A DNA stretch of 64,000 nucleotides. Origin: Bacteroidia bacterium. GTDB lineage: Bacteria > Bacteroidota > Bacteroidia > Bacteroidales > Azobacteroidaceae. The position numbers and the translations under genes were made by a program. Below, in pieces: positions 1 through 64,000 of this stretch (its first letter is position 1; every line of letters starts with the position of its first letter). The stretch covers positions 1 to 64,000 of the forward strand of contig BNTV01000013.1 in the NCBI GenBank assembly GCA_025996865.1. Direction: 5' to 3'. The notes under the pieces are model-generated. The model did no database searches, was not told the origin of the DNA, and saw only the letters and a list, made by a program, of their open reading frames with translations.

Positions 1-191
1 ACACGGTATTGCGCCATAGGCCCGAAACCGGTATTGATACCGTAAATTAATTTTTCGCCGGAAAATTTTTTAAGAAAATCAAATCCCGCTTTTACATTGG
101 CCAGCGCATCCGGTGTAACTTCTACATTCTCAGCCTTGAAAAGGATTGATTCTACTTGGTTTAGTTGTAATTTTTCGTTTGTAATAATCAC
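1..191 (-). CDS. Aromatic amino acid ammonia-lyase (HutH/PAL family), N-terminal part
   Basis: The visible 63 residues match the N-terminus of the histidine/phenylalanine ammonia-lyase family, which removes ammonia from an aromatic amino acid without an external cofactor. The diagnostic piece is YGINTGFGPMAQYR near the end of the visible part; this loop precedes the MIO-forming Ala-Ser-Gly, which lies outside the window. I chose the GTG at 191-189 as start because there is no in-frame ATG and an in-frame TGA lies upstream. A consensus promoter sits directly upstream, leaving a leader of only about 14 bases. Substrate (His, Phe or Tyr) cannot be told from this part. Confidence 0.8.
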   Translation of the reverse strand, partial: MIITNEKLQLNQVESILFKAENVEVTPDALANVKAGFDFLKKFSGEKLIYGINTGFGPMAQYR

Positions 192-211
192 TTTTTCTAA
201 AAATTTTTCGG

Positions 212-242
212 CAAATGTACTAAAAAAAGGTCAATTTACAAA
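212..242 (-). promoter_or_regulatory. Bacteroidota promoter for the lyase gene
   Basis: On the minus strand TTTG (242-239) and TACATTTG (219-212) are separated by exactly 19 bases, which fits the TTTG-N19-TAnnTTTG promoter consensus of Bacteroidota sigma-ABfr. It overlaps the last codons of the thiol peroxidase gene, so the lyase can be transcribed independently of it. Confidence 0.75.
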
Positions 243-745
243 GCCGCAACCGCATCAAGAGACTCCTGATAATCCGGTTCATTCGTAAGCTCTTCAACCA
301 ACTCTGTATAAACCACTTTTCCCTTCGAATCAATAACAACGATCGACCGGGCCAACAAACCTTTCAAAGGCCCGTCAGTCATTAAAACACCGTAATTTTG
401 CGCAAATTCGGGATTCCTGAAAACGGAACCGGTACTCACTTTGTCAATCCCTTCGACAGTACAGAAACGTCCTGCCGCAAAAGGTAAATCGGCCGACACA
501 GCCAAAATGACGACATTGTGAAGCGCCGCCGCTTCTTTATTGAAACGGCGCACCGATGCCGCACAAGTACTTGTATCCAAACTCGGAAAGATATTCAAGA
601 TGACGGTTTTTCCGGCCAAATCCTGAAGCGATATTTCCGACAAATCACTTTTCACTAATGTAAAAGCAGGCGCAGCATTGCCTATTGCCGGCAAATGTCC
701 GGCTACATTTACTTTCAAATCTTCTTTAAATGTTATTGTTACCAT
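236..745 (-). CDS. tpx: Thiol peroxidase (Tpx, atypical 2-Cys peroxiredoxin)
   Basis: The 169-residue product reduces hydrogen and alkyl peroxides in the cytoplasm with electrons from thioredoxin. The peroxidatic cysteine is Cys61 in DTSTCAASVRRFN and the resolving cysteine is Cys95 in FCTVEGI. The C-terminal block FRNPEFAQNYGV...DGPLKGLLARS is characteristic of Tpx and separates it from AhpC and Bcp. The start at 745 gives MVTITFK, the normal Tpx beginning; an upstream in-frame codon at 802 would add 19 residues with no homologue-like content. It is divergent from the suf genes, a neighbourhood that makes sense for oxidative stress defence, although no shared operator is visible. Confidence 0.95.
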   Translation of the reverse strand: MVTITFKEDLKVNVAGHLPAIGNAAPAFTLVKSDLSEISLQDLAGKTVILNIFPSLDTSTCAASVRRFNKEAAALHNVVILAVSADLPFAAGRFCTVEGIDKVSTGSVFRNPEFAQNYGVLMTDGPLKGLLARSIVVIDSKGKVVYTELVEELTNEPDYQESLDAVAAL

Positions 746-811
746 AATACGATAATTGATTTTTGATAGATAAATTATAAAAACATCGCCGTAAAGATAC
801 AAATTTTTTAT

Positions 812-819
812 TAACTTTG
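812..819 (+). promoter_or_regulatory. Probable -7 element of the suf operon promoter
   Basis: TAACTTTG matches the TAnnTTTG -7 consensus and lies 23 bases before the sufC start codon. No TTTG is found at the ideal distance upstream, so the -33 part is weak. Confidence 0.4.
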
Positions 820-842
820 CCCTTCAAAATCAATGAAAATTC

Positions 843-1610
843 ATGTTAATAATAAAAAACTTACATGCTTCCGTCAACGGAAAAGAGATAATAAAAGGGC
901 TGGATTTACACGTGAAAGCCGGTGAAATCCACGCCATCATGGGTCCTAACGGTTCGGGAAAAAGCACTTTATCTGCGGTATTGGTCGGAAATCCGGCTTT
1001 TGAAGTGACCGCAGGTGAAATTATTTTCGAAGGTAAAAATCTGTTGGAAATGCCGCCCGAAGAACGTTCTTGTGCGGGCATTTTCCTGAGTTTTCAGTAT
1101 CCGGTGGAAATTCCCGGGGTCAGTATGGTGAATTTCATGCGGACTGCCGTCAATGAACACCGGAAATACAAAGGCGAAAAATCTTTATCAGCCGGCGATT
1201 TCCTGAAACTGATGCGGGAAAAACAAGCCATTGTCGAATTGGATAAAAATTTGATAAATCGCTCTGTCAATGAAGGTTTTTCCGGTGGAGAGAAAAAACG
1301 CAACGAGATTTTTCAAATGGCGATGCTCGAACCGAAATTAGCGATTCTCGACGAAACCGACAGCGGTTTGGATATCGACGCCTTGCGGATTGTTGCTCAA
1401 GGTGTTAATCAATTGAAACGTCCCGAAAACGCAACGATAGTAATTACGCATTATCAACGTTTGCTGGATTACATCAAACCTGATATCGTACATGTTTTGT
1501 ACAACGGCCGGATTATCCGGACTGCCGGGCCGGAATTGGCTTTGGAATTGGAACAAAAAGGATACGATTGGCTGAAGAGTGAAGAATTAAGAGTGAAGAG
1601 TGAAGAGTGA
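843..1610 (+). CDS. sufC: Fe-S cluster assembly ATPase SufC
   Basis: SufC is the ABC-type ATPase of the SUF scaffold; it binds SufB and SufD and drives cluster assembly in the cytoplasm. Visible motifs are Walker A GPNGSGKST (about residues 36-44), the signature FSGGEKKRNE and Walker B LAILDETDSGLD. Length of 255 is normal except that the last residues (WLKSEELRVKSEE) are encoded by a GTGAAGA-type tandem repeat, which also supplies the stop. It is the first gene of the operon: unusually, no sufB lies upstream, where tpx runs the other way. Confidence 0.95.
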   Translation: MLIIKNLHASVNGKEIIKGLDLHVKAGEIHAIMGPNGSGKSTLSAVLVGNPAFEVTAGEIIFEGKNLLEMPPEERSCAGIFLSFQYPVEIPGVSMVNFMRTAVNEHRKYKGEKSLSAGDFLKLMREKQAIVELDKNLINRSVNEGFSGGEKKRNEIFQMAMLEPKLAILDETDSGLDIDALRIVAQGVNQLKRPENATIVITHYQRLLDYIKPDIVHVLYNGRIIRTAGPELALELEQKGYDWLKSEELRVKSEE

Positions 1611-1616
1611 AAAAAG
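1573..1616 (+). repeat. GTGAAGA-type short tandem repeat at the sufC/sufD junction
   Basis: Imperfect copies of GAAGAGT / GAAGAATTAAGAGT are repeated across the end of sufC and the start region of sufD. The same kind of array is found at 2937-2982 between sufD and sufS. These purine-rich arrays encode the terminal residues of both proteins. Confidence 0.7.
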
Positions 1617-1617
1617 T

Positions 1618-2955
1618 ATGGAACAATATATTGATTTTTTTAATTCATACCGGGAAAAAATCGACGAAGGTTGTTCGCCTTTGCTGAATTCCTTTCGTGA
1701 AAAGGCTTTTGAGACTTTTCGGCAGATTGGTTTTCCCGCCTATAAATCGGAGGATTACCAACACATCAATATTCCCGGTTTGCTAAAAGAAGATTTTGGG
1801 TTCTACCTGAATCATTCGGGTATTAACATCAATCCGCACAGGGTTTTCCATTGCGATGTTCCCAATTTGAATTCGCATAAACATTTTGTCGTTAACGGAC
1901 ATTTCGTCGATGACGAAACCAAAAAAGATTTGCCGCCAACGGTTTTTTCGGGTAGCCTGAATGCTTTTGCAGAACAATATCCCGAATTGTTTTCGAAATA
2001 TTACAATCAATTAGCAAGCGCAAAAAATGACGGAATGGCCGCTTTTAATACGACTTTCGTGCAAGGCGGATATGTTTTGTATGTCCCTGAAAATGTAGTC
2101 ATCGAGAAAGCCATTCAGTTGACAAATATTTCATCAGGAAATAACAATTCGTTGATTAACAGACGGATGCTTTTTATTCTCGAATCGGGCGCCCAAGCAA
2201 AATTATTGGTATGCGACCATGCTTACGACGAAAATCCGGCGACTGCGAATACGCAAGTCGTTGAAATTTTTACCGGAGAAAACGCCGAATTGGACGTTTG
2301 CGAATTGGAAGAAAGCAGTCCGAATACCATCCGGCTGACGAGTAATTTTGTCCGGCAAGCCGCTTCTTCCCATGTGAGAATCAACAGTATTACTTTAAGC
2401 AACGGCATAACCCGCAATAATTACATCATTGACCTGGCGGGCGAACATGCCAAAACGCACCTCTACGGAATGGCCATTGCAGACAACCGGCAAAAAGTGG
2501 ATAATTATACACTAATCAACCATTTAGTTCCCAATTGTCATTGCAACGAATTGTTTAAATATGTTTTGGACGATGAAGCAACCGGCGTTTTCAGCGGAAG
2601 AATTATTGTGGCAAAGGATGCACAAAAAACCGAAGCTTATCAAAGCAACCGTAATCTTTTGGGAAGTCGCGATTGCCACATGTTTTCCAAGCCTCAATTG
2701 GAAATCTATGCCGACGATGTGAAATGTTCCCACGGAATGACTACCGGACAATTGGACGAAAACGCACTGTTTTACATTTGTTCGCGAGGAATCCCGAAAG
2801 AAGAAGCCGTATTATTGCTGAAGTTTGCTTTTACCAACGATGTGATTCAAGGAATTCGCATGGAAGGGCTGCGCGACAGGTTGAAGCTGTTGATAGAAAA
2901 GCGATTCAGAGGAGAATTGGTGACTTGCAGGGAATGTGAAAAGAGTGAAGAGTGA
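1618..2955 (+). CDS. sufD: Fe-S cluster assembly protein SufD
   Basis: SufD pairs with SufB and SufC to form the SUF scaffold complex and is needed for iron acquisition. The C-terminal beta-helix block SKPQLEIYADDVKCSHG followed by GQLDENALFYICSRGI is diagnostic of SufD, and the SufB-type cysteine/glutamate cluster site is absent. I place the start at the ATG 1618 (MEQYIDFF); an in-frame GTG at 1600 lies inside the tandem repeat and overlaps sufC. The last residues (EKSEE) come from the second repeat array. About 445 residues, normal for the family. Confidence 0.9.
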   Translation: MEQYIDFFNSYREKIDEGCSPLLNSFREKAFETFRQIGFPAYKSEDYQHINIPGLLKEDFGFYLNHSGININPHRVFHCDVPNLNSHKHFVVNGHFVDDETKKDLPPTVFSGSLNAFAEQYPELFSKYYNQLASAKNDGMAAFNTTFVQGGYVLYVPENVVIEKAIQLTNISSGNNNSLINRRMLFILESGAQAKLLVCDHAYDENPATANTQVVEIFTGENAELDVCELEESSPNTIRLTSNFVRQAASSHVRINSITLSNGITRNNYIIDLAGEHAKTHLYGMAIADNRQKVDNYTLINHLVPNCHCNELFKYVLDDEATGVFSGRIIVAKDAQKTEAYQSNRNLLGSRDCHMFSKPQLEIYADDVKCSHGMTTGQLDENALFYICSRGIPKEEAVLLLKFAFTNDVIQGIRMEGLRDRLKLLIEKRFRGELVTCRECEKSEE

Positions 2956-2982
2956 AGAGTGAAGAACTAAAAGTGAAGAATT
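2937..2982 (+). repeat. GTGAAGA-type short tandem repeat at the sufD/sufS junction
   Basis: Three to five imperfect copies of GAAGAGT with one GAAGAACTAAAAGT variant fill the end of sufD and the gap before sufS. It is the same unit as the array at 1573-1616. Confidence 0.7.
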
Positions 2983-2983
2983 G

Positions 2984-4201
2984 ATGGAATTAAATATTGA
3001 ACAAATACGGAAGGATTTTCCGATACTGTCACAAAGCGTTTTCGGAAAACCTTTGGTTTATTTGGATAACGCTGCGACAACACAAAAGCCGTTGAGCGTC
3101 ATCCGGAAAATAGAAGACATTTATTCGACAATCAACGCCAATGTCCACCGGGGCGTGCATCATTTGAGCCAATTGGCGACTGAATCGCACGAAGAAGCCC
3201 GGAAAACGGTTCAACGTTATGTCAATGCCGCTTCTTCCGGCGAAATTATTTTTACGAGTGGGACTACGGATTCCATCAATCTGGTTGCATCCGGTTTTTG
3301 CCGTTCGCAATGCAAACCGGGAGATGAAATCATCATCACGACCATGGAACACCATTCGAATATTGTTCCCTGGCAAATCCAACGGGATATTTCGGGTATC
3401 GAAATCAAAGTCGTGCCGCTTCGGGAAAACGGTGAAATCCGCCTCGAAGACATTGAAGAACTGATTTCTTCCAAAACCCGCCTCATTGCGGTGGCGCATG
3501 TTTCCAACGTTTTGGGAACCATCAATCCCATTGCCGGAATTATCCGGTTGGGACACAACTACAATATTCCCGTGTTGATTGACGCTGCCCAATCCGTACA
3601 ACACCTTCCGATCGACGTCCAAGCCTTGGACTGCGATTTTTTGGCCTTTTCGTCCCACAAAATGTACGGACCTACGGGCGTAGGCATTTTGTACGGAAAA
3701 GAACGCTGGTTGGAAAAAATGCCGCCCTATCGCGGCGGCGGCGAAATGATTGCGCATGTCTCCTTTGAAAAAACAACTTTCAACGAATTGCCTTACAAAT
3801 TTGAAGCCGGCACGCCCGACTATGTAGGTTCAACGGCTTTGGGAGAAGCCATCCGGTATATCGAAAATTGGGGATTGGAAAAAATACACCGGTACGAAGA
3901 CCGGCTGTTGCAATACGCAACCGAACAACTGCAACAAATCGAAGGTATGCAAATCATCGGAACTTCGCCGCACAAAAGTTCGGTCATTTCTTTTCTCGTG
4001 GGAGGTATCCATCCTTACGATATGGGTATGCTGCTCGACCAATTGGGGATCGCTCTCCGGACAGGGCATCACTGCGCCCAACCGCTCATGGATGCTTTGG
4101 GGATTGAAGGAACTTTGCGGGCTTCTTTTGCTTTTTATAACACGGAAGAGGAAGTTGATGTTTTAGTGGAGGGGATTCAAAAAGTCGTTAAGATGTTTTG
4201 A
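2984..4201 (+). CDS. sufS: Cysteine desulfurase SufS
   Basis: SufS is a pyridoxal phosphate enzyme that removes sulfur from cysteine and hands it to the SUF scaffold. The PLP lysine is Lys226 in SSHKMYGPTG and the persulfide cysteine is Cys364 in RTGHHCAQP, the class II (SufS/CsdA) arrangement. The 405-residue length is normal. The start ATG at 2984 gives MELNIEQIRKDFPIL; a TTG just upstream is not needed. Last gene of the sufCDS operon; no sufE or sufU sulfur acceptor is adjacent. Confidence 0.95.
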   Translation: MELNIEQIRKDFPILSQSVFGKPLVYLDNAATTQKPLSVIRKIEDIYSTINANVHRGVHHLSQLATESHEEARKTVQRYVNAASSGEIIFTSGTTDSINLVASGFCRSQCKPGDEIIITTMEHHSNIVPWQIQRDISGIEIKVVPLRENGEIRLEDIEELISSKTRLIAVAHVSNVLGTINPIAGIIRLGHNYNIPVLIDAAQSVQHLPIDVQALDCDFLAFSSHKMYGPTGVGILYGKERWLEKMPPYRGGGEMIAHVSFEKTTFNELPYKFEAGTPDYVGSTALGEAIRYIENWGLEKIHRYEDRLLQYATEQLQQIEGMQIIGTSPHKSSVISFLVGGIHPYDMGMLLDQLGIALRTGHHCAQPLMDALGIEGTLRASFAFYNTEEEVDVLVEGIQKVVKMF

Positions 4202-4204
4202 AGG

Positions 4205-4231
4205 GGTGCATTCGACTACGTCGAATGCACC
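4205..4231. terminator. Perfect 12-bp hairpin between convergent genes
   Basis: GGTGCATTCGAC, a three-base loop, then GTCGAATGCACC form a perfect stem directly after sufS and before the oppositely oriented gene ending at 4286. It lacks a clear T tract on either strand, so termination is inferred mainly from position. Confidence 0.5.
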
Positions 4232-4285
4232 AAACAACCTCTTAAAAAAATCACACAAAGGATAAGATTGTAAAAAAATATAATT

Positions 4286-6394
4286 TTAAGGTTGTTGTTT
4301 CTGAGATCTCTTCAAAGCTTCTGATGTCTTTATACACCAAGCCAAAGCATTGGCGGTAAATACCGCATTTTGAACAAAAGTGTTAGCTACTCCGTAATTT
4401 TGCTTGTATGTCGGAAAGTTTTCATACAGGCGTCCGTTGATTGTTCTTGTTCCAACCACGAATGGTTCTTCAGTTAACGATGCACTACCGCTGGCATTGA
4501 ATCCTCCATCACCGCTCCAAATAAAAGGCAGTGTAGTATGGCGGAAAAGAGTCGCAGCTGTTTTATCCGAAGGAGCAGCAGTTCCTGCGGCAGTATAGGT
4601 TGAATAAAGTACTACCTGCTCCATCGGCAAGTTCCTGGCATAATAAGTCGTTGAAGCATCTTCCCCCCAAACCGAACCGGCTATATTTCCGAAAGGTCCG
4701 TCCAGAATGGGATCATCATTTCGGGCATAATACATTTTCATTTGTTCATCGTTTCCGGAATAACCTAACGTATATCTTGTACCGGCGCCCAATCCGGCAG
4801 TCATAGTTATATTGTTCACACCAAATATTCTATTTAAAAGATTCTGATTTGATTGCGGTTCTTCGCAGTACATCATTACGATACCTCCTTCTTGCATAAA
4901 TTTTACAAGGGTATCGGCTTTTTGCAAATACTCAGTTCCGGTAGCAAACATATTTGTCATATATCCTATGATTACAATATCTATTTTCGGTTGATCCCCC
5001 CGTCCGAATAAATAACGTCCAAATTGCGCAGCAGTCATACTTTGCGAGTATGCAGTGGTAAGACTTACAATATCGTTTCCTGGATCAGCGGGGGGAGTCA
5101 CTAAATTATTACCATTATTAGTAAACCCGTGATAGCGAACAATACTATAAGTATGTGGACCAAAATTAGACTTTTGAGTTATCATGTCGTTGCTTGCAGT
5201 GCCGGGACGTCCGAAATTATAGCCATAACCTGCACGACCTTCTATGTTTGCTTGTCCGATAGTCATCAATCTTTTGGGAGGAATAATCATAAATATGGTT
5301 GCCATACAGGTCCCCGTGTTTGTTTCACTGTTGGATCTAATGTAGAGTTGTTTATCGTTATCGCCGTAAGGCGTCCCCTCTCCATAGATTTTTACGGTCT
5401 GGGGATTAGCCGACAATGTACCGCTTCCTTTGAATTTTATTCCGCCCACCTGGTCGGTTTCTATTTCGAATTGCGCTCCGAATGCGGAAGGATCTACACT
5501 CAGTGACAATTCGATATAGTTAGTTACGTTAAGCGGTACGTCTTCGAAATATTCTCCCATAACTTTTGTCAACGAGCAAGTCATCGTGTAGTTCGGACGT
5601 ACCGAAATGTCTTTCACGAATATATTTTTGCTGCAAACGGTTCCCTGCAAAATAGCATGGTCGTTGAATATAATGGTAACATGGTCGCCGGGATTTCCGG
5701 AAGGGGTAGCTTCTGTGGGCGTACCGAAACCGGGAACCATCAGATAGTAGTATCCGGGAGAAGCGAACAAGCCGGAGGTCGTGAAATAATAACCGTTATC
5801 TTTCGTGTCGGTCGCCGCATCTTTTACGGTTGCAAGAATCGTATAAGCGCCCGGCTTGGAGACATTCAACGGAATGTACATGGCTTGTCCGGCCAAAGGC
5901 TTTCCGTTCTCATATATCCCGGTAAATTTCAAACTGTCGCAATTGGCGCTGATTGCAGCAATGGCGTTGCCTGTTTGTCCCTGAAAACCAACCCATTTTG
6001 TGCCATCCCATTGAGTCATTCCCACATACAATTCTTCATCATCATTTGCCGTCAGGTTATAAACAATCATACCTGCGTGTTTTCTGTCCAAACCGGCCTT
6101 ATCTGCCGAATAATCAGCGTTAGGTCCGGAAGTCGGATCCCCCGGATCCGCTAAAAACATCGGATACAGTTGGTCCTTTTTGGAAAGAAGCACTCTTGGC
6201 AGGGCTAATCCCTTGTATGCATTCGCGTTGTCGGGCGAAGCGAGGACGGCAGCGTCAGAATATTGTTTCAGTTGCAACAGGGAACCTGGCGCCGGGGTTT
6301 CCATAGAACCCATGGTTACTTGCGCCTGCAAGGAAGAAGATAGAGATATCATTAAAAATATCCCAAGTACACTCATTAATGTTTTTTTTTTCAT
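4286..6394 (-). CDS. Secreted protein of unknown function with C-terminal glutamine-amidotransferase-like region
   Basis: The 702-residue product begins with a signal peptide (about residues 1-24, ending LQAQ) and is predicted to be exported. Residues of about 95-130 contain a GMIVYNLT...YVGMTQWDGTKWVGF segment that recurs in many Bacteroidota surface proteins. The middle is beta-rich and contains Cys-bearing, immunoglobulin-like stretches. From about residue 380 the sequence looks like a ThuA/DUF4350-type flavodoxin-like fold (IDIVIIGYMTNMF..., FMQEGGIVMMYCEEP). I see no type IX C-terminal domain. I do not recognise the whole protein and assign no activity. It has a long leader with a tandem duplication. 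Confidence 0.75.
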   Translation of the reverse strand: MKKKTLMSVLGIFLMISLSSSLQAQVTMGSMETPAPGSLLQLKQYSDAAVLASPDNANAYKGLALPRVLLSKKDQLYPMFLADPGDPTSGPNADYSADKAGLDRKHAGMIVYNLTANDDEELYVGMTQWDGTKWVGFQGQTGNAIAAISANCDSLKFTGIYENGKPLAGQAMYIPLNVSKPGAYTILATVKDAATDTKDNGYYFTTSGLFASPGYYYLMVPGFGTPTEATPSGNPGDHVTIIFNDHAILQGTVCSKNIFVKDISVRPNYTMTCSLTKVMGEYFEDVPLNVTNYIELSLSVDPSAFGAQFEIETDQVGGIKFKGSGTLSANPQTVKIYGEGTPYGDNDKQLYIRSNSETNTGTCMATIFMIIPPKRLMTIGQANIEGRAGYGYNFGRPGTASNDMITQKSNFGPHTYSIVRYHGFTNNGNNLVTPPADPGNDIVSLTTAYSQSMTAAQFGRYLFGRGDQPKIDIVIIGYMTNMFATGTEYLQKADTLVKFMQEGGIVMMYCEEPQSNQNLLNRIFGVNNITMTAGLGAGTRYTLGYSGNDEQMKMYYARNDDPILDGPFGNIAGSVWGEDASTTYYARNLPMEQVVLYSTYTAAGTAAPSDKTAATLFRHTTLPFIWSGDGGFNASGSASLTEEPFVVGTRTINGRLYENFPTYKQNYGVANTFVQNAVFTANALAWCIKTSEALKRSQKQQP

Positions 6395-6529
6395 CTTTTT
6401 TTAATGTTAGTAAGTTATATTGATAATTTTTAACTTTGCGTCTTATCCTCAAATAATACGCAATTTTTTTTTAATGTTAGTAATTGTATTGACAGTCTTT
6501 AATTTTACGTCTCATCCCCAAATAATACA
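6395..6529 (-). repeat. Imperfect 70-bp tandem duplication in the leader of the secreted-protein gene
   Basis: Two copies with a period of about 70 bases, one ending at the start codon and the other directly upstream, share TTTTTTTAATGTTAG, CGTCTTATCC/CGTCTCATCC and AAATAATAC blocks (plus-strand sense). In the upstream copy a TTG stands where the gene-proximal copy has the ATG start. This looks like a duplication of the translation initiation region. Confidence 0.65.
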
Positions 6530-6652
6530 ACAAGGACGAACAAAATATCCCTCTGATACAGCCCCATTGCCTGTTTTCTTAAAATATTTTCTCGCACATT
6601 CACACTTATTTGTATAAATTATATATTAAAAGAGAATTATTAAAAATTTTTA

Positions 6653-6660
6653 CAAAGGTA
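6653..6660 (-). promoter_or_regulatory. Probable -7 element upstream of the secreted-protein gene
   Basis: TACCTTTG on the minus strand matches TAnnTTTG; a second match, TACTTTTG, lies at 6679-6672. Either would give a leader of roughly 250 bases that includes the 70-bp duplication. The rest of 6530-6860 is AT-rich with no gene that I can support. Confidence 0.4.
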
Positions 6661-6867
6661 TTAAAAAAAAACAAAAGTAAAAGGAATAGCAAGGTTTTTT
6701 TAAAAAAATAAATTATTATTAAATAATTTTAATATTAAATAGTAACGAACAGGGTAAACATTAATTTGTGGCAAAACAAAATCTTATATTTAAACGAAAC
6801 AACTTATTTAATTTGTAAACCCAGCTTTGGGCGACAAGGCATCACGCTCATGCCATCCATATTCACA

Positions 6868-6902
6868 CAAAAAACCTGTTAAGTCTTAAAGACTTAACAG
6901 GT
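6868..6902 (-). terminator. Rho-independent terminator of the leftward porU-ispF run
   Basis: On the minus strand ACCTGTTAAGTC pairs with GACTTAACAGGT around a short AT loop (6902-6874) and is followed by TTTTTTG. A strong stem with a T tract is placed about 70 bases after the last leftward reading frame. Confidence 0.8.
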
Positions 6903-6969
6903 CTCTTATGCTTATAGTCGATGATACGGTGAAGTTTCTACCTCGACATACCAAAGCCTGATTTAAATT

Positions 6970-7188
6970 CTATAAATCTTTCACAAACCCTGTAAAATCA
7001 CTCCAGTTCTCTACTCGAAAAGCCCGAATATCGCGAACCGATTTTTTGAACCATTCAATTTGTTTCAAAGCTTCAACTGCCCGGACGAGATTTACCATAT
7101 CTGTACTTTCCGACAATTTGTTTACACGCTTTTCGATAGCAAACCACAATATTAATGAAATTACTGTTTTAACGATTCTATCCGGCAA
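6970..7188 (-). CDS. Small unrecognised reading frame
   Basis: A 72-residue frame overlapping the end of the ATPase/nuclease remnant in another frame. Its second half (DMVNLVRAVEALKQIEWFKKSV) looks like a coding helix rather than noise, and may be displaced sequence of the remnant after a frameshift. I do not recognise it and it may not be expressed. Confidence 0.3.
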   Translation of the reverse strand: MPDRIVKTVISLILWFAIEKRVNKLSESTDMVNLVRAVEALKQIEWFKKSVRDIRAFRVENWSDFTGFVKDL

Positions 7189-7460
7189 CTGATCTCTTTT
7201 CCGCTAAAAGCAAGCCCCAGAAGAATCATTTCCCGTCCAAGTTGCGACATCTTATACATCGGATAGTCGGTATATGCGTTCAATAAATGCCGCATTAATG
7301 ATTCTCGAACTTCGACATTAGGCACTTCAAGCATATATTGAGGGGTTTCATAAGTCAATTCCATCTTTTTAATGGTCAGATAGCCCGTTTGAAATAATAA
7401 GGGAATATCTTCCAACTCATCCGGATCGTAACTGTTGAATGCTGATGCGTCAACCACCAT
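7161..7460 (-). pseudogene. Remnant of an AAA-ATPase/PD-(D/E)XK nuclease family protein (DUF1703 type)
   Basis: The 99 residues contain PLLFQTGYLTIKK and MLEVPNVEVRESLMRHLL, which match the central part of the abundant Bacteroidales family that joins an N-terminal AAA-ATPase domain to a C-terminal PD-(D/E)XK nuclease domain (normally about 500-580 residues). Neither the Walker motifs nor the nuclease motif is present, so both ends are lost. It begins about 30 bases after the ispF stop, which suggests insertion and decay at the end of the ispF transcript. Confidence 0.65.
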
Positions 7461-7489
7461 GGGTTCTAATACAGTCAGTGCAAAATAAA

Positions 7490-7969
7490 TTACCTGTAAA
7501 TCAGCACCGTAGCATAAACCGCAACCCCTTCTTCCCGTCCCACATACCCCATTTTTTCGGAAGTCGTCGCTTTGATGGAAACATCATCTTCGTCAACAGC
7601 CATCACGTTTGACAAAATGGTTTTCATGCGGGGGATATAGGGGTTTAAGCGCGGTTTTTCCGCACAAACGGTGATGTCGGCATTGCCGAATGTATAGCCT
7701 TTGGCACGAATTAAATCCATGGTTCGCTTCAACAAAATTTTACTGTCGATATCTTTAAATTCGCTACCGGTATCCGGAAAATGAAAACCGATATCTCTCA
7801 AATTCGCCGCGCCTAACAAAGCGTCGCAAAGGGAGTGAATCAAGACATCCGCGTCGGAATGTCCCAGCAAACCTTTGTCGCTCGGAATCTTTATCCCGCC
7901 TAACCACAAGTCGCGTCCCGTCTGAAAGCGGTGCACATCGAAACCAAAACCTACCCGTATTTTTTCCAT
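7490..7969 (-). CDS. ispF: 2-C-methyl-D-erythritol 2,4-cyclodiphosphate synthase (IspF)
   Basis: IspF closes the cyclodiphosphate ring in the MEP route to isoprenoids. Metal ligands are Asp11 and His13 in GFDVHRF and His45 in ADVLIHSLCDALLG; GFHFPDT and the C-terminal TTSEKMGYVGREEG (CDP binding) are present. Length 159 is standard. Its ATG overlaps the stop of the upstream porV-like gene by one base (TAATG), so translation is probably coupled. The other mep genes are not in the window. Confidence 0.95.
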   Translation of the reverse strand: MEKIRVGFGFDVHRFQTGRDLWLGGIKIPSDKGLLGHSDADVLIHSLCDALLGAANLRDIGFHFPDTGSEFKDIDSKILLKRTMDLIRAKGYTFGNADITVCAEKPRLNPYIPRMKTILSNVMAVDEDDVSIKATTSEKMGYVGREEGVAVYATVLIYR

Positions 7970-9117
7970 TATTTCACCAGATTTTTTAAACCGTCCATAT
8001 CAAAACTAAGCGACAAACGAAGTGTCTGATCCAAAGGATTGTGCGGAACCGTCGATATTAAATAAGCAGCATCCAACTGAAATGCATTGAACTTGAAACC
8101 GGCGCCGGCCGAAAAAAACTGGCGGTTTCCATTATTCGGATGTTCGTAAAAATACCCGCCGCGAACAAAAAAACGATTATTGTAAGCGTATTCCAATCCG
8201 AATGACAAGGAAACACGGGCTTCGTTGAACGATTTGAATATCCCTGTCAATGAAGAAATTGCATAATAATCATTCAAAGCTTGTTGCTTTTCCTCCGCGT
8301 CCATGGTACTCCTGTCGGGAGGAGCAGGAAACAAATATTTATTCGCATCCAAATTGAAAGACAGGGTATTATAACTGTCCATCGGAACAAGCAGTGAAGT
8401 TCCGACTCGCAGATTCGCAGGCATAAAAGCATTGCTGGTTCCTTTGTTGTAAGAAATTTTCGAACCGATATTTGAAATGTTGAAACCCAAACCCCAAAGA
8501 CATTCATTGTTTCCCAACATCAGGTAATTGTTGTAATAGCCGGCTATATCAGCCGTATAAGCCGAACCGGGAGAATACCCCTCTCCCACTCTTCCCAAAT
8601 CGGAATAAAAATAACGGAAAGCGACCGCACCGGCAAATTTTTCCGAAATTTTCAACGAATAACTCAAGTCAAACGAAACATCATAAGGACTAATATCGGA
8701 GAAGAGCGCTTCACCGGGACGGCTTACATCAATTTTTCCGGTCGAAAAATAATGCAAAGAAACGCCAACCGCCTGCCTGTCGGAATCGCCTATTTTATAA
8801 TATCCGGACAAATAAACCAAATCAATGTCGTCCACTATTTTTTTCAGCCAGGGCGTATAGGACAAACCCAATCCTCCTTTTCCGTAAGCAAAAGCATATT
8901 TGGCCGGATTCCAGTATTGGGAATAAATATCCGGTTCGGTGGCTGCTCCAAGGTCTCCCAAACTGTTTCCCCGCGCATCGGGAGCAACAGTCAACGAAGG
9001 CGCACCATTCGTCAACGGATTGAAATAATCTTTCGAATCATCGTCATCCGCTGCTTGTGCGACCGGTAGAAAACCAATCCACAAGAGAAGCGTCACATAA
9101 ATTCTAATTTTGTCCAT
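7969..9117 (-). CDS. PorV-family outer membrane protein, paralogue B
   Basis: The protein has a signal peptide (LLLWIGFLPVAQA) followed by YFNPLTNGAPSLTVAPDARG and YSQYWNPAKYAFAY, the hallmarks of PorV (LptO), the FadL-like beta-barrel that shuttles type IX secretion cargo to the PorU sortase. It ends in the same barrel strand, NPLDQTLRLSLSFDMDG, as its neighbour. I use the ATG at 9117; a GTG at 9129 adds four residues. It lies between porV paralogue A and ispF in one leftward run. Two tandem PorV-like genes suggest duplication, one perhaps with altered cargo choice. Confidence 0.85.
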   Translation of the reverse strand: MDKIRIYVTLLLWIGFLPVAQAADDDDSKDYFNPLTNGAPSLTVAPDARGNSLGDLGAATEPDIYSQYWNPAKYAFAYGKGGLGLSYTPWLKKIVDDIDLVYLSGYYKIGDSDRQAVGVSLHYFSTGKIDVSRPGEALFSDISPYDVSFDLSYSLKISEKFAGAVAFRYFYSDLGRVGEGYSPGSAYTADIAGYYNNYLMLGNNECLWGLGFNISNIGSKISYNKGTSNAFMPANLRVGTSLLVPMDSYNTLSFNLDANKYLFPAPPDRSTMDAEEKQQALNDYYAISSLTGIFKSFNEARVSLSFGLEYAYNNRFFVRGGYFYEHPNNGNRQFFSAGAGFKFNAFQLDAAYLISTVPHNPLDQTLRLSLSFDMDGLKNLVK

Positions 9118-9133
9118 GGGCTTATCCACTAAT

Positions 9134-10312
9134 TTATCGCATCAGACTTCTCAAACCGTCCATATCGAAGCACAACGAAAAACGAAGCGTCTGATCCAAG
9201 GGATTGGAGGGAACAGAAGAAATCAAATAAGAGACGTCTATTTGAAGAGAATTTAACTTGACGCCTGCACCGACAGAAAAATATTGCCGGTTGCCTTTGT
9301 ACGGATTCTCATAGAAATATCCGCCGCGAACAAAAAACTTGTTGTCATAAGCATATTCCGCTCCAAACGACCAGGTAATTTCATTAAACTCTTCACTCAA
9401 GCCGCCGGGAGCATCGTAGAAAGATTTAATTGCCCCGCCCAATGAACCGACTTCGTAATATTCGTTCCACTTTTCCTGCGCCTCTGCGGTAGTCAGGCCC
9501 CTCACATCGGGAGGCGTCGGAACCATGTATTTATTTGCATCTATGTTGAACGACAAGGTGTTATAATCATCCATCGGGAAAAGCAAAGAACCACCGATTC
9601 TCAGATTAGCCGGTAAAAATTGTTGTTTAATTTTGTCAAAACTAATTTTAGATCCGATATTGGAAGCATTTAAACCCAATCCTAAAAGGCATTCACTGTT
9701 TCCCAACACCAAATAATTATTGTAGTACAAAGCCACATCAGCAGCTACTGCCGAACCGGGATATAAATCTTCTCCGCCGACATTGGCTCCCAAATCGGAA
9801 TATATAAACCGTCCCACAACACTACCCGAAAGATTTTCCGTTAATTTCAAGGAATAGCCCAAATCAACGGAAGCCTCATAAGGACTTGCATCTGCCATAA
9901 ATTGACCGGTTTCATCCGTCAATTGAATATTTCCGATAGAAAAATAACGGATGGATGCACTGACTGCGCTCCGGTCGGCATCGCCTAATTTGTAATATCC
10001 GGAAAGATACATCAATCTTATGTCATCCACCAATTTAGACAACCAGGGCGTATAGGTGAACCCGATTCCGGCTTTGCTGTATGCAAAAGCATATTTGGCC
10101 GGATTCCAGTGTTGGGAATAGACATCCGCCTCCGTAGCCGCTCCGAGGTCTCCCATACTGCTACCCCTCGCGTCGGGCGCAACAGTGAGCGAAGGAACAG
10201 TATTCGTTATCGGATTGAAATATTTCTTCTCGGAAGAATCGTCTTGTGCCTGTACCATAGAGATTGTGCTAATCAGTAACAGAAACGATATAAAAAATTT
10301 TGTTTTACTCAT
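9134..10312 (-). CDS. porV: Type IX secretion outer membrane protein PorV, paralogue A
   Basis: This is the gene next to porU and therefore the likelier true PorV. It has a signal peptide (MSKTKFFISF...MVQAQ), then the family motifs SLTVAPDARG, GDLGAATEADVYSQHWNPAKY and a terminal beta strand NPLDQTLRFSLCFDMDG. PorV binds cargo with C-terminal type IX signals and presents it to PorU at the cell surface. The start ATG at 10312 sits at the natural signal peptide; the frame stays open upstream through a repeat remnant that is not part of the protein. 392 residues, similar to characterised PorV. Confidence 0.88.
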   Translation of the reverse strand: MSKTKFFISFLLLISTISMVQAQDDSSEKKYFNPITNTVPSLTVAPDARGSSMGDLGAATEADVYSQHWNPAKYAFAYSKAGIGFTYTPWLSKLVDDIRLMYLSGYYKLGDADRSAVSASIRYFSIGNIQLTDETGQFMADASPYEASVDLGYSLKLTENLSGSVVGRFIYSDLGANVGGEDLYPGSAVAADVALYYNNYLVLGNSECLLGLGLNASNIGSKISFDKIKQQFLPANLRIGGSLLFPMDDYNTLSFNIDANKYMVPTPPDVRGLTTAEAQEKWNEYYEVGSLGGAIKSFYDAPGGLSEEFNEITWSFGAEYAYDNKFFVRGGYFYENPYKGNRQYFSVGAGVKLNSLQIDVSYLISSVPSNPLDQTLRFSLCFDMDGLRSLMR

Positions 10313-10337
10313 TCTTTTTTTCTTTATTTGCTTTTTA

Positions 10338-10408
10338 CCCGTCATTGCGAGGGGAAAATACCCTGTTAGAGACAGCCTCTTCACCGCTCGCGCGGTTCGC
10401 AATGAACG
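10338..10408. repeat. CGTCATTGCGAG-type inverted repeat remnant between porU and porV
   Basis: The segment opens with CGTCATTGCGAG and closes with a near-complement ending GTTCGCAATGAACGG. The same 12-base core occurs at 20889-20900 and 31429-31440. It is a short interspersed element, not a gene. Confidence 0.6.
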
Positions 10409-10446
10409 GCTATGACTTTTTACTATTAACTGTAAAAACAACTGTT

Positions 10447-13400
10447 TTATTGTTCCAAGACTACAATTTTTTTAGCCTTTGTCACTTCCTTACTGCTCTC
10501 CGTTCGCACCGTCGCCCAATAAATGTAAACGCCGGGTTGAACCCTACTGCCTGCGTTATTGTGCAAATCCCATTCGACGGAACAAGCCGGAAAAGTAGAA
10601 ACCGTTTTCTGCGAACGACTCCAAACGATACGTCCTGCCAGGTCATAGACTTGCACGTCCATATTCAAAGGCGTTTGGGGGAGATTATGATTCAATACGA
10701 AAGTGGTGCCGGTTTTCGCAGGATTATCCGTAGCGTACAAATCAACAATAACCGGTTTATATCCTTTTATCACATTGAAATGCAAAGTGTCCATCGTCGG
10801 ATTATTCATGATATCCCAAACTTTAAAGGACAAAGTATGTTCTCCGGCCGGCAGTTCCGGAATCGGAAACCCGATGAGCCAATCATCGCCATCGGTCGCC
10901 AGGTCAAAATTATGTTGGCTTTGATAGTACGTCCAATCAGGATTACCATCAATGCAAATCAGAATGTCGTGTCCCAATCCGCTTCCCGAAATATTGATTC
11001 CTGTTTCGTCAAAAACCCGCGCCTGGAAACAGGGCGTTTCGTTTACATCATCTCCATCCTTGAAACTATTTGTATTCAAGTACATTTCCTTGATTTCGGG
11101 ACCTGTTTGGTCAAGTTCTACATCATTCGTTCCGGACAGAATATAATTGCTGAAACTTCCGTAAGCATCCTGTTTGGTAACGCCGGACGAAGAGGCGTAA
11201 AAATTCATTTTACCGTTTTTATTCGTGTAAGACGCCGGTTCATCAACCGTATAGGAAATATCCAAAGGTACGGTAAAAGTAAATTCAAACGAGCCGTTGG
11301 CGATATTTGTTTTTGCCAGATAAATCATGTTCGGATAAGAGGAAAAAGAGAAATATTTTCCCGACGCATCCATGCGGTAGGATTTGGTTTCTTGCCGGCT
11401 GTCGAAAATAGTGGCGCTTAATTCTCCCGAAAAATTATCCACTTTATTGTCGTTTTCGTCAACGATGGTTCCCGATACGGTAACTTTTTCCAAAGCCTTG
11501 AAAGCGAATTTTTTATCATTGGTCACAGCTTCTCTGTTGATCGTCTCCACTTTTACATTCATGCCCGGATAATTCAGTTCTAAAGCGGGATCGCCCAACA
11601 GTACATAATTTAATTTATTGGAGTCGCTTCCCAAATCATTTTTACTTTTTCGCAGAATATCTCCCAACCGAAGATGTTTACCCGTTGCATCGGTCATAAA
11701 CAAGTATTGCATTAACTTCTGATTGATTTTGAAATTGCCGGAAGAGTAAACTACACGACTGGTTGTGTACAAAGCAATTGCACCGCTTTTTTTATTCAGG
11801 AACGCCTCTTCGCCTCCGGAATTATTTACACCGTCGAACCAACCAAAATCACAAGTGGCTGTTATCCAAAGCGGTAATTTTTCAAAATTCATTTGCCGGA
11901 CATCCGTTATTTTCAGCATGTCTTCGCCCGACCACGAACTGGTACTTCCATGTCCGGTGTAATTCACCAAGAAACAACCCTCATTCAAGGTAGTCAAGAA
12001 TGCTTTTTTGGCATCGGGATAAGTTGTTTTCCCGTTTACGCTAACCGGTTGGTAAACATCCATAAAATATTTATACAAAATGTATTCCGGATGTTCTCTA
12101 TCTATATAGTCGGCTAATTGATTGGCTTGGTAAACATGGCTGCTACCGCTGTCGTCATAATTATGCGGCCTGTCTCTGTCTAAATCGTCGGCCGTAAAAA
12201 CAAGTTTGCTTTTCCAATTACCGCCTTGCGTGTTATTCATATAAGAAACCACTTTACTCACAGCATTTTCAGCTTGTGTGACCGAGTTTACCGGAAAACG
12301 GCCGATTCCCAGACAAAGATTTCCGGAAGATATTGAAGTGCCCGAATTATCGTCCAAAAGTCCGAAATAATCGTCCGAACCGTAAGAAGTTGTCTCGTTA
12401 ACCGATTCTTTCATCTGATAGGACAGCAAATAGTATTTCGGGTCTAACTTTGACACCTCGGAAGTCAGATGACGGTTGTCGAATATGCCATCGCCAAAGA
12501 AGAGCAGGTATCTGGGTTTTTCCTGTTCGTTGGCAGCCCGGTCGTAGAACATTTTCATAAACCGGCGATAAGCGGTTGCATCGGGTGTACCGGAAGAAAA
12601 TTCATTGAACACTTGTTTTTCTTCTACGACTTCGACTTTCAAATTGGATTTTGTGCGGTGTTTTTCTGCCAAAATCCCGGCTTGTTTCAGATAAGCGGTA
12701 GGCGACAAAATAACCATATCGATCTGAGGTAAAGCGTGTAAGTTCTGATTCTGAATTTTCTCCACAACTATTTTAGGCGAGGGAAACGTTCCGCCCGGAT
12801 TGACCATTACGTATTCATGCAAAGTGGTAGCATCCGCTTGCGCAGCAAAACTCAGTTGAGTCCCATCCAAAGCAGTCTGCATCAATTGAGCGTCATAATT
12901 TCCCGTAACATCCCAAACCAAAGACGAAGCATTGCCATTATTTATCGTATAACGGACACTCTTGGACAGGCTTTCTTTGTTGCGGAAAAAAGTAAAAGGC
13001 GTATTGTAAAATTGCAGGGTTCGTTTCATGTTCAAAACAATGAAATTCAGGTTGGCAAATGCGCCGGCAGTATTATAGGCAATGGTTACTTTCACCGGAT
13101 CTGTTTTTTCTCCGGCCCAGTTTCCCCATTTTTCTTCCACCCATGCTTTGCGGTACGTATCTGAACCCATAGACGATATACTCGTGGATATCAGGGAATT
13201 ATTTTCTATCGACAGTTCTAAGGGAGCCGTAGTTTTTGGCGCCGCGGCAAAAGACAATTGTACTTTTCCCAAATCGGAAGTGATTCCGGGAACGGAAAAC
13301 AAAAATTGTTGCCGGCCGGATGATTGATTGACAAAACTTTCACCGAATAATTCCCTGCCGGTTTTGGCAATCGTTATCAAATCCCGTTCATGAAGCGCGT

Positions 13401-13932
13401 AATCATCAAAAACAGAAACAGTTACATTTGGATTGAAAAAAGAAGGAATCGTCTTCATTTCCTTGGGGCCGGACTCTCCTTCCGTCAAAAAGTAAGAACC
13501 GTAAGTAGCATAAGGATTGTTTTCGTGTTCAAAAATATCGCTTCTCGAATTGTAAGTCCATTTAACGGTACCGCGTCCGTAGAAAAGCAAATAATCGCCG
13601 GAGTTGAATACGCCGTCGCTGCCTTTATTGATATACACCGAAACTTCAGGCAGGTCATCGGTATAGGGTTTTCTGAAGTCTTCGTCGAGAATCCAGCCGC
13701 CGTAACCGTAGATTTTCACTTTGGAAGGATCGCTGATGTATTTTTTTATTTCGTCGTAAGTTAATTTGTAAACACCGTTACTATCGACTTTCATCTGATA
13801 CCAATTGCCTGACGACAACACGGATTCTTTGGCGTAAACACTTGCATCATTGGTTTTTGCAAACAAATGATGAAGCGGGATCAAGCACAAGATTAAAACC
13901 GCAAAGAATTGATATATTTTTTTCTGCATCAT
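10447..13932 (-). CDS. porU: Type IX secretion system sortase PorU (C25 cysteine peptidase)
   Basis: PorU removes the C-terminal sorting domain from type IX cargo at the cell surface and joins the cargo to anionic lipopolysaccharide. The 1161-residue protein has an N-terminal signal peptide (to about residue 25), a gingipain-like C25 peptidase domain, and a C-terminal region with a NPAKTGTTFVLNH...DLAGRIVW...PGVYIYW block like a type IX C-terminal domain. The catalytic dyad is visible as His661 in NYTGHGSTSSW and Cys694 in ITATCDFGWFD, close to the positions known for Porphyromonas gingivalis PorU. It lies upstream of the two porV genes. Either of the first two ATGs could start it. Confidence 0.93.
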   Translation of the reverse strand: MMQKKIYQFFAVLILCLIPLHHLFAKTNDASVYAKESVLSSGNWYQMKVDSNGVYKLTYDEIKKYISDPSKVKIYGYGGWILDEDFRKPYTDDLPEVSVYINKGSDGVFNSGDYLLFYGRGTVKWTYNSRSDIFEHENNPYATYGSYFLTEGESGPKEMKTIPSFFNPNVTVSVFDDYALHERDLITIAKTGRELFGESFVNQSSGRQQFLFSVPGITSDLGKVQLSFAAAPKTTAPLELSIENNSLISTSISSMGSDTYRKAWVEEKWGNWAGEKTDPVKVTIAYNTAGAFANLNFIVLNMKRTLQFYNTPFTFFRNKESLSKSVRYTINNGNASSLVWDVTGNYDAQLMQTALDGTQLSFAAQADATTLHEYVMVNPGGTFPSPKIVVEKIQNQNLHALPQIDMVILSPTAYLKQAGILAEKHRTKSNLKVEVVEEKQVFNEFSSGTPDATAYRRFMKMFYDRAANEQEKPRYLLFFGDGIFDNRHLTSEVSKLDPKYYLLSYQMKESVNETTSYGSDDYFGLLDDNSGTSISSGNLCLGIGRFPVNSVTQAENAVSKVVSYMNNTQGGNWKSKLVFTADDLDRDRPHNYDDSGSSHVYQANQLADYIDREHPEYILYKYFMDVYQPVSVNGKTTYPDAKKAFLTTLNEGCFLVNYTGHGSTSSWSGEDMLKITDVRQMNFEKLPLWITATCDFGWFDGVNNSGGEEAFLNKKSGAIALYTTSRVVYSSGNFKINQKLMQYLFMTDATGKHLRLGDILRKSKNDLGSDSNKLNYVLLGDPALELNYPGMNVKVETINREAVTNDKKFAFKALEKVTVSGTIVDENDNKVDNFSGELSATIFDSRQETKSYRMDASGKYFSFSSYPNMIYLAKTNIANGSFEFTFTVPLDISYTVDEPASYTNKNGKMNFYASSSGVTKQDAYGSFSNYILSGTNDVELDQTGPEIKEMYLNTNSFKDGDDVNETPCFQARVFDETGINISGSGLGHDILICIDGNPDWTYYQSQHNFDLATDGDDWLIGFPIPELPAGEHTLSFKVWDIMNNPTMDTLHFNVIKGYKPVIVDLYATDNPAKTGTTFVLNHNLPQTPLNMDVQVYDLAGRIVWSRSQKTVSTFPACSVEWDLHNNAGSRVQPGVYIYWATVRTESSKEVTKAKKIVVLEQ

Positions 13933-13965
13933 TATTTTTTAGTAGCCGTCATTGCTGTATTATTA

Positions 13966-14583
13966 TCATTTTATCCAAAAATCGAGTAATTTGTTTTCAC
14001 CAATGTATCCTTGCAAATGATTGTTTATTTCTACGTTACCGATGCCGCTGGGCGTCCCCGTAAAAATCAAATCCCCCATTCTCAACGTAATAAACCGGCT
14101 GACATACTCGATAATCTCATCTGTTTTAAAATTCATGAATGCCGTATTACTTTCCTGAACCGTTTTCCCGTCGATATCCAAACGGAAAGGGAGTGCGTCG
14201 ATACCGGTTTCCAAGTCATCCATGGAAATGAAATCTCCTGTTACAGCCGAATTATCAAACGACTTACATAATTCCCAGGGCAATCCCTGTTGCCGGAATT
14301 TTCGTTGTAAATCTCTGGCTGTCATATCAATGCCTATCGTCACTTCGTTGTAATACCTGCGAGCGAAACGCTTTGAAATGTTTTTTCCCAAACGGTCGAT
14401 TCTTACTACGATTTCCGCTTCATACTGCATATCTGAAGAAAAGTCAGGAAGATAGAAAGGCTTTCCGTCTTTCAACAGCGCCGTATCGGGTTTCATAAAA
14501 ATAACCGGCTCCGACATTATTAACGGATTGTTCAGCTCTTTATTGTGAGCGGCATAGTTCATTCCTACACAAATGATTTTCAT
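13966..14583 (-). CDS. Fumarylacetoacetate hydrolase family protein
   Basis: The 205-residue protein has the single-domain FAH fold: start KIICVGMNYAAHNKEL, metal-binding acidic cluster in YEAEIVVRI and GIDMTARDLQ, and the end motif GDLIFTGTPSGIG. Members hydrolyse or decarboxylate beta-keto acids such as acylpyruvates or oxaloacetate; the substrate here cannot be told. It lies 31 bases after glgB and 33 bases before porU on the same strand, so it is probably cotranscribed, but I see no functional link to either. Confidence 0.88.
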   Translation of the reverse strand: MKIICVGMNYAAHNKELNNPLIMSEPVIFMKPDTALLKDGKPFYLPDFSSDMQYEAEIVVRIDRLGKNISKRFARRYYNEVTIGIDMTARDLQRKFRQQGLPWELCKSFDNSAVTGDFISMDDLETGIDALPFRLDIDGKTVQESNTAFMNFKTDEIIEYVSRFITLRMGDLIFTGTPSGIGNVEINNHLQGYIGENKLLDFWIK

Positions 14584-14614
14584 GTGATTAATTTGTTTTT
14601 TTATGGAGCCAACA

Positions 14615-16624
14615 TTAATTCTGCCGCCGAAGCACCACCCCCGTCCGCGCCGGCAAATACAATTTCAACCATTCTTTACCTTCAGCTTCATAAAGCGGAT
14701 CGTGAATAGTGAGATGTTCAAGGGAATCGTCAATCAGTCCGAAGCCGCCGAAAGCCGGATTGTCTGTGTTCAAAACGGTTATGTATTTACCCGGAGGCAC
14801 TAAAAATCCATAACCGGTAAAAGATTTCACCGGATTGAAGTTGAATACGAAAAGTAATTGATCCCGCAGGTAAGCCAAAACCTGGTCGCCATCGTTGTCC
14901 CAAACTTTATAGATTTCGCCGGCCTGAAATCTTTTGATTCCTCCGATTAAATGAATCATGGCGTTGTCGAAATCACCCAGAAACTTATATTTCAAATCGG
15001 AATTATCAACCAAATCCCACTGGCGACGGGCGTATTTGTACGACCAGCCGTTACCTTCACGCGGGAAATCAATCCATTCGGGATGTCCGAATTCATTGCC
15101 CATAAAATTCAGGTATCCTCCGTTGATGGTCGATGCGGTAACCAACCGGATCATTTTGTGGAGGGCTATTCCCCGATCGACAGTCATATTCCGGTCGGCA
15201 GTCATCATATGCCAGTACATTTCGGAATCAATCAGGCGGAAAATGATGGTTTTGTCGCCCACCAAAGCCTGGTCGTGGCTTTCGGCGTAACTAACCGTTT
15301 TTTCATCGGCGCGACGGTTGGTCGTTTCCCACCAAATGCCCGAAACCGGCCAATCCTGGTCTTTTTTCTCTTTAATTATTTTTATCCAATAATCGGGAAT
15401 ATTCATCGCCATACGATAATCAAAACCATAACCGCCGTCTTCTACCGGAACCGCCAGTCCGGGCATGCCGCTCACTTCTTCGGCAATGCTTATCGCATTT
15501 TTATTGACCGCATGAATCAATTGATTAGCCAAAGCTAAGTAACAAATAGCGTCTCCGTCCTGATGTCCGTTGAAATAATCGTCGTAGTTGGTAAAAGCCT
15601 CTCCCAAGCCGTGGCTGTAATACAACATGGAAGTCACGCCGTCGAAGCGGAATCCGTCGAATTTGTATTCTTCCAACCAGAATTTGCAATTGGAAAGCAG
15701 AAAATGCAGGACTTCGTTTTTCCCGTAATTGAAACAAAGCGAATCCCAAGCGGGGTGTTCCCGGCGACTGCCTTCGTGGAAATATTGGGTATAAGTTCCG
15801 TCGAAACGGCCTAAGCCTTCGATTTCGTTTTTGACGGCATGTGAATGTACAATGTCCATAATCACGGCAATCCCCATTCCGTGCGCCGTATCAATCAGTT
15901 CCTTCAATTCGTCGGGTGTTCCGAAACGCGACGAAGCCGCAAAAAATCCGGAAACATGGTAACCGAACGAGCCGTAATAAGGATGTTCCTGAACAGCCAT
16001 AATTTGAATGCAGTTGTATCCGTCGGCTTGGATACGAGGCAGAACGTTTTCGGTAAATTCCTTGTATGTACCCACTTTCTCTTCGGAAGTAGCCATCCCG
16101 ATGTGACATTCATAAATCAATAAAGGGGAAGTATTCGGAACAAAAGACCTGATTTTGAATTGATAAGGCTGTTTGGGTTGCCAAACTTGCGCACTGAAGA
16201 TGTAGGTCTTTTCGTCCTGCACCACGCGGCGCGACCAAGCCGGAATCCGTTCGCCTTCACCATGCTCCCAATGTATTTTCAGTTTATATAAATCCTTGTG
16301 GTGAAGCGCTTCTTGCGGAAGATTAATTTCAAAAACGCCGTTTTCGATTCGTTGCAACCGGTATTCTTCGCGTTCCTGCCAACCGTTGAAATCGCCAATC
16401 AGGTAAATTTCCTTTGCGCCCGGCGCCCATTCGCGGAAAACCCAACCGGACGGCGCTGCATGAAGTCCGAAATACAAATAACCCGAAGCAAAATCACACA
16501 GACCGATTTCTCCGTTCTGAGTCAATTCTTTTTCTTTACGTAAAAAATAATTATACCTGCCTTCGATAGCCTCAGCGTATGGTTTTAACCACGGATCGTT
16601 TTTTATTAATTGAAGTAAGCTCAT
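14615..16624 (-). CDS. glgB: 1,4-alpha-glucan branching enzyme (GH13)
   Basis: The enzyme adds alpha-1,6 branches to glycogen. Domains in order are a CBM48-type beta-sandwich (about residues 55-145, VFREWAPGAKEIYLIGDFNGW), the GH13 barrel and a C-terminal all-beta domain. The nucleophile is Asp328 in KFDGFRFDGVTSM, the acid/base Glu382 in ISIAEEVSGMPG, and the third acid Asp451 in YAESHDQAL. The sequence around these sites is of the eukaryote-like GH13_8 form that is common in Bacteroidota. No other glycogen genes are adjacent. It is the first gene of the leftward run; a -7-like TACTTTTA lies about 20 bases upstream. Confidence 0.93.
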   Translation of the reverse strand: MSLLQLIKNDPWLKPYAEAIEGRYNYFLRKEKELTQNGEIGLCDFASGYLYFGLHAAPSGWVFREWAPGAKEIYLIGDFNGWQEREEYRLQRIENGVFEINLPQEALHHKDLYKLKIHWEHGEGERIPAWSRRVVQDEKTYIFSAQVWQPKQPYQFKIRSFVPNTSPLLIYECHIGMATSEEKVGTYKEFTENVLPRIQADGYNCIQIMAVQEHPYYGSFGYHVSGFFAASSRFGTPDELKELIDTAHGMGIAVIMDIVHSHAVKNEIEGLGRFDGTYTQYFHEGSRREHPAWDSLCFNYGKNEVLHFLLSNCKFWLEEYKFDGFRFDGVTSMLYYSHGLGEAFTNYDDYFNGHQDGDAICYLALANQLIHAVNKNAISIAEEVSGMPGLAVPVEDGGYGFDYRMAMNIPDYWIKIIKEKKDQDWPVSGIWWETTNRRADEKTVSYAESHDQALVGDKTIIFRLIDSEMYWHMMTADRNMTVDRGIALHKMIRLVTASTINGGYLNFMGNEFGHPEWIDFPREGNGWSYKYARRQWDLVDNSDLKYKFLGDFDNAMIHLIGGIKRFQAGEIYKVWDNDGDQVLAYLRDQLLFVFNFNPVKSFTGYGFLVPPGKYITVLNTDNPAFGGFGLIDDSLEHLTIHDPLYEAEGKEWLKLYLPARTGVVLRRQN

Positions 16625-16643
16625 ACTTGATTATTTTAAGGGG

Positions 16644-16651
16644 TAAAAGTA
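16644..16651 (-). promoter_or_regulatory. Possible glgB -7 element
   Basis: TACTTTTA on the minus strand differs from TAnnTTTG in the last base and lies about 20 bases before the glgB ATG. Its -33 region would be covered by the left arm of the 18-bp inverted repeat at 16660-16740. Confidence 0.3.
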
Positions 16652-16659
16652 CACAAAAA

Positions 16660-16740
16660 TCCGGATATTCTACTCATTTTCACGAATAATTTACTCACTT
16701 TTTCGAGTAATTTACAACCAGAATGAGTAGAATATCCGGA
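16660..16740. promoter_or_regulatory. Perfect 18-bp inverted repeat between glgB and the divergent gene
   Basis: TCCGGATATTCTACTCAT (16660-16677) and its exact reverse complement (16723-16740) flank 45 bases. The spacer holds two related units, CGAATAATTTAC and CGAGTAATTTAC, and TTACTC...GAGTAA. This could be an operator with paired sites or a cruciform-forming regulatory site controlling glgB; function is inferred only from position. Confidence 0.5.
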
Positions 16741-16825
16741 GACATGCATCGCAGGCAAACCTGTTTGTTATTCCAAGACAACTTGAAAATTTTCCCCATT
16801 TGCAATGTTTTTGACAATTTTCCAC

Positions 16826-16833
16826 TATATTTG
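16826..16833 (+). promoter_or_regulatory. -7 element of the solute-binding-like gene
   Basis: TATATTTG is a full match to TAnnTTTG, 25-31 bases before the candidate start codons. A TTTG lies 23 bases upstream, a slightly long spacing. Confidence 0.5.
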
Positions 16834-16857
16834 TACCCATCATTACCATCGAATTTA

Positions 16858-17658
16858 ATGATTATGAACACAAAAAAATTACTGTTTTTACTCGTTATAT
16901 TACTCGGCTTAACCGTTCTGACGATGTTTTTATTATATTCCGCCAAACACGGACACACAAGAGATTTACCCGAAATCATGAAACACAAAACCCTGAATGT
17001 AGTTACGGAGCTGAATCCGGTAGATTATTTTGTTTCGGAAGATACTATCGCCGGATTCCGATACGAGCTTTGCAAATACATCGGAAAACGTTCCGGTTTA
17101 ACGGTACAAATATTCTCGGAAAGCAATTTTGATTTGTGTATTAAAGGTTTACAAAACAAAACCTACGACGTCATCGCGAGAAATATTCCCATCACCAACG
17201 AAAATAAAAAATACCTTGCATTCACAACTCCTATCACTATCAGTAATCAAGTACTTGTCCAACGGAAACCGGAAAAAGAGGATACTACACAAATTTTCAT
17301 CTGCAATCAAATTGATTTGGCAGACAAAACCGTCTATGTAATAAAAAATTCGACCGTTGTTTTAAGACTGAAAAACCTGTCGGAAGAAATTGCAGAGCCT
17401 ATTCATATTCAAGAAATTCCGGATAATTCTCCGGAAAATCTGATTTACATGGTTTGTAGCAAAGAAATTGATTATGCAGTCGTTGATAAAGCGATCGCCA
17501 AAAAAATCGCTGCACAATTGCCGGAAATAGATTACAGCATGGACATTGGTTTTAACCAGTTGCAAGCCTGGGCGTTAAGGCCCTCATCGCCCCACTTGCT
17601 GGATAGTTTGAATGTTTGGATTACGGATTTTGTAAATACAAGTACCTTTTTAAAATAA
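16858..17658 (+). CDS. Membrane-anchored solute-binding-like protein (SBP family 3 type)
   Basis: The 266-residue product has one N-terminal membrane segment (about residues 6-27) and then a periplasmic-binding-protein fold: LNVVTELNPVDYFV...GFRYELCKYIGKRSG, KTYDVIARNIPITNENKKYLAFTTPI and a closing YAVVDKAIAKKIAA. This is the module found in amino acid binding proteins and as the N-terminal regulator of MltF lytic transglycosylases, but no transglycosylase domain follows. Start at 16858 or the ATG at 16864; both keep the anchor. No ABC transporter genes are nearby, so a sensory or ligand-binding role is as likely as transport. Confidence 0.7.
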   Translation: MIMNTKKLLFLLVILLGLTVLTMFLLYSAKHGHTRDLPEIMKHKTLNVVTELNPVDYFVSEDTIAGFRYELCKYIGKRSGLTVQIFSESNFDLCIKGLQNKTYDVIARNIPITNENKKYLAFTTPITISNQVLVQRKPEKEDTTQIFICNQIDLADKTVYVIKNSTVVLRLKNLSEEIAEPIHIQEIPDNSPENLIYMVCSKEIDYAVVDKAIAKKIAAQLPEIDYSMDIGFNQLQAWALRPSSPHLLDSLNVWITDFVNTSTFLK

Positions 17659-17671
17659 AGGATTTTTTTCG

Positions 17672-17679
17672 TACATTTG
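17672..17679 (+). promoter_or_regulatory. -7 element of the radical SAM/DNA repair operon
   Basis: TACATTTG is a full match to TAnnTTTG and lies 24 bases before the ATG at 17704. The -33 region has only TTTT at the right distance. Confidence 0.5.
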
Positions 17680-17703
17680 TATAGAAATTTTGACAAATAG
17701 AGA

Positions 17704-18960
17704 ATGAATCCCAAAGTATTTGATAAACTTAAAACGTTGGCTGAAGCAGCGAAATACGATGTTTCCTGCGCATCGAGCGGAACAACGCGGAACAATCCGG
17801 GTAAGAACCTCGGTACGGCTGCCGGTTGGGGTATTTGTCACAGTTTTACGGAAGACGGACGGTGCGTTTCCCTGTTGAAAATCATGCTGACCAATCACTG
17901 TATTTACGATTGCGGATATTGCATGAACCGCCGGAGTAACGATATTCCTCGCAGCACATTCTCCGTGTCGGAACTGGTCGAATTGACGATTGAATTTTAC
18001 CGCAGGAATTATATCGAGGGATTGTTTTTGAGTTCCGGAATTGTCCGCAACGCCGATTACACGATGGAGCGCATGGTGCGGGTTGCCAAAGATTTGCGGC
18101 TTGTTCACAAATACAATGGTTATATTCATTTAAAAAGCATCCCCGGCGCCAGCCGCGAATTGATTGCCGAAGCCGGTATGTATGCCGACCGGTTGAGTTG
18201 CAACATCGAAATGCCTTCCGAAGAAAGCCTTCGCATAATAGCGCCCGATAAAGATTATCAGAGCGTTTACCGTCCGATGCATTACATACAGCAAGGCTTT
18301 TTGCAAAGTGCGGAAGACAAGAAAAAATACCGTCACGCGCCGCGATTCGCGCCGGCCGGACAGAGTACGCAGATGATTATCGGGGCGACTCCCGATGATG
18401 ATAACCGGATTCTGCATTTAGCCGACGCTTTGTATCAAAGGCCGGCAATGAAAAGGGTGTATTATTCTGGATATATTCACATCAATACCTACGATACCCG
18501 GTTGCCGGCGTTGCCGACTCCGCCTTTGGTTCGCGAAAACCGCCTGTACCAAGCCGATTGGCTGATGCGTTTTTATCAGTTCAAAGTGGATGAAATTGTG
18601 GATGAGAAGCATACGCATCTCGATTTGGAGATTGATCCGAAACTGGCCTGGGCTTTGCGTCATCCCGAAAATTTTCCGGTGAATATTCATACGGCTGATT
18701 ACGAAACCATCCTGAGGATTCCCGGTATCGGTGTGAAATCGGCTACTTTGATTGTCTCTTCCCGGCGGTTTGGCCGGCTTACTTCCGAGCATCTGAAAAA
18801 AATGGGCGTGGTGATGAAACGCGCCCGGTATTTTATCACTTGCAATGAATTACAAGCATTTACCGTGCAGGAAGTGGGGACTGAATATGTCAGGAGGGCT
18901 TTGATTGCACCTCCAAAGAAGAAGAAAGACGAAAGACAACTGATTCTTAATTTTGAGTAA
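17704..18960 (+). CDS. Putative DNA modification/repair radical SAM protein (TIGR03916 type)
   Basis: The 418-residue protein binds a 4Fe-4S cluster through Cys66, Cys70 and Cys73 in NHCIYDCGYCMNR, the radical SAM CxxxCxxC signature. Its C-terminal part carries a helix-hairpin-helix DNA-binding motif (ETILRIPGIGVKSATLI, about residues 338-355), as in DNA glycosylases. This combination is the TIGR03916 family, always partnered with TIGR03915. The family is thought to act on DNA from its domain content and pairing; the reaction is not known to me. Its stop overlaps the next start by one base (TAATG), so the two are translated together. Confidence 0.88.
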   Translation: MNPKVFDKLKTLAEAAKYDVSCASSGTTRNNPGKNLGTAAGWGICHSFTEDGRCVSLLKIMLTNHCIYDCGYCMNRRSNDIPRSTFSVSELVELTIEFYRRNYIEGLFLSSGIVRNADYTMERMVRVAKDLRLVHKYNGYIHLKSIPGASRELIAEAGMYADRLSCNIEMPSEESLRIIAPDKDYQSVYRPMHYIQQGFLQSAEDKKKYRHAPRFAPAGQSTQMIIGATPDDDNRILHLADALYQRPAMKRVYYSGYIHINTYDTRLPALPTPPLVRENRLYQADWLMRFYQFKVDEIVDEKHTHLDLEIDPKLAWALRHPENFPVNIHTADYETILRIPGIGVKSATLIVSSRRFGRLTSEHLKKMGVVMKRARYFITCNELQAFTVQEVGTEYVRRALIAPPKKKKDERQLILNFE

Positions 18961-19721
18961 TGCTTTACTTTATTTACGACAATACATTCGACGGCCTTCT
19001 GACCTGCGTTTTCGACGCCTTCAACCGGAGAGAATTTCCTGAAAAAATTGTGGGAGAAAATATTCAATTACCCTTGTTTACCGAATCATTCCAAGTCATT
19101 ACCGATGAAACCAAATCCGACCGCGTACTGAAAGCGCTCAGGGGAAAAATTTCCAAATCGGCTCTGGATATGTTATTTATCGATTATCTTTCCGAATTGG
19201 AAGGAATTGAAATGATTCTTTTCCGGTATATCCGGAAAACTTTGATTTCGAAATTCAGTATCGAAATGAATTTTGCCGATCCCGATGTGCTTGAATTGTC
19301 GAAAATTTACAGGAAAGTCACCCGTGAAGAAGAACGGGTGCGGCAGTTTGTCCGTTTCCAAAAAACGGCTGACGGGGTTTTCTTCGCAATTATGGATCCG
19401 ATTTATAATGTTTTGCCTTTATCGGTGCGTTTCTTTCAAAACCGGTTTGCCGATCAACCTTGGATAATTTACGATGTGAGAAGAAAATACGGATTGTATT
19501 ACGATTTGAAATCCGTCGAAACCGTTCAATTTGATCCCTTGGATGTATCGTTCGAGACCGGCAAGCTGTCTGCCGGAAAATTGGATGATTATGAATCGGC
19601 TTTTCAGGATTTGTGGAAAGATTATTTGAAGGCGATTACGATTCAGGAGCGGAAAAATTTGAGGTTACAGCGACAATTTATGCCTAAGCGATTTTGGAAA
19701 TATTTAGTGGAGAAGAATTGA
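18960..19721 (+). CDS. TIGR03915-type putative DNA metabolism protein (DUF4130)
   Basis: The 253-residue product begins LYFIYDNTFDGLLTCVFDAF, the usual opening of the TIGR03915/DUF4130 family, and has the internal YRKVTREEERVRQFVRFQKTADGVF-like block (residues about 117-140). It is the constant partner of the preceding radical SAM protein and shares a coupled start with it. The fold may resemble uracil-DNA glycosylase relatives, but this is from family knowledge and not from visible catalytic residues. Confidence 0.85.
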   Translation: MLYFIYDNTFDGLLTCVFDAFNRREFPEKIVGENIQLPLFTESFQVITDETKSDRVLKALRGKISKSALDMLFIDYLSELEGIEMILFRYIRKTLISKFSIEMNFADPDVLELSKIYRKVTREEERVRQFVRFQKTADGVFFAIMDPIYNVLPLSVRFFQNRFADQPWIIYDVRRKYGLYYDLKSVETVQFDPLDVSFETGKLSAGKLDDYESAFQDLWKDYLKAITIQERKNLRLQRQFMPKRFWKYLVEKN

Positions 19722-19728
19722 GAGAGAA

Positions 19729-19744
19729 ATTTTACGCGTAAAAT
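19729..19744. terminator. 16-bp perfect palindrome after the DNA repair pair
   Basis: ATTTTACGCGTAAAAT is self-complementary and begins 7 bases after the stop at 19721. It may act in termination or as a small operator; there is no T tract. Confidence 0.3.
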
Positions 19745-19887
19745 CATAATGACAAGTTTAAAAACTTCCAAATTAACAACAAATATTTGTGTGACTAATA
19801 TTATTTTTGTAAAAAATTTTCGAATAACAACATTTTTAACTGTGACTTATTGGAATTTGTATGTTTTTAAGAAAAAAAATATGTGAT

Positions 19888-20838
19888 ATGGATGCAACTA
19901 AAGTTTTAATTGAAGAAATACAAAAAAACATTCCTAAGGGTGAAAATGTGGTTAAATATCTTACTTGGAAATTAGGAATTTCTAAGGAATCAGCATATCG
20001 CCGTATGAGGGGTGTAGTTCCTTTACCATTGGAGGAAATCAGGGAACTGGCGCTTGATTTGAATTTTTCCGTTGATGAAATTATTAGAAAGGAAATGCAA
20101 CAAGCCGCAAACAATAAAGAAAATAAAAATGATTTATTGTTATCCTATATTACTCCTTATCAGAATTTTTTGAATATAATCAGTCACTCAAGTAAGAGAT
20201 CTGTCATTTTTTCGGCAGACAGGATTATATTACCATTTATTATGGAATATGATACTTTGTTTGACCTGTTTTTTTTCACTCAAATACATAAAAATCAACT
20301 ATTTAATGGTATTAAATCCTTCTCGGATCTATCTGTTTCAAAAGAAATTCGAGATGCCCGTAAATCCATTATTGAACAGATGCCGTCTTTCGACCAAAGG
20401 GAATATATTTTTGGCCGGGATTTATTTTCGGGGATTACAAGAAAGACACAATATTTCCGGCGGTTGAAACTGATTTCCGAAAAGGAAACGGAAATCTTAA
20501 AGCTCGAAATGCTTCAAATGCTTCAAAAGATGGAAGCGGCAATGGAATGCGGTCATAATGAAAAAGGAGAAGAATGTTCATATTATTTCTCCTGGTTGGA
20601 TGTTGAAACCGATGCCATTTGCGTTGATTGTGGCGAAAAGTTGGCTGTATTGTGCTGTTTATTCGGCATTCCGACTATTCAAAATAATTCACAAAATTAC
20701 ACAAATATGGAATGGCTTGAGTCGCAAAAGAAATATACGATCCTTATTTCTCAATCCAGCGAGTTTATCCGTTCCGAATTTATTGAACGGCAAAGAGATT
20801 TCATAGAGAGTATCAATGACAACAAGTCATTTTATTGA
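19888..20838 (+). CDS. Helix-turn-helix protein of unknown role
   Basis: The 316-residue product has an N-terminal XRE/BetR-like DNA-binding region (LTWKLGISKESAYRRMRGVVPLPLEEIRELALDL, about residues 27-60, given here as separate helices around SKESAYRRM). The rest is helical and ends with a cysteine-containing part (ECGHNEKGEECSYY and CVDCGEKLAVLCC) that could bind metal. The ATG at 19888 opens MDATKVLIEEIQ; an upstream ATG at 19861 is less likely. It is AT-richer than its neighbours and stands alone, which hints at separate acquisition. A TATTTTTG -7-like site lies at 19802-19809. I do not recognise the family beyond the HTH. Confidence 0.65.
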   Translation: MDATKVLIEEIQKNIPKGENVVKYLTWKLGISKESAYRRMRGVVPLPLEEIRELALDLNFSVDEIIRKEMQQAANNKENKNDLLLSYITPYQNFLNIISHSSKRSVIFSADRIILPFIMEYDTLFDLFFFTQIHKNQLFNGIKSFSDLSVSKEIRDARKSIIEQMPSFDQREYIFGRDLFSGITRKTQYFRRLKLISEKETEILKLEMLQMLQKMEAAMECGHNEKGEECSYYFSWLDVETDAICVDCGEKLAVLCCLFGIPTIQNNSQNYTNMEWLESQKKYTILISQSSEFIRSEFIERQRDFIESINDNKSFY

Positions 20839-20839
20839 C

Positions 20840-20946
20840 TACCCCCCAACCCCCTGAAGGGGGGGCTGACCAAAAAGAATATTTTGCACGTCATTGCGAG
20901 AGCGAAACCCGAAGCAATCCAGAAGAATAAGAATTGGATTGCTTCG
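20840..20946. repeat. Adjoining repeat elements: CCCCCTGAAGGGGG half element and CGTCATTGCGAG element
   Basis: TACCCCCCAACCCCCTGAAG (20840-20859) begins two bases after the upstream stop codon and is one end of the palindromic element family also seen at 28067, 36056 and 43178. It is followed by CGTCATTGCGAG (20889-20900) and the 11-bp inverted repeat CGAAGCAATCC / GGATTGCTTCG (20910-20920, 20936-20946), a widespread short interspersed repeat. The remaining sequence up to 21044 (for example GCTACGCGGCGC) is more repeat debris without a gene. Confidence 0.7.
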
Positions 20947-21044
20947 CCTTACGGCACCGCTACGCGGCGCCCGGATGGAGAACGTTCATTTTATTCCGGG
21001 CGCTGTCGCACCCGTCTATAAACGCGGAAGCGCTACGCGCTTCT

Positions 21045-22298
21045 TCAACCCCTCAATTTTTTACGTTGATCCGTAAAAACCTTATCATAAATTTTTCGCG
21101 TAGCCCCCAAATTATTAACAACGTAGTTTTTCGCCTTTTCTCCGGCTGTTTGGACTAATTCCGGGTAAGCCAACAAATTATTCATTCGAGTGGAAAAATC
21201 TTCTTCGCTTGACACGGAAAATGCGCCTTTGAAAGCAATCAATTCTTTGGCTTCTTTAAATTTACCGTAATTCGGGCCAAACAAAACCGGCATTCCGTAA
21301 ACCGCAGCTTCCAAAACATTATGAATTCCTACGCCAAAACCGCCACCAATATAAGCAATTTCTCCATAACGGTAAATAGATGACAGCAATCCCACACAAT
21401 CAACAATCAGGCAGTCGGCTTTTTCTATCGCTTTTTCATCGGCTTGCGAATAAAGTATATAGGGACGTTTGAGCCGATTTACGATTTCTGTGATACGGCT
21501 TTCTTTTGTTTCGTGAGGCGCTATAATCAACTTGATTTCGGGGTGTTGATTAAAGAAAGAGAGGAGAATTTCTTCGTCTTTCTCCCAAGTACTGCCCGCA
21601 ATCAGGATGCGTTGCTTTTCTTCCGTTTTTTGCACGAATTTTTCAATATGCGGGAGTTTTTCCCCTTGTCCGGATATTTGATGTACTCTGTCGAAGCGGG
21701 TATCACCGGAAATTGTTACGTTGTGATGATTGAATTTCTCTAATAATTTCAATGAATTTTCGTCCTGAACGAAAAACCAGTTAAAATCAGTTAAAACATT
21801 CCGGTATCTGTATCCGTACCAGCGGAAAAAAATCTGCGTGGGACGAAAAATGGCCGAAATGATATAAGTCGGAATATTTCTTTTCTTCAGATAATTGAGG
21901 TAGTTCATCCAAAACTCGTATTTGATGAAAATGGCTATTTCCGGTTTCGCCAAATCAAGAAATTTCCGGGCGTTTGAAGGAAAATCAAAAGGTAAATAAC
22001 AAACTACGTCCGCACCGGCATAATTTTTCCGGACTTCGTATCCCGAAGGCGAAAAGAAGGTCAACAAAATTTTATATTCCGGTTTTTCTTCCCTGATTTT
22101 TTCAATCAAAGGACGTCCTTGTTCAAATTCGCCCAAAGACGCCGCGTGAAACCAAATGTACCGGGCTTGAGAATCCCTGTTTTCCGCTAAAACAGAAAAC
22201 GTTTTTCCCTGTCCCGCCAACATTTTTTTCGCTTTTTTGTTGAAAAGAGAAGCGAACCGGACTATGAATGCATAGGAAGCAATCACTACATCATACAT
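21045..22298 (-). CDS. waaA: 3-deoxy-D-manno-octulosonic acid (Kdo) transferase
   Basis: WaaA (KdtA) adds Kdo to lipid A precursor at the cytoplasmic face of the inner membrane. The 417-residue protein has an N-terminal membrane anchor, the catalytic-base region IWFHAASLGEFEQGRPL with Glu57, and the GT30 C-terminal domain with IAPHETKESRI, GGGFGVGIHNVLEAAVYGMPVLFGP. Length and motifs are normal. It follows gltX by 13 bases on the same strand and is probably cotranscribed with it. Confidence 0.93.
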   Translation of the reverse strand: MYDVVIASYAFIVRFASLFNKKAKKMLAGQGKTFSVLAENRDSQARYIWFHAASLGEFEQGRPLIEKIREEKPEYKILLTFFSPSGYEVRKNYAGADVVCYLPFDFPSNARKFLDLAKPEIAIFIKYEFWMNYLNYLKKRNIPTYIISAIFRPTQIFFRWYGYRYRNVLTDFNWFFVQDENSLKLLEKFNHHNVTISGDTRFDRVHQISGQGEKLPHIEKFVQKTEEKQRILIAGSTWEKDEEILLSFFNQHPEIKLIIAPHETKESRITEIVNRLKRPYILYSQADEKAIEKADCLIVDCVGLLSSIYRYGEIAYIGGGFGVGIHNVLEAAVYGMPVLFGPNYGKFKEAKELIAFKGAFSVSSEEDFSTRMNNLLAYPELVQTAGEKAKNYVVNNLGATRKIYDKVFTDQRKKLRG

Positions 22299-22311
22299 AC
22301 AACACTGCTTT

Positions 22312-23829
22312 TTATTTTAATTCTATAATTGCTTTTTTTAATCTTCCGATAACTTCTTCTTTACCAATTATTTCCGTAATATCGAAAAGATGAGGTCCCT
22401 TGGCTTCGCCTACCAATGCCACGCGGAATGCGTTCATGATATTCCCGGTGTGGTATTCTTTGGATTCAATCCACTGCATAACAACTTCTTCCGTATGCAC
22501 AGCCGAAAAATCGGTGACAGCTTGCAGAATATCAATCAATTCCTGCATTCTTTCGGCGGAATCTTCTTTCCATCGTTTTTTTACGGATTTTTCATCGTAA
22601 ACCGCCGGCATTACAAAAAAGAAACCGGCCTGATCCCACAATTCTTTCACAAAATTGACTCGTTCTTTTGTTAAACCAACCACTTTAATTATCTTATCTA
22701 ACGGCGATTCAACTCCATGGCTTTTCAAAACAGGCAAAAACAATCCGGCTATTTCTTCATCGGATTTTAATTGGATGTACTTGTGATTGAACCATTCGCC
22801 TTTTTTGAAATCGAATTTGGCTCCACTCTTACTGCAATTTTCCAGGGTAAACAGATCAATCATTTCGCATCCGGAAAGAATTTCCCGGTCATCGCCGGGG
22901 TTCCAGCCCAACAGCGCCAGAAAGTTGAGGAGCGCTTCCGGCAAATAGCCGTTTTCCCGGTATCCGGATGAAATTTCCCCGCTTTTCGGATCGTGCCATT
23001 GCAAGGGAAAGACGGGGAATCCCAACCGGTCGCCGTCGCGTTTGCTTAATTTCCCGTTGCCTTCGGGTTTCAACAGCAAAGGCAAATGGGCAAATTCAGG
23101 TTGAGTATCTTCCCATCCGAAATATCTGTAAAGGATTACGTGCAAAGGCGCTGAGGGTAACCACTCTTCTCCGCGAATCACATGGGTGATTTCCATCAAA
23201 TGATCGTCCACGATATTGGCCAAGTGATAAGTCGGCAATTCATCGGCTGATTTGAATAAAACTTTATCGTCTATAATCGAAGAATTGACGGTGATTTCTC
23301 CGCGAATCAGGTCTTTTACCACAATCGTCTGTTCAGGTTCTATTTTGACACGGACTACGTATTGGGCGCCGGCGTCGATTAGCGCCTGAGACTCTTGGGG
23401 TTTGAGGGACAGAGAGTTGCGCATTTTCATGCGGGTGGATGCATCGTATTGGAAATTGGGGATTTCGTTTCTTTTGGCTTCCAGTTCTTCGGGAGTGTCG
23501 AAAGCGATGTAAGCCAGCTGGTTTTCCAGCAGCCGGTTTACATATTGTTTGTAAATCGCTTTCCGTTCCGATTGCCGGTAAGGACTGAAATCTCCGCCGG
23601 TGTGGGGACCTTCGTCGAAAGAAAGTCCAAGCCAGTGAAATGATTCGACGATGTATTCTTCGGCTCCGGGAACAAAACGCTGCGAATCGGTATCTTCAAT
23701 TCTAAGGATAAAATCTCCCCCGTGTTTTTTGGCAAAAAGGTAATTAAACAGGGCTGTTCTGACGCCTCCAATATGCAACGGTCCTGTCGGACTTGGGGCA
23801 AAACGAACTCTAACTTTTCTGCTTGTCAT
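22312..23829 (-). CDS. gltX: Glutamate--tRNA ligase
   Basis: This class I aminoacyl-tRNA synthetase charges tRNA-Glu. The HIGH-like motif is [11 protein letters not shown] (residues 12-22) and the KMSKS-like motif is [10 protein letters not shown] (around residue 255). The 505-residue length is normal. I place the start at the ATG 23829 ([16 protein letters not shown]); the open frame upstream to 23895 has no family resemblance. A TACTTTTG -7 element lies just upstream. Confidence 0.96.
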
Positions 23830-23852
23830 ACTTATTTTTATAAAAATTTCCA

Positions 23853-23860
23853 CAAAAGTA
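23853..23860 (-). promoter_or_regulatory. -7 element of the gltX-waaA operon
   Basis: TACTTTTG on the minus strand matches TAnnTTTG, 24 bases before the gltX start. No good -33 TTTG is seen. Confidence 0.45.
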
Positions 23861-23907
23861 CGTATATTTCTTATTTTTTTATTATTTTTCGGCAAATTTA
23901 TTGCACT

Positions 23908-25308
23908 ATGAAGATAAAATTAGCTAATATTTCACTGTATGTACTCTTTATTATGAGTGCATTAGCCATTATTTTCCTTTTCCCCAAGGCAGATAAATAT
24001 ACTTATTTTATGGAAGGACAATTGGGGAAATACGGTCTTATAGGTGGCATTTCCCTGTTTGTAGGCGGGTTGATGACTTGTTTCTTTCTCTATTTCTATT
24101 ATTTGCGGAAAAATATTTTCGAAAGAAAGAAAGATGTGATTTTTTCGCTTTCAATAGCAATGATTTTTATTGTATTGACGGAAATCTGCATTTCATACGG
24201 GCTTTTCAATGTATATATCATCCCGTATGCCATTATTCCGATTGTTGTCCGGACTTTTTTTGATTCGAGAACAGCCCAGACGAGCCACTTAATTACTATT
24301 TTGATTTGTTCGTTAATGGTTTCGTTTCCCTGGGAATTTATTATGTTGCAACTATTTGTATGTATGGTAACCATTTATGCGCTGAAAGAATTGACACAAC
24401 GTTGGCAACTGATTGTCTGTTCATTTTATGTCTTTCTCACGTACATAGCGTTATATACAGGCGTTTTACTATTGCAAAGCGGAGATTTTTCGTACTGGGA
24501 CTGGAATATGCTGATTTATTTCGGCATTAATTTCCTGCTTATGATGTTTGCCTATCCGTTTATTTATATTCTGGAAAAAATTTTCGGTTATATTTCCAAT
24601 GTGACTTTGGTCGAATTGTCGGATATAAATCTGCCGGTTTTGCAGCAACTTTCGGAAAAGGCTCCCGGTACTTTCCAACATTCCTTGCAGGTTTCCATGC
24701 TGGGGACAGCGGCTGCCGCAAAAGTCGGCGCGAATCCGCAGTTGATTCGTACCGGCGCTTTGTATCATGACATCGGCAAGATGGAAAATCCGCTTTATTT
24801 TGTCGAAAACCGTTTGGCGGGACCTAATCCGCATGATGAATTGAGTTTGGTTGAAAGCGCCCGGATTATTACGAAACATGTACCTGCCGGCGTGAAGATG
24901 GCAGAAAAATATTCAATTCCCGAAGCCATTATCAAATTTATCAAAACGCATCATGGAAAAGGGAAAGCAAAATATTTCTATCATTCATTCATCAATCAAT
25001 TCCCCAACGAACCGGTTGACGAATCGGCTTTTAGCTATTCGGGTGAAAATCCCGGCACCAAAGAGACGGCTATTCTCATGATGGCTGATTCGGTAGAAGC
25101 CGCCTCCCGGAGTTTGACAGATTATTCGGAGGATTCCCTCCGTAACCTGATTGAGAAAATCATCAACGGGCAGATTGCCGACAACTTGTTGGAAAATGCG
25201 CCCCTGACTTTCAAAAATATCAAAGAGATTAAGCAGATTTTTTTGGAAAAGCTTTTGTCGGTTTATCATTTGCGGATAACTTATCCGGAGATTAAGAAAT
25301 CGGAATAA
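23908..25308 (+). CDS. 7TM-HD (PgpH-like) phosphodiesterase lacking the extracellular domain
   Basis: The C-terminal HD domain (about residues 235-450) has His258 in TFQHSLQV, His287-Asp288 in [11 protein letters not shown] and Asp in [11 protein letters not shown], the metal ligands of PgpH-type cyclic-di-AMP phosphodiesterases. Before it lie several hydrophobic segments (about residues 42-225) of the 7TMR-HD type. Full-length relatives are roughly 680-700 residues because a large extracellular 7TMR-HDED domain follows the first membrane helix; here, 466 residues, the protein passes from [19 protein letters not shown] straight into the next membrane helix. Start at 23908 (MKIKLANIS); the frame is open upstream into the gltX region without meaning. 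Divergent from gltX. Confidence 0.85.
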
Positions 25309-25310
25309 CC

Positions 25311-25568
25311 GGGTGTACGACAAATTTCCCAATTAGTGTTTAACGATTATCGGTAGATGTCTCCATGCGCCTCCTCGTTCCTCGTCGGCTTAGTCGACAG
25401 GACGGTAAAACGTTGAGGTGTGGGTGTAGGGGGAAGAAACGGCGGCGAAGCCGCCGTTTCTTCCCCCTACTTTCCTCTTTTGCAGCCGCGTCATGTCGAC
25501 CGAGCGCAGCGAGTGGAGACATCTCCTGATAATCGTTAAACACTAATTGGGAAATTTGTCGTACACCC
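25311..25568. mobile_element. MITE-like element with 41-bp perfect terminal inverted repeats
   Basis: Arms at 25311-25351 and 25528-25568 are exact reverse complements over 41 bases, beginning GGGTGTACGACAAATTTCCC. Inside them are GATGTCTCC / GGAGACATC sub-arms and, in the centre (25426-25470), a perfect 21-bp stem closed by GGCGGC-GAA-GCCGCC. There is no gene in it. The left arm recurs at 31263-31303. Small size, long perfect arms and repeated copies are the marks of a non-autonomous element; no transposase source is in the window. Confidence 0.8.
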
Positions 25569-25628
25569 CAATGCTTTTGAAGTAAATAAGTTCAACTCCT
25601 ATATCGGAGTTGAGGGGATGATGAGGGG

Positions 25629-25725
25629 TTGCTCTACCCCGGGCTGCGCTTCGCTTGCCGCGGGGTTACCCAAGTAGAAGACCTTACGGTCTTCCGGGTT
25701 CAGCACCTCAATTTAATATTTAGCC
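25629..25725. repeat. Palindrome-bounded repeat, copy A
   Basis: A 48-base middle (25629-25676), the palindrome GAAGACCTTACGGTCTTC (25677-25694) and a tail ending TTTAATATTTAGCC (25695-25725). Copy B at 46460-46577 has the same tail and palindrome, but the 48-base middle is in the opposite orientation with no mismatch. The rest of the gene-free stretch 25726-26122 shows only AT-rich sequence, a small hairpin (ACAGGCGC / GCGCCTGT) and the palindrome at 26007. Confidence 0.8.
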
Positions 25726-26006
25726 TTGATATGAAAATCCTACGGATTTTTATAGTCAACTTGAAGTTTGAAAAAATGTAAGGACGAACAAAGCAAAACG
25801 TCAGTACAATTTGAGCAAAACGTTATTACGTTTTTAAGAGCTTTGCGCGGCATGGTATTACAAAATAACTCCTAACTACAAAAGTGTGGAGACACGCTCC
25901 CGCGCATCTCCACACGACACACACATAAAATATACCCAACACAGGCGCGAATTCATTTGCGCCTGTCGAATATATAATATATCATTATTCCGGCCAAACC
26001 TTGATT

Positions 26007-26030
26007 AGAGACGCCCAATTGGGCGTCTCT
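26007..26030. terminator. 24-bp perfect palindrome beyond the fimbrillin gene
   Basis: AGAGACGCCC-AATT-GGGCGTCTCT lies about 90 bases after the fimbrillin stop on the minus strand. The stem is strong but no T tract follows, so a terminator role is tentative. Confidence 0.4.
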
Positions 26031-26122
26031 ACGAGGGCATGAAACGCCATCATCTTGTTTACAATTTCGCTGCCCCTCCATTGCTGTAAGCGTTTCAACA
26101 GAGGGGTTAGCTCAGGTCACAA

Positions 26123-27991
26123 TCATTCTGACACACAGCGAACAGGGAAGCCGTACGGCCTGTAGTTGCTGGAGTTGTATATGGGATACACTGCCGTGCT
26201 AGTTGCGCTAAAGCTGTAGCCGTTGGTAGCACTGAACGATGATGATGACCAGTAGATGAGTTGGATACCCACATTGGTCAATACGCCCGTCAAGTTTTCA
26301 CGTAACCCGGAAGCGGGGAAGTACGGGGTGTTTAAGTTCTGCCGCCGCCATCCACTGGGAATAGGAGCGGTGCCATTTGCATTCCCGGTAGTAGCACCAG
26401 AAGCGCCAACTTTAGCGTAATCGCCACTGGCTTCAAACTCTTTGTTGGTAGGCATACGCCAGCGTTTGCCTTTGGGCGCCGCACCGATCTTTGTCAGGTA
26501 AACACAAATATCGCCCTTGCGAGCAGCAATAGTATCTTTACCGGTAAGCAGGTCATTGGTTATTGCAGTTAAATAGGTGCTGTCGCGAAGATAAGAAGTA
26601 AGTGTACCGGTTGCGTACGGAATGTCGGCATAATTAGCATAAGTAATATCATCGGTCGTCCATGTTTCATCAACTCCCGGGTTAGTCGGGAAATACGTTA
26701 CTCTTGACCAGGCAGAGCCATTTGCACCTGCCGGCGACATACCGACCAGACTGCCCCACTTGAAAAAGACGCCCTGATACTGCTCTTTGCTCTTGTCGTC
26801 GCTGTCGGCAAACGTCAGTTTCGTGCCGTCCCAATAGATGTTTGAACCTGCCCAGTGCAAACGAAGCGGCTCTTCCTGTTCAACTGTACTGTAATCGCTT
26901 ACCGTTACACCTTTAAATTCGATGGGTTTTTTACCAAACAGTTCAAACTGGAACGTATATTGGCGCTCCATTTCAAAGGCAATGGAAGAAGCATACGCAT
27001 CGCCCACAATGGCCGGAACAGGAACGGCATAAGTCCTGTTCACCGCACCGGCGCCATTTTCCCTGTAGGTAATCTCGATATAAAACCCGCCGGAAGGATC
27101 CGGGTCGCCACTGGCTACCAGGGTTGCCCTGTTCAAATCGGAAGGGTCGTTTTCCTGTGGAATAACGTAAAGCGCATCGACGTCACCGACAACGTAGTGC
27201 CAGGCGCCGTCACCGGCAACAACAGTGTCGGTAATATTTGCCGTCAGCTCAACAGTGCTTGCGCCGTCAGGCACCCAATGCGTCTGGTAGCCCGGCGAAG
27301 CGATGGTGGCATTGTCGGTCGGGTAAGGAAACGGATCCGTATCCTTGGGCACATAGTTCAAATCCAGCGTGGCTTTGCTCTTGACATTTTTCAACTTGAT
27401 GCTTGACACTATAAATTGCATCGAGCTTTCGCTCTTTGCCTGGAACAGGACACGCGAGAGGGCATGGCGGAAATTCAAAAGAACACCGCCCGCACCGTCC
27501 TGGGAAAAAGTACTGGAGCGACGGGCCACCAGCAAGTCTTTCTGGTCGGTAAGCGTGGTGGGCAACTCGTACGTGATGTTTGGCTGCCCGGCTGTTGCGT
27601 CATTTTGACCCGCCAGTGCTGCTACACCGTTGGTAACACCAAGCGCCGCTGTCGGGGAGAAAGCAAAGAAATTAACCGCGGCTGTTTCCGGCCAGAAGGC
27701 AGGCGGCGAGTAAGTCCAGCTTGTCGCGTTGCTGCCCACTACGAGAACGCCGTTGATAAGCACTCCCACTCCCGTTGACAGGGTGGTATCCGTAGCCAGC
27801 ACGGCAAAATCCGTAACGTCTTTGGCTTGAGTTGCTGCCGCACGGAGCGGTTTGTTTGCCCAGGGCTTAAACGTAATGGCTTGCCCGCTGCTGCCCGCGG
27901 CAGGCGCAGGAACTTCATCGAGGTCGTTGCTGCAACTGCCTGTTATTAACGCAATTGCAAGCATAATTAGAAAAAAAAGATTTCTTTTCAT
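26123..27991 (-). CDS. Fimbrillin-family lipoprotein with C-terminal FISUMP-like domain
   Basis: The 622-residue protein has a lipoprotein signal with lipidated Cys20 (ALITGSC), so it passes to the outer surface. The N-terminal half has the fimbrillin/Mfa-like pattern: ITFKPWANKPLRA, VNFFAFSP, KDLLVARRS and FRHALSRVLFQAKS. The C-terminal 230 residues resemble the FISUMP-type domain, with GKRWRMPTNKEFEA, GWRR...YFPASGLRE, YWSSSSFSATNGYSF and RPYGFPVRCVSE. In fimbrial loci of this order such proteins are structural or tip subunits. It follows the DUF5119 gene after a palindromic element that may moderate read-through. Confidence 0.82.
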   Translation of the reverse strand: MKRNLFFLIMLAIALITGSCSNDLDEVPAPAAGSSGQAITFKPWANKPLRAAATQAKDVTDFAVLATDTTLSTGVGVLINGVLVVGSNATSWTYSPPAFWPETAAVNFFAFSPTAALGVTNGVAALAGQNDATAGQPNITYELPTTLTDQKDLLVARRSSTFSQDGAGGVLLNFRHALSRVLFQAKSESSMQFIVSSIKLKNVKSKATLDLNYVPKDTDPFPYPTDNATIASPGYQTHWVPDGASTVELTANITDTVVAGDGAWHYVVGDVDALYVIPQENDPSDLNRATLVASGDPDPSGGFYIEITYRENGAGAVNRTYAVPVPAIVGDAYASSIAFEMERQYTFQFELFGKKPIEFKGVTVSDYSTVEQEEPLRLHWAGSNIYWDGTKLTFADSDDKSKEQYQGVFFKWGSLVGMSPAGANGSAWSRVTYFPTNPGVDETWTTDDITYANYADIPYATGTLTSYLRDSTYLTAITNDLLTGKDTIAARKGDICVYLTKIGAAPKGKRWRMPTNKEFEASGDYAKVGASGATTGNANGTAPIPSGWRRQNLNTPYFPASGLRENLTGVLTNVGIQLIYWSSSSFSATNGYSFSATSTAVYPIYNSSNYRPYGFPVRCVSE

Positions 27992-28066
27992 CTTTGTAAA
28001 AAATTAAATTTAAAAATTACCTTAAAAAACTCACTATCTGTTTTTGCAAAATACAGTCAAAATCAT

Positions 28067-28154
28067 TACCCCCAACCCCCTGAAGGGGGCTTTAGTGTCT
28101 GCGATGATGCACACTGTGCTGCGCCAAAGCCCCCTTCAGGGGGTTGGGGGGTTA
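28067..28154. repeat. Palindromic element between the fimbrillin and DUF5119 genes
   Basis: TACCCCCAACCCCCTGAAGG... is mirrored by ...CCTTCAGGGGGTTGGGGG followed by GTTA, giving about 26-bp arms around a 34-base loop. The right end supplies the stop codon of the DUF5119 gene (28152-28154). A long stable hairpin here could attenuate transcription into the fimbrillin gene. Confidence 0.75.
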
Positions 28155-29331
28155 CCTGACCGGCAGCGGCACCACCACATTGTCGTAGTCTCCCACGTCA
28201 ATAATAAAGGTGCCGTCGCCCGGCTCGTCGGGAATCACTAACCGTCCTTCGTTTTGAAGCACAATATCATATCCGCTGTTTTGCAGCCGCCAGGCTGCCT
28301 GTTCTTCAAGGGTGCCGTTTTCACCCAGCGCCCCCGCCAGCTGTTCGCGCACCGTTTCTTCCCAGGTGCCGTAATAATACCCGTGCCTGACGGAAACGAC
28401 CCCCACGGTAAGCCGGTTGCGAAAGTGTTCGATATCAGCCGGGCCGAAGGTGCAGAATGTTCCCGTAATGGAATCATCCGCCCAGATTACCCGTCCCTTC
28501 TGATTGCCGAACAGCACGGTGGCGGGTTCGACACCTTTCACCCCGTCGCCCATCCGGTAAGCCGCCGACATGCCCGATATGGCGCCATAAGCGCCGGCGA
28601 TATTTTCTACGCCTTCCACGTTCCGAATCAAAAAAGTAAACTCCCGGAGCACGTTCTGCGGATAAAAATGCAGATACTGTGTCTGTCCGGGAACGGGCCG
28701 GACGGTGAAAAGCGAATCGTTGCGCGTCACAAAGAAATTGTAGGGATAAGGCTCGGAAACGGTGTTTTCCTCCGTTTCGCCCGCTGCCGCCCGGACCGAT
28801 GCGCTGTTCGGCCCGTAAGAATTGTACAGGCCGGTAGCCGGTGCGCTGTAAGCCTCAAACAGATCCAGGCTGTTTTCGTTGCGAAAATAAATATATTCGT
28901 TGCCGTAATAATCGTAACAGAGCGGGATATAGGGAATGTTGCCGGGTATGTTCATCCGTCCGCCGTCCACGGGAAGGTCGGCGCGTTCGTAGCGTTGCAG
29001 GCCGTTTTGGGCAAACAGGTGGGCGACCATCCCCTTTTGAGGCTTGTCCGCAGGGTCGATGCCGTCCCAATGAATGACGACCTCGACGGCAAACGCATCC
29101 CCGCAGGGATCATCTGCGCTCAGTTCCCGGTTTTCGCAGGAACAAAACAACAGCAGGTACAGGGTGAAAGGTAAAAGGTACAGGGTGCACGGTACACGGT
29201 AAACGGTATAAGGTTGCCAATACCGGTCGTGCACCGTGTACCCTTCACCTTTTACCTTATTTGCAGCGGCCTCTCCCCTCTCCTTGAGGAGAGGGGCAGG
29301 GGGTGAGGATATATTGATATTGCGACTCATT

Positions 29332-29339
<8 letters not shown>
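28152..29339 (-). CDS. DUF5119 family lipoprotein of the fimbrial locus
   Basis: The mature part (from about residue 68) matches DUF5119: CENRELSADDPCGDAFAVEVVIHWDG, IPGNIPYIPLCYDYYGNEYIYFRNE in pieces, VLREFTFLIRNVEGVENI and a C-terminal FIIDVGDYDNVVVPLP. Such proteins lie between DUF3575 and fimbrillin genes in many Bacteroides loci and are probably assembly or accessory parts. The start overlaps the DUF3575 stop (ATGATTGA), pointing to 29339. The N-terminus is odd: residues 11-25 are encoded by a CCCCTCTCC palindrome and residues 27-66, including the hydrophobic signal core, by a tandem repeat. 395 residues. Confidence 0.8.
29168..29310. repeat. Repeat cluster inside the 5' end of the DUF5119 gene
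   Basis: Two parts are seen. First, a near-perfect 26-bp inverted repeat with arms at 29168-29193 and 29233-29258, built of AAGGTAAAAGGT and CACGGT units that also run in tandem. Second, a CCCCTCTCC-TTGA-GGAGAGGGG palindrome (about 29276-29300) followed by GCAGGGGGTGAGG. Both are common interspersed repeat types, here translated as part of the protein. Confidence 0.75.
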
Positions 29340-30735
<1,396 letters not shown>

Positions 30736-30770
30736 AATCGTGCATTTCAAATTGTTTGTCAAAATCGCTG

Positions 30771-30778
30771 CAAATGTA
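30771..30778 (-). promoter_or_regulatory. -7 element of the fimbrial operon
   Basis: TACATTTG on the minus strand is a full TAnnTTTG match, 35 bases before the ATG at 30735. The -33 region is AT-rich with no clear TTTG. Confidence 0.55.
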
Positions 30779-31057
30779 AGTATTATTTTTAAATAAAAAT
30801 GCGAAATGAATAATTATTTAAACAAAAAATGAGTATTTTATTAAATTTCTCAAATTTATAAGGTTTTCACGCCTGATTATCCGGGAAAATACACAATTAT
30901 TAGATTCTTTCAGAGTAAATATTTTGTAGAATGGGTGAAAAAACGGGTTTGGCTGTTTTTTATTCATGTTTGACAATAAAATTGGGGTGTTTGCGGCAGC
31001 TATTGCATGGATGCCGGGAAATGTGAACGTAAATGAGGTGTTTACGCTTTTCGTCAG

Positions 31058-31232
31058 ATGTCTCGACTTCGCACCTTCGGCGCTTCGCTCGACATGACGC
31101 CAATGTATATTATTGAGGGAGAGTGGGAAAGATTAGGGCGGCGAAGCCGCCCTAATCTTTCCCACTCTCTTGTTTTCTCCCAAAGGGTATCGTCATGTCG
31201 AGCGGAGCACCGAAGGTGCGGAGTCGAGACAT
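31058..31232. mobile_element. Palindromic element with GGCGGC-GAA-GCCGCC core, second copy type
   Basis: Outer arms GATGTCTCGACTTCGCACC (from 31058) and the mirrored GGTGCGGAGTCGAGACATC (to 31232) enclose a perfect 24-bp stem (31119-31142 with 31146-31169) closed by the same GGCGGC-GAA-GCCGCC loop as the element at 25311. The core stem sequence beyond that loop is different. No gene. The AT-rich stretch 30800-31057 before it holds nothing that I can support. Confidence 0.75.
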
Positions 31233-31262
31233 CTCCTGTTCAATGCACAAAACCGTGCCGAT

Positions 31263-31385
31263 GGGTGTACGACAAATTTCCCAATTAGTGTTTAACGATT
31301 ATCAGGAGATGTCTCCACTCGCTGCGCTCGGTCGACAGGAGCACCGAAGGTGCGAAGTCGAGACATCCCATGATGATCGTTAAAC
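31263..31385. mobile_element. Truncated or rearranged copy of the 41-bp-arm element
   Basis: The complete 41-base left arm is at 31263-31303, followed by GGAGATGTCTCCACTCGCTG, a GCACCGAAGGTGC sub-palindrome and only a stub of the right arm, GATGATCGTTAAAC (31372-31385). The large central stem is missing, so this is a deleted or hybrid copy. A CGTCATTGCGAG fragment follows at 31429-31440. Confidence 0.7.
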
Positions 31386-31446
31386 AGCTAAATTTTTCAC
31401 AACACCGCAAAAAAAAATATTTTCCTGTCGTCATTGCGAGACCCTT

Positions 31447-32889
31447 TTACAAATTATTCAACAACCCCGCTTTCCCGTCGTTGATTAATTTCAAAATCAA
31501 CTCCCCAAACAAGGTATTCGCCCAGGCAAACCAAGCGCGGGTAAATTTTTCAGGATTGTCCTTGTGAAAGCTTTCATGCATGAATCCGGTATCTGCATCG
31601 GTGTCGCGAAGCGTCCGGATGCAATATTTGATTTCAGCGTCGTTTTGTGAAGTCATCGCCCGCATAATCAGACTCATCGGCCAAATCATATCGAATCCGA
31701 TATGAGGACCGCCGATGCCTTCCGCCGCTTTTCCTTTGTAAAAATAGGGATTATCGGCGCTCAGGACAAACTTCCGGGTGTTTTGATAAACAGGATCGTT
31801 GAGGTTCACGCCCCCCAAGTAGGGAAGTCCCAAAAGACTGGGGATATTGGCATCGTCCATAAACAGTTGATTGCCAAACCCATCGGCTTCAAAAGCATAG
31901 ATTTTTCCGTAATTGAGATGCTCTCTTACCGCATAACGTTCGATGGCGGATTGAACTTCCTGCGCCAAATCCGAACAAGTTTTGGCAAAAGTTTTATCAC
32001 CTGTAACTTTCTCCGATATTTCCGCCAATTGTTTTAAGGAAGTGACTGCAAATAAATTAGATGGAATCAGATAACCATAAATGGTTGCATCGTCCGAAGG
32101 GCGGAAAGCCGAGAAAATCAAACCAACGGGTTTCGCAGGGTTGCCTTTGCCGTCGTTCGACATGGTATCGGTTTGCCGTTCTGTAACTCGTTCGAAACGA
32201 TAAGGACCAAGTCCTTCTTTCCGTTGCTGCTGTTTAAAAGTCTCCACAATCAACGCAGCGGCTTTTTGCCAATCCGGTGAAAAAACGGTAGCATCGCCGG
32301 AAATTTTCCAGTAATGATAAGCAAGTCGCACGGCATAGCAGAGCGAATCAATTTCCCATTTCCGTTCGTGCAATTCCGGTTTCATGGTTGTCAGGTCGGA
32401 TTCCCACTCGCTGCCTGTCGGTCCGTCATTGAACGCATTGGCATAAGGGTCGATTAAGACGCATTGGGTTTGCCGGTTAATCACTCCGGCTATCAGCCGG
32501 CGCAAAGGTTCGTCGTTTTTCATCAGGTTCAGGTACGGCCACACCTGGGCGGACGAGTCGCGCAACCACATGGCGTGGATATCGCCCGTGTAAACGAAAG
32601 TATCCGGCCGGTTGCCGATGGTTCGAAAATGTACGGTTGTATCCAAGGTATTGGGGAAACAATTTTCAAACATCCAGGCTAATTTCGGGTCTTTGAGTTT
32701 CTTTTTTACCGTAATGATCGTTTCTTCCACGGCTTTGGAAGTAAAATTTCTTTTTGAGATTTCAGGTCTTTTCGAAACAAAAGGATTTCCGGCGGAAAAC
32801 GACGATGCGTTTGCCCATATTTTTCCGTTCACAGCCAAAGCGGCTAAACCTAATCCGCTTTTTTTAATAAATTCTCTGCGTGTAGTCAT
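31447..32889 (-). CDS. Glycoside hydrolase family 125 (exo-alpha-1,6-mannosidase)
   Basis: GH125 enzymes remove alpha-1,6-linked mannose from the end of glycans by inversion. Family blocks seen are [47 protein letters not shown] with the likely general acid Asp181, and [16 protein letters not shown]. The N-terminus ([18 protein letters not shown]) is a twin-arginine-like export signal, so the enzyme probably acts in the periplasm. 480 residues. It precedes a GIN-domain lipoprotein gene on the other side by 12 bases on the same strand. No PUL surrounds it. Confidence 0.92.
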
Positions 32890-32901
32890 TTTATATTTGT
32901 T

Positions 32902-33639
32902 TTATTCGGTTTGTTTTATTTTTCCGCTTCCGGAAACAGAAGAATTGACGGATTCCGGAATGCCTTTGTATTTTATGTTTCCCGAACCGGAAACAGAGGC
33001 GTCTAATTTTCCTTTCGGATATGCTTCGATGTTTCCCGAACCGGAAACGTTACATGTCAGGGATTGTATCAAAAAATCAAACGCTTTGATGTTGCCCGAA
33101 CCGCTAATCGAAAAAGAGGATTCTTTGGCAGCTCCAATTAATTGGACATTTCCCGAGCCGGAAATGTTTGCCTTCAGATTCTCGCATAACAAACTGTCGG
33201 TGAGAATGTTTCCCGAACCGGAAATATTCATGTCGAAATTTACGGCATTGACTTCTCCCCGCAAATAGAGTTCTCCCGATCCATGAACATGCGCTTTTTT
33301 CAAATTCCTTGAATGGGTATAAATCGTCAATTGAGTCGGCTGGATCACTGAATCGGGCTTTGTATCGATAATCAATTTATTGCCTTCTATTCTTATGTCC
33401 AATGCAGGCAAAATGTTATCATCGGTGTTGATTTGCAGATAGGGACTGGAATCGGAGAATTGTTGGTAAACAACATGGGCGGCAAGTCCTACTACGATTT
33501 CATCATAATCCGTGATGCTAATCTCTTTATTAACAATCTGGTAATTTCCGTAAGTTGAATGTTTTAACGAAAAATTACAGGCAGAGACAATGGGGAGTGT
33601 CATAGCCATAAATGCGAATAATCGGGTAAATTTTTCCAT
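32902..33639 (-). CDS. GIN-domain (DUF2807) lipoprotein
   Basis: The 245-residue product has a lipoprotein signal (PIVSAC, Cys21) and a right-handed beta-helix of the head-GIN type. About seven rungs carry SGSGNI or a variant (HGSGEL, ISGSGNI, ISGSGNV, VSGSGNI, VSGSGKI) at intervals of roughly 20 residues from about residue 120 to the end. The family is common at the Bacteroidota surface, without a settled function. It lies between the GH125 and MBL genes on the same strand. Confidence 0.88.
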   Translation of the reverse strand: MEKFTRLFAFMAMTLPIVSACNFSLKHSTYGNYQIVNKEISITDYDEIVVGLAAHVVYQQFSDSSPYLQINTDDNILPALDIRIEGNKLIIDTKPDSVIQPTQLTIYTHSRNLKKAHVHGSGELYLRGEVNAVNFDMNISGSGNILTDSLLCENLKANISGSGNVQLIGAAKESSFSISGSGNIKAFDFLIQSLTCNVSGSGNIEAYPKGKLDASVSGSGNIKYKGIPESVNSSVSGSGKIKQTE

Positions 33640-33655
33640 TGAATGATATTATTTT

Positions 33656-34444
33656 TTATTGTAAAAGAATTGCTTCCGGTTCATAAGCGTCGTGGTAAAA
33701 TATATATTTTACATATTTTCCGCCCGTCCATTCTTTAATTGTTTTTTTGGCGGCAAGGGATTCCAGCGGTTCAATATCGTAGGCTGAAATCCAGCTGTCG
33801 GAAAAATTGGCTTTTGTCGGAATCACATCACCGGGAAAAAGCAATATTTCCTTGTTTCCCAATTCAATAAACGAAACAATTTGGCCTTTCGTATGTCCGT
33901 CAAAAAGGGAGAGATTGAAACCTTCAAATAATTCGTAATCGCCGTCAATCCGTTCGACTAATCCGGCTTTCCAAACCGGAATCATATCCTGTTGCCGGAA
34001 AGAATGTATTTCCAATTCATTGGGATTCATATAATTATCCCATTGAGTCTTGCTTACCCAATGCCGGGCCTCCGGGAAAGTAATGTTCAGTTTTTCGTCC
34101 CGGGTATAGGTACAAGCGCCGCAATGATCAAAATGCAGGTGAGAAAGTACAACATCCGTCACTTGTTCCGGTTCAAAACCTTGTAAACGAATCAAATCCG
34201 TCAATTCTTCCAAATGTTGAAAATGGTAATAGGATAATTTTCCCAAATTTTTGACGCCGATTCCGGTGTCCAGCAAAACAACCCGTTTTTCGTTCCAAAC
34301 CAACAAGCAATTCATCGCCAACAGACAAATTCCCTCATTATCAGCTTCGTACATTCTTTTCCATGCCCGTTTGGGAATGGCGCCGAACATAGCTCCTCCA
34401 TCAGCCTCAAAAAAACCTGTCTTCAAAATTCGGTATTGAACCAT
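33656..34444 (-). CDS. MBL-fold metallo-hydrolase
   Basis: The 262-residue cytoplasmic protein has the metallo-beta-lactamase metal site His102-x-His104-x-Asp106-His107 in LSHLHFDHCGA, with later ligands in FDGHTKGQIVSF and the final IFYHDAYEPE. Its shape resembles the quorum-quenching lactonase/phosphodiesterase-like branch, but the substrate is unknown. The ATG at 34444 (MVQYRILKTGFFEADGG) is used; the upstream extension crosses the promoter region. It shares a very short divergent promoter region with rfbD. Confidence 0.85.
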   Translation of the reverse strand: MVQYRILKTGFFEADGGAMFGAIPKRAWKRMYEADNEGICLLAMNCLLVWNEKRVVLLDTGIGVKNLGKLSYYHFQHLEELTDLIRLQGFEPEQVTDVVLSHLHFDHCGACTYTRDEKLNITFPEARHWVSKTQWDNYMNPNELEIHSFRQQDMIPVWKAGLVERIDGDYELFEGFNLSLFDGHTKGQIVSFIELGNKEILLFPGDVIPTKANFSDSWISAYDIEPLESLAAKKTIKEWTGGKYVKYIFYHDAYEPEAILLQ

Positions 34445-34452
34445 ATTATTTG

Positions 34453-34470
34453 TATTTTTGCACAAAATTA
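34453..34470. promoter_or_regulatory. Facing -7 elements of the MBL and rfbD promoters
   Basis: TATTTTTG (34453-34460, plus strand) and TAATTTTG (34470-34463, minus strand) both match TAnnTTTG and lie two bases apart in opposite directions, each pointing to its own gene. Polymerases at the two sites would exclude each other. Confidence 0.55.
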
Positions 34471-34480
34471 ATAAAAAAGA

Positions 34481-35347
34481 ATGGGAAAAAAAATTCTGAT
34501 TACAGGTGCGAATGGGCAATTGGGCAATGAATTACAAAAACTCGCGTCCGATTATCCTCAATTTGAATTTTTTCTGACGGATATTGACACGTTAAATCTC
34601 TGTGACAAAGCAGAAATGAAGTCTTTTTTCGACGGAAATCCGATGGATTATATTATCAATTGCGCCGCTTACACGGCTGTTGACAGGGCTGAAGAGGAGG
34701 TCGAAAATTGCTATAAAGTCAACCGGGATGCGGTACAAAACATAGCTGAATCGGTGCAAAAACAAACCCGGATTATCCATATTTCAACGGATTATGTTTT
34801 CGATGGAACCGGAAAGACGCCTCTGAGAGAATCAGACCGGACGAATCCGCAATCGGTTTACGGAAAAAGTAAATTAGCCGGCGAACAAATACTGATGGAA
34901 ATCAAACCGGAAAGTATTGTCATCCGGACAGCTTGGTTGTATTCGCCGTTCGGTAATAATTTTGTTAAAACCATGATTCGCCTCGGCAAAGAACGGGATT
35001 CCCTGAATGTAGTAAACGACCAGACCGGAACGCCAACTCATGCCGCCGATTTGGCGAAAGCTGTTTTGGACATTATAATATGGAGTGAAGAAAAAAATAT
35101 TTTCCCCGCCGGAATATATCATTACAGCAACGAAGGCGTCTGTTCGTGGTACGGTTTCACTTTGAAAATCCATGAATTAGCGGGAATAACGGCCGGAAAA
35201 GTGCATCCCGTTCCGACTTCGGAATATCCGACGAAAGCTCCAAGACCGATGTACAGTGTATTAGATAAAAATAAAATAAAATCAACGTTTCAAATTGAAA
35301 TTCCCGAATGGGAGGAGAGTTTAGAACGAATGATGAAAAGACAATGA
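34481..35347 (+). CDS. rfbD: dTDP-4-dehydrorhamnose reductase
   Basis: RfbD makes dTDP-L-rhamnose, the donor for rhamnose in surface polysaccharide. The Rossmann start [10 protein letters not shown], the STDYVFDG active-site loop and the catalytic pair in [11 protein letters not shown] are present; the C-terminal [12 protein letters not shown] is typical. 288 residues. rfbA, rfbB and rfbC are not next to it. Its stop overlaps the prfC start by four bases (ATGA), so they are probably translated together. Confidence 0.94.
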
Positions 35348-37002
35348 GCGAATTAACAACAGAAATCCAAAGGCGAAGAACTTTCGCCATCATCTCCCAC
35401 CCCGATGCGGGAAAAACAACGCTGACGGAAAAGTTACTGCTTTTCGGCGGCGCAATTCACGTAGCCGGCGCCGTCAAATCCAACAAAATCCGTAAAACGG
35501 CGACATCCGACTGGATGGAAATCGAAAAACAACGCGGTATTTCCGTGGCGACGTCCGTCATGGGATTTGATTATGAAGGTTACAAAATCAACATCCTCGA
35601 TACGCCCGGACACCAGGATTTTGCCGAAGATACTTACCGCACCTTGACCGCGGTGGACAGCGTGATTATCGTCGTGGACATCGCCAAAGGCGTGGAAGCC
35701 CAGACCCGGAAACTCATGGAAGTCTGCCGGATGCGGAAAACGCCGGTCATGATTTTCGTCAATAAAATGGACCGTGACGGAATTGACCCTTTTGATTTGT
35801 TGGACGAATTGGAACAGGAATTGCAAATTCACGTCCGGCCGCTGTCCTGGCCTATTGAAATGGGAACGAAGTTCAAAGGCGTTTATAATATTTACGAAGA
35901 AAAACTGGATTTATATACGCCGAGCAAACAAACGATTACGGAATCCGTTGAATTCAAAGATCTTGGCAGTCCGGAATTAGAAAAACATATCGGAGAGCAA
36001 GAAGCGGAAAAATTGCGTGCAGACCTGGATTTGATTGAAGGGGTTTATGAGCCGTTACCCCCCCGCCCCCTGAAGGGGGAGCAGGACAGTGAAATTGGTA
36101 ATAATGCTGCGGAAAAGTCCCCTTTAGGGGATTTAGGGGTACAATATCTGAAAGGCAATTTGGCTCCCGTTTTTTTCGGTTCGGCTTTAAATAATTTCGG
36201 GGTAAAAGAATTGTTGGAATGTTTTATCCGAATCGCTCCGTTTCCCCGTCCGGTGCAGGCTGAGGAAAAATTAATCATTCCCGGAGAAGACCCGTTTTCG
36301 GGCTTTATTTTCAAGATTCACGCCAATATGGATCCCAACCACCGGAGTTGTATCGCTTTCCTGAAAATCTGTTCGGGACGTTTCGAACGGAACACCAATT
36401 ACAAGCATGTGCGTTTCGACAAAATGATGAAATTTACCTCGGCGACTGCTTTTATGGCGCAGAAAAAAGAAACGGTCGATGAGGCTTATGCCGGCGATAT
36501 TATCGGTTTGCCCGATACCGGGAATTTCAAAATCGGCGATACGATTACCGCAGGTGAAAACCTGCATTTCAAAGGTTTACCGAGTTTTTCGCCGGAAATG
36601 TTCAAATACATCGAAAATGCCGATCCGATGAAAGCCAAGCAATTGAACAAAGGTATCGACCAGTTGATGGGAGAAGGTGTTGCCCAATTATTTATCAATC
36701 AATACAATGGACGAAAAATCATCGGAACGGTAGGCCAATTGCAATTTGAAGTCATTCAGTACCGCTTACTGCACGAATACGGCGCCCGGTGCAAATGGGA
36801 ACCGCTGCATTTGTACAAAGCCTGTTGGATTGAAAGCGATTCCACCGAAGCCTTGGAAAATTTCAAGAAACGAAAATACCAGTATATGGCTGTCGATAAG
36901 GAAGGTAGAGACGTTTTTCTGGCCGATTCGGCGTATGTGTTGCAGATGGCGCAGCAGGATTTTAAGGATATTCGGTTTCATTTTAGTTCGGAGTTTTCGT
37001 GA
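35344..37002 (+). CDS. prfC: Peptide chain release factor 3, with an in-frame palindromic element
   Basis: RF3 is the GTPase that recycles RF1/RF2 from the ribosome. G motifs are HPDAGKTT (P-loop), GISVATSV (switch I), DTPGHQDF and NKMDRDG. The start at 35344 ([11 protein letters not shown]) overlaps rfbD. The product is 552 residues, longer than the usual 525-530. The excess is residues about 238-266, encoded by an 86-base palindromic repeat at 36056-36141 that keeps the frame; this separates the usual ...IEGVYEP from [20 protein letters not shown]. The rest is intact through the C-terminal domain, so the protein is likely functional. Confidence 0.94.
36056..36141. mobile_element. Palindromic element inserted in frame in prfC
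   Basis: The element runs from TACCCCCCC to GGGGTA and contains CCCCCTGAAGGGGG near the left end and TCCCCTTTAGGGGATTTAGG near the right. Its last 25 bases match the copy at 43178-43263 almost exactly. If TA is the duplicated target, the net gain is 84 bases, exactly 28 codons. Confidence 0.8.
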
Positions 37003-37086
37003 TAGAAATATAGTGTGCGGACTTTGGATTATTTTTTGAAAAAAATTCTTATCTTTACAGCATTAAATTGAAAAATAACAACGATT

Positions 37087-37236
37087 ATGACAACAATTGT
37101 AAAAATAGGAGATAATATTTTAATTTCTCCGGATTTAACAGGCCAGAAACAGTGGATAGAGGGTGCGGAGTGGAGACATCCCATATTCAATGCACAAAAC
37201 CATGCCGCACCAAGTATTAAAAAACGAATACAGTAA
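37087..37236 (+). pseudogene. Short reading frame, front half of a small protein fused to repeat sequence
   Basis: A 49-codon frame begins MTTIVKIGDNILISPDLTGQ, which resembles the opening of small Bacteroidota proteins of about 70 residues that have no known function. From about 37150 on, the codons come from a repeat that is also seen at 31217-31262 (GAGACATC..TTCAATGCACAAAACC). The original C-terminus appears to have been replaced. A TATCTTTA -7-like site lies at 37050-37057. Expression is uncertain. Confidence 0.4.
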
Positions 37237-37245
37237 AAATCGACG

Positions 37246-38145
37246 ATGAATCAAATGAAGTATTTATGGATTTCCCTATTCCTCTTTTCCGCTGTCATAC
37301 AAATACAGGCGGAAGAGTTAAACGCCACTGTTTCAGTCAATAGTGACCGTATTCAAAGCCCGAACAAAAATGTTTTTACTTCGATGCAACGGGCAATGGA
37401 ACGCTTAATCAACGGAACGAAGTGGAGCAACGCCAATCTTAGCTTGAACGAAAGGATTGATTGCACTTTTTCGCTTACTATTACCGAACAAGTTGATAAC
37501 CATTTCAAGGCGGAATTGTTTATCCAGTCCCGCCGTCCGGTTTACAATGCATCGTATGTGACTCCGGCTTTGAATTACCGCGACAAAGTGGATTTTGAAT
37601 ACATGGAAAATCAACCTTTGGAATTTGCGCAAACCATGATAGACAATCATTTGGTTGCCATCGTAGCTTTTTATTGCAATCTGATTCTGGCTCAGGATTT
37701 TGACAGCTTCTCTCCTTTCGGCGGAAGTGTTTTTTACCAGGAAGCGCAAAATATTGCTACGCAAGCGCAATCCAATTCGGGTTGGACAGGCTGGTCGGCT
37801 TTTGACGACAATCGCAGCCGGACTTCCATTATCAATGCTTTCCTGAACGAAGCGATAAAATCTTACCGGGAATTTTGGTACACGTATCACCGGAAAGGCT
37901 TGGACGAAATGGCTGCAAATCCCGATCGTGGAAGAACCACGATTCTCAATGCTTTGCCTGTCCTGAAAGACATACGCAGCGTACGCAACTCCGAAGTCTT
38001 GCTTCAAATGTTTGCCGATTGTAAATTAGACGAAATCGTGTCACTTGCAAGCAAGGCTACTGCCGAAGAAAAGAAAAACATTTATGATTTGTTGCAGAGC
38101 GCTTTTCCGGGTTCCTCCAATTCGTTAGAACCATTAAGAAAATAA
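37246..38145 (+). CDS. DUF4835 family secreted protein, linked to type IX secretion (PorD-like)
   Basis: The product (299 residues, or 296 from the second ATG at 37255) has a signal peptide (YLWISLFLFSAVIQIQA) and the full-length DUF4835 pattern: ELNATVSVNSDRIQ, MERLINGTKW, IQSRRPVYNASYVTPALNYRDKVDF in pieces, and LAFYC-like ILAQDFDSFSPFGGS. The family is usually found directly before recN, as here, and is named PorD in some annotation schemes; I take that name from memory and do not use it as a symbol. It lies 11 bases before recN. Confidence 0.82.
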   Translation: MNQMKYLWISLFLFSAVIQIQAEELNATVSVNSDRIQSPNKNVFTSMQRAMERLINGTKWSNANLSLNERIDCTFSLTITEQVDNHFKAELFIQSRRPVYNASYVTPALNYRDKVDFEYMENQPLEFAQTMIDNHLVAIVAFYCNLILAQDFDSFSPFGGSVFYQEAQNIATQAQSNSGWTGWSAFDDNRSRTSIINAFLNEAIKSYREFWYTYHRKGLDEMAANPDRGRTTILNALPVLKDIRSVRNSEVLLQMFADCKLDEIVSLASKATAEEKKNIYDLLQSAFPGSSNSLEPLRK

Positions 38146-38156
38146 ATCATTAACCA

Positions 38157-39815
38157 ATGCTGCAATCATTAGCCATTCACAATTACGCACTTATTTCCAA
38201 ACTGGAAATCAATTTTCCCGCGGGATTTTCCGTGATCACCGGTGAAACAGGCGCCGGGAAATCCATTATTTTGGGCGCTTTATCTTTAATTTTAGGTCAG
38301 CGGGCAGATGCCAAGTCCATTAAACAAAACGAAGACAAGTGTTCAATTGAAGGAATTTTCGATATTTCTTCCTATCAATTGGAAACTTTTTTCAAAGAAA
38401 AAGAGTTGGAATATGACCCGCAATCTTGTATTTTGCGGCGGGAAATCTGGTCGTCGGGAAAATCGCGGGCATTTATCAATGACAGTCCGGTTGGTTTAAA
38501 CGACCTGAAAGAATTAGGCGCTTTCCTGATTGACATTCATTCGCAACATCAAAATTTACTTTTGGCCGACAATCATTTCCAATTGCAGGTTCTGGATGTT
38601 TTAGCCCAAAATAAAGATTTGAAAAACGAATATCAGTCCGCATATAAAAAATACGTTTCCGTTGACAGGCAACTCAATGCGTTGAAGGAAAAAATCAGCC
38701 AACAACAAGCGGAAGAAGATTATATCCGGTTTCAATTCAAGCAGTTGGAAGAAGCTCGTTTGCAAACGGGCGAACAAACGGTTTTGGAAGAAGAACTGGA
38801 AACTTTGTCGCACATCGAAGAAATCAAATCGGGACTTTATCGCATCGGGCAACTGCTTTCGGCAGATGAAAACGGAATTCTTTCCGCTTTGAAGGAATCT
38901 TTGAATGTGGCGCAATCGCTACAGAAAATTTATGCGGCTTCGGAAGAAATTGCCGGAAGGCTTCGCACAACTTATTTGGATTTAAAGGACTTAGCGCCGG
39001 AAATAGATGTCCGGCAGGAAAATCTGGAATTTAAGCCGGAAAGATTGCAGGAAGTCAACGAACGCCTCGACTTGATTTATTCTTTACAACATAGACATCA
39101 TCTGGATTCCGTTGAAAAACTGATTGCGCTGCGTGATCAATTTGACAATCAAATCCGGGAAATCAATCATTCGGGCGAAGAACTGGAAAATCTGGAAAAA
39201 GAATTGTCTGAGGCTCATACGCAAGTATTGAAAATCGCGGCTATTCTTTCAAAATCGCGGAAAGAAGCCGCTCACCGGTTGGAAAAACAGTTAGTCGAAA
39301 AAGTAAGCATCCTGGGAATGCCTTATATGCGTTTTTCGGTGGAATTGTCACCTAAATCCCTTGACGCCACCGGTTCGGATGAAGTCACTTACTTGTTTTC
39401 GGCCAATAAAAACGGCGAACTCAAACCGGTTGCACAAACGGCTTCCGGTGGGGAAATTTCGCGGTTAATGCTGGGTATAAAAGCGTTAATTGCCGGAGCG
39501 ATGGCTCTCCCCAGTATCATTTTTGATGAAATAGACACCGGCGTTTCGGGTGAAATTGCCGACAAAATGGGAAACATTATGCACCGGATGGGAACGATGA
39601 TGCAAGTGATTGCCATCACACATTTACCACAGATTGCAGCCAAGGGCGATTCGCAATATATGGTTTATAAAGATGAAAATAAGGAATTGACCGAAACACA
39701 AATCCGTCGTTTGTCCGATGCGGAGAGGGTTCGTGAAATCGCTCAGATGCTAAGCGGCGCCAAATTGACGGTGGCTGCGATTGAGAATGCCAAAGAATTG
39801 TTGAATAATAAATAA
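38157..39815 (+). CDS. recN: DNA repair protein RecN
   Basis: RecN is an SMC-like ATPase that acts early in double-strand break repair. Walker A is GETGAGKSII (residues about 29-38), followed by SIHSQHQNLLL, a long coiled-coil middle, the signature ASGGEISRLMLGIKAL and Walker B SIIFDEIDTGVSG, ending ITHLPQIAAKGD. 552 residues, a standard length. Between DUF4835 and rlmB, an order conserved in the phylum. Confidence 0.96.
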   Translation: MLQSLAIHNYALISKLEINFPAGFSVITGETGAGKSIILGALSLILGQRADAKSIKQNEDKCSIEGIFDISSYQLETFFKEKELEYDPQSCILRREIWSSGKSRAFINDSPVGLNDLKELGAFLIDIHSQHQNLLLADNHFQLQVLDVLAQNKDLKNEYQSAYKKYVSVDRQLNALKEKISQQQAEEDYIRFQFKQLEEARLQTGEQTVLEEELETLSHIEEIKSGLYRIGQLLSADENGILSALKESLNVAQSLQKIYAASEEIAGRLRTTYLDLKDLAPEIDVRQENLEFKPERLQEVNERLDLIYSLQHRHHLDSVEKLIALRDQFDNQIREINHSGEELENLEKELSEAHTQVLKIAAILSKSRKEAAHRLEKQLVEKVSILGMPYMRFSVELSPKSLDATGSDEVTYLFSANKNGELKPVAQTASGGEISRLMLGIKALIAGAMALPSIIFDEIDTGVSGEIADKMGNIMHRMGTMMQVIAITHLPQIAAKGDSQYMVYKDENKELTETQIRRLSDAERVREIAQMLSGAKLTVAAIENAKELLNNK

Positions 39816-39824
39816 AAAAAATGA

Positions 39825-39871
39825 AACCCGCATGCAAAAGTTGCGCCAAAGAGCATGATTAGATGCGGGTT
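39825..39871. terminator. Inverted repeat after recN
   Basis: AACCCGCAT (39825-39833) and ATGCGGGTT (39863-39871) can pair around a 29-base loop just after the recN stop and before rlmB. The loop contains a 13-codon frame with two Cys codons, which I do not call as a gene. Weak terminator or attenuator. Confidence 0.35.
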
Positions 39872-39902
39872 CCATGGTTCCATAAAAAAACAAATTAATC
39901 AC

Positions 39903-40646
39903 ATGAAAGAAACCGAAATGATTTTCGGCACAAGAGCCGTAATCGAAGCGATTCAAGCCGGAAAAGAAATTGATAAAATATTGATGAGACGTGATTTGCA
40001 AAGTGATTTGTCGCGTGAACTTTTTAGTATCGTTCGGGGAACCATCATTCCCGTTCAAAGGGTTCCCCAAGAAAAATTAGACCGCTTAACCCGCAAGAAT
40101 CACCAGGGAGTCATCGCCTTTATTTCGGCTGTAACCTACCAACGATTGGAAGATATTGTGCCGTTTCTGTACGAAGAAGGGAAAAATCCCTTGATTGTGT
40201 TGTTGGACGGTGTGACCGATGTCCGTAATTTCGGCGCCATTGCACGGACTTGCGAATGTACCGGCGTCGATGCCATTGTCATTCCGAATCACAACAGCGT
40301 TTCGGTCAGTGCCGATGCGGTAAAAACCTCAGCCGGAGCGCTTTTAAGTATTCCTGTTTGCAAAGAAGCAAGCATCACCGAAGCCATTCGTTTTCTAAAA
40401 AACAGCGGCTATAAAGTTGTCGCTGCGACGGAAAAAGCAGCAAAAAATTATATATCAGCTGATTATGAAAATCCTACTGCTTTGATAATGGGCGGTGAAG
40501 ACTATGGCATTTCTTCCGATAACCTTCGGATTTGTGATGAAATGGTGAAAATACCGGTTTTGGGGAATATTGCTTCTTTGAATGTTTCGGCGGCGGCGGC
40601 GGTGCTGTTGTATGAGGTGGTGAGGCAACGAAAGATTGAAAAATAG
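39903..40646 (+). CDS. rlmB: 23S rRNA (guanosine-2'-O-)-methyltransferase RlmB
   Basis: This SPOUT-class methyltransferase modifies G2251 in 23S rRNA. An N-terminal RNA-binding part (MIFGTRAVIEAIQAGKEIDK) is followed by the knot region with LDGVTDVRNFGAIARTCE, LIMGGEDYGIS and IPVLGNIASLNVSAAAAVLLYE. 247 residues from the ATG at 39903; the upstream frame crosses the post-recN hairpin. TrmH-family relatives have similar motifs, but the N-terminal domain supports RlmB. Confidence 0.92.
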   Translation: MKETEMIFGTRAVIEAIQAGKEIDKILMRRDLQSDLSRELFSIVRGTIIPVQRVPQEKLDRLTRKNHQGVIAFISAVTYQRLEDIVPFLYEEGKNPLIVLLDGVTDVRNFGAIARTCECTGVDAIVIPNHNSVSVSADAVKTSAGALLSIPVCKEASITEAIRFLKNSGYKVVAATEKAAKNYISADYENPTALIMGGEDYGISSDNLRICDEMVKIPVLGNIASLNVSAAAAVLLYEVVRQRKIEK

Positions 40647-40656
40647 TTTTCAAATA

Positions 40657-40688
40657 TTTGGAATATGCAACTAAAATAGTTACTTTTG
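40657..40688 (+). promoter_or_regulatory. Promoter of the hicAB pair
   Basis: TTTG (40657-40660), 20 bases, then TACTTTTG (40681-40688): a near-ideal Bacteroidota promoter 16 bases before the hicA ATG at 40704. Confidence 0.7.
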
Positions 40689-40703
40689 TGCAATTTATTA
40701 AAG

Positions 40704-40958
40704 ATGAGTACAAAAGACAAGCTGATAGAGCGGTTGAAAAAACAGCCAAAAGATTTTACTTTTGATGAAACTGTAAGATTGTTTATTTTATTGGGATTTA
40801 CTAAAAGCAATAAAGGCAAAACATCCGGCTCGCGTGTGATTTTTGAAAATGGAAACGACCAATTTTTGACACATAAACCTCATCCTGCAAGCATAATGAA
40901 AGAGGGAGCTGTAAAACAAATATTGAACTATCTTAAAGATAATAATTATATACAATAA
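40704..40958 (+). CDS. hicA: HicA-family toxin
   Basis: The 84-residue product has the HicA double-stranded-RNA-binding fold pattern (LIERLKKQPKDFTFDETVRLFILLGF, then GSRVIFENGNDQFLTHKPHP and KEGAVKQILNYLKDNNYI). HicA toxins cleave mRNA. The usual catalytic His of the GSH motif is an Arg here (SGSRVIF); related proteins in this order share that change, so activity is uncertain. One base separates it from the hicB start. Own promoter. Confidence 0.82.
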   Translation: MSTKDKLIERLKKQPKDFTFDETVRLFILLGFTKSNKGKTSGSRVIFENGNDQFLTHKPHPASIMKEGAVKQILNYLKDNNYIQ

Positions 40959-40959
40959 T

Positions 40960-41307
40960 ATGGAAAAGTTAGAATATAAAGGGTACTTGGGAAGTATTGA
41001 ATACAGTCCCAAAGACAACTATTTTTATGGAAGTGTTTTGGGAATACCCAAAAATTTGGCTATTACTTACGAAGGAGAAAATGCTACGGATTTGGTACTG
41101 GATTTTAAAAATGGAGTAGATTCTTATCTCGAATTTTGCAAAGAACGTGGCGCTAAACCTCATAAGTCCTATAATGGCGTGCTAAACATCCGAATACCTT
41201 CCGAAATACATTGTAAGATAGCCGTAATAGCAGAAAATTCGGGGAAAAGTATTAACTCATTTATTCGAGAGTCAATTGAAAGCAAACTGGAATCTGTAGA
41301 AGTATGA
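40960..41307 (+). CDS. hicB: HicB-family antitoxin
   Basis: The 115-residue product has the partially degraded RNase-H-like HicB fold (YKGYLGSIEYSPKDNYFYGSVLG, then a DFKNGVDSYLEFCKERG helix) and a C-terminal ribbon-helix-helix DNA-binding domain (LNIRIPSEIHCKIAVIAENSGKSINSFIRE, about residues 76-105). It should neutralise HicA and repress the shared promoter. The two genes form a complete type II module, AT-rich and set between rlmB and the cytochrome cluster. Confidence 0.85.
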   Translation: MEKLEYKGYLGSIEYSPKDNYFYGSVLGIPKNLAITYEGENATDLVLDFKNGVDSYLEFCKERGAKPHKSYNGVLNIRIPSEIHCKIAVIAENSGKSINSFIRESIESKLESVEV

Positions 41308-41347
41308 AGCCCTGCTTTCAATTAGTAAGTGATTGGATATTTTCTTT

Positions 41348-41378
41348 TTTGTTAATTCAAAAATATTTCGTACCTTTC
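41348..41378 (+). promoter_or_regulatory. Promoter of the cytochrome/Gfo/TIM cluster
   Basis: TTTG (41348-41351), exactly 19 bases, then TACCTTTC (41371-41378), one base off TAnnTTTG. It leaves a leader of about 175 bases with an imperfect hairpin at about 41527-41553 (AACCGAGAGTAC / GTAACTTTCGGTT) just before the first ATG, a possible site of translational or termination control. Confidence 0.6.
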
Positions 41379-41559
41379 GCCTCCGAAATTTAAGCGCAAT
41401 TTTAATTCTTATAATTTTAAAATTCTCAATTATTAAACTAATAAAATTTAGAACTAATTATGTGGACATTAATTCTTTACATCTTCAACAAAAAGTGTAG
41501 AGTTCATGTTAAACGCAAATTAAAAACCAACCGAGAGTACGGTAACTTTCGGTTAGTTT

Positions 41560-43221
41560 ATGAAATATTTTACATATAACTTTATTTTAAGAGAAAAATA
41601 CTACAAGAAAGAGATGGTGAAGAGAAATAAAAACAGGTCTTTTTACGAAAAGAAAAAAGAAAAAAGCGAAGGTAAAGGCAAAGGTAAAATTTATCTTCTA
41701 TTAGGTATTATTTTAGGCGCATGTATAGTTGTATCCATATATCAGGGAACGGTATATTTTTCGACAGACCAATCCTGTTCGATGTGTCATGTGCATCCGC
41801 ACGTAGAGGCGAGTTGGAAATTGTCGAAGCATTTCAGCAACGGTAGCGGAACGCGCGTGCATTGCGTGGATTGCCATCTCCCGCCCAAGAATAACACCCT
41901 GTCCTATTATTCGGCAAAATTTCAGTTAGGAATCAAAGATGCCTGGGGTTACCTGACGAAAGACAGCGCAGATTTTAATTGGGATTACAAATCGGAATTG
42001 GAACAAGCCGTAAAATATATTCCCAACGAATCGTGTAAAGATTGTCACCACGACCTTTTCCCGCGAGGAATTACAGATGATGCAATTACCGCTCACTTGT
42101 ATTACGAAGCCAATGAAGAAAAGCTGGATCTGCAATGTATCAGTTGCCATTTGGATGCCGGTCATTACAACCCGAATTACAAACACGAAAAATTATCGAT
42201 ACAGGACATTGCATCCCACCCGGTCGATACTTCAAAATATTTCAGGGAAGCTACTCCCATCACCGGATTTACGAATTTTACCGAACAAATACCGGGATCG
42301 GATTTATCATTTCAGATGATTGCGATTCCCGGCGGAACATTTCAGATGGGAAGCCCGGATACGGAACCATTCCGGAAAGACGATGAAGGTCCGGTTCACA
42401 GCGTGACTTTAAGTCCTTTCTATATGTCTGAAATAGAAGTTCCTTGGGATTTGTACTGGTGGTTTTACTCGAAAACGATGAGTGAAGGCCGCACACCGCC
42501 CGAAAACGTATTCGCCAACAACAGCCGCCCGGATGTAGATGCGGTTTCCGGCCCGACGCCGCCTTTCGGATTTCCGGATCAAGGTTGGGGTAGCGGACAA
42601 CGTCCGGCTATTACAATGACGCATTACGGAGCGGAAACGTTCTGTCAATGGTTGTCGCTCGTAACCGGTAAAAAATACCGTTTGCCGACGGAAGCCGAAT
42701 GGGAATACGCTGCCCGTGGCGGCACGGAAACTCCCTATTTCTTTGCCGGCGATCCCAAGAAATTCTCCAATGAAGGTTTTTGGCGTAAATTTTTCGAAGC
42801 CGACAAAGAACCGGTTTCTTCGCATGTAATTTATATAAACAATAGCAAAAACAAGACGCAATTGCCCAATGCCGTAAAAGCAAATCCATTCGGTTTGAAA
42901 AACATGTTAGGTAACGTAATGGAATATTGCGCCGATAAATATGATCCTCAGACTTACGGAAAAGCGGGTGCAAGCAGTACGGATCCGTTGATTATCGAAG
43001 GGAAAGAATATGTAGTTCGCGGCGGTAATTATGTTTCCGATGCGGCCGACATTCGTTGCGCCGCCCGCGATTACACGCGGCACGAGGCTTGGTTGAAAAC
43101 AGATCCGCAGCAACCGAAAAGTATTTGGTGGTATTCGGATATTCGCGGCATCGGTTTCCGGGTCGTTTGTGAAACACCGCCCCCCAACTCCCTGAAGGAG
43201 GAGTTGGAGCAGCACGATTGA
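41560..43221 (+). CDS. NrfH/NapC-type tetraheme cytochrome c fused to a SUMF1 (FGE-sulfatase-like) domain
   Basis: Residues 43-63 form one membrane anchor. Four CxxCH haem sites follow: CSMCH 73-77, CVDCH 102-106, CKDCH 159-163 and CISCH 193-197, with the NrfH-like SKH before haem 2. NrfH/NapC proteins take electrons from menaquinol. Residues about 250-545 are a SUMF1/EgtB/PvdO domain (GGTFQMGS, RLPTEAEWEYAARGG, GNVMEYC, VVRGGNY, GIGFRVV). The formylglycine-generating Cys pair is not seen, so another activity or a binding role is likely. The last 15 residues (PPPNSLKEELEQHD) and stop come from a palindromic element. An ATG at 41614 is an alternative start. Outside face of the inner membrane is expected. 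Confidence 0.88.
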   Translation: MKYFTYNFILREKYYKKEMVKRNKNRSFYEKKKEKSEGKGKGKIYLLLGIILGACIVVSIYQGTVYFSTDQSCSMCHVHPHVEASWKLSKHFSNGSGTRVHCVDCHLPPKNNTLSYYSAKFQLGIKDAWGYLTKDSADFNWDYKSELEQAVKYIPNESCKDCHHDLFPRGITDDAITAHLYYEANEEKLDLQCISCHLDAGHYNPNYKHEKLSIQDIASHPVDTSKYFREATPITGFTNFTEQIPGSDLSFQMIAIPGGTFQMGSPDTEPFRKDDEGPVHSVTLSPFYMSEIEVPWDLYWWFYSKTMSEGRTPPENVFANNSRPDVDAVSGPTPPFGFPDQGWGSGQRPAITMTHYGAETFCQWLSLVTGKKYRLPTEAEWEYAARGGTETPYFFAGDPKKFSNEGFWRKFFEADKEPVSSHVIYINNSKNKTQLPNAVKANPFGLKNMLGNVMEYCADKYDPQTYGKAGASSTDPLIIEGKEYVVRGGNYVSDAADIRCAARDYTRHEAWLKTDPQQPKSIWWYSDIRGIGFRVVCETPPPNSLKEELEQHD

Positions 43222-43263
43222 ACATTAGCTACGGCCAAGTCCCCTTTAGGGGATTTAGGAGTA
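43178..43263. mobile_element. Palindromic element at the end of the cytochrome fusion gene
   Basis: It has the same two-part structure as the prfC copy: left CAACTCCCTGAAGGAGGAGTTG and right CCCCTTTAGGGGATTTAGG. It supplies the last codons and stop of the upstream gene and fills most of the gap to the Gfo gene. Its left arm is mutated compensatorily (CTCC..GGAG instead of CCCC..GGGG), keeping the stem. Confidence 0.75.
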
Positions 43264-43288
43264 AATTAAATATTTAATATAAATACAA

Positions 43289-44707
43289 ATGGAAAACAAA
43301 AACAAAATCAGCAGAAGGTCATTTTTGAAAAATTCTGCTTTTGTCGGTGCTTTAGGCACGATGGGTGTAGGGAATGCGGCTTTAATCAGCTCGTGCAGTG
43401 ATAAAAAAGGGGAATCTGCACTTATTCCTCTGAAAGAACCGGGGACATATTATGTTCCTGATTTAGTGGACATAGCTGCCGACGGAAGAGCTTTGAAAGC
43501 CGGCATTATCGGTTGTGGCGGACGTGGTTCGGGCGCGGCATTTAACTTTTTGAATGCTGCTAACGGTGTTACTATCACCGCGTTGGGCGATACATTCAGC
43601 GATCGTTTGGAAGATTTGGCAAGCCAACTGAAAAGTAAAAAGAACATCGACATTCCCGCCGATAAAAAATTTACAGGCTTGGACGCCTATAAAAATGTGA
43701 TAGACAGTGATGTGGACGTCGTGATTGTTTGTACGCCGCCCAATTTCCGTCCGATTATTTTCCAATATGCGATTGAAAAAGGGAAACATGCATTCCTTGA
43801 AAAACCGATTTGTGTGGATTCCGTTGGTTACCGGACGATTATGGTTACCGCCAAACAAGCTGCCGCCAAAGGTTTAAGTGTTGTTACCGGCACACAGCGT
43901 CATCACCAGCGTTCTTATGTGGAATCGTACAAGCAGATCATGAACGGATTGATCGGGGAAATTACCGGAGGTACGGTTTATTGGAACGGCGGCATGTTGT
44001 GGTGCAATGAACGCCAATCCAAATGGTCGGATTGCGAATGGATGATTCGCGACTGGGTGAACTGGAAATGGTTGTCGGGCGACCATATCGTTGAACAACA
44101 TGTACACAACCTCGACGTATTTACTTGGTTTTCAGGCTTAAAACCTGTAAGTGCCGTCGGTTTCGGTTCTCGTCAACGCCGCCTTACGGGTGACCAGTTC
44201 GATAATTTCAGCATTGATTTTGAAATGGAAAACGGCGTTCATCTGCATAGTATGTGCCGGCAAATCAGCGGCTGCGCCAACAATGTCAGCGAATTTATAC
44301 AGGGCGCAAAAGGCTCCTGGAACAGCCAAACGATGGAAATCAAAGACCTGAAAGGCAATGTGTTGTGGAAATACGACTACGAAGCCGAGAAGGGAAACTT
44401 CAAGCAGACCGATCCCTACACTTTGGAACATGTCAACTGGATCAATCACATCCGTAGCGGAAAAGTCATTGATCAGGCTTCCGAAACGGCTGTTTCCAAT
44501 ATGGCAGCCATCATGGGACGCGAATCGGCTTATACCGGTCAAAAAATAACCTGGGACGAAATGACCGCTTCTTCATTGGATCTCTATCCGAAAGATATTG
44601 ACATTGAAAAGAAGATGAACTTTGAAGGATATGGTAATAACGTAGAATTCAAATTGCCGGAATATATTTCTATTCCAGGAAAACCACAAGGGAATCAAAA
44701 ACGGTAA
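43289..44707 (+). CDS. Tat-exported Gfo/Idh/MocA oxidoreductase (lipoprotein)
   Basis: The 472-residue protein starts with a twin-arginine signal (SRRSFLKNSAFVGALG) ending in a lipobox-like LISSC (Cys36), so it should be folded with its cofactor, exported and lipid-anchored. The NAD(P)-binding fold shows GIIGCGGRGSG (72-82) and EKP at 171-173; the substrate side has DHIVEQHVHNLDVFTWF with the usual H-x-x-x-D pattern. Family members oxidise or reduce sugars, often at C3, with a tightly held nicotinamide. It lies between the tetraheme fusion and a TIM-barrel gene, suggesting a joint pathway outside the inner membrane. Confidence 0.9.
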   Translation: MENKNKISRRSFLKNSAFVGALGTMGVGNAALISSCSDKKGESALIPLKEPGTYYVPDLVDIAADGRALKAGIIGCGGRGSGAAFNFLNAANGVTITALGDTFSDRLEDLASQLKSKKNIDIPADKKFTGLDAYKNVIDSDVDVVIVCTPPNFRPIIFQYAIEKGKHAFLEKPICVDSVGYRTIMVTAKQAAAKGLSVVTGTQRHHQRSYVESYKQIMNGLIGEITGGTVYWNGGMLWCNERQSKWSDCEWMIRDWVNWKWLSGDHIVEQHVHNLDVFTWFSGLKPVSAVGFGSRQRRLTGDQFDNFSIDFEMENGVHLHSMCRQISGCANNVSEFIQGAKGSWNSQTMEIKDLKGNVLWKYDYEAEKGNFKQTDPYTLEHVNWINHIRSGKVIDQASETAVSNMAAIMGRESAYTGQKITWDEMTASSLDLYPKDIDIEKKMNFEGYGNNVEFKLPEYISIPGKPQGNQKR

Positions 44708-44746
44708 AATTAATTACGAATTACAAATTACGAATTACGAAAAAAT
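44706..44746 (+). repeat. ACGAATTACAAATT-type short tandem repeat
   Basis: Imperfect units of ACGAATTAC / AAATTACG fill the 39-base gap between the Gfo and TIM-barrel genes. It resembles in kind the purine arrays of the suf operon. Confidence 0.55.
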
Positions 44747-45670
44747 ATGGAATTAAATAGAAGAAATTTTATAAAAACCACTTTGTCGGGAGCCGCGCTG
44801 GTTGCAGCAAGCAGCGGGCTTCCGGCTTGTGCTACATCGACTTCCAAAAAAGAAAAGGCGTCTTCGACAGGCGCTGTAGAACTGAAACTTTCCTTTCAGG
44901 AAGGAATCGCTCCGGGTAAAACTTTGGCGGAAAAGTTTGATTTGATGGAACAATTGGGCGTAGTAGGTTTTGAACCGGGCGGCGGCGGATTGGAAAACCG
45001 TGTGACGGAAATCAAAGACGCTTTGAAAGGCCGCAATATTAAAGTCAGTGCGATTTGCGCGGGATTCAAGGGATACGTTCTTTCTACCGAACAGGCCGTT
45101 CGCGATGAATTTTTCAGTACGATGAAAACGATTATCGCCGCAGCCGGGGAATTGGGTTCGACAGGCGTAATCCTGGTTCCGGCATTCAATGGTCAGAAAC
45201 CTTGTTTACCGCATACGCAGGAAACACGTAATTTTTTGTGTGAACAATTAGCGATTTTGGGCAGTTTTGCCGTTGAACACGGAACAACGATTATCCTCGA
45301 ACCGTTGAATCGCAGAGAAGCATTTTTCCTTCGCCAAGTAGCTGATGCTGCGTCGATTTGCCGCGATATTAATCATCCGGGCGTACGTTGTATGGGCGAT
45401 TTCTGGCACATGACAAGCGAAGAATCTTCCGATATGGGTGCATTTATTTCAGGTGGAAACTATTTGCAACACGTACACATTGCCAGCCGTAAACGACGGA
45501 GTATGCCCAGCGAAGACGGCGAAGCCGACAATTACGTAGAAGGTTTCAAAGCCTTGAAAATGCTGGCTTATGACAAATATGTCAGCTACGAATGCGGATG
45601 TCAGGGCGACCGGAATATCATTGTTCCCCAATCCGTCCAATTACTGAAAGAACAGTGGGCAAAAGCATAA
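44747..45670 (+). CDS. Tat-exported TIM-barrel sugar isomerase/epimerase-like protein (lipoprotein)
   Basis: The 307-residue product has a twin-arginine-like signal (NRRNFIKTTLSGAALVAA) and a lipobox (LPAC, Cys28). The AP_endonuc_2/xylose isomerase-type TIM barrel keeps the metal site: Glu185 (ILEPLNRRE), Asp218 and His221 (MGDFWHM), His244 (QHVHIASR) and Glu282 (YECGC). Cytoplasmic relatives are sugar or keto-acid epimerases; exported relatives beside Gfo/Idh/MocA proteins in other Bacteroidota act as lyases or epimerases on 3-keto sugars. Its gene overlaps the resB start by 16 bases. Confidence 0.88.
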   Translation: MELNRRNFIKTTLSGAALVAASSGLPACATSTSKKEKASSTGAVELKLSFQEGIAPGKTLAEKFDLMEQLGVVGFEPGGGGLENRVTEIKDALKGRNIKVSAICAGFKGYVLSTEQAVRDEFFSTMKTIIAAAGELGSTGVILVPAFNGQKPCLPHTQETRNFLCEQLAILGSFAVEHGTTIILEPLNRREAFFLRQVADAASICRDINHPGVRCMGDFWHMTSEESSDMGAFISGGNYLQHVHIASRKRRSMPSEDGEADNYVEGFKALKMLAYDKYVSYECGCQGDRNIIVPQSVQLLKEQWAKA

Positions 45671-46470
45671 TCTCCTCTTACAAAACGACTGTTGCCTTAC
45701 TTTTGGTTTATGCTTTCAGTATGGGAACAGCTACTTTTGTCGAGAAATATGGGGGAACGGAGGCAGCCAAAGTGTTTGTTTACCATTCCCCTCTTTTTTT
45801 TGTGCTGCAATTTTTCCTGGTTATTAATTTTGTTGCAAGTTCGTTGCAGCATCAACTTTTTCAGCGAGGCAAATACGGATTTCTCGCCATTCATTTTGCT
45901 TTGATTGTGATTCTTGCCGGTGCGTTGACCACCCATATTTTCGGAAAAGAGGGAACGGTTCATCTTCGCGAAGGCGAGAGTCTTGATTATATGTCTGCCG
46001 AAACAAATCGAGGCGAAAGCCGGCAGCAATTGCCTTTCCGTTTGGAACTCATAAAATTTACGATGGAACGTTATCCGGGTTCTTCCAGTCCTTCCGGTTT
46101 TGAAAGTTTGATTCGTATCCACGCCGGCAATCAATCTTTTGAAAGAAAAATTTCCATGAACAATGTATTTGATTATAAAGGATACCGTTTTTTTCAGGCT
46201 TCTTTCGATAGCGATGAAAGGGGAACAATTCTTTCGGTCAACCGGGATGCGGCGGGACGAAACATTACTTATACCGGTTATGTACTCTTGGTAATCGGTT
46301 TTATATTAAGTTTTTTGGATAAAAATTCGCGGTTCAGGCAGTTGGGGCGGATTATGAGAAATTCTACGTCAGATGAAGATCTTTATCAATATCTGACAGA
46401 AAACAAGCCGGAGGGAAATGTGTTTTTGAATGAAATCGAACAAAAAAATTTTGAAGACGGAAGACCGTAA
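45655..46470 (+). CDS. resB: ResB-like cytochrome c biogenesis protein
   Basis: ResB/Ccs1 works with CcsA to carry haem across the membrane and attach it to CxxCH motifs. The 271-residue product has membrane segments at about residues 10-25 (VALLLVYAFSMGTATF), 42-60 and 73-92 (FLAIHFALIVILAGALTTHI), then a periplasmic part with GYRFFQASFDSDERGTILSVNRD, and a last segment (YVLLVIGFILSFL). I use the in-frame GTG at 45655, which overlaps the TIM-barrel gene and avoids a meaningless extension. The last three codons and the stop lie in repeat copy B. It is cut off from ccsA by an inserted gene. Confidence 0.82.
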   Translation: MGKSIISSYKTTVALLLVYAFSMGTATFVEKYGGTEAAKVFVYHSPLFFVLQFFLVINFVASSLQHQLFQRGKYGFLAIHFALIVILAGALTTHIFGKEGTVHLREGESLDYMSAETNRGESRQQLPFRLELIKFTMERYPGSSSPSGFESLIRIHAGNQSFERKISMNNVFDYKGYRFFQASFDSDERGTILSVNRDAAGRNITYTGYVLLVIGFILSFLDKNSRFRQLGRIMRNSTSDEDLYQYLTENKPEGNVFLNEIEQKNFEDGRP

Positions 46471-46577
46471 GGTCTTCTACTTGGGTAACCCCGCGGCAAG
46501 CGAAGCGCAGCCCGGGGTAGAGCAAATAGAAGACCTTACGGTCTTCCGGGTTCAGCACCTCAATTTAATATTTAGCC
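46460..46577. repeat. Palindrome-bounded repeat, copy B
   Basis: Left palindrome GAAGACCGTAAGGTCTTC (46460-46477), 48-base middle (46478-46525), right palindrome GAAGACCTTACGGTCTTC (46529-46546) and tail to 46577. The middle is the exact reverse complement of the middle of copy A (25629-25676), while palindrome and tail run the same way in both. Confidence 0.8.
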
Positions 46578-46655
46578 CATTTCATTTTATTTAAAATCCA
46601 AGTACAAAGATAGGACTATTTTCTCAGCATGATACCTTTTTCCAAAAAAAGTGAT

Positions 46656-46663
46656 TATATTTG
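46656..46663 (+). promoter_or_regulatory. -7 element of the AlbA_2 gene
   Basis: TATATTTG is a full TAnnTTTG match 21 bases before the ATG at 46685. The inserted gene therefore seems to have its own promoter. Confidence 0.5.
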
Positions 46664-46684
46664 CATCAAATTCAAACAAGCAAA

Positions 46685-47932
46685 ATGGACGATATATTGC
46701 TGTTGCAGGAAAGAGTAAAAAACACCATTGGTCTTGGCGAAAGCCATTTCAGGGAATTTAAAATCGCTTGGGAAGGAAAGCCAAGCAATAAAAAACCCCG
46801 GCAGACCAAGAAAATTTGTAAAGATATTGGCGAAGCCTTGGTGGCCTTTGCCAATGCCGACGGTGGTGAACTCCTTATTGGAGTGGAAGACGAGGGAACA
46901 ATCACTGGTGTCCCGCATTGGGAAGAAGAAATCAACAAGATGCTTGCTGCCGTAAAAACAAATATTTATGAAAATCAGGAATTGCCGCTGACTGCTTCAA
47001 CCAAACTCAATATCAACAATTTAACTGTTCTATATTTTTCGGTAAACAAAGGAACTACACAAATTTATCAACTTCCCGACGGAAGATGTGTCCGGCGAAA
47101 AGACAAAGCTACAATGCCCGCTTCCGTTAATGAGATAAATTTTGAACGTCAGGAAATTCGTTCCCGGGAATACGACAGCCGGTTTGTAGATGGCGCTTTT
47201 GTTACCGATTTGGATACATCACTTTTGCAAAGTGTAGCGGACTCGTACATTAAAGGATTAAGCGTTGAATTGTTTCTACAGCAGACCGGTCTTGCCGTAT
47301 ATGGCACGAACGGACTGCGCCTGAAAAGAGCGGCGCTATTGCTGTTTGCCAAAACGAATGAAATCGCGCGCTGGCACTCCAAATGTCAAATCAGGTACTT
47401 GAAAGTGCTGGGTGATGAACTGAAATCGGGTGAAGATTATAATGTGATAAGTGATGAAAGTATTCAGGGAAATATTTTTGATTTGTGTTTTAAGGCATGG
47501 GACGGCTTGCGACCCTATCTGTCCTATAAAACAGAATTTAGTGATGACGCTCGCTTCGAACAAAAATATATTTATCCGGAAGCCGCTTGTAGAGAGGCTA
47601 TTATAAATGCAATCGCACACAGGGACTACTCCATTCAAAACGGTATTGAAATTTATATTTTTAATGACAAAATAGAAATAAAAAGTCCCGGCGCTTTGTT
47701 ATCTACCATTACAATAAAAAATCTCCGTGAATTGGAAGGTGCGCACGAATCAAAAAATCCGTTAATTACCAGGATATTAAGAGAAAACAAGCTGATGAGG
47801 GAAATTGGTGAAGGCATGAAACGAATATTTAACTTGATGAATCCGGCCGAATTCAATTCTCCCCTGTTGTATTCCAACGGCATGTGGTTTAAAGTTACGT
47901 TGAGTAAAAAAAGTGTAGCACAAATTTCTTAA
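46685..47932 (+). CDS. AlbA_2-domain (Schlafen-like) ATP-binding protein
   Basis: The 415-residue product has an N-terminal AlbA_2 domain (ALVAFANADGGELLIGVEDEG, in two blocks, about residues 50-75) and a C-terminal GHKL-like ATPase part (EAACREAIINAIAHRDYS, then GEGMKRIFNLM). Such proteins are frequent in Bacteroidota accessory regions and are often called putative transcriptional regulators or DNA-binding proteins; a role in defence has been suggested for some. It sits with its own promoter between resB and ccsA, with repeat copy B on the left, so it looks like an inserted cargo gene. Confidence 0.8.
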   Translation: MDDILLLQERVKNTIGLGESHFREFKIAWEGKPSNKKPRQTKKICKDIGEALVAFANADGGELLIGVEDEGTITGVPHWEEEINKMLAAVKTNIYENQELPLTASTKLNINNLTVLYFSVNKGTTQIYQLPDGRCVRRKDKATMPASVNEINFERQEIRSREYDSRFVDGAFVTDLDTSLLQSVADSYIKGLSVELFLQQTGLAVYGTNGLRLKRAALLLFAKTNEIARWHSKCQIRYLKVLGDELKSGEDYNVISDESIQGNIFDLCFKAWDGLRPYLSYKTEFSDDARFEQKYIYPEAACREAIINAIAHRDYSIQNGIEIYIFNDKIEIKSPGALLSTITIKNLRELEGAHESKNPLITRILRENKLMREIGEGMKRIFNLMNPAEFNSPLLYSNGMWFKVTLSKKSVAQIS

Positions 47933-47936
47933 GAGT

Positions 47937-49487
47937 ATGATTATAATATCAACAGTCATTGTACTTTGCCTCACCTTATTTCCGGTGACATCCGCCAATG
48001 CGCAAAACGCATCAAACGCAGATATTCTCCTCCAAAAATACGTCATCAGCACTGAACACGCCGCCCGTTTCGGCGAGTTACCGATGCAATCCTTGGACGG
48101 CCGCATCGAACCGGTCAATACTTTCTCATCGGAAGCGCTTCGTAAACTGCATCATTCCGACAAAATCGGCAATCTCAATTCCGACCAATTCCTGCTGAGC
48201 TTGCTCGCTATGCCCGAAATGTGGATGCGGGTTCCGTTGATTACACTGAAAAACGAACAAATCGCAAAGAAATACGGTCTCAATTCCCGTCAATGCGCTT
48301 ATATAGAGTTATTTCAGGATGACGATATTTACAAATTACAAGATGATTTGCAAACGGTTTATTCCAAACCACCTTCCGAACGCAGTCGTTTCGACAAAGA
48401 TTTGATCAAATTGGATGAACAAGTCAATGTTTTTTACCGGTTAGTGAATGATCAAATGCTGAATATTTTTCCCGAACCGGATGCTCCGAATCATAAATGG
48501 TCTGCATCCAATGAGTTATTGAACATATACCTGTTTTACGTACAAAAGGGTTTGAAGACCGGCGATTGGATGCAGGCCGAACAAAGTTTGGAAGCCATCC
48601 GCGATTATCAGAAAAAAAATACGACTTTACAAATTGATAATCAGAAATTAAAAGCCGAATTACTGTATAACCGGTTGACTATTTTCCAACAATGTAAAAA
48701 AATCTATTTGATTTCGGGCGGGATATTGCTTGTGCTTGCTTTTATTTCTTTGTTCAAGAAAAACAAAGGATTGCAAACCGGAATTATCTCATTAGTTATC
48801 TTGATTTTAATGGCTTCGCTTTATCATTTATCCGGTATCGGTTTACGTTGGTACATAGCAGGTTATGCTCCTTGGAGCAATGCCTACGAGACGATGGTTT
48901 ACGTAGCTTTCATCACGATTGTCGCCGGTGTGTTTTTTATCCGGCAAAGTTCGATTACTTTTGCTTTGGCAAGTTTGTTCGGGGGAGTTATCCTGTTCGT
49001 TTCAGGCTTGAATTGGATGGATCCGCAAATCAGTCCTTTGGTACCGGTGTTGAAATCGCCTTGGCTGATGATTCATGTAGCTGTGATTGTGGCGGCTTAT
49101 GGATTTTTCGGAATCGGCTTTTTGTTGGGATTGACCCATTTAGGTTTAGGTTTTATTATGAAAAAAAATCCGGAATCTCCTGCAAATAAGCTGACCATTA
49201 TCAACGAGATGGCTTTAATAGTGGGTTTGACTTTGATGACCATCGGCACATTTGTCGGCGCCGTTTGGGCAAATGAATCCTGGGGACGTTATTGGGGTTG
49301 GGATCCGAAAGAGACTTGGGCGTTGGTTACCATTGTCGTTTACACCGTCGTGTTGCATTTGCGTTTGGTGAAAAAATGGAATCGCCCGGTGATTTTCAAT
49401 GCTGCGTCTGTTCTTGCTTTTGCAAGTGTTTTGATGACTTATTTCGGGGTTAACTATTTATTGAGCGGGATGCATTCGTATGGATGA
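47937..49487 (+). CDS. ccsA: Cytochrome c biogenesis protein CcsA with N-terminal extension
   Basis: The C-terminal part (about residues 250-510) is the CcsA haem channel, with multiple membrane helices and the WWD-type haem motif (VWANESWGRYWGWDPKETWAL). The N-terminal 250 residues have a hydrophobic first segment and a periplasmic part (ELPMQSLDGRIEPVNTFSSEALRKL) that in many Bacteroidota lies inside a single ResB-CcsA fusion. The gene thus looks like the second half of such a fusion, now a separate frame starting 4 bases after the AlbA_2 gene. It serves the tetraheme protein upstream. Confidence 0.88.
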   Translation: MIIISTVIVLCLTLFPVTSANAQNASNADILLQKYVISTEHAARFGELPMQSLDGRIEPVNTFSSEALRKLHHSDKIGNLNSDQFLLSLLAMPEMWMRVPLITLKNEQIAKKYGLNSRQCAYIELFQDDDIYKLQDDLQTVYSKPPSERSRFDKDLIKLDEQVNVFYRLVNDQMLNIFPEPDAPNHKWSASNELLNIYLFYVQKGLKTGDWMQAEQSLEAIRDYQKKNTTLQIDNQKLKAELLYNRLTIFQQCKKIYLISGGILLVLAFISLFKKNKGLQTGIISLVILILMASLYHLSGIGLRWYIAGYAPWSNAYETMVYVAFITIVAGVFFIRQSSITFALASLFGGVILFVSGLNWMDPQISPLVPVLKSPWLMIHVAVIVAAYGFFGIGFLLGLTHLGLGFIMKKNPESPANKLTIINEMALIVGLTLMTIGTFVGAVWANESWGRYWGWDPKETWALVTIVVYTVVLHLRLVKKWNRPVIFNAASVLAFASVLMTYFGVNYLLSGMHSYG

Positions 49488-49500
49488 TATGTGATAGCAG

Positions 49501-50043
49501 ATGACAATGACATTTAACGAATTTTACATACACTGGTATTCGCGCATGAAATCTTTTGCGTGTGAATACGTTGGCTGCGAAGAAGATGCCGAAAATATTG
49601 TACAGGACGTCTTTTTAGAACTCTATGAACAATATACAACGCTGTCGAATCGTGTAAATATCGTTGCCTATATATTTACCACCGTCAAAAACCGCAGTAT
49701 CGACCATTTGCGGCGTAAAGTTATGGCGCAGAAATCCGCCGAGCATTTACAGGAAGAATACCTCCTCACTTTGCAAATGAAGCTCAACTCATTGGAAATC
49801 CTTGACAATGAACTTTTCAAGGATAATGACGTAGAACAAGCCGTTACAAAAGCCTTGAACGCCCTCCCCGAACGTTGCCGCACCATTCTTGTCAAGCACA
49901 AGATTGAAGGGCAGAGACAAAAAGATATCGCCAAAGAATTAGGCGTCACTCCCAAAACCGTAGAAAACCAGTTAACCATCGCCTACAAAAAACTTCGCGA
50001 GGAACTGAAAGATTACCACCCGTTATTTCTTCTCTTTTTTTGA
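49501..50043 (+). CDS. ECF-type RNA polymerase sigma factor of the PUL
   Basis: The 180-residue protein has sigma region 2 (ENIVQDVFLELYEQYTTL, YIFTTVKNRSIDHLRR) and region 4 (ALPERCRTILVKHKIEGQRQKDIAKELGVTPKTVENQL, the latter as the HTH). In Bacteroidota, such factors are held by a FecR-type anti-sigma and drive a susC/susD pair, as laid out here. The start may be the ATG at 49501 or the one six bases later. Confidence 0.92.
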   Translation: MTMTFNEFYIHWYSRMKSFACEYVGCEEDAENIVQDVFLELYEQYTTLSNRVNIVAYIFTTVKNRSIDHLRRKVMAQKSAEHLQEEYLLTLQMKLNSLEILDNELFKDNDVEQAVTKALNALPERCRTILVKHKIEGQRQKDIAKELGVTPKTVENQLTIAYKKLREELKDYHPLFLLFF

Positions 50044-50125
50044 TAAACAAAAAAAAATGATTTTCTTTTGGGGGATTTTTGACGCTCATTCGTTTACCGA
50101 ATAAGAACGAACAAAAATCGTATTT

Positions 50126-51094
50126 ATGGATAGAGTTATTGCTTATTTTAATCAGGAGTTATCTGAAAAAGAAAGAATCGAATTGCTTCGGGAAGCGGCA
50201 GTCAACCCGGAATTGCAGAAAACTTTTGCCGGGGTTCAAAACTCCCTCGCCATTCTTTCATTCTCACCCGAAGCCATAGATACTCAAGCCGGAAAGCAAG
50301 CCCTGCATCGTTTGATGCAACGGAGAAACAAAAAACGATGGATTCGTTATTCGCTCAGGGCAGTTGCGAGCGCCGCCGCTATTGCCTTATTGGTTATTGT
50401 TACGCGCGCTGTTGTCCTGTCAACGGTATCTCCGGCAGAAACACAGCTGACTGCCCAGCAGGAATTATACGTGCCGGCCGGTCAACGCGCCCGCCTCACA
50501 CTTCCCGACGGCTCTACCGTCTGGCTCAATGCAGGCTCTACCCTATTGTATCCTTCCGCTTTTGGCAAGGAACGAAACGTTTGCTTGAAAGGAGAAGGCT
50601 TCTTCGACGTCGCTAAAAATCCGGACAAGCCCTTTATCGTCTCTACCGATTCCATAGACATTGTGGCGTTGGGCACTCAATTCAATGTTTACAGCTATGC
50701 CAAAGCCGGATATGTGAATACCACATTGATAGAAGGCAGCGTGAAAGTCTTTAGACCGGGAGAAAAAACCGGAGGAACTTTGCTCCAACCCAACCAGCAA
50801 GCCATTTACAAAAATGGGAAATTCAGCGTGAAAACATCCGCCGATACAGACAAACTGATGTGGAAAGAAGGCATTTACACGTTCAGGGAAGAAAATTTGG
50901 ACACCATTATTAAGGATTTGGAATTATACTACGATGTGAAGATTATTGTCCGCAACCCGAAAATACTTCAATACCGTTATACGGGAAAATTCCGCCAACG
51001 CGACGGGGTAATGGAAATCCTCCGCATCATTCAAAAGATACATGGATTCAAGATTTATAAAGATGAAAACCAGAATATAATCACACTAAGTTAA
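50126..51094 (+). CDS. FecR-family anti-sigma factor
   Basis: The 322-residue protein has a cytoplasmic N-terminal part that binds sigma, one membrane helix (about residues 72-98, ALLVIVTRAVVL), and a periplasmic FecR domain (PAGQRARLTLPDGSTVWLNAGS, then GEGFFDVAKNPDKPFIV, and the DUF4974 end YDVKIIVRNPKI...YTGKF). It should receive a signal from the STN domain of the SusC-like receptor and release the sigma factor. 82 bases separate it from the sigma gene; that gap has a GGGGGATTTTTGACGCTCATT stretch. Confidence 0.92.
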   Translation: MDRVIAYFNQELSEKERIELLREAAVNPELQKTFAGVQNSLAILSFSPEAIDTQAGKQALHRLMQRRNKKRWIRYSLRAVASAAAIALLVIVTRAVVLSTVSPAETQLTAQQELYVPAGQRARLTLPDGSTVWLNAGSTLLYPSAFGKERNVCLKGEGFFDVAKNPDKPFIVSTDSIDIVALGTQFNVYSYAKAGYVNTTLIEGSVKVFRPGEKTGGTLLQPNQQAIYKNGKFSVKTSADTDKLMWKEGIYTFREENLDTIIKDLELYYDVKIIVRNPKILQYRYTGKFRQRDGVMEILRIIQKIHGFKIYKDENQNIITLS

Positions 51095-51256
51095 AAAAAA
51101 CGAATATTCACCTCATCAAAAATATTGCCTATGGAACAACTACAAGAATGAAAAACATGAAAAACCGGCAGACGCTGACACATCCGCCGGTCGGTGTAAG
51201 CAAACACCCCGATTGATTGTAAAAAAAATTTAGTATTTACTTAACGAGATAAAGAT
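51095..51256 (+). promoter_or_regulatory. Leader region of the SusC gene
   Basis: The 162-base gap holds a small stem (ACCGGC 51164-51169 with GCCGGT 51186-51191) and a 22-codon frame (51149-51217). The sigma-dependent promoter of the PUL is expected here, but I cannot point to a motif that I trust. Confidence 0.35.
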
Positions 51257-54200
51257 ATGAAATTAATTTTATTTAGAATTATGAAAATCTCTTTTTTATT
51301 ACTTTTTGTGTGCGTTTTTCAAATGCTTGCCACAAACGGTAATGCACAAAACGCAGTAGTTAACCTCTCTTCCAATCAACTGACCATGGCTCAATTGATT
51401 GAAGAGATTGAGAAGCAGACCGACTATTTAGTCGTGTACAGCAACAGCGAAATGAATACCTCGAAAAATCTGACGCTGAAGAACAAGTCAGCGAAAGTAT
51501 CCGACATTTTGCAGGAAGTATTTGGCAATGAGGAGATGAAGTATGAGTTTGAAAACAACTACATCATCTTGTCGAAGCGGGCAATCACCCTTAATAATCA
51601 ACAAGATCCCGGCAAACGAATCACCGGAACGGTGATTGATGATAAAGGTGAGCCGATTATCGGCGCAAGCATTTCCGAAAAAGGAACCCGAAATGGTATC
51701 GCTACCAATTTGGAGGGCAAGTTTAGTTTGCAAGTCAGTCCCGACGCAATTCTTGTCATTACTTACATCGGATATAGTGCGCAAGAGATAACCATAGGAA
51801 ACCAAACCAATTTGAATATCACGCTAATCGAAAACAGTCTGGCTTTGGATGAAGTAGTTGTGGTCGGTTACGGAAGCATCGAAAAAAGGAGAGTGACCAG
51901 TGCTATCGCCAGTGTAAAATCAGAGAACTTCATCAAAGTACCTACTCCCGATGCTGCACAGATGATTCGTGGGCAGGTGGCTGGTTTAGCAGTTATTTCT
52001 CCGGATGCCAATCCTACTTCGACTTCCCAGTTATTGTTGCGCGGTATCACCACCTTACGATCAAGCACCAGCCCATTGATACTTATTGACGGTATTCCGG
52101 GCGATTTAAGAACCGTATCACCTGATGAGATTGAGCAAATAGATGTATTGAAAGATGGTTCTGCTGCTGCAATCTACGGTAGTCGCGGAACGAATGGCGT
52201 GATCATCATCACCACCAAGAATGCGAAAGGCGAAGTACCGACAACGGTAGAAGTAAATACTTACTTGTCCACACAGCAAATATCCCGTAAATTGCCGTTT
52301 CTGACTTTAGATCAATACCTCGATAAGGTAGCGCAAGGCTTACCCGGCGCACAGGATAACGGAGGTAGAGTCAATTGGTTGGACGAAGTATTACAGACCC
52401 CGTTGACACAAGTATATAATATCAGTTTGCGAGGTGGGAGCAGAACTACGAACTACACTGCCGGTTTTGATTATCGTGACATGAACGGTATCATGAAACG
52501 TTCCAATAATCGGATGATATATCCGCGTATAGAAGTAACTCACCGAATGTTTGATAATAAACTGAGAATCAATGCAGGTCTGAATGGATACCAGCAAAAA
52601 TATTTTGATGGAGCAAATGGAGGAAGTTTTAATAATGCCGTGTACCGTAATGCTTTAACATTTAGTCCGGCTGATCCGATTAAAGATGCCAATGGCGTAT
52701 GGTATCAAAGTCCGGGTAAAACAGATTATTCCAATCCTTTAGCGCTTTTGATGGAAGTAGAGGGAGAAGATAAGGCTACCAATCTAAGAATGTATGCTAA
52801 CGTTACGTTCACACCCATTGCAGGCTTGGACATCAAATATTTAGTATCGAGTAATACCTATAATTTAACGCAGGGTTACTATGAAACACAAAAGCACTTG
52901 TCCACCGTCCGAGATAATAGAAATGGGTTTGCGGCACTGGGTACGACACGTACGGCGGATGACTTGAGCGAATTAACGGCTTCATACAATAAGACCTTAT
53001 TTAACGATCATACTTTTACCGTATTGGGAGGATATAGTTGGATGCGAAATAATCATCAGAATTATTGGATAAATAACTGGGATTTCCCTTCAGATGATTA
53101 TACCTATAATTCGATACAATCGGGACAGGCTTTGGCCAACGGACGTGCGAGTATAGCTTCTGCTCAGAGAGAAAACAAACTAATCGGCTATTTCGGACGT
53201 TTGAATTACAACTACAAAGGGAAATACATGCTGTCTGCCAGTGTACGTTACGAAGGCTCCTCCAAATTCGGAGTTGACCACAAATGGGGTACTTTTCCTG
53301 CTGTATCTGTAGGCTGGAATCTTAAGGGAGAAGATTTTCTGAAAGATGTAAGTTTTTTAAGTAACTTGAAACTCAGAGGCGGTTTTGGTATTACCGGTAC
53401 AGAACCTTTGGATCCTTACATGTCGCTTAATACATTAAGCTTTGGCGACTATGCAAATATGAACGGCACATGGGTTAAGTCTATCCGTCCCAATTCAAAT
53501 TCTAACGCTGATTTGCGTTGGGAGAAAAAAGAAGAAACCAATATAGGATTGGATTTTGGTTTCTTTGACGAACGGCTCTCCGGAAGTATTGATTATTACA
53601 ACCGCGATACCAAGGATTTGATATGGAATTACACTGTACCTTCGCCTCCTTATTTGTTTTCCAGCATGGTAGCAAATGCCGGTTCGATGCGAAACAGGGG
53701 AATTGAAGTTACTCTGCAAGCCATTCCTGTACAGACAAAAGATTTTCAATGGGTAACCAATGCCAATTATTCAACAAATAAGAACACCTTGCTTTCCTTG
53801 TCTAATGAGAAATTTATTTCCAGCGGATATTCCGACCAGGGCAGTACAGGCGAACCGATTCAGCAAACAACCCATCGGATAAAGGAAGGACAACCTATTG
53901 GTAATTTCTATGGCTTTAAAAGTGTGGATATTGATGAAAATGGATTCTGGATTATCGAAGGAGAGGATGGAACCCCCAAACCCATATTGCAACAGCAACC
54001 TACTGATAAAAAGGTGATTGGAAATGGTTTGCCTAAACATTATCTGAACTGGAATAATTCTATTTCGTATAAAAACTTCGATCTGGGAGTTACTATGCGT
54101 GGCGCTTTTAGGTTCCAAATCTTGAATATGCCCGAGCTGCAATATGCTTATCCTATCATGCTTACCAGAGGGAATGTCCTGCAAAAAGCATTCGACAATG

Positions 54201-54496
54201 TCTATGGAAAAAGACCGCTGGCAGTGAATCAGGAATTACAGTACGTAAGCTATTATATCCAAGACGGGGATTATTGGAAAATAGACCAGCTTACATTTGG
54301 TTATACGCTGAATGTGAAGAGCAAATGGATTGAACGTTTTCGTATTTATGGTTCGATTTCAAATCTGGCTGTTCTTACCGGATACAGTGGCATTGATCCG
54401 GAAGTTGGTATTAGCGGACTGGCTCCCGGAGTGGATGACAAAAACAGATATCCGGCAGCCCGTACCTTTACTCTTGGAGCTTCTTTCAAATTTTAA
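51257..54496 (+). CDS. SusC-type TonB-dependent receptor with STN signalling domain
   Basis: The 1079-residue protein imports an oligosaccharide across the outer membrane. Order of parts: signal peptide (to NAQ near residue 31), STN domain (about 40-112, LIEEIEKQTDYLVVYSNSEM), carboxypeptidase-like beta-sandwich (about 121-200), TonB box region with LDEVVVVGYGS, plug (MIRGQVAGLAVISPDANP, PLILIDGIPGDL, GSAAAIYGSRGTNGVIIITT) and a 22-strand barrel ending in FTLGASFKF. The STN domain fits regulation by the adjacent sigma/FecR pair. It is paired with the SusD gene 13 bases downstream. Confidence 0.96.
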   Translation: MKLILFRIMKISFLLLFVCVFQMLATNGNAQNAVVNLSSNQLTMAQLIEEIEKQTDYLVVYSNSEMNTSKNLTLKNKSAKVSDILQEVFGNEEMKYEFENNYIILSKRAITLNNQQDPGKRITGTVIDDKGEPIIGASISEKGTRNGIATNLEGKFSLQVSPDAILVITYIGYSAQEITIGNQTNLNITLIENSLALDEVVVVGYGSIEKRRVTSAIASVKSENFIKVPTPDAAQMIRGQVAGLAVISPDANPTSTSQLLLRGITTLRSSTSPLILIDGIPGDLRTVSPDEIEQIDVLKDGSAAAIYGSRGTNGVIIITTKNAKGEVPTTVEVNTYLSTQQISRKLPFLTLDQYLDKVAQGLPGAQDNGGRVNWLDEVLQTPLTQVYNISLRGGSRTTNYTAGFDYRDMNGIMKRSNNRMIYPRIEVTHRMFDNKLRINAGLNGYQQKYFDGANGGSFNNAVYRNALTFSPADPIKDANGVWYQSPGKTDYSNPLALLMEVEGEDKATNLRMYANVTFTPIAGLDIKYLVSSNTYNLTQGYYETQKHLSTVRDNRNGFAALGTTRTADDLSELTASYNKTLFNDHTFTVLGGYSWMRNNHQNYWINNWDFPSDDYTYNSIQSGQALANGRASIASAQRENKLIGYFGRLNYNYKGKYMLSASVRYEGSSKFGVDHKWGTFPAVSVGWNLKGEDFLKDVSFLSNLKLRGGFGITGTEPLDPYMSLNTLSFGDYANMNGTWVKSIRPNSNSNADLRWEKKEETNIGLDFGFFDERLSGSIDYYNRDTKDLIWNYTVPSPPYLFSSMVANAGSMRNRGIEVTLQAIPVQTKDFQWVTNANYSTNKNTLLSLSNEKFISSGYSDQGSTGEPIQQTTHRIKEGQPIGNFYGFKSVDIDENGFWIIEGEDGTPKPILQQQPTDKKVIGNGLPKHYLNWNNSISYKNFDLGVTMRGAFRFQILNMPELQYAYPIMLTRGNVLQKAFDNVYGKRPLAVNQELQYVSYYIQDGDYWKIDQLTFGYTLNVKSKWIERFRIYGSISNLAVLTGYSGIDPEVGISGLAPGVDDKNRYPAARTFTLGASFKF

Positions 54497-54509
54497 AACA
54501 TTAAGTAGT

Positions 54510-56123
54510 ATGAAAACATTAAGTAAAATATTTATAATCGCGTGTTTAATTGGCTGTACAGTCAGTTGTAGTAATGATCTGAATGAAAAAGTCTTTTCAT
54601 CTGTTACAGAACAAAGCTACAGTTATACGGCAAAAGATTTTTATCCTGTTATCGGGAGTGTATATCCTCCATTGAGGAACATTTGCAGTCATGGTGGATA
54701 CTTCGCACAAGAGATAACAGCCGATATTATAGTGATGCCTCCCCAATCAGGCGGTTGGGATGATGGAGGGGTATACCGGCGTATGCACTATCATTTATGG
54801 AATTCGGAACAAGCGCATGTCTCCGCTATGTGGAATTGGTTCTATCAGGGAGCTTTGCTTTGTAATAATGTGATAGAACAAATTGAAAAAGACATCGTAC
54901 CTGCTCCCTCTCCTGTAGAAAAAGAACAGTGTTTGGCAGAAGTAAGAGCCGTCCGTGCCTACTATTACTGGATGATTTGTGATAACTATGGCGATGCCCC
55001 GCTTATAACCTCCAAATCAAGCGATCTCCCTGAAAAGAGTTCCCGTCAGGATATTTATAAATTCATTGTCGATGAATTGACGGAGGTAATACCCAAGTTA
55101 AACGAAGAACAAGGAGGTAGAATGTACGGACGAATTAACAAATGGGCTGGCAAAGCACTGTTGGCTAATGTCTATCTGAATGCGGAAATATATACAGGAC
55201 AGCCTCATTGGACAGAATGTATCACTCAGTGTGACGACATTATCAATAGTGGTCAGTGTGCTTTGGAAGCCGATTACAATGCATCGTTCAGGGCACATGG
55301 GGTAGAATCTTCCAAGGAGGTTTTATTTACAGTTCCTTTTGATAAAACGTTGGCTGGAGGAAACTATATCCACATGTATTCATGGCATGCCGAGTTGAAA
55401 AAGAAATATCTGACGGAAGCTACTCCTTGGGGAGCCGGTGCTGCTATGGGTATCACTCAATTTATTGACACGTATGATTCTGACGACAGCCGTTTGGAGG
55501 ATTCTTGGTTGATGGGACAACAGTTTGGGGCTGACGGCTCTGTGTTGGTAGGCTCATACGACCAGAGTGGTGAACCTATTATCTTTACGAAAGAAGTCCA
55601 AAGCGGCAATTATAGAAAAGAAAATGAAGGATATAGAATGAATAAGTACGAAATAGAGGCAGGATGTCCAAATAATTCCACCACCGATATCCCCTTGTTT
55701 CGCTATGCACAGGTATTGTTGATGAAAGCGGAATGTTTGTTACGTACACAATCACCTGGAGCCGGTTCTTTGGTGTCGCAAGTAAGGCAGCGGGCATTTA
55801 AGAGCGACCCTTCGAAAGCAACCGTTACGGATGCGCAATTGCAAGAAAATTCTGCTTACCAGTACGGATATGTGGAAAACTATGTGATTGTAGATCCCGG
55901 TAATCAGGATGCGATCCAATATGGCAGATTCTTGGATGAGTTAGGATGGGAATTTGCTTGGGAAATGACTCGCAGAAGGGATATTATCCGGTTTGGAGTT
56001 TTCACAAAGAAAAGTTGGATGTCACATAAACCGCAAGGTGATTACCGAACTGTCTTCCCAATTCCAGAAAGTGCGATTACTTCCAATCCGAATTTAGTTC
56101 AAAATCCGAATTATGTGAAATAA
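54510..56123 (+). CDS. SusD-type glycan-binding lipoprotein (RagB/SusD family)
   Basis: The 537-residue protein is a surface lipoprotein (signal ACLIGCTVSC, lipidated at Cys16 or Cys20) that caps the SusC barrel and binds glycan. Family marks are the tetratricopeptide-like helices with EVRAVRAYYYWMICDNYGDAPL, WAGKALLANVYLNAE, FRYAQVLLMKAECLLR and the end ELGWEFAWEMTRRRDIIRFG, FPIPESAITSNPNLVQNPNY. I take the ATG at 54510; the frame is open upstream inside susC without meaning. Confidence 0.95.
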   Translation: MKTLSKIFIIACLIGCTVSCSNDLNEKVFSSVTEQSYSYTAKDFYPVIGSVYPPLRNICSHGGYFAQEITADIIVMPPQSGGWDDGGVYRRMHYHLWNSEQAHVSAMWNWFYQGALLCNNVIEQIEKDIVPAPSPVEKEQCLAEVRAVRAYYYWMICDNYGDAPLITSKSSDLPEKSSRQDIYKFIVDELTEVIPKLNEEQGGRMYGRINKWAGKALLANVYLNAEIYTGQPHWTECITQCDDIINSGQCALEADYNASFRAHGVESSKEVLFTVPFDKTLAGGNYIHMYSWHAELKKKYLTEATPWGAGAAMGITQFIDTYDSDDSRLEDSWLMGQQFGADGSVLVGSYDQSGEPIIFTKEVQSGNYRKENEGYRMNKYEIEAGCPNNSTTDIPLFRYAQVLLMKAECLLRTQSPGAGSLVSQVRQRAFKSDPSKATVTDAQLQENSAYQYGYVENYVIVDPGNQDAIQYGRFLDELGWEFAWEMTRRRDIIRFGVFTKKSWMSHKPQGDYRTVFPIPESAITSNPNLVQNPNYVK

Positions 56124-56145
56124 AAGATATAACAAACATTCAAAT

Positions 56146-57744
56146 ATGAAATTATATTTTATCTTTAGTAGCTGTTTGCTACTTGCTTTAGCTTGCAATA
56201 CAGACGACCCAAAGGGGAAACAATTGATTCCGCTTTCTGTTGTCAATAATTATGTTGAGATATTTAATCAGGGAGATGACGAACTGTATGTTCAGGCTGT
56301 TCCTAACAGCAAAGCTGCGGCGTTTCTCTGTGAAAATATTCCGCGTTTTGAATGTCCCGACAAACAATTGGAGGAAACGTATTATTTCCGTTGGTGGACG
56401 TTTCGCAAGCATATCAAGCAGATTCCGGAGGGATATATCATTACCGAATTTCTGCCGGTTGTCCCCTGGGCAGGGAAATACAATGGCGAAATAGGTTCAT
56501 CGATGCATCATTATAATGAAGGTCGATGGCTTCACAACCGCGAATATTTAGACAGTTATGCACTTTACGCTATGCGCGGAGGAAGTAATCTAAGGGCTTA
56601 CAGTTGCCATGTTGCCCATTCAATGTATAAATACTTTCTGGCAACGGGCGACGATTCGCTTATAAAGGAGTTTCTGCCTGATTTTATTGAGAACTACGAG
56701 GAATGGGAAAAAAAGCGTTTTGACGAATCCAAAGGATTGTTCTGGCAATTTGATGGACAAGACGCGATGGAAGTATCTATTTGCGGAAAAAAATCTCACG
56801 ATGCTTCCGGATACCGGGCTGTGATTAATTCTTATATGATTGCGGAAGCGAAAAGCATTGCGGTAATTGCCAAACGTTTTGGAAATCCCGCCGCAGAAGT
56901 TTTTGAAAAGAAGGCTGCGGCTCTTCAAGAAAAAATGCTGCAAACTCTTTGGGATAAAGATGCACAATTCTTCAAAGTGATTCCAAAGGAAGAAAATGCC
57001 GGATTGTGTAATGCACGCGAACTGCATGGCTACACACCTTGGTGTTACAATCTGGCCAGTGAGGAATATGCTGCTGCCTGGAAATTCCTGATGGATCCGA
57101 AGCACTTTTATGCACCCTACGGACCTACGACGGCTGAACAGTCGCATCCCGAATTTACGATTTCGTACGAAGGGCACGAATGTCAATGGAATGGACCGTC
57201 GTGGCCATTTTCTACTACCATTACGCTTGATGGTTTAGCAAATGTACTAAGTAGCCAGCAACAGAACTTTATATCGAAAAAAGATTATTTTGACTTGCTG
57301 AAAATCTATGCCCACAGCCACCATCTGACGAAAGAAGATGGTACGGTTGTCCCTTGGATAGACGAGAACCTGAATCCGTTTACAGGCGACTGGATTTCGC
57401 GTACCCGCCTGAAAACATGGGAAAACGGCGCTTGGTCGAAAGGCAAAGGAGGCGTTGAACGTGGAAAGGATTACAACCATTCCACATTCTGCGATTTAGT
57501 GATCACCGGACTAATCGGTGTCCGCCCCCAAGAAGGAGAGCAAGTAACAATCAATCCGCTTATTCCGGCAGATACGTGGGATTATTTCTGCTTGGATGAT
57601 CTCACCTATAAGAGCCATAAAATATCGGTTTTGTATGATAAATACGGAACCAAGTACAAACAGGGAAAGGGTTTTATGATTTTTGTTGATAGGGTATTAA
57701 AAGTAAAAACAAATTCTGTCGAAAAACAAATTATTTCCCTGTAA
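56146..57744 (+). CDS. MGH1-like (GH63-related) glycoside hydrolase lipoprotein
   Basis: The 532-residue protein has a lipobox (LLALAC, Cys17) and an (alpha/alpha)6-barrel pattern of MGH1/GH63-type enzymes: WWTFRKHIKQIPEGYIITEF, GLFWQFDGQDAMEVS, YTPWCYNLASEEYAAAW, YEGHECQWNGPSWPFSTT and a closing GVRPQEGEQVTINPL. The pair of acidic residues around DGQDAMEVS and ECQWNGPSWP is where catalysis occurs in relatives. Linkage specificity is not evident. Third gene of the PUL, presumably acting on the outer surface or in the periplasm. Confidence 0.8.
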   Translation: MKLYFIFSSCLLLALACNTDDPKGKQLIPLSVVNNYVEIFNQGDDELYVQAVPNSKAAAFLCENIPRFECPDKQLEETYYFRWWTFRKHIKQIPEGYIITEFLPVVPWAGKYNGEIGSSMHHYNEGRWLHNREYLDSYALYAMRGGSNLRAYSCHVAHSMYKYFLATGDDSLIKEFLPDFIENYEEWEKKRFDESKGLFWQFDGQDAMEVSICGKKSHDASGYRAVINSYMIAEAKSIAVIAKRFGNPAAEVFEKKAAALQEKMLQTLWDKDAQFFKVIPKEENAGLCNARELHGYTPWCYNLASEEYAAAWKFLMDPKHFYAPYGPTTAEQSHPEFTISYEGHECQWNGPSWPFSTTITLDGLANVLSSQQQNFISKKDYFDLLKIYAHSHHLTKEDGTVVPWIDENLNPFTGDWISRTRLKTWENGAWSKGKGGVERGKDYNHSTFCDLVITGLIGVRPQEGEQVTINPLIPADTWDYFCLDDLTYKSHKISVLYDKYGTKYKQGKGFMIFVDRVLKVKTNSVEKQIISL

Positions 57745-57789
57745 ATAAATGATAAATAACAAAGAACAAAGAAATAATAATAAAAAAAG

Positions 57790-59655
57790 ATGAAACCTGT
57801 TTATCCGTACATTTTAGTACTCTGTGCAGCCTTTTGGAGCTGCCAGGATTCGAGCACAGTAAAAGAACAGCCCTTTAAATCGGTGGCTACAGTTGACTTT
57901 TCTCACGTCAAAATAACCGACAACTTCTGGGCACCACGCTTAAAAACACATGCAACCACCACGTTGGCTGTTTGCATTGATCAGATTGAAAACCAGACAG
58001 GGCGTATCCGGAACTTCGAGAATGCGGCCAAAGGTGAAGGACCTCATTCCGGTATATTTTACGACGATTCGGACCCTTATAAGGCAATCGAAGGGATCGC
58101 CTATACGCTGAAGAACAATCCGGATCCTGAATTAGAGAAGAAGGCAGACGAGTGGATTGATAAAATTGCTGCTGCCCAGCAATCCGATGGCTATATCTAT
58201 ACATTTTACACACTTACAGGTTTGGATAAACGCTGGCAAGATATGGACATGCACGAGATGTATTGCGCCGGTCACATGACAGAAGCCGCCGTTGCTTATT
58301 ACCAGTCCACAGGCAAGCGAAAACTCCTGGATGTGGCTATCCGAATGGCTAACTATATGATGAGTGTCTTCGGACCCGAGAAACAGCATTGGGTGCCCGG
58401 TCATGAGGAAATTGAATTGGCGTTAGTGAAGTTATACTCGGTTACTAAGGATGCCCGCTACCTTGATTTTGCTAATTGGCTGCTGGAAGAACGCGGACAT
58501 GGACACGGTCATGGATACTTCGGCGGAGCCAATGAAAAGTCATGGGATAATGTTTACCATCAGGATGATAAGCCTGTGCGCGAAATGACCGACATTGCCG
58601 GACATGCTGTTCGAGCCATGTACCTCTATTGTGGGATGGCAGATGTGGCTGCCTTCAAGAATGATACGGGATATGTTGATGCCCTGAACCGACTGTGGGA
58701 TGATGTGGTACTACGCAATATGTACCTTACCGGCGGTATTGGCTCTTCGCATCGCAACGAAGGGTTTACCGAAGACTATGACTTGCCCAACTATGATGCG
58801 TACTGCGAGACTTGCGCTTCGGTAGGAATGGTGTATTGGAATTGGCGGATGAACCAGTTTACAGGTGATTCCAAATATGTGGATGTATTGGAACGTTCGA
58901 TGTATAATGGCGCCCTGGCAGGCATTTCCTTGGCAGGTGACCGTTTTTTTTATGTCAACCCATTAGCCTCGAAAGGAAGCCATCATCGACGGGCATGGTA
59001 CGGGACGGCTTGTTGCCCCAGTCAGATATCCCGCTTCATACCTTCCATAGGAAATTATATATACGGAACTTCATCCAACGCAGTGTGGGTAAACCTGTAT
59101 ATCGGCAATACTGCAACATTCGATGCCGGAAAAGAGAAGGTTTCCCTGCGTCAGGAAACAGATTACCCTTGGAACGGTACAATTAAACTGACTGTAGAGT
59201 CGCCGCTGAAAAAGGCAATTCGTTTACGCATCCCCGCATGGTGCAAGTCGTATGCGATTACTGTAAACGGGGTAGAAAAAGCAGCAACAGTAGAAAAAGG
59301 TTATGCGGTCTTGCAAGGAGTATGGAAAGCAGGCGACAAGATAACGCTCAGTTTGGATATGCCGGTAGAAGTAGTTTCTGCAGACTCCCGTGTGAAAGAA
59401 GATATTGGCAAACGTGCCATTCAACGTGGACCATTGGTGTATTGTATGGAAGCTGTCGACAATAACATTGATTTCGATCAGGTTGCACTCACATCCGACA
59501 CCCAATTCCAAACGAATTTTGTATCCGAATTAAATGGTATAGTGGAAATCAAAGCAACTGCCGACAATAAGGAAATTCGCTTCGTTCCCTACTATAGTTG
59601 GGATAACCGCGAAGCCGGTGAAATGAAAGTATGGATTGATTACCGCGAGAACTGA
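57790..59655 (+). CDS. Glycoside hydrolase family 127 (beta-L-arabinofuranosidase type)
   Basis: The 621-residue lipoprotein (AFWSC, Cys18) keeps the residues known from Bifidobacterium HypBA1: acid/base Glu324 (SHRNEGFTED), zinc ligands Glu340 and Cys342 (YCETCASVG), and Cys408-Cys409 (WYGTACCPSQ), the first being the likely nucleophile. GH127 enzymes release beta-L-arabinofuranose; related families act on other furanosides. The complete site supports activity and points to an arabinofuranose-containing target for the PUL. Confidence 0.93.
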   Translation: MKPVYPYILVLCAAFWSCQDSSTVKEQPFKSVATVDFSHVKITDNFWAPRLKTHATTTLAVCIDQIENQTGRIRNFENAAKGEGPHSGIFYDDSDPYKAIEGIAYTLKNNPDPELEKKADEWIDKIAAAQQSDGYIYTFYTLTGLDKRWQDMDMHEMYCAGHMTEAAVAYYQSTGKRKLLDVAIRMANYMMSVFGPEKQHWVPGHEEIELALVKLYSVTKDARYLDFANWLLEERGHGHGHGYFGGANEKSWDNVYHQDDKPVREMTDIAGHAVRAMYLYCGMADVAAFKNDTGYVDALNRLWDDVVLRNMYLTGGIGSSHRNEGFTEDYDLPNYDAYCETCASVGMVYWNWRMNQFTGDSKYVDVLERSMYNGALAGISLAGDRFFYVNPLASKGSHHRRAWYGTACCPSQISRFIPSIGNYIYGTSSNAVWVNLYIGNTATFDAGKEKVSLRQETDYPWNGTIKLTVESPLKKAIRLRIPAWCKSYAITVNGVEKAATVEKGYAVLQGVWKAGDKITLSLDMPVEVVSADSRVKEDIGKRAIQRGPLVYCMEAVDNNIDFDQVALTSDTQFQTNFVSELNGIVEIKATADNKEIRFVPYYSWDNREAGEMKVWIDYREN

Positions 59656-59676
59656 AAACCTGAATGGAATAATCAA

Positions 59677-61731
59677 ATGAGAAAATTATTTTACAATATC
59701 TGTTTTGTAATAAGTGTATTTCATCTTTTTGCGCTTTCTGCAATGGGAGCGGAAACACTCCGCGCTCCGGCGTATCCGTTGATAACGCATGACCCGTATT
59801 TCAGCGTCTGGTCGTTTGCCGACAAGTTGACCGACGTTCCGACGACACACTGGACAGGCAAACCGCAGCCCATTTCAGGGACGATTTCCATTGATGAAAA
59901 CGAACCCTTGCGTTTTATGGGCGTCGAACCGAAAGCATACGCCGCGATGCCGCAAACCGGTGTTACCGTGTTTCCCACCCGTACCGTCTATCAGTTTGCA
60001 ACAGAAAAAGTTAAATTGACGTTGACGTTTTTGACTCCCGCTTTACCCGACGATATTGATTTATTGAGCCGTCCGGTCACTTTTTTGCAATTCGACGTTA
60101 CAGGATTAGACAATAAGCCGCATCGCGTGACACTGCATTTAACGGTTGATGCGGTGATTGCCGTCAATACGCCTGAGCAGGAAGTGCTTTGCGAAACGGT
60201 GGATATGCAGGGATTTTCCGTTCTTCGTGCCGGAAGCCGGGAACAGAATATTCTCGGCAAATCGGGGGATAATCTGCGTATTGACTGGGGGCATTTTTAT
60301 CTCGCAACGAAAAATAACAAGGCTGTGCAACTCCGTTTGACTCCGCGTCCTGATTCAAACGGTCAATCGTCGGCTGCCCAAGACGCTCCGCTTTTAACCG
60401 CCGAAATAAAAACGGACATACCTAAAAACGGGCATTTTGAACAAACGCTGGCGTTCGCTTACGATGACATCAAGTCGCTCCGGTATTTCGACAGAGAACT
60501 GTTACCTTACTGGAAACGGAACGGAGCAACCATCCATGATATTTTGATACAGGAATTTGAAAATGTTACAGCAATAAAACAGCGTTGTGAAAAATTCGAC
60601 CGGAAACTAATCAAAGACTTAACGAAAATTGGCGGCGAAAAATATGCGCAACTTTGTTTGCTGGCTTACCGGCAAACATGGGCGGCAAACAAAATCGTTG
60701 CCGGTTTGGACAATCGCCCCTGCATGTTTTCCAAAGAAAATTTCAGTAACGGCTGCATCGGAACGGTGGATGTGCTTTATCCGCATACTCCGTTTTTACT
60801 TTTCTTCAGTCCGGCATTGCTCAAAGCTAGTCTCGTTCCGGTACTCAATTACGCCGAATCGGAGGCATGGCATTACGATTATGCGCCGCATGACCTTGGG
60901 AAATATCCGTTTGCAACGGGACAGGTTTACGGAATGGGAGGCGGTGACGGGGAGAGAATGCCGGTCGAGGAATCGGGCAATATGCTGATTATTATTGCTG
61001 CACTGGCGAAAATCGAAGGGAACGCCGATTTTGCCGTTCCTTATTGGAATATGCTCACAAAGTGGGCGGACTATCTCGTTAAAGAGGGTTATGACCCTGC
61101 AAACCAACTTTGTTCGGCGGATATGTTCGGACATTTGGCGCATGTTACGAATTTATCGCTGAAAGCAATTCTCGGAATCGGCGCTTACGCTCAACTCTGT
61201 GAAAAAACGGGCAAAAAGGATGATGCACTAAAATACCGCCGGATTGCAGAAGAGTATGCGAAAAAGTGGCTCAAAGATTCTGCGGATGAGGGTCATACCC
61301 GACTGGCTTACGACAAGCCCGGAACGTGGTCGATGAAACACAATCTTGTTTGGGATGCGATTCTCGGAACAAATTTATTTCCCGCTTCGCTTGCCGAACA
61401 GGAAATTGCATGGTACAAAAAAGTTCAGAACAAATACGGTTTGCCGGTCGATAGTCGAACCGATAATTCACTCATCGACTGGGCGCTGTGGAGCATCACT
61501 CCTGCAAAATCCAAAAAAGATTTCGACGAACTTTTTGAACCGGTCTATAATTACGTGAATGAAACGCCGTCGCGTGTTCCGCTTTCGGACTGGTTTTTCA
61601 CGACAGATGCCAAACAACGCGGTTTTCAGGCACGGTCTGTTGTCGGCGGTGTGTATATTAAAATGTTGACGAATACTTCTATATGGAAAAAGTATGTCAA
61701 AGCGGCGAACAAAACAAGCGGCGAACAATAA
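59677..61731 (+). CDS. DUF4965/DUF5127 'glutaminase-like' PUL protein
   Basis: The 684-residue secreted protein (signal ends SAMGAE) has an N-terminal beta domain (PAYPLITHDPYFSVWS, TRTVYQFATEKVKLTLTFLTP, DUF5127 type) and a helical barrel (LCLLAYRQTWAANKIV, NFSNGCIGTVDVLYPHTPFLLFF, EESGNMLIIIAALAKI, DUF4965 type). Databases call relatives glutaminases after fungal GtaA, but in PULs they look like glycosidases, since the helical barrel resembles GH families. I make no call on the substrate. It starts 21 bases after GH127. Confidence 0.82.
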   Translation: MRKLFYNICFVISVFHLFALSAMGAETLRAPAYPLITHDPYFSVWSFADKLTDVPTTHWTGKPQPISGTISIDENEPLRFMGVEPKAYAAMPQTGVTVFPTRTVYQFATEKVKLTLTFLTPALPDDIDLLSRPVTFLQFDVTGLDNKPHRVTLHLTVDAVIAVNTPEQEVLCETVDMQGFSVLRAGSREQNILGKSGDNLRIDWGHFYLATKNNKAVQLRLTPRPDSNGQSSAAQDAPLLTAEIKTDIPKNGHFEQTLAFAYDDIKSLRYFDRELLPYWKRNGATIHDILIQEFENVTAIKQRCEKFDRKLIKDLTKIGGEKYAQLCLLAYRQTWAANKIVAGLDNRPCMFSKENFSNGCIGTVDVLYPHTPFLLFFSPALLKASLVPVLNYAESEAWHYDYAPHDLGKYPFATGQVYGMGGGDGERMPVEESGNMLIIIAALAKIEGNADFAVPYWNMLTKWADYLVKEGYDPANQLCSADMFGHLAHVTNLSLKAILGIGAYAQLCEKTGKKDDALKYRRIAEEYAKKWLKDSADEGHTRLAYDKPGTWSMKHNLVWDAILGTNLFPASLAEQEIAWYKKVQNKYGLPVDSRTDNSLIDWALWSITPAKSKKDFDELFEPVYNYVNETPSRVPLSDWFFTTDAKQRGFQARSVVGGVYIKMLTNTSIWKKYVKAANKTSGEQ

Positions 61732-61754
61732 TCAAAAATGAATAATATTACAAA

Positions 61755-62759
61755 ATGACAAAACGCGAAGTAATTAAATTAGTGTTGGACGGCAAAAAGC
61801 CGCCGTATGTTCCCTGGTCGTTCAAATTTACCAGGGAACCCAAAGAATCCTTGGAAAAATATTATGGCGTCTCGGATTTGGATATTCCATTGGGTAACCA
61901 CATCCTTAATTTGGGCAACGATTACGGATTCTTTGATGACCTTGGAAACAATCTCTATCGGGATGTATTTCAAGTAGTCTGGGACAGAAGTGTTGACAAG
62001 GACATCGGAGATGTACAGGCACCGCTTTTGCCTGAGCCTGCATTAGACGGTTATCAGTTCCCCGACCCGCTTGACCCTCGTTTTTTCGACAATATTCTGT
62101 CGGAAACGGAAGCCAAGCCCGACCTGTTCCGCTGTTTCCAAATCGGTTTTTCGTTGTACGAACGGGCATGGACTTTGCGCGGAATGGAAAACCTGTTGTT
62201 GGATTTTATGATCAATCCGGACTTTGTTCATCAATTATTGGATGCCATCTGCGATTACAATATCGCCCAAGTCGATAAAGCGCTCGAATACGATATTGAC
62301 GCCGTTTACTTCGGCGACGACTGGGGACAACAGAACGGGCTGATTATGGGTTACGACATCTGGAAAGAGTTCATTTATCCGCGCTTGCAACGCATGTACG
62401 GACATGTCCGGAAAGCAGGCAAATACGTGATGATACACAGTTGCGGGGATGTGGACGAACTCTTTGATGATTTAATCGGCATCGGGCTTAACAGTTTCAA
62501 TCCCTTCCAACCCGAAGTAATGAACGTGTATGATATTTTGCCCCGTTATCGCGGGCGATTGGCTTTTCACGGCGGATTATCCATCCAGAAAACATTGCCG
62601 TTAGGCTCTAAACAGGATGTAATTGACGAATCGAAAAGACTGCTTCAATTGGGTGCAGACGGCGGATATATCTTTTCACCCTCCCATTCGGTAGAAAGCG
62701 ACACGCCTTTTGAGAACATGCTTGCTTTTATTGAAACGGCACAACAACAGTTAAAATAA
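61755..62759 (+). CDS. Uroporphyrinogen decarboxylase-family protein (non-HemE)
   Basis: The 334-residue cytoplasmic protein has the URO-D barrel pattern seen in corrinoid methyltransferase MtaA-type and related proteins: YFGDDWGQQNGLIMGYDIWKEF (in two blocks, about residues 185-206), KYVMIHSCGDVDELFDDLIGIGLNSFNPFQPE (with His and Cys possibly binding zinc) and LAFHGGLSIQKTLP. It lacks the HemE N-terminal substrate motif. In a PUL, a demethylation role on methylated sugars or a different C-C reaction is conceivable. No corrinoid protein or methyltransferase partner is visible in the window. Confidence 0.8.
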   Translation: MTKREVIKLVLDGKKPPYVPWSFKFTREPKESLEKYYGVSDLDIPLGNHILNLGNDYGFFDDLGNNLYRDVFQVVWDRSVDKDIGDVQAPLLPEPALDGYQFPDPLDPRFFDNILSETEAKPDLFRCFQIGFSLYERAWTLRGMENLLLDFMINPDFVHQLLDAICDYNIAQVDKALEYDIDAVYFGDDWGQQNGLIMGYDIWKEFIYPRLQRMYGHVRKAGKYVMIHSCGDVDELFDDLIGIGLNSFNPFQPEVMNVYDILPRYRGRLAFHGGLSIQKTLPLGSKQDVIDESKRLLQLGADGGYIFSPSHSVESDTPFENMLAFIETAQQQLK

Positions 62760-62766
62760 TCCGGAT

Positions 62767-64000
62767 ATGCAAAACAATAAAGTATCTTACAATTACGGCT
62801 ATCTGTGGCTGTTGACATTTGCTGCCGCTATGGGCGGTTTCCTGTTCGGTTACGACTGGGTGGTTGTAGGCGGAGCCAAATCGTTTTACGAACCGTTTTT
62901 CGGCATAACAAACAATCCCGTCCAGCAGGGTTGGGGAACCAGTTCGGCGATGATTGGCTGTATGATTGGCGCCTTGGCATGTTTCCTCACCACCGAGCGT
63001 TGGGGCAGGAAATGGTTATTGGCGGCTGCCGGTCTTATTTTCATCATCTCGGCGGTCGGGACGGCGCTGGCAAACGATTTTTTCTGGTATAATGTTTACC
63101 GCATCGTAGGCGGTGTTTCCATCGGCATCACGTTGAACCTTTCGCCGGTCTATATTTCCGAAATGGCGCCTCCGCATCAACGGGGAAAATTCGTATCCAT
63201 CAATCAGTTGCTTATTAATGTAGGTATTCTTAGCTCGCAATCCATCAACTGGGCGATTGCTGCCGTTCACGACACGGGTATCGGTCCCGATTCGGCGGCA
63301 TTTATCAATGAATGGAATGTGCAGTCGGGTTGGCGGTGGATGTTTGGAGCCATGGCTGTTCCCGCCCTGCTTTTCTTCGTGTTGATGGTGATTGTCCCCG
63401 AAAGCGTGCGGTGGTTGGTGAAGAACAAGCAGAGCCAAAAGGCTGAAAAAGCGCTTGTAAAGATTGGCGGCGCCGAATATGCCCGCGCCGAATTGCAGGA
63501 AATAGAGAAAACCGTTGCCAAAGAAGAAGCCGGTATGGATTTCCGTGCTTTGCTGAAACCCGGAATGTTGAAGATACTGGGATTGGGTTTTTTCCTGGCA
63601 ATTCTACAACAATGGTGCGGAATGAATGTGGTGTTCTATTATGCCGCCGATATTTTCAAAAGAGCCGGTTACGGTATCAGCGATATGATGTTTAACCTTG
63701 CTGTTATCGGCTCTATCACGGTGATAGCGATCATCATAACCATATCCATGGTAGACAAGGTTGGACGTAAACGACTGATGCTGTGGGGCACAGGTTCGAT
63801 GGCAGTCCTCTATGGAATCATTGGCTTCATGTTTGCCAGGGACATCATGGGACTTCCGATTGTCATAGTCATCTTACTCAATGTGATGGCTTATTGCCTG
63901 ACGCTGTCGCCTGTGGTTTGGGTGATTCTGTCGGAAATATTTCCCAACCGTGTCCGTGGTGCTGCCATGTCGCTGTCGGCGTTGGTGCTATGGATAGGCA
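62767..64000 (+). CDS. MFS sugar porter, C-terminus beyond the window
   Basis: The 411 visible residues show the sugar porter pattern: first helix MGGFLFGYDWVVVGGAK, ERWGRKWLL between helices 2 and 3, VYISEMAPPHQRGKFVSINQ after helix 4, PESVRWLV after helix 6, QQWCGMNVVFYYA in helix 7 and DKVGRKRLMLWGTG, then LSEIFPNRVRGAAMS after helix 10. It carries a monosaccharide, probably with protons, across the inner membrane. It starts 8 bases after the URO-D gene and completes the import path of the PUL. The frame is open at the window end. Confidence 0.92.
   Translation, partial: MQNNKVSYNYGYLWLLTFAAAMGGFLFGYDWVVVGGAKSFYEPFFGITNNPVQQGWGTSSAMIGCMIGALACFLTTERWGRKWLLAAAGLIFIISAVGTALANDFFWYNVYRIVGGVSIGITLNLSPVYISEMAPPHQRGKFVSINQLLINVGILSSQSINWAIAAVHDTGIGPDSAAFINEWNVQSGWRWMFGAMAVPALLFFVLMVIVPESVRWLVKNKQSQKAEKALVKIGGAEYARAELQEIEKTVAKEEAGMDFRALLKPGMLKILGLGFFLAILQQWCGMNVVFYYAADIFKRAGYGISDMMFNLAVIGSITVIAIIITISMVDKVGRKRLMLWGTGSMAVLYGIIGFMFARDIMGLPIVIVILLNVMAYCLTLSPVVWVILSEIFPNRVRGAAMSLSALVLWIG

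Follow-up and report, generated by a model that had tools for sequence, protein, structure and literature searches.

What does a quinol-type tetrahaem cytochrome do with a SUMF1 domain in the same chain and an exported sugar-type oxidoreductase as its neighbour? This question is raised by a locus in the window, by which we mean the whole 64,000-nucleotide stretch of Bacteroidia DNA that was analysed. The preliminary description placed the genes at 41560..49487, and those positions are correct (Table 1). It left out a SLFN_AlbA_2/HATPase_c_4 gene, by which the block is interrupted between ResB and CcsA. The four CxxCH sites and the SUMF1 domain do lie in one chain, since the fusion protein matches both PF03264 and PF03781.

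Table 1. Positions of genes and features at the fusion locus, numbered from the first nucleotide of the window.
Feature	Position	Strand	Remarks
Fusion, NapC/NrfH-type tetrahaem + SUMF1	41560..43221	+	553 aa; membrane-anchored; alternative start codon 41614
PF03264 cytochrome part including membrane helix	41689..42177	+	Pfam match
Haem site 1, CSMCH, then V-H79	41776..41790	+	His where NrfH has Met49
Haem site 2, CVDCH	41863..41877	+	
K120 + D127	41917..41940	+	by alignment, equivalents of a Lys and Asp89 in the quinol site of D. vulgaris NrfH
Haem site 3, CKDCH	42034..42048	+	
Haem site 4, CISCH	42136..42150	+	
SUMF1 (PF03781) domain	42313..43074	+	fold closest to PvdO; FGE Cys pair absent
DAVSGPT, residues 327-333	42538..42558	+	near ApbE motif D-x-x-[ST]-G-A-[ST], Pro for Ala
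Gfo/Idh/MocA oxidoreductase, partner subfamily	43289..44707	+	Tat SRRSFLK; lipobox Cys36
AP_endonuc_2 sugar isomerase/epimerase	44747..45670	+	Tat NRRNFIK; Cys28
ResB-like cytochrome c maturation protein	45658..46470	+	mechanical ORF from 45592; in-frame GTG 45658 overlaps preceding gene
SLFN_AlbA_2 / HATPase_c_4 gene	46661-47932		between ResB and CcsA
CcsA-like haem attachment protein	47937..49487	+	PF01578

The cytochrome part (fusion residues 44-206) matches PF03264 with 79.7 bits against a cut-off of 24.1. Like the NrfH, NapC and CymA tetrahaem quinol dehydrogenases of that family, it has a single membrane helix, four CxxCH sites, and the Lys and Asp of the quinol region. In an alignment of 73 fusions, CxxCH 2-4, H91, H179, H202 and K120 are kept in every one, and D127, the equivalent of Asp89 when aligned against 2j7a, is kept in 72. 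The first CxxCH and H79 are kept in all 72 fusions with sequence at that place. A quinone-type cytochrome, as proposed earlier, is supported. The fusion differs from the NrfH, NapC and CymA enzymes in having SUMF1 attached, in that no NrfA was found, and in its 62.5 bits to the NCBIfam equivalog TIGR03153 (NrfH), below the cut-off of 134.2. It also differs at haem 1, where CxxCHxM is absent and CxxCHxH occurs in 72 of 72. PMC10654088 reports the Met ligand of NrfH haem 1 to be essential for menaquinol oxidation and describes a role of Asp89 in the NrfH quinol site. Taken by itself, the uniform His in place of the haem-1 Met is a point against electrons passing from sugar to menaquinone.

We asked which of the neighbours go with the fusion. 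Among 392 sampled genomes of the order, with the top four Gfo candidates scored per genome, the fusion is found in 55 and the partner Gfo subfamily in 57, and all 55 have both. The subfamily is discrete: the lowest genome-best score in this count is 384 bits, and the best score in 60 genomes without the fusion is 73 bits. One of the two Gfo-only genomes (G367) has a 5'-truncated SUMF1 beside the Gfo at a contig start; in the other (G046), no SUMF1 or fusion was seen on the contig of the Gfo. The fusion is absent from the five other listed genomes of the window's genus. The partner Gfo lies beside the fusion in 71 of 74 loci by tblastn and within six genes of it in 69 of 72 by ORFs; one of the three ORF-based exceptions is a contig end. 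The ORF-based counts drop L158 and L174, where no fusion ORF was called and where tblastn sees both fusion and Gfo. A named-genome scan supplied L010-L023, and one contig seems to be represented twice, as L014 and L146 (both 75,296 bases). Compared with an "nrf-like cluster", the conserved unit is both smaller and older: two genes, the fusion and a Tat-exported lipoprotein Gfo. The earlier claim that the two form one system holds on both co-occurrence and adjacency. The preliminary description had tied that claim to the fusion not being found mostly without the enzymes and to their Tat export; on both points, the Gfo part came through.

The window's Gfo matches PF01408 with 46.3 bits, and G75, G77 and E171-K172-P173 (GxG and EKP) are invariant in 30 of 30 aligned Gfos. 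The predicted export of the Gfo is supported: among the full-length partner Gfos above 500 bits, a Tat motif is present in 71 of 71 and a lipobox in 70 of 71. Other exported Gfo/Idh/MocA enzymes are BT_2158 and BT_2159 of Bacteroides, which PMC11300592 presents as periplasmic glycoside 3-dehydrogenases in glycoside breakdown. The window's Gfo is of a different subfamily, with 31.1 bits to NF058561 (cut-off 750) and 15.6 to NF058563 (cut-off 650), and membership in the BT_2158 family is ruled out by score. The window's genome encodes a separate member of that family (828.6 bits). We know of no dedicated cytochrome for BT_2158 or BT_2159.

The ResB and CcsA genes had been taken as the module's own haem-attachment genes, and this has to be given up. 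Of the 74 fusion loci, one has them alongside, as judged with profiles from two sequences each and a tblastn limit of 1e-8, by which distant homologues could be missed. A PF01578 match occurs in 54 of the 55 genomes with the fusion, and 21 of 25 others have one as well. In the window's genome, which is 88% complete, CcsA is the sole PF01578 match at E <= 1e-20. Its ResB and CcsA are probably general and outside the module. The observation that nrfA is missing was right, with no PF02335 match in the same genome at that completeness. The nrf-operon reading is out, since neither nrfA nor ResB/CcsA accompanies the fusion. Nor is an nrf-derived frame supported, because pairs of SUMF1 and Gfo without any cytochrome exist in several phyla.

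Membership of the TIM-barrel enzyme stands in part. The AP_endonuc_2 gene is frequent (near 35 of 72 fusions), and its close relatives have a Tat motif in 21 of 21, but it is not universal, and a lipobox-like Cys is present in 13 of 21. The window's isomerase scores 92.5 bits to the 3-keto-D-glucoside 4-epimerase 6wn6. The sugar context of the loci consists of PF06439, AP_endonuc_2, ThuA and SusC/D. A second Gfo of the partner subfamily in the window's genome lies with two PF06439 genes, an AP_endonuc_2 gene and a sugar transporter. The suggested 3-keto-sugar setting is favoured by the PF06439 and AP_endonuc_2 neighbours, but a PF06439 gene is near just 1 of 72 fusions. Given this count and the low score of the Gfo to the BT_2158 family, the substrate class rests on few neighbours.

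The SUMF1 domain matches PF03781 at residues 252-505 with 130.7 bits. A structure model of the fusion has a pLDDT of 78.8, with the blocks of the motif loop at only 70 and 52, so Thr333 is not placed. In a fold search, the SUMF1 part is closest to PvdO, with the formylglycine-generating enzyme (FGE) fold also found, and the NrfH-type part is barely covered. The domain shares the FGE fold, but alignments of the window's protein show no copper-binding active-site Cys pair; across 195 SUMF1 domains, the three most frequent residues at the corresponding columns do not include Cys. An FGE reading is out, the Cys pair being absent. PvdO, the periplasmic dihydropyoverdine dehydrogenase, is exported, has a redox role, and likewise lacks the Cys pair. 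The fusion's SUMF1 does not fall within its NCBIfam equivalog NF051459, and unlike PvdO the system has a Gfo partner, a fused cytochrome and its own signature (T/S333, DPQxPKSxW). Databases name this subfamily just SUMF1/EgtB/PvdO family or formylglycine-generating enzyme.

In Planctomycetota, Verrucomicrobiota, Acidobacteriota and other Bacteroidota, this Gfo subfamily is also paired with related SUMF1 proteins that carry no cytochrome. The Gfo is present at 38 of 54 SUMF1-only loci in a first set; a stricter ORF-based count of 51 such loci gives 30 adjacent, 12 not and 9 undetermined. In a second sample that was not picked for pairing (80 of 82 single-domain genomes taken in), a Gfo above 300 bits is present at 60 of 80. 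Within the stretch, it is missing at the other 20 and at 16 of the first set, some at contig ends. Among Gfos above 300 bits at SUMF1-only loci, 27 of 29 have a Tat motif and 23 of 29 a lipobox. More distant SUMF1 loci have the Gfo partner in 0 of 12. In Verrucomicrobiota, SUMF1 is found fused to a different haem domain, PSCyt1 (116 of 120 among the matches listed), and one such gene precedes a Gfo (L046). In quick tree searches on subsets (73 SUMF1 and 71 Gfo rows, with long branches flagged in the Gfo tree), the PSCyt1 fusions sit in another part of the SUMF1 tree than the NapC/NrfH-type fusions.

The NAD of exported Gfo/Idh enzymes that break down glycosides presumably stays bound and would have to be re-oxidised outside the cytoplasm, for which no route is known to us. 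The near-exclusive pairing of a haem protein with an exported sugar-type enzyme suggests an undescribed way of drawing electrons from extracellular sugars. From the observed gene content, co-occurrence, adjacency, export signals, haem motifs and two different cytochrome fusions, we think it rather probable that the fusion works with the Gfo as a single respiratory sugar dehydrogenase outside the cytoplasm, with electrons going through SUMF1 and the haems to menaquinone. The Gfo would take up NAD(P), which we infer to be NAD, in the cytoplasm, be exported folded by Tat, and sit as a lipoprotein outside the cytoplasmic membrane. There it would oxidise a hydroxyl of a sugar or glycoside to a ketone, most likely at C3 of a glucoside. 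The SUMF1 domain would dock on the Gfo and re-oxidise its bound cofactor, and electrons would cross the four haems to menaquinone at the NrfH-like site. The TIM-barrel neighbour may isomerise the product, which elsewhere 3-keto-disaccharide hydrolases may cleave. Where a genome encodes several Gfo paralogues, they may all share a single fusion. A haem conduit tied to one Gfo subfamily is a testable answer to the re-oxidation of NAD outside the cytoplasm. If true, it would couple the chemistry of glycans with anaerobic respiration and assign a role to a SUMF1 subfamily so far labelled by family name alone. The exported FAD-dependent glucoside 3-dehydrogenase likewise delivers electrons from the oxidation of glycosides at C3 to the respiratory chain, but it is a GMC flavoenzyme with hitch-hiker and cytochrome c subunits, unrelated to Gfo or SUMF1. 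In the open-access literature that was searched, no paper on this fusion or on a SUMF1-Gfo system came up.

Electrons could also run the other way, from menaquinol via haems and SUMF1 into the Gfo, so that keto-sugars are reduced outside the cell as an electron sink. NrfH/NapC relatives draw electrons from quinol, K120 and D127 are retained, and Gfo enzymes are reversible. Nevertheless, we regard this direction as rather unlikely. Ketone/alcohol couples are usually below menaquinone in potential, so menaquinol would be a weak donor; the haem-1 Met is replaced by His; and among the neighbours are isomerases of keto-sugars and, in a handful of loci, hydrolases, which would consume 3-keto products. 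Also unlikely is a reading in which catalysis lies with SUMF1, as a periplasmic oxidoreductase of the PvdO kind that uses the Gfo's product or substrate and feeds the cytochrome, with the Gfo a pathway neighbour and no redox partner. There is no sign of another substrate, and the pairing, seen in at least four phyla and confined to a narrow Gfo subfamily, is tighter than we would expect of pathway neighbours.

The same strict pairing with one protein family, together with the domain family, would suit a SUMF1 whose role is to modify an exported protein, the Gfo or another, in the way FGE modifies sulfatases, with haems replacing oxygen as acceptor. The missing FGE Cys pair, both in the window and at those columns across the 195 domains, makes this very unlikely. 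A chance grouping or a decayed nrf operon is hardly credible: the NrfH-like domain and the nearby ResB/CcsA of the window recall one, but co-occurrence in 55 of 55 genomes, adjacency in 69 of 72 loci, the SUMF1-Gfo pairs without any cytochrome and the TIGR03153 score below cut-off all stand against it.

The sugar-to-menaquinone path calls for a converter of hydride to single electrons, since we know of no precedent for direct hydride transfer from NADH to haem. This step possibly goes through covalent FMN on Thr333. Thr/Ser at 333 is strictly conserved in a motif resembling the ApbE target. The canonical D-x-x-[ST]-G-A-[ST] is not in the window's fusion and occurs in 17 of 73 fusions and 4 of 42 single-domain SUMF1 proteins. 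This possible acceptor, and apbE neighbours in cytochrome-free relatives, are features shared with ApbE-flavinylated extracytosolic electron carriers. We tentatively propose, with more doubt than confidence, that SUMF1 is a new covalent flavoprotein. ApbE would put FMN on Thr/Ser333, and the flavin would turn the hydride of the exported, NAD-bound Gfo into single electrons for the haems. On this reading, an ancient couple of SUMF1-FMN and Gfo would have acquired a cytochrome on two occasions, of the NapC/NrfH type in anaerobic Bacteroidales and PSCyt1 in Verrucomicrobiota. If true, the couple would be a general route for NAD-dependent sugar enzymes outside the cytoplasm.

ApbE itself is not enriched with the fusion, being present in 52 of 55 fusion genomes and 24 of 25 others; the window's genome has one PF02424 (ApbE) gene (C39). 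One 99% complete genome (G315) has a canonical motif, yet no ApbE match. The Gfo was considered as the ApbE target and set aside, the motif pattern matching one Gfo among the loci scanned (L057). Flavinylation papers, in the portions of text searched, make no mention of SUMF1, sulfatase or Gfo. No apbE gene is beside the fusion at any of 74 loci. At single-domain SUMF1 loci, apbE lies within 2.5 kb at 19 of 54 and, in the second sample, within 4 kb at 10 of 80, nine of these ten stemming from two genera; the ApbE profile came from 13 proteins of these same loci, of which L030 and L051 alone were checked against Pfam. Other genes were likewise set aside as ApbE targets, since none of the ORFs called at the 19 apbE-bearing loci (five without a SUMF1 row) contains a canonical motif. 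Where the motif of the SUMF1 protein is readable at apbE-bearing loci, Pro rather than the canonical Ala precedes the Thr/Ser in 14 of 14 and 10 of 10 in the two samples.

The fusion and the partner Gfo enzyme occur together throughout the order. A sample of 392 genomes was searched with an alignment of the fusion and with one of the neighbouring Gfo enzymes, and all 55 genomes with the fusion fall within the 57 that have the partner Gfo subfamily. In one Gfo-positive genome not counted as having the fusion (G367), a SUMF1 reading frame cut by the contig start lies directly before the Gfo gene. In another (G046, locus L227), a partner-type Gfo of 607 bits lies on a 17 kb contig, and no fusion was found in the genome. 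The subfamily is sharply delimited. Its matches in this search range from 239 to 790 bits (smallest genome best, 384), the top match of its profile in 60 genomes without the fusion is 73 bits, and a tree places it apart from four other Gfo enzymes found at the same loci. Gene calls place the partner Gfo within six genes at 69 of the 72 loci with a called fusion gene, and tblastn finds Gfo at 71 of 74 fusion loci. Among full-length partner Gfos above 500 bits, the twin-arginine motif is present in 71 of 71 and the lipobox in 70 of 71. Thus, the preliminary description's proposal of a single exported redox system made up of the fusion and the Gfo enzyme holds up; by comparative evidence, the system is real and widespread, and we infer its mechanism and direction of electron flow. 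No description of it was found in the literature searched. The five sampled same-genus genomes (G083, G169, G295, G343 and G386; 1.0-3.1 Mb versus 5.4 Mb) have neither component, and this patchy presence perhaps reflects gain or loss.

Features of the window and further partner-type Gfo genes of the same genome
Feature	Position	Strand	Remarks
HicA/HicB toxin-antitoxin pair	40686-41307		immediately upstream of fusion
Fusion protein	41560-43221	+	553 residues; PF03264 N-terminal, 79.7 bits; PF03781 C-terminal, 130.7 bits
Gfo/Idh/MocA	43289-44707	+	
AP_endonuc_2 TIM-barrel	44747-45670	+	
ResB-like	45658-46470	+	
SLFN_AlbA_2/HATPase_c_4	46661-47932	+	between ResB and CcsA, splitting the pair
CcsA-like	47937-49487	+	
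Genes after CcsA	49501-63999		ECF sigma factor, FecR, SusC, SusD-like lipoprotein, MGH1-like GH, GH127, glutaminase-A-like, URO-D-like, sugar-porter-like
20-base palindromic element GAAGACCGTAAGGTCTTCTA, three copies	46460-46546 and 25675-25694		two form an inverted pair, at the ResB end and after ResB
Two more partner-subfamily Gfos (L229, L230)	contigs C165, C12		away from fusion

The cytochrome appears to be an addition to an older pair. A scan of named genomes, from which 80 loci were kept, yielded 14 complete fusions and numerous relatives that have SUMF1 alone. A same-group Gfo (>100 bits) lies near the SUMF1 gene at 38 of the 54 loci L024-L077, whose organisms include Acidobacteriota, Planctomycetota, Verrucomicrobiota, Flavobacteriaceae, Chitinophagaceae and Sphingobacteriaceae. 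An independent draw from another order took 82 of its 242 genomes; 80 were counted, and 60 of these have a Gfo above 300 bits within 3 kb of SUMF1. A phylum-wide draw contributed seven genomes with SUMF1 only, of which four have the Gfo and two an apbE; twelve more distant SUMF1 loci (L078-L089) have neither. Since such pairs exist without the cytochrome, the older core apparently consists of an exported SUMF1 protein together with a Tat Gfo. Three Maribacter loci have a YceI gene after SUMF1 and no Gfo (L034, L039 and L067, with apbE next in the last two), so SUMF1 may have other partners. The nrf frame earlier seen in the cluster is not sustained, given these pairs and the absence of NrfA from a search of the genome (88% complete), whose one PF03264 match is the fusion.

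A quick tree built from 73 SUMF1 domains groups the 31 tetrahaem fusions in it as a single clade (SH-aLRT 99), and therefore the tetrahaem part was probably gained once. Four Verrucomicrobiota proteins (L031, L043, L046 and L047), placed elsewhere in the tree, have SUMF1 joined to PSCyt1 haem domains instead; with the SUMF1 part of L046, 116 of the best 120 database matches listed carry PF07635. That two unrelated cytochromes are fused to the same partner argues that SUMF1 exchanges electrons with haems. CxxCH sites 2 to 4, H91, H179, H202 and K120 are unchanged in 73 of 73 fusions, D127 is kept in 72 of 73, and the first CxxCH and H79 are present in all 72 with sequence there. In NrfH, the positions aligned with K120 and D127 are a Lys and Asp89, whereas the haem-1 ligand Met49 of NrfH (in CxxCHxM) is replaced by His. 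Met49 and Asp89 are essential for menaquinol oxidation in NrfH, according to PMC10654088. The His may shift the tuning of haem 1 downward, which would fit electron delivery to quinone.

The best solved structures for the partner Gfo are inositol dehydrogenases, followed lower down by DgpA, a sugar 3-ketoreductase and glucuronide-3-dehydrogenase. The window isomerase (AP_endonuc_2) closely matches 3kws (480 bits) and is also a relative of the 3-keto-D-glucoside 4-epimerase 6wn6 (92.5 bits); its close relatives have the Tat motif in 21 of 21 cases and a lipobox-like Cys in 13. The genome's second partner-type Gfo has a sugar transporter gene, an AP_endonuc_2 and two PF06439 genes as neighbours; the third adjoins an AP_endonuc_2. 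Since both sit away from the fusion, one fusion may serve three dehydrogenases. From these relatives and neighbours, our best guess for the reaction is glycoside C3 oxidation, whose electrons would pass to menaquinone. On the usual redox potentials, transfer from a secondary alcohol to menaquinone would be downhill and the reverse uphill. The earlier suspicion of keto-sugars is reasonable in view of the 3-keto-type relatives and of AP_endonuc_2 within six genes at 35 of the 72 fusion loci, but a PF06439 3-keto-disaccharide hydrolase gene is as near at only one; another Gfo is found at 23 and ThuA at 10. At L120, such a hydrolase gene comes after the fusion pair. BT2158, a characterised periplasmic glycoside 3-dehydrogenase (PMC11300592), belongs to a different subfamily from the partner Gfo, and the window's genome has its own separate member of that subfamily (828.6 bits).

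The haem-attachment genes do not appear to be dedicated to the system, as had been supposed. ResB/CcsA relatives occur at 1 of 74 fusion loci (L015), and the window's CcsA is the genome's single PF01578 match at E <= 1e-20; therefore, it is more likely the general haem-attachment system of the cell. The SLFN_AlbA_2/HATPase_c_4 gene, missing from the preliminary description, has no tblastn match at the 74 loci, and its PADLOC profile matches (pAgo, 84.7 bits) probably reflect a common domain. The genes downstream of CcsA, assigned by Pfam in part and by eye for SusC, SusD and the porter, look like a separate polysaccharide locus.
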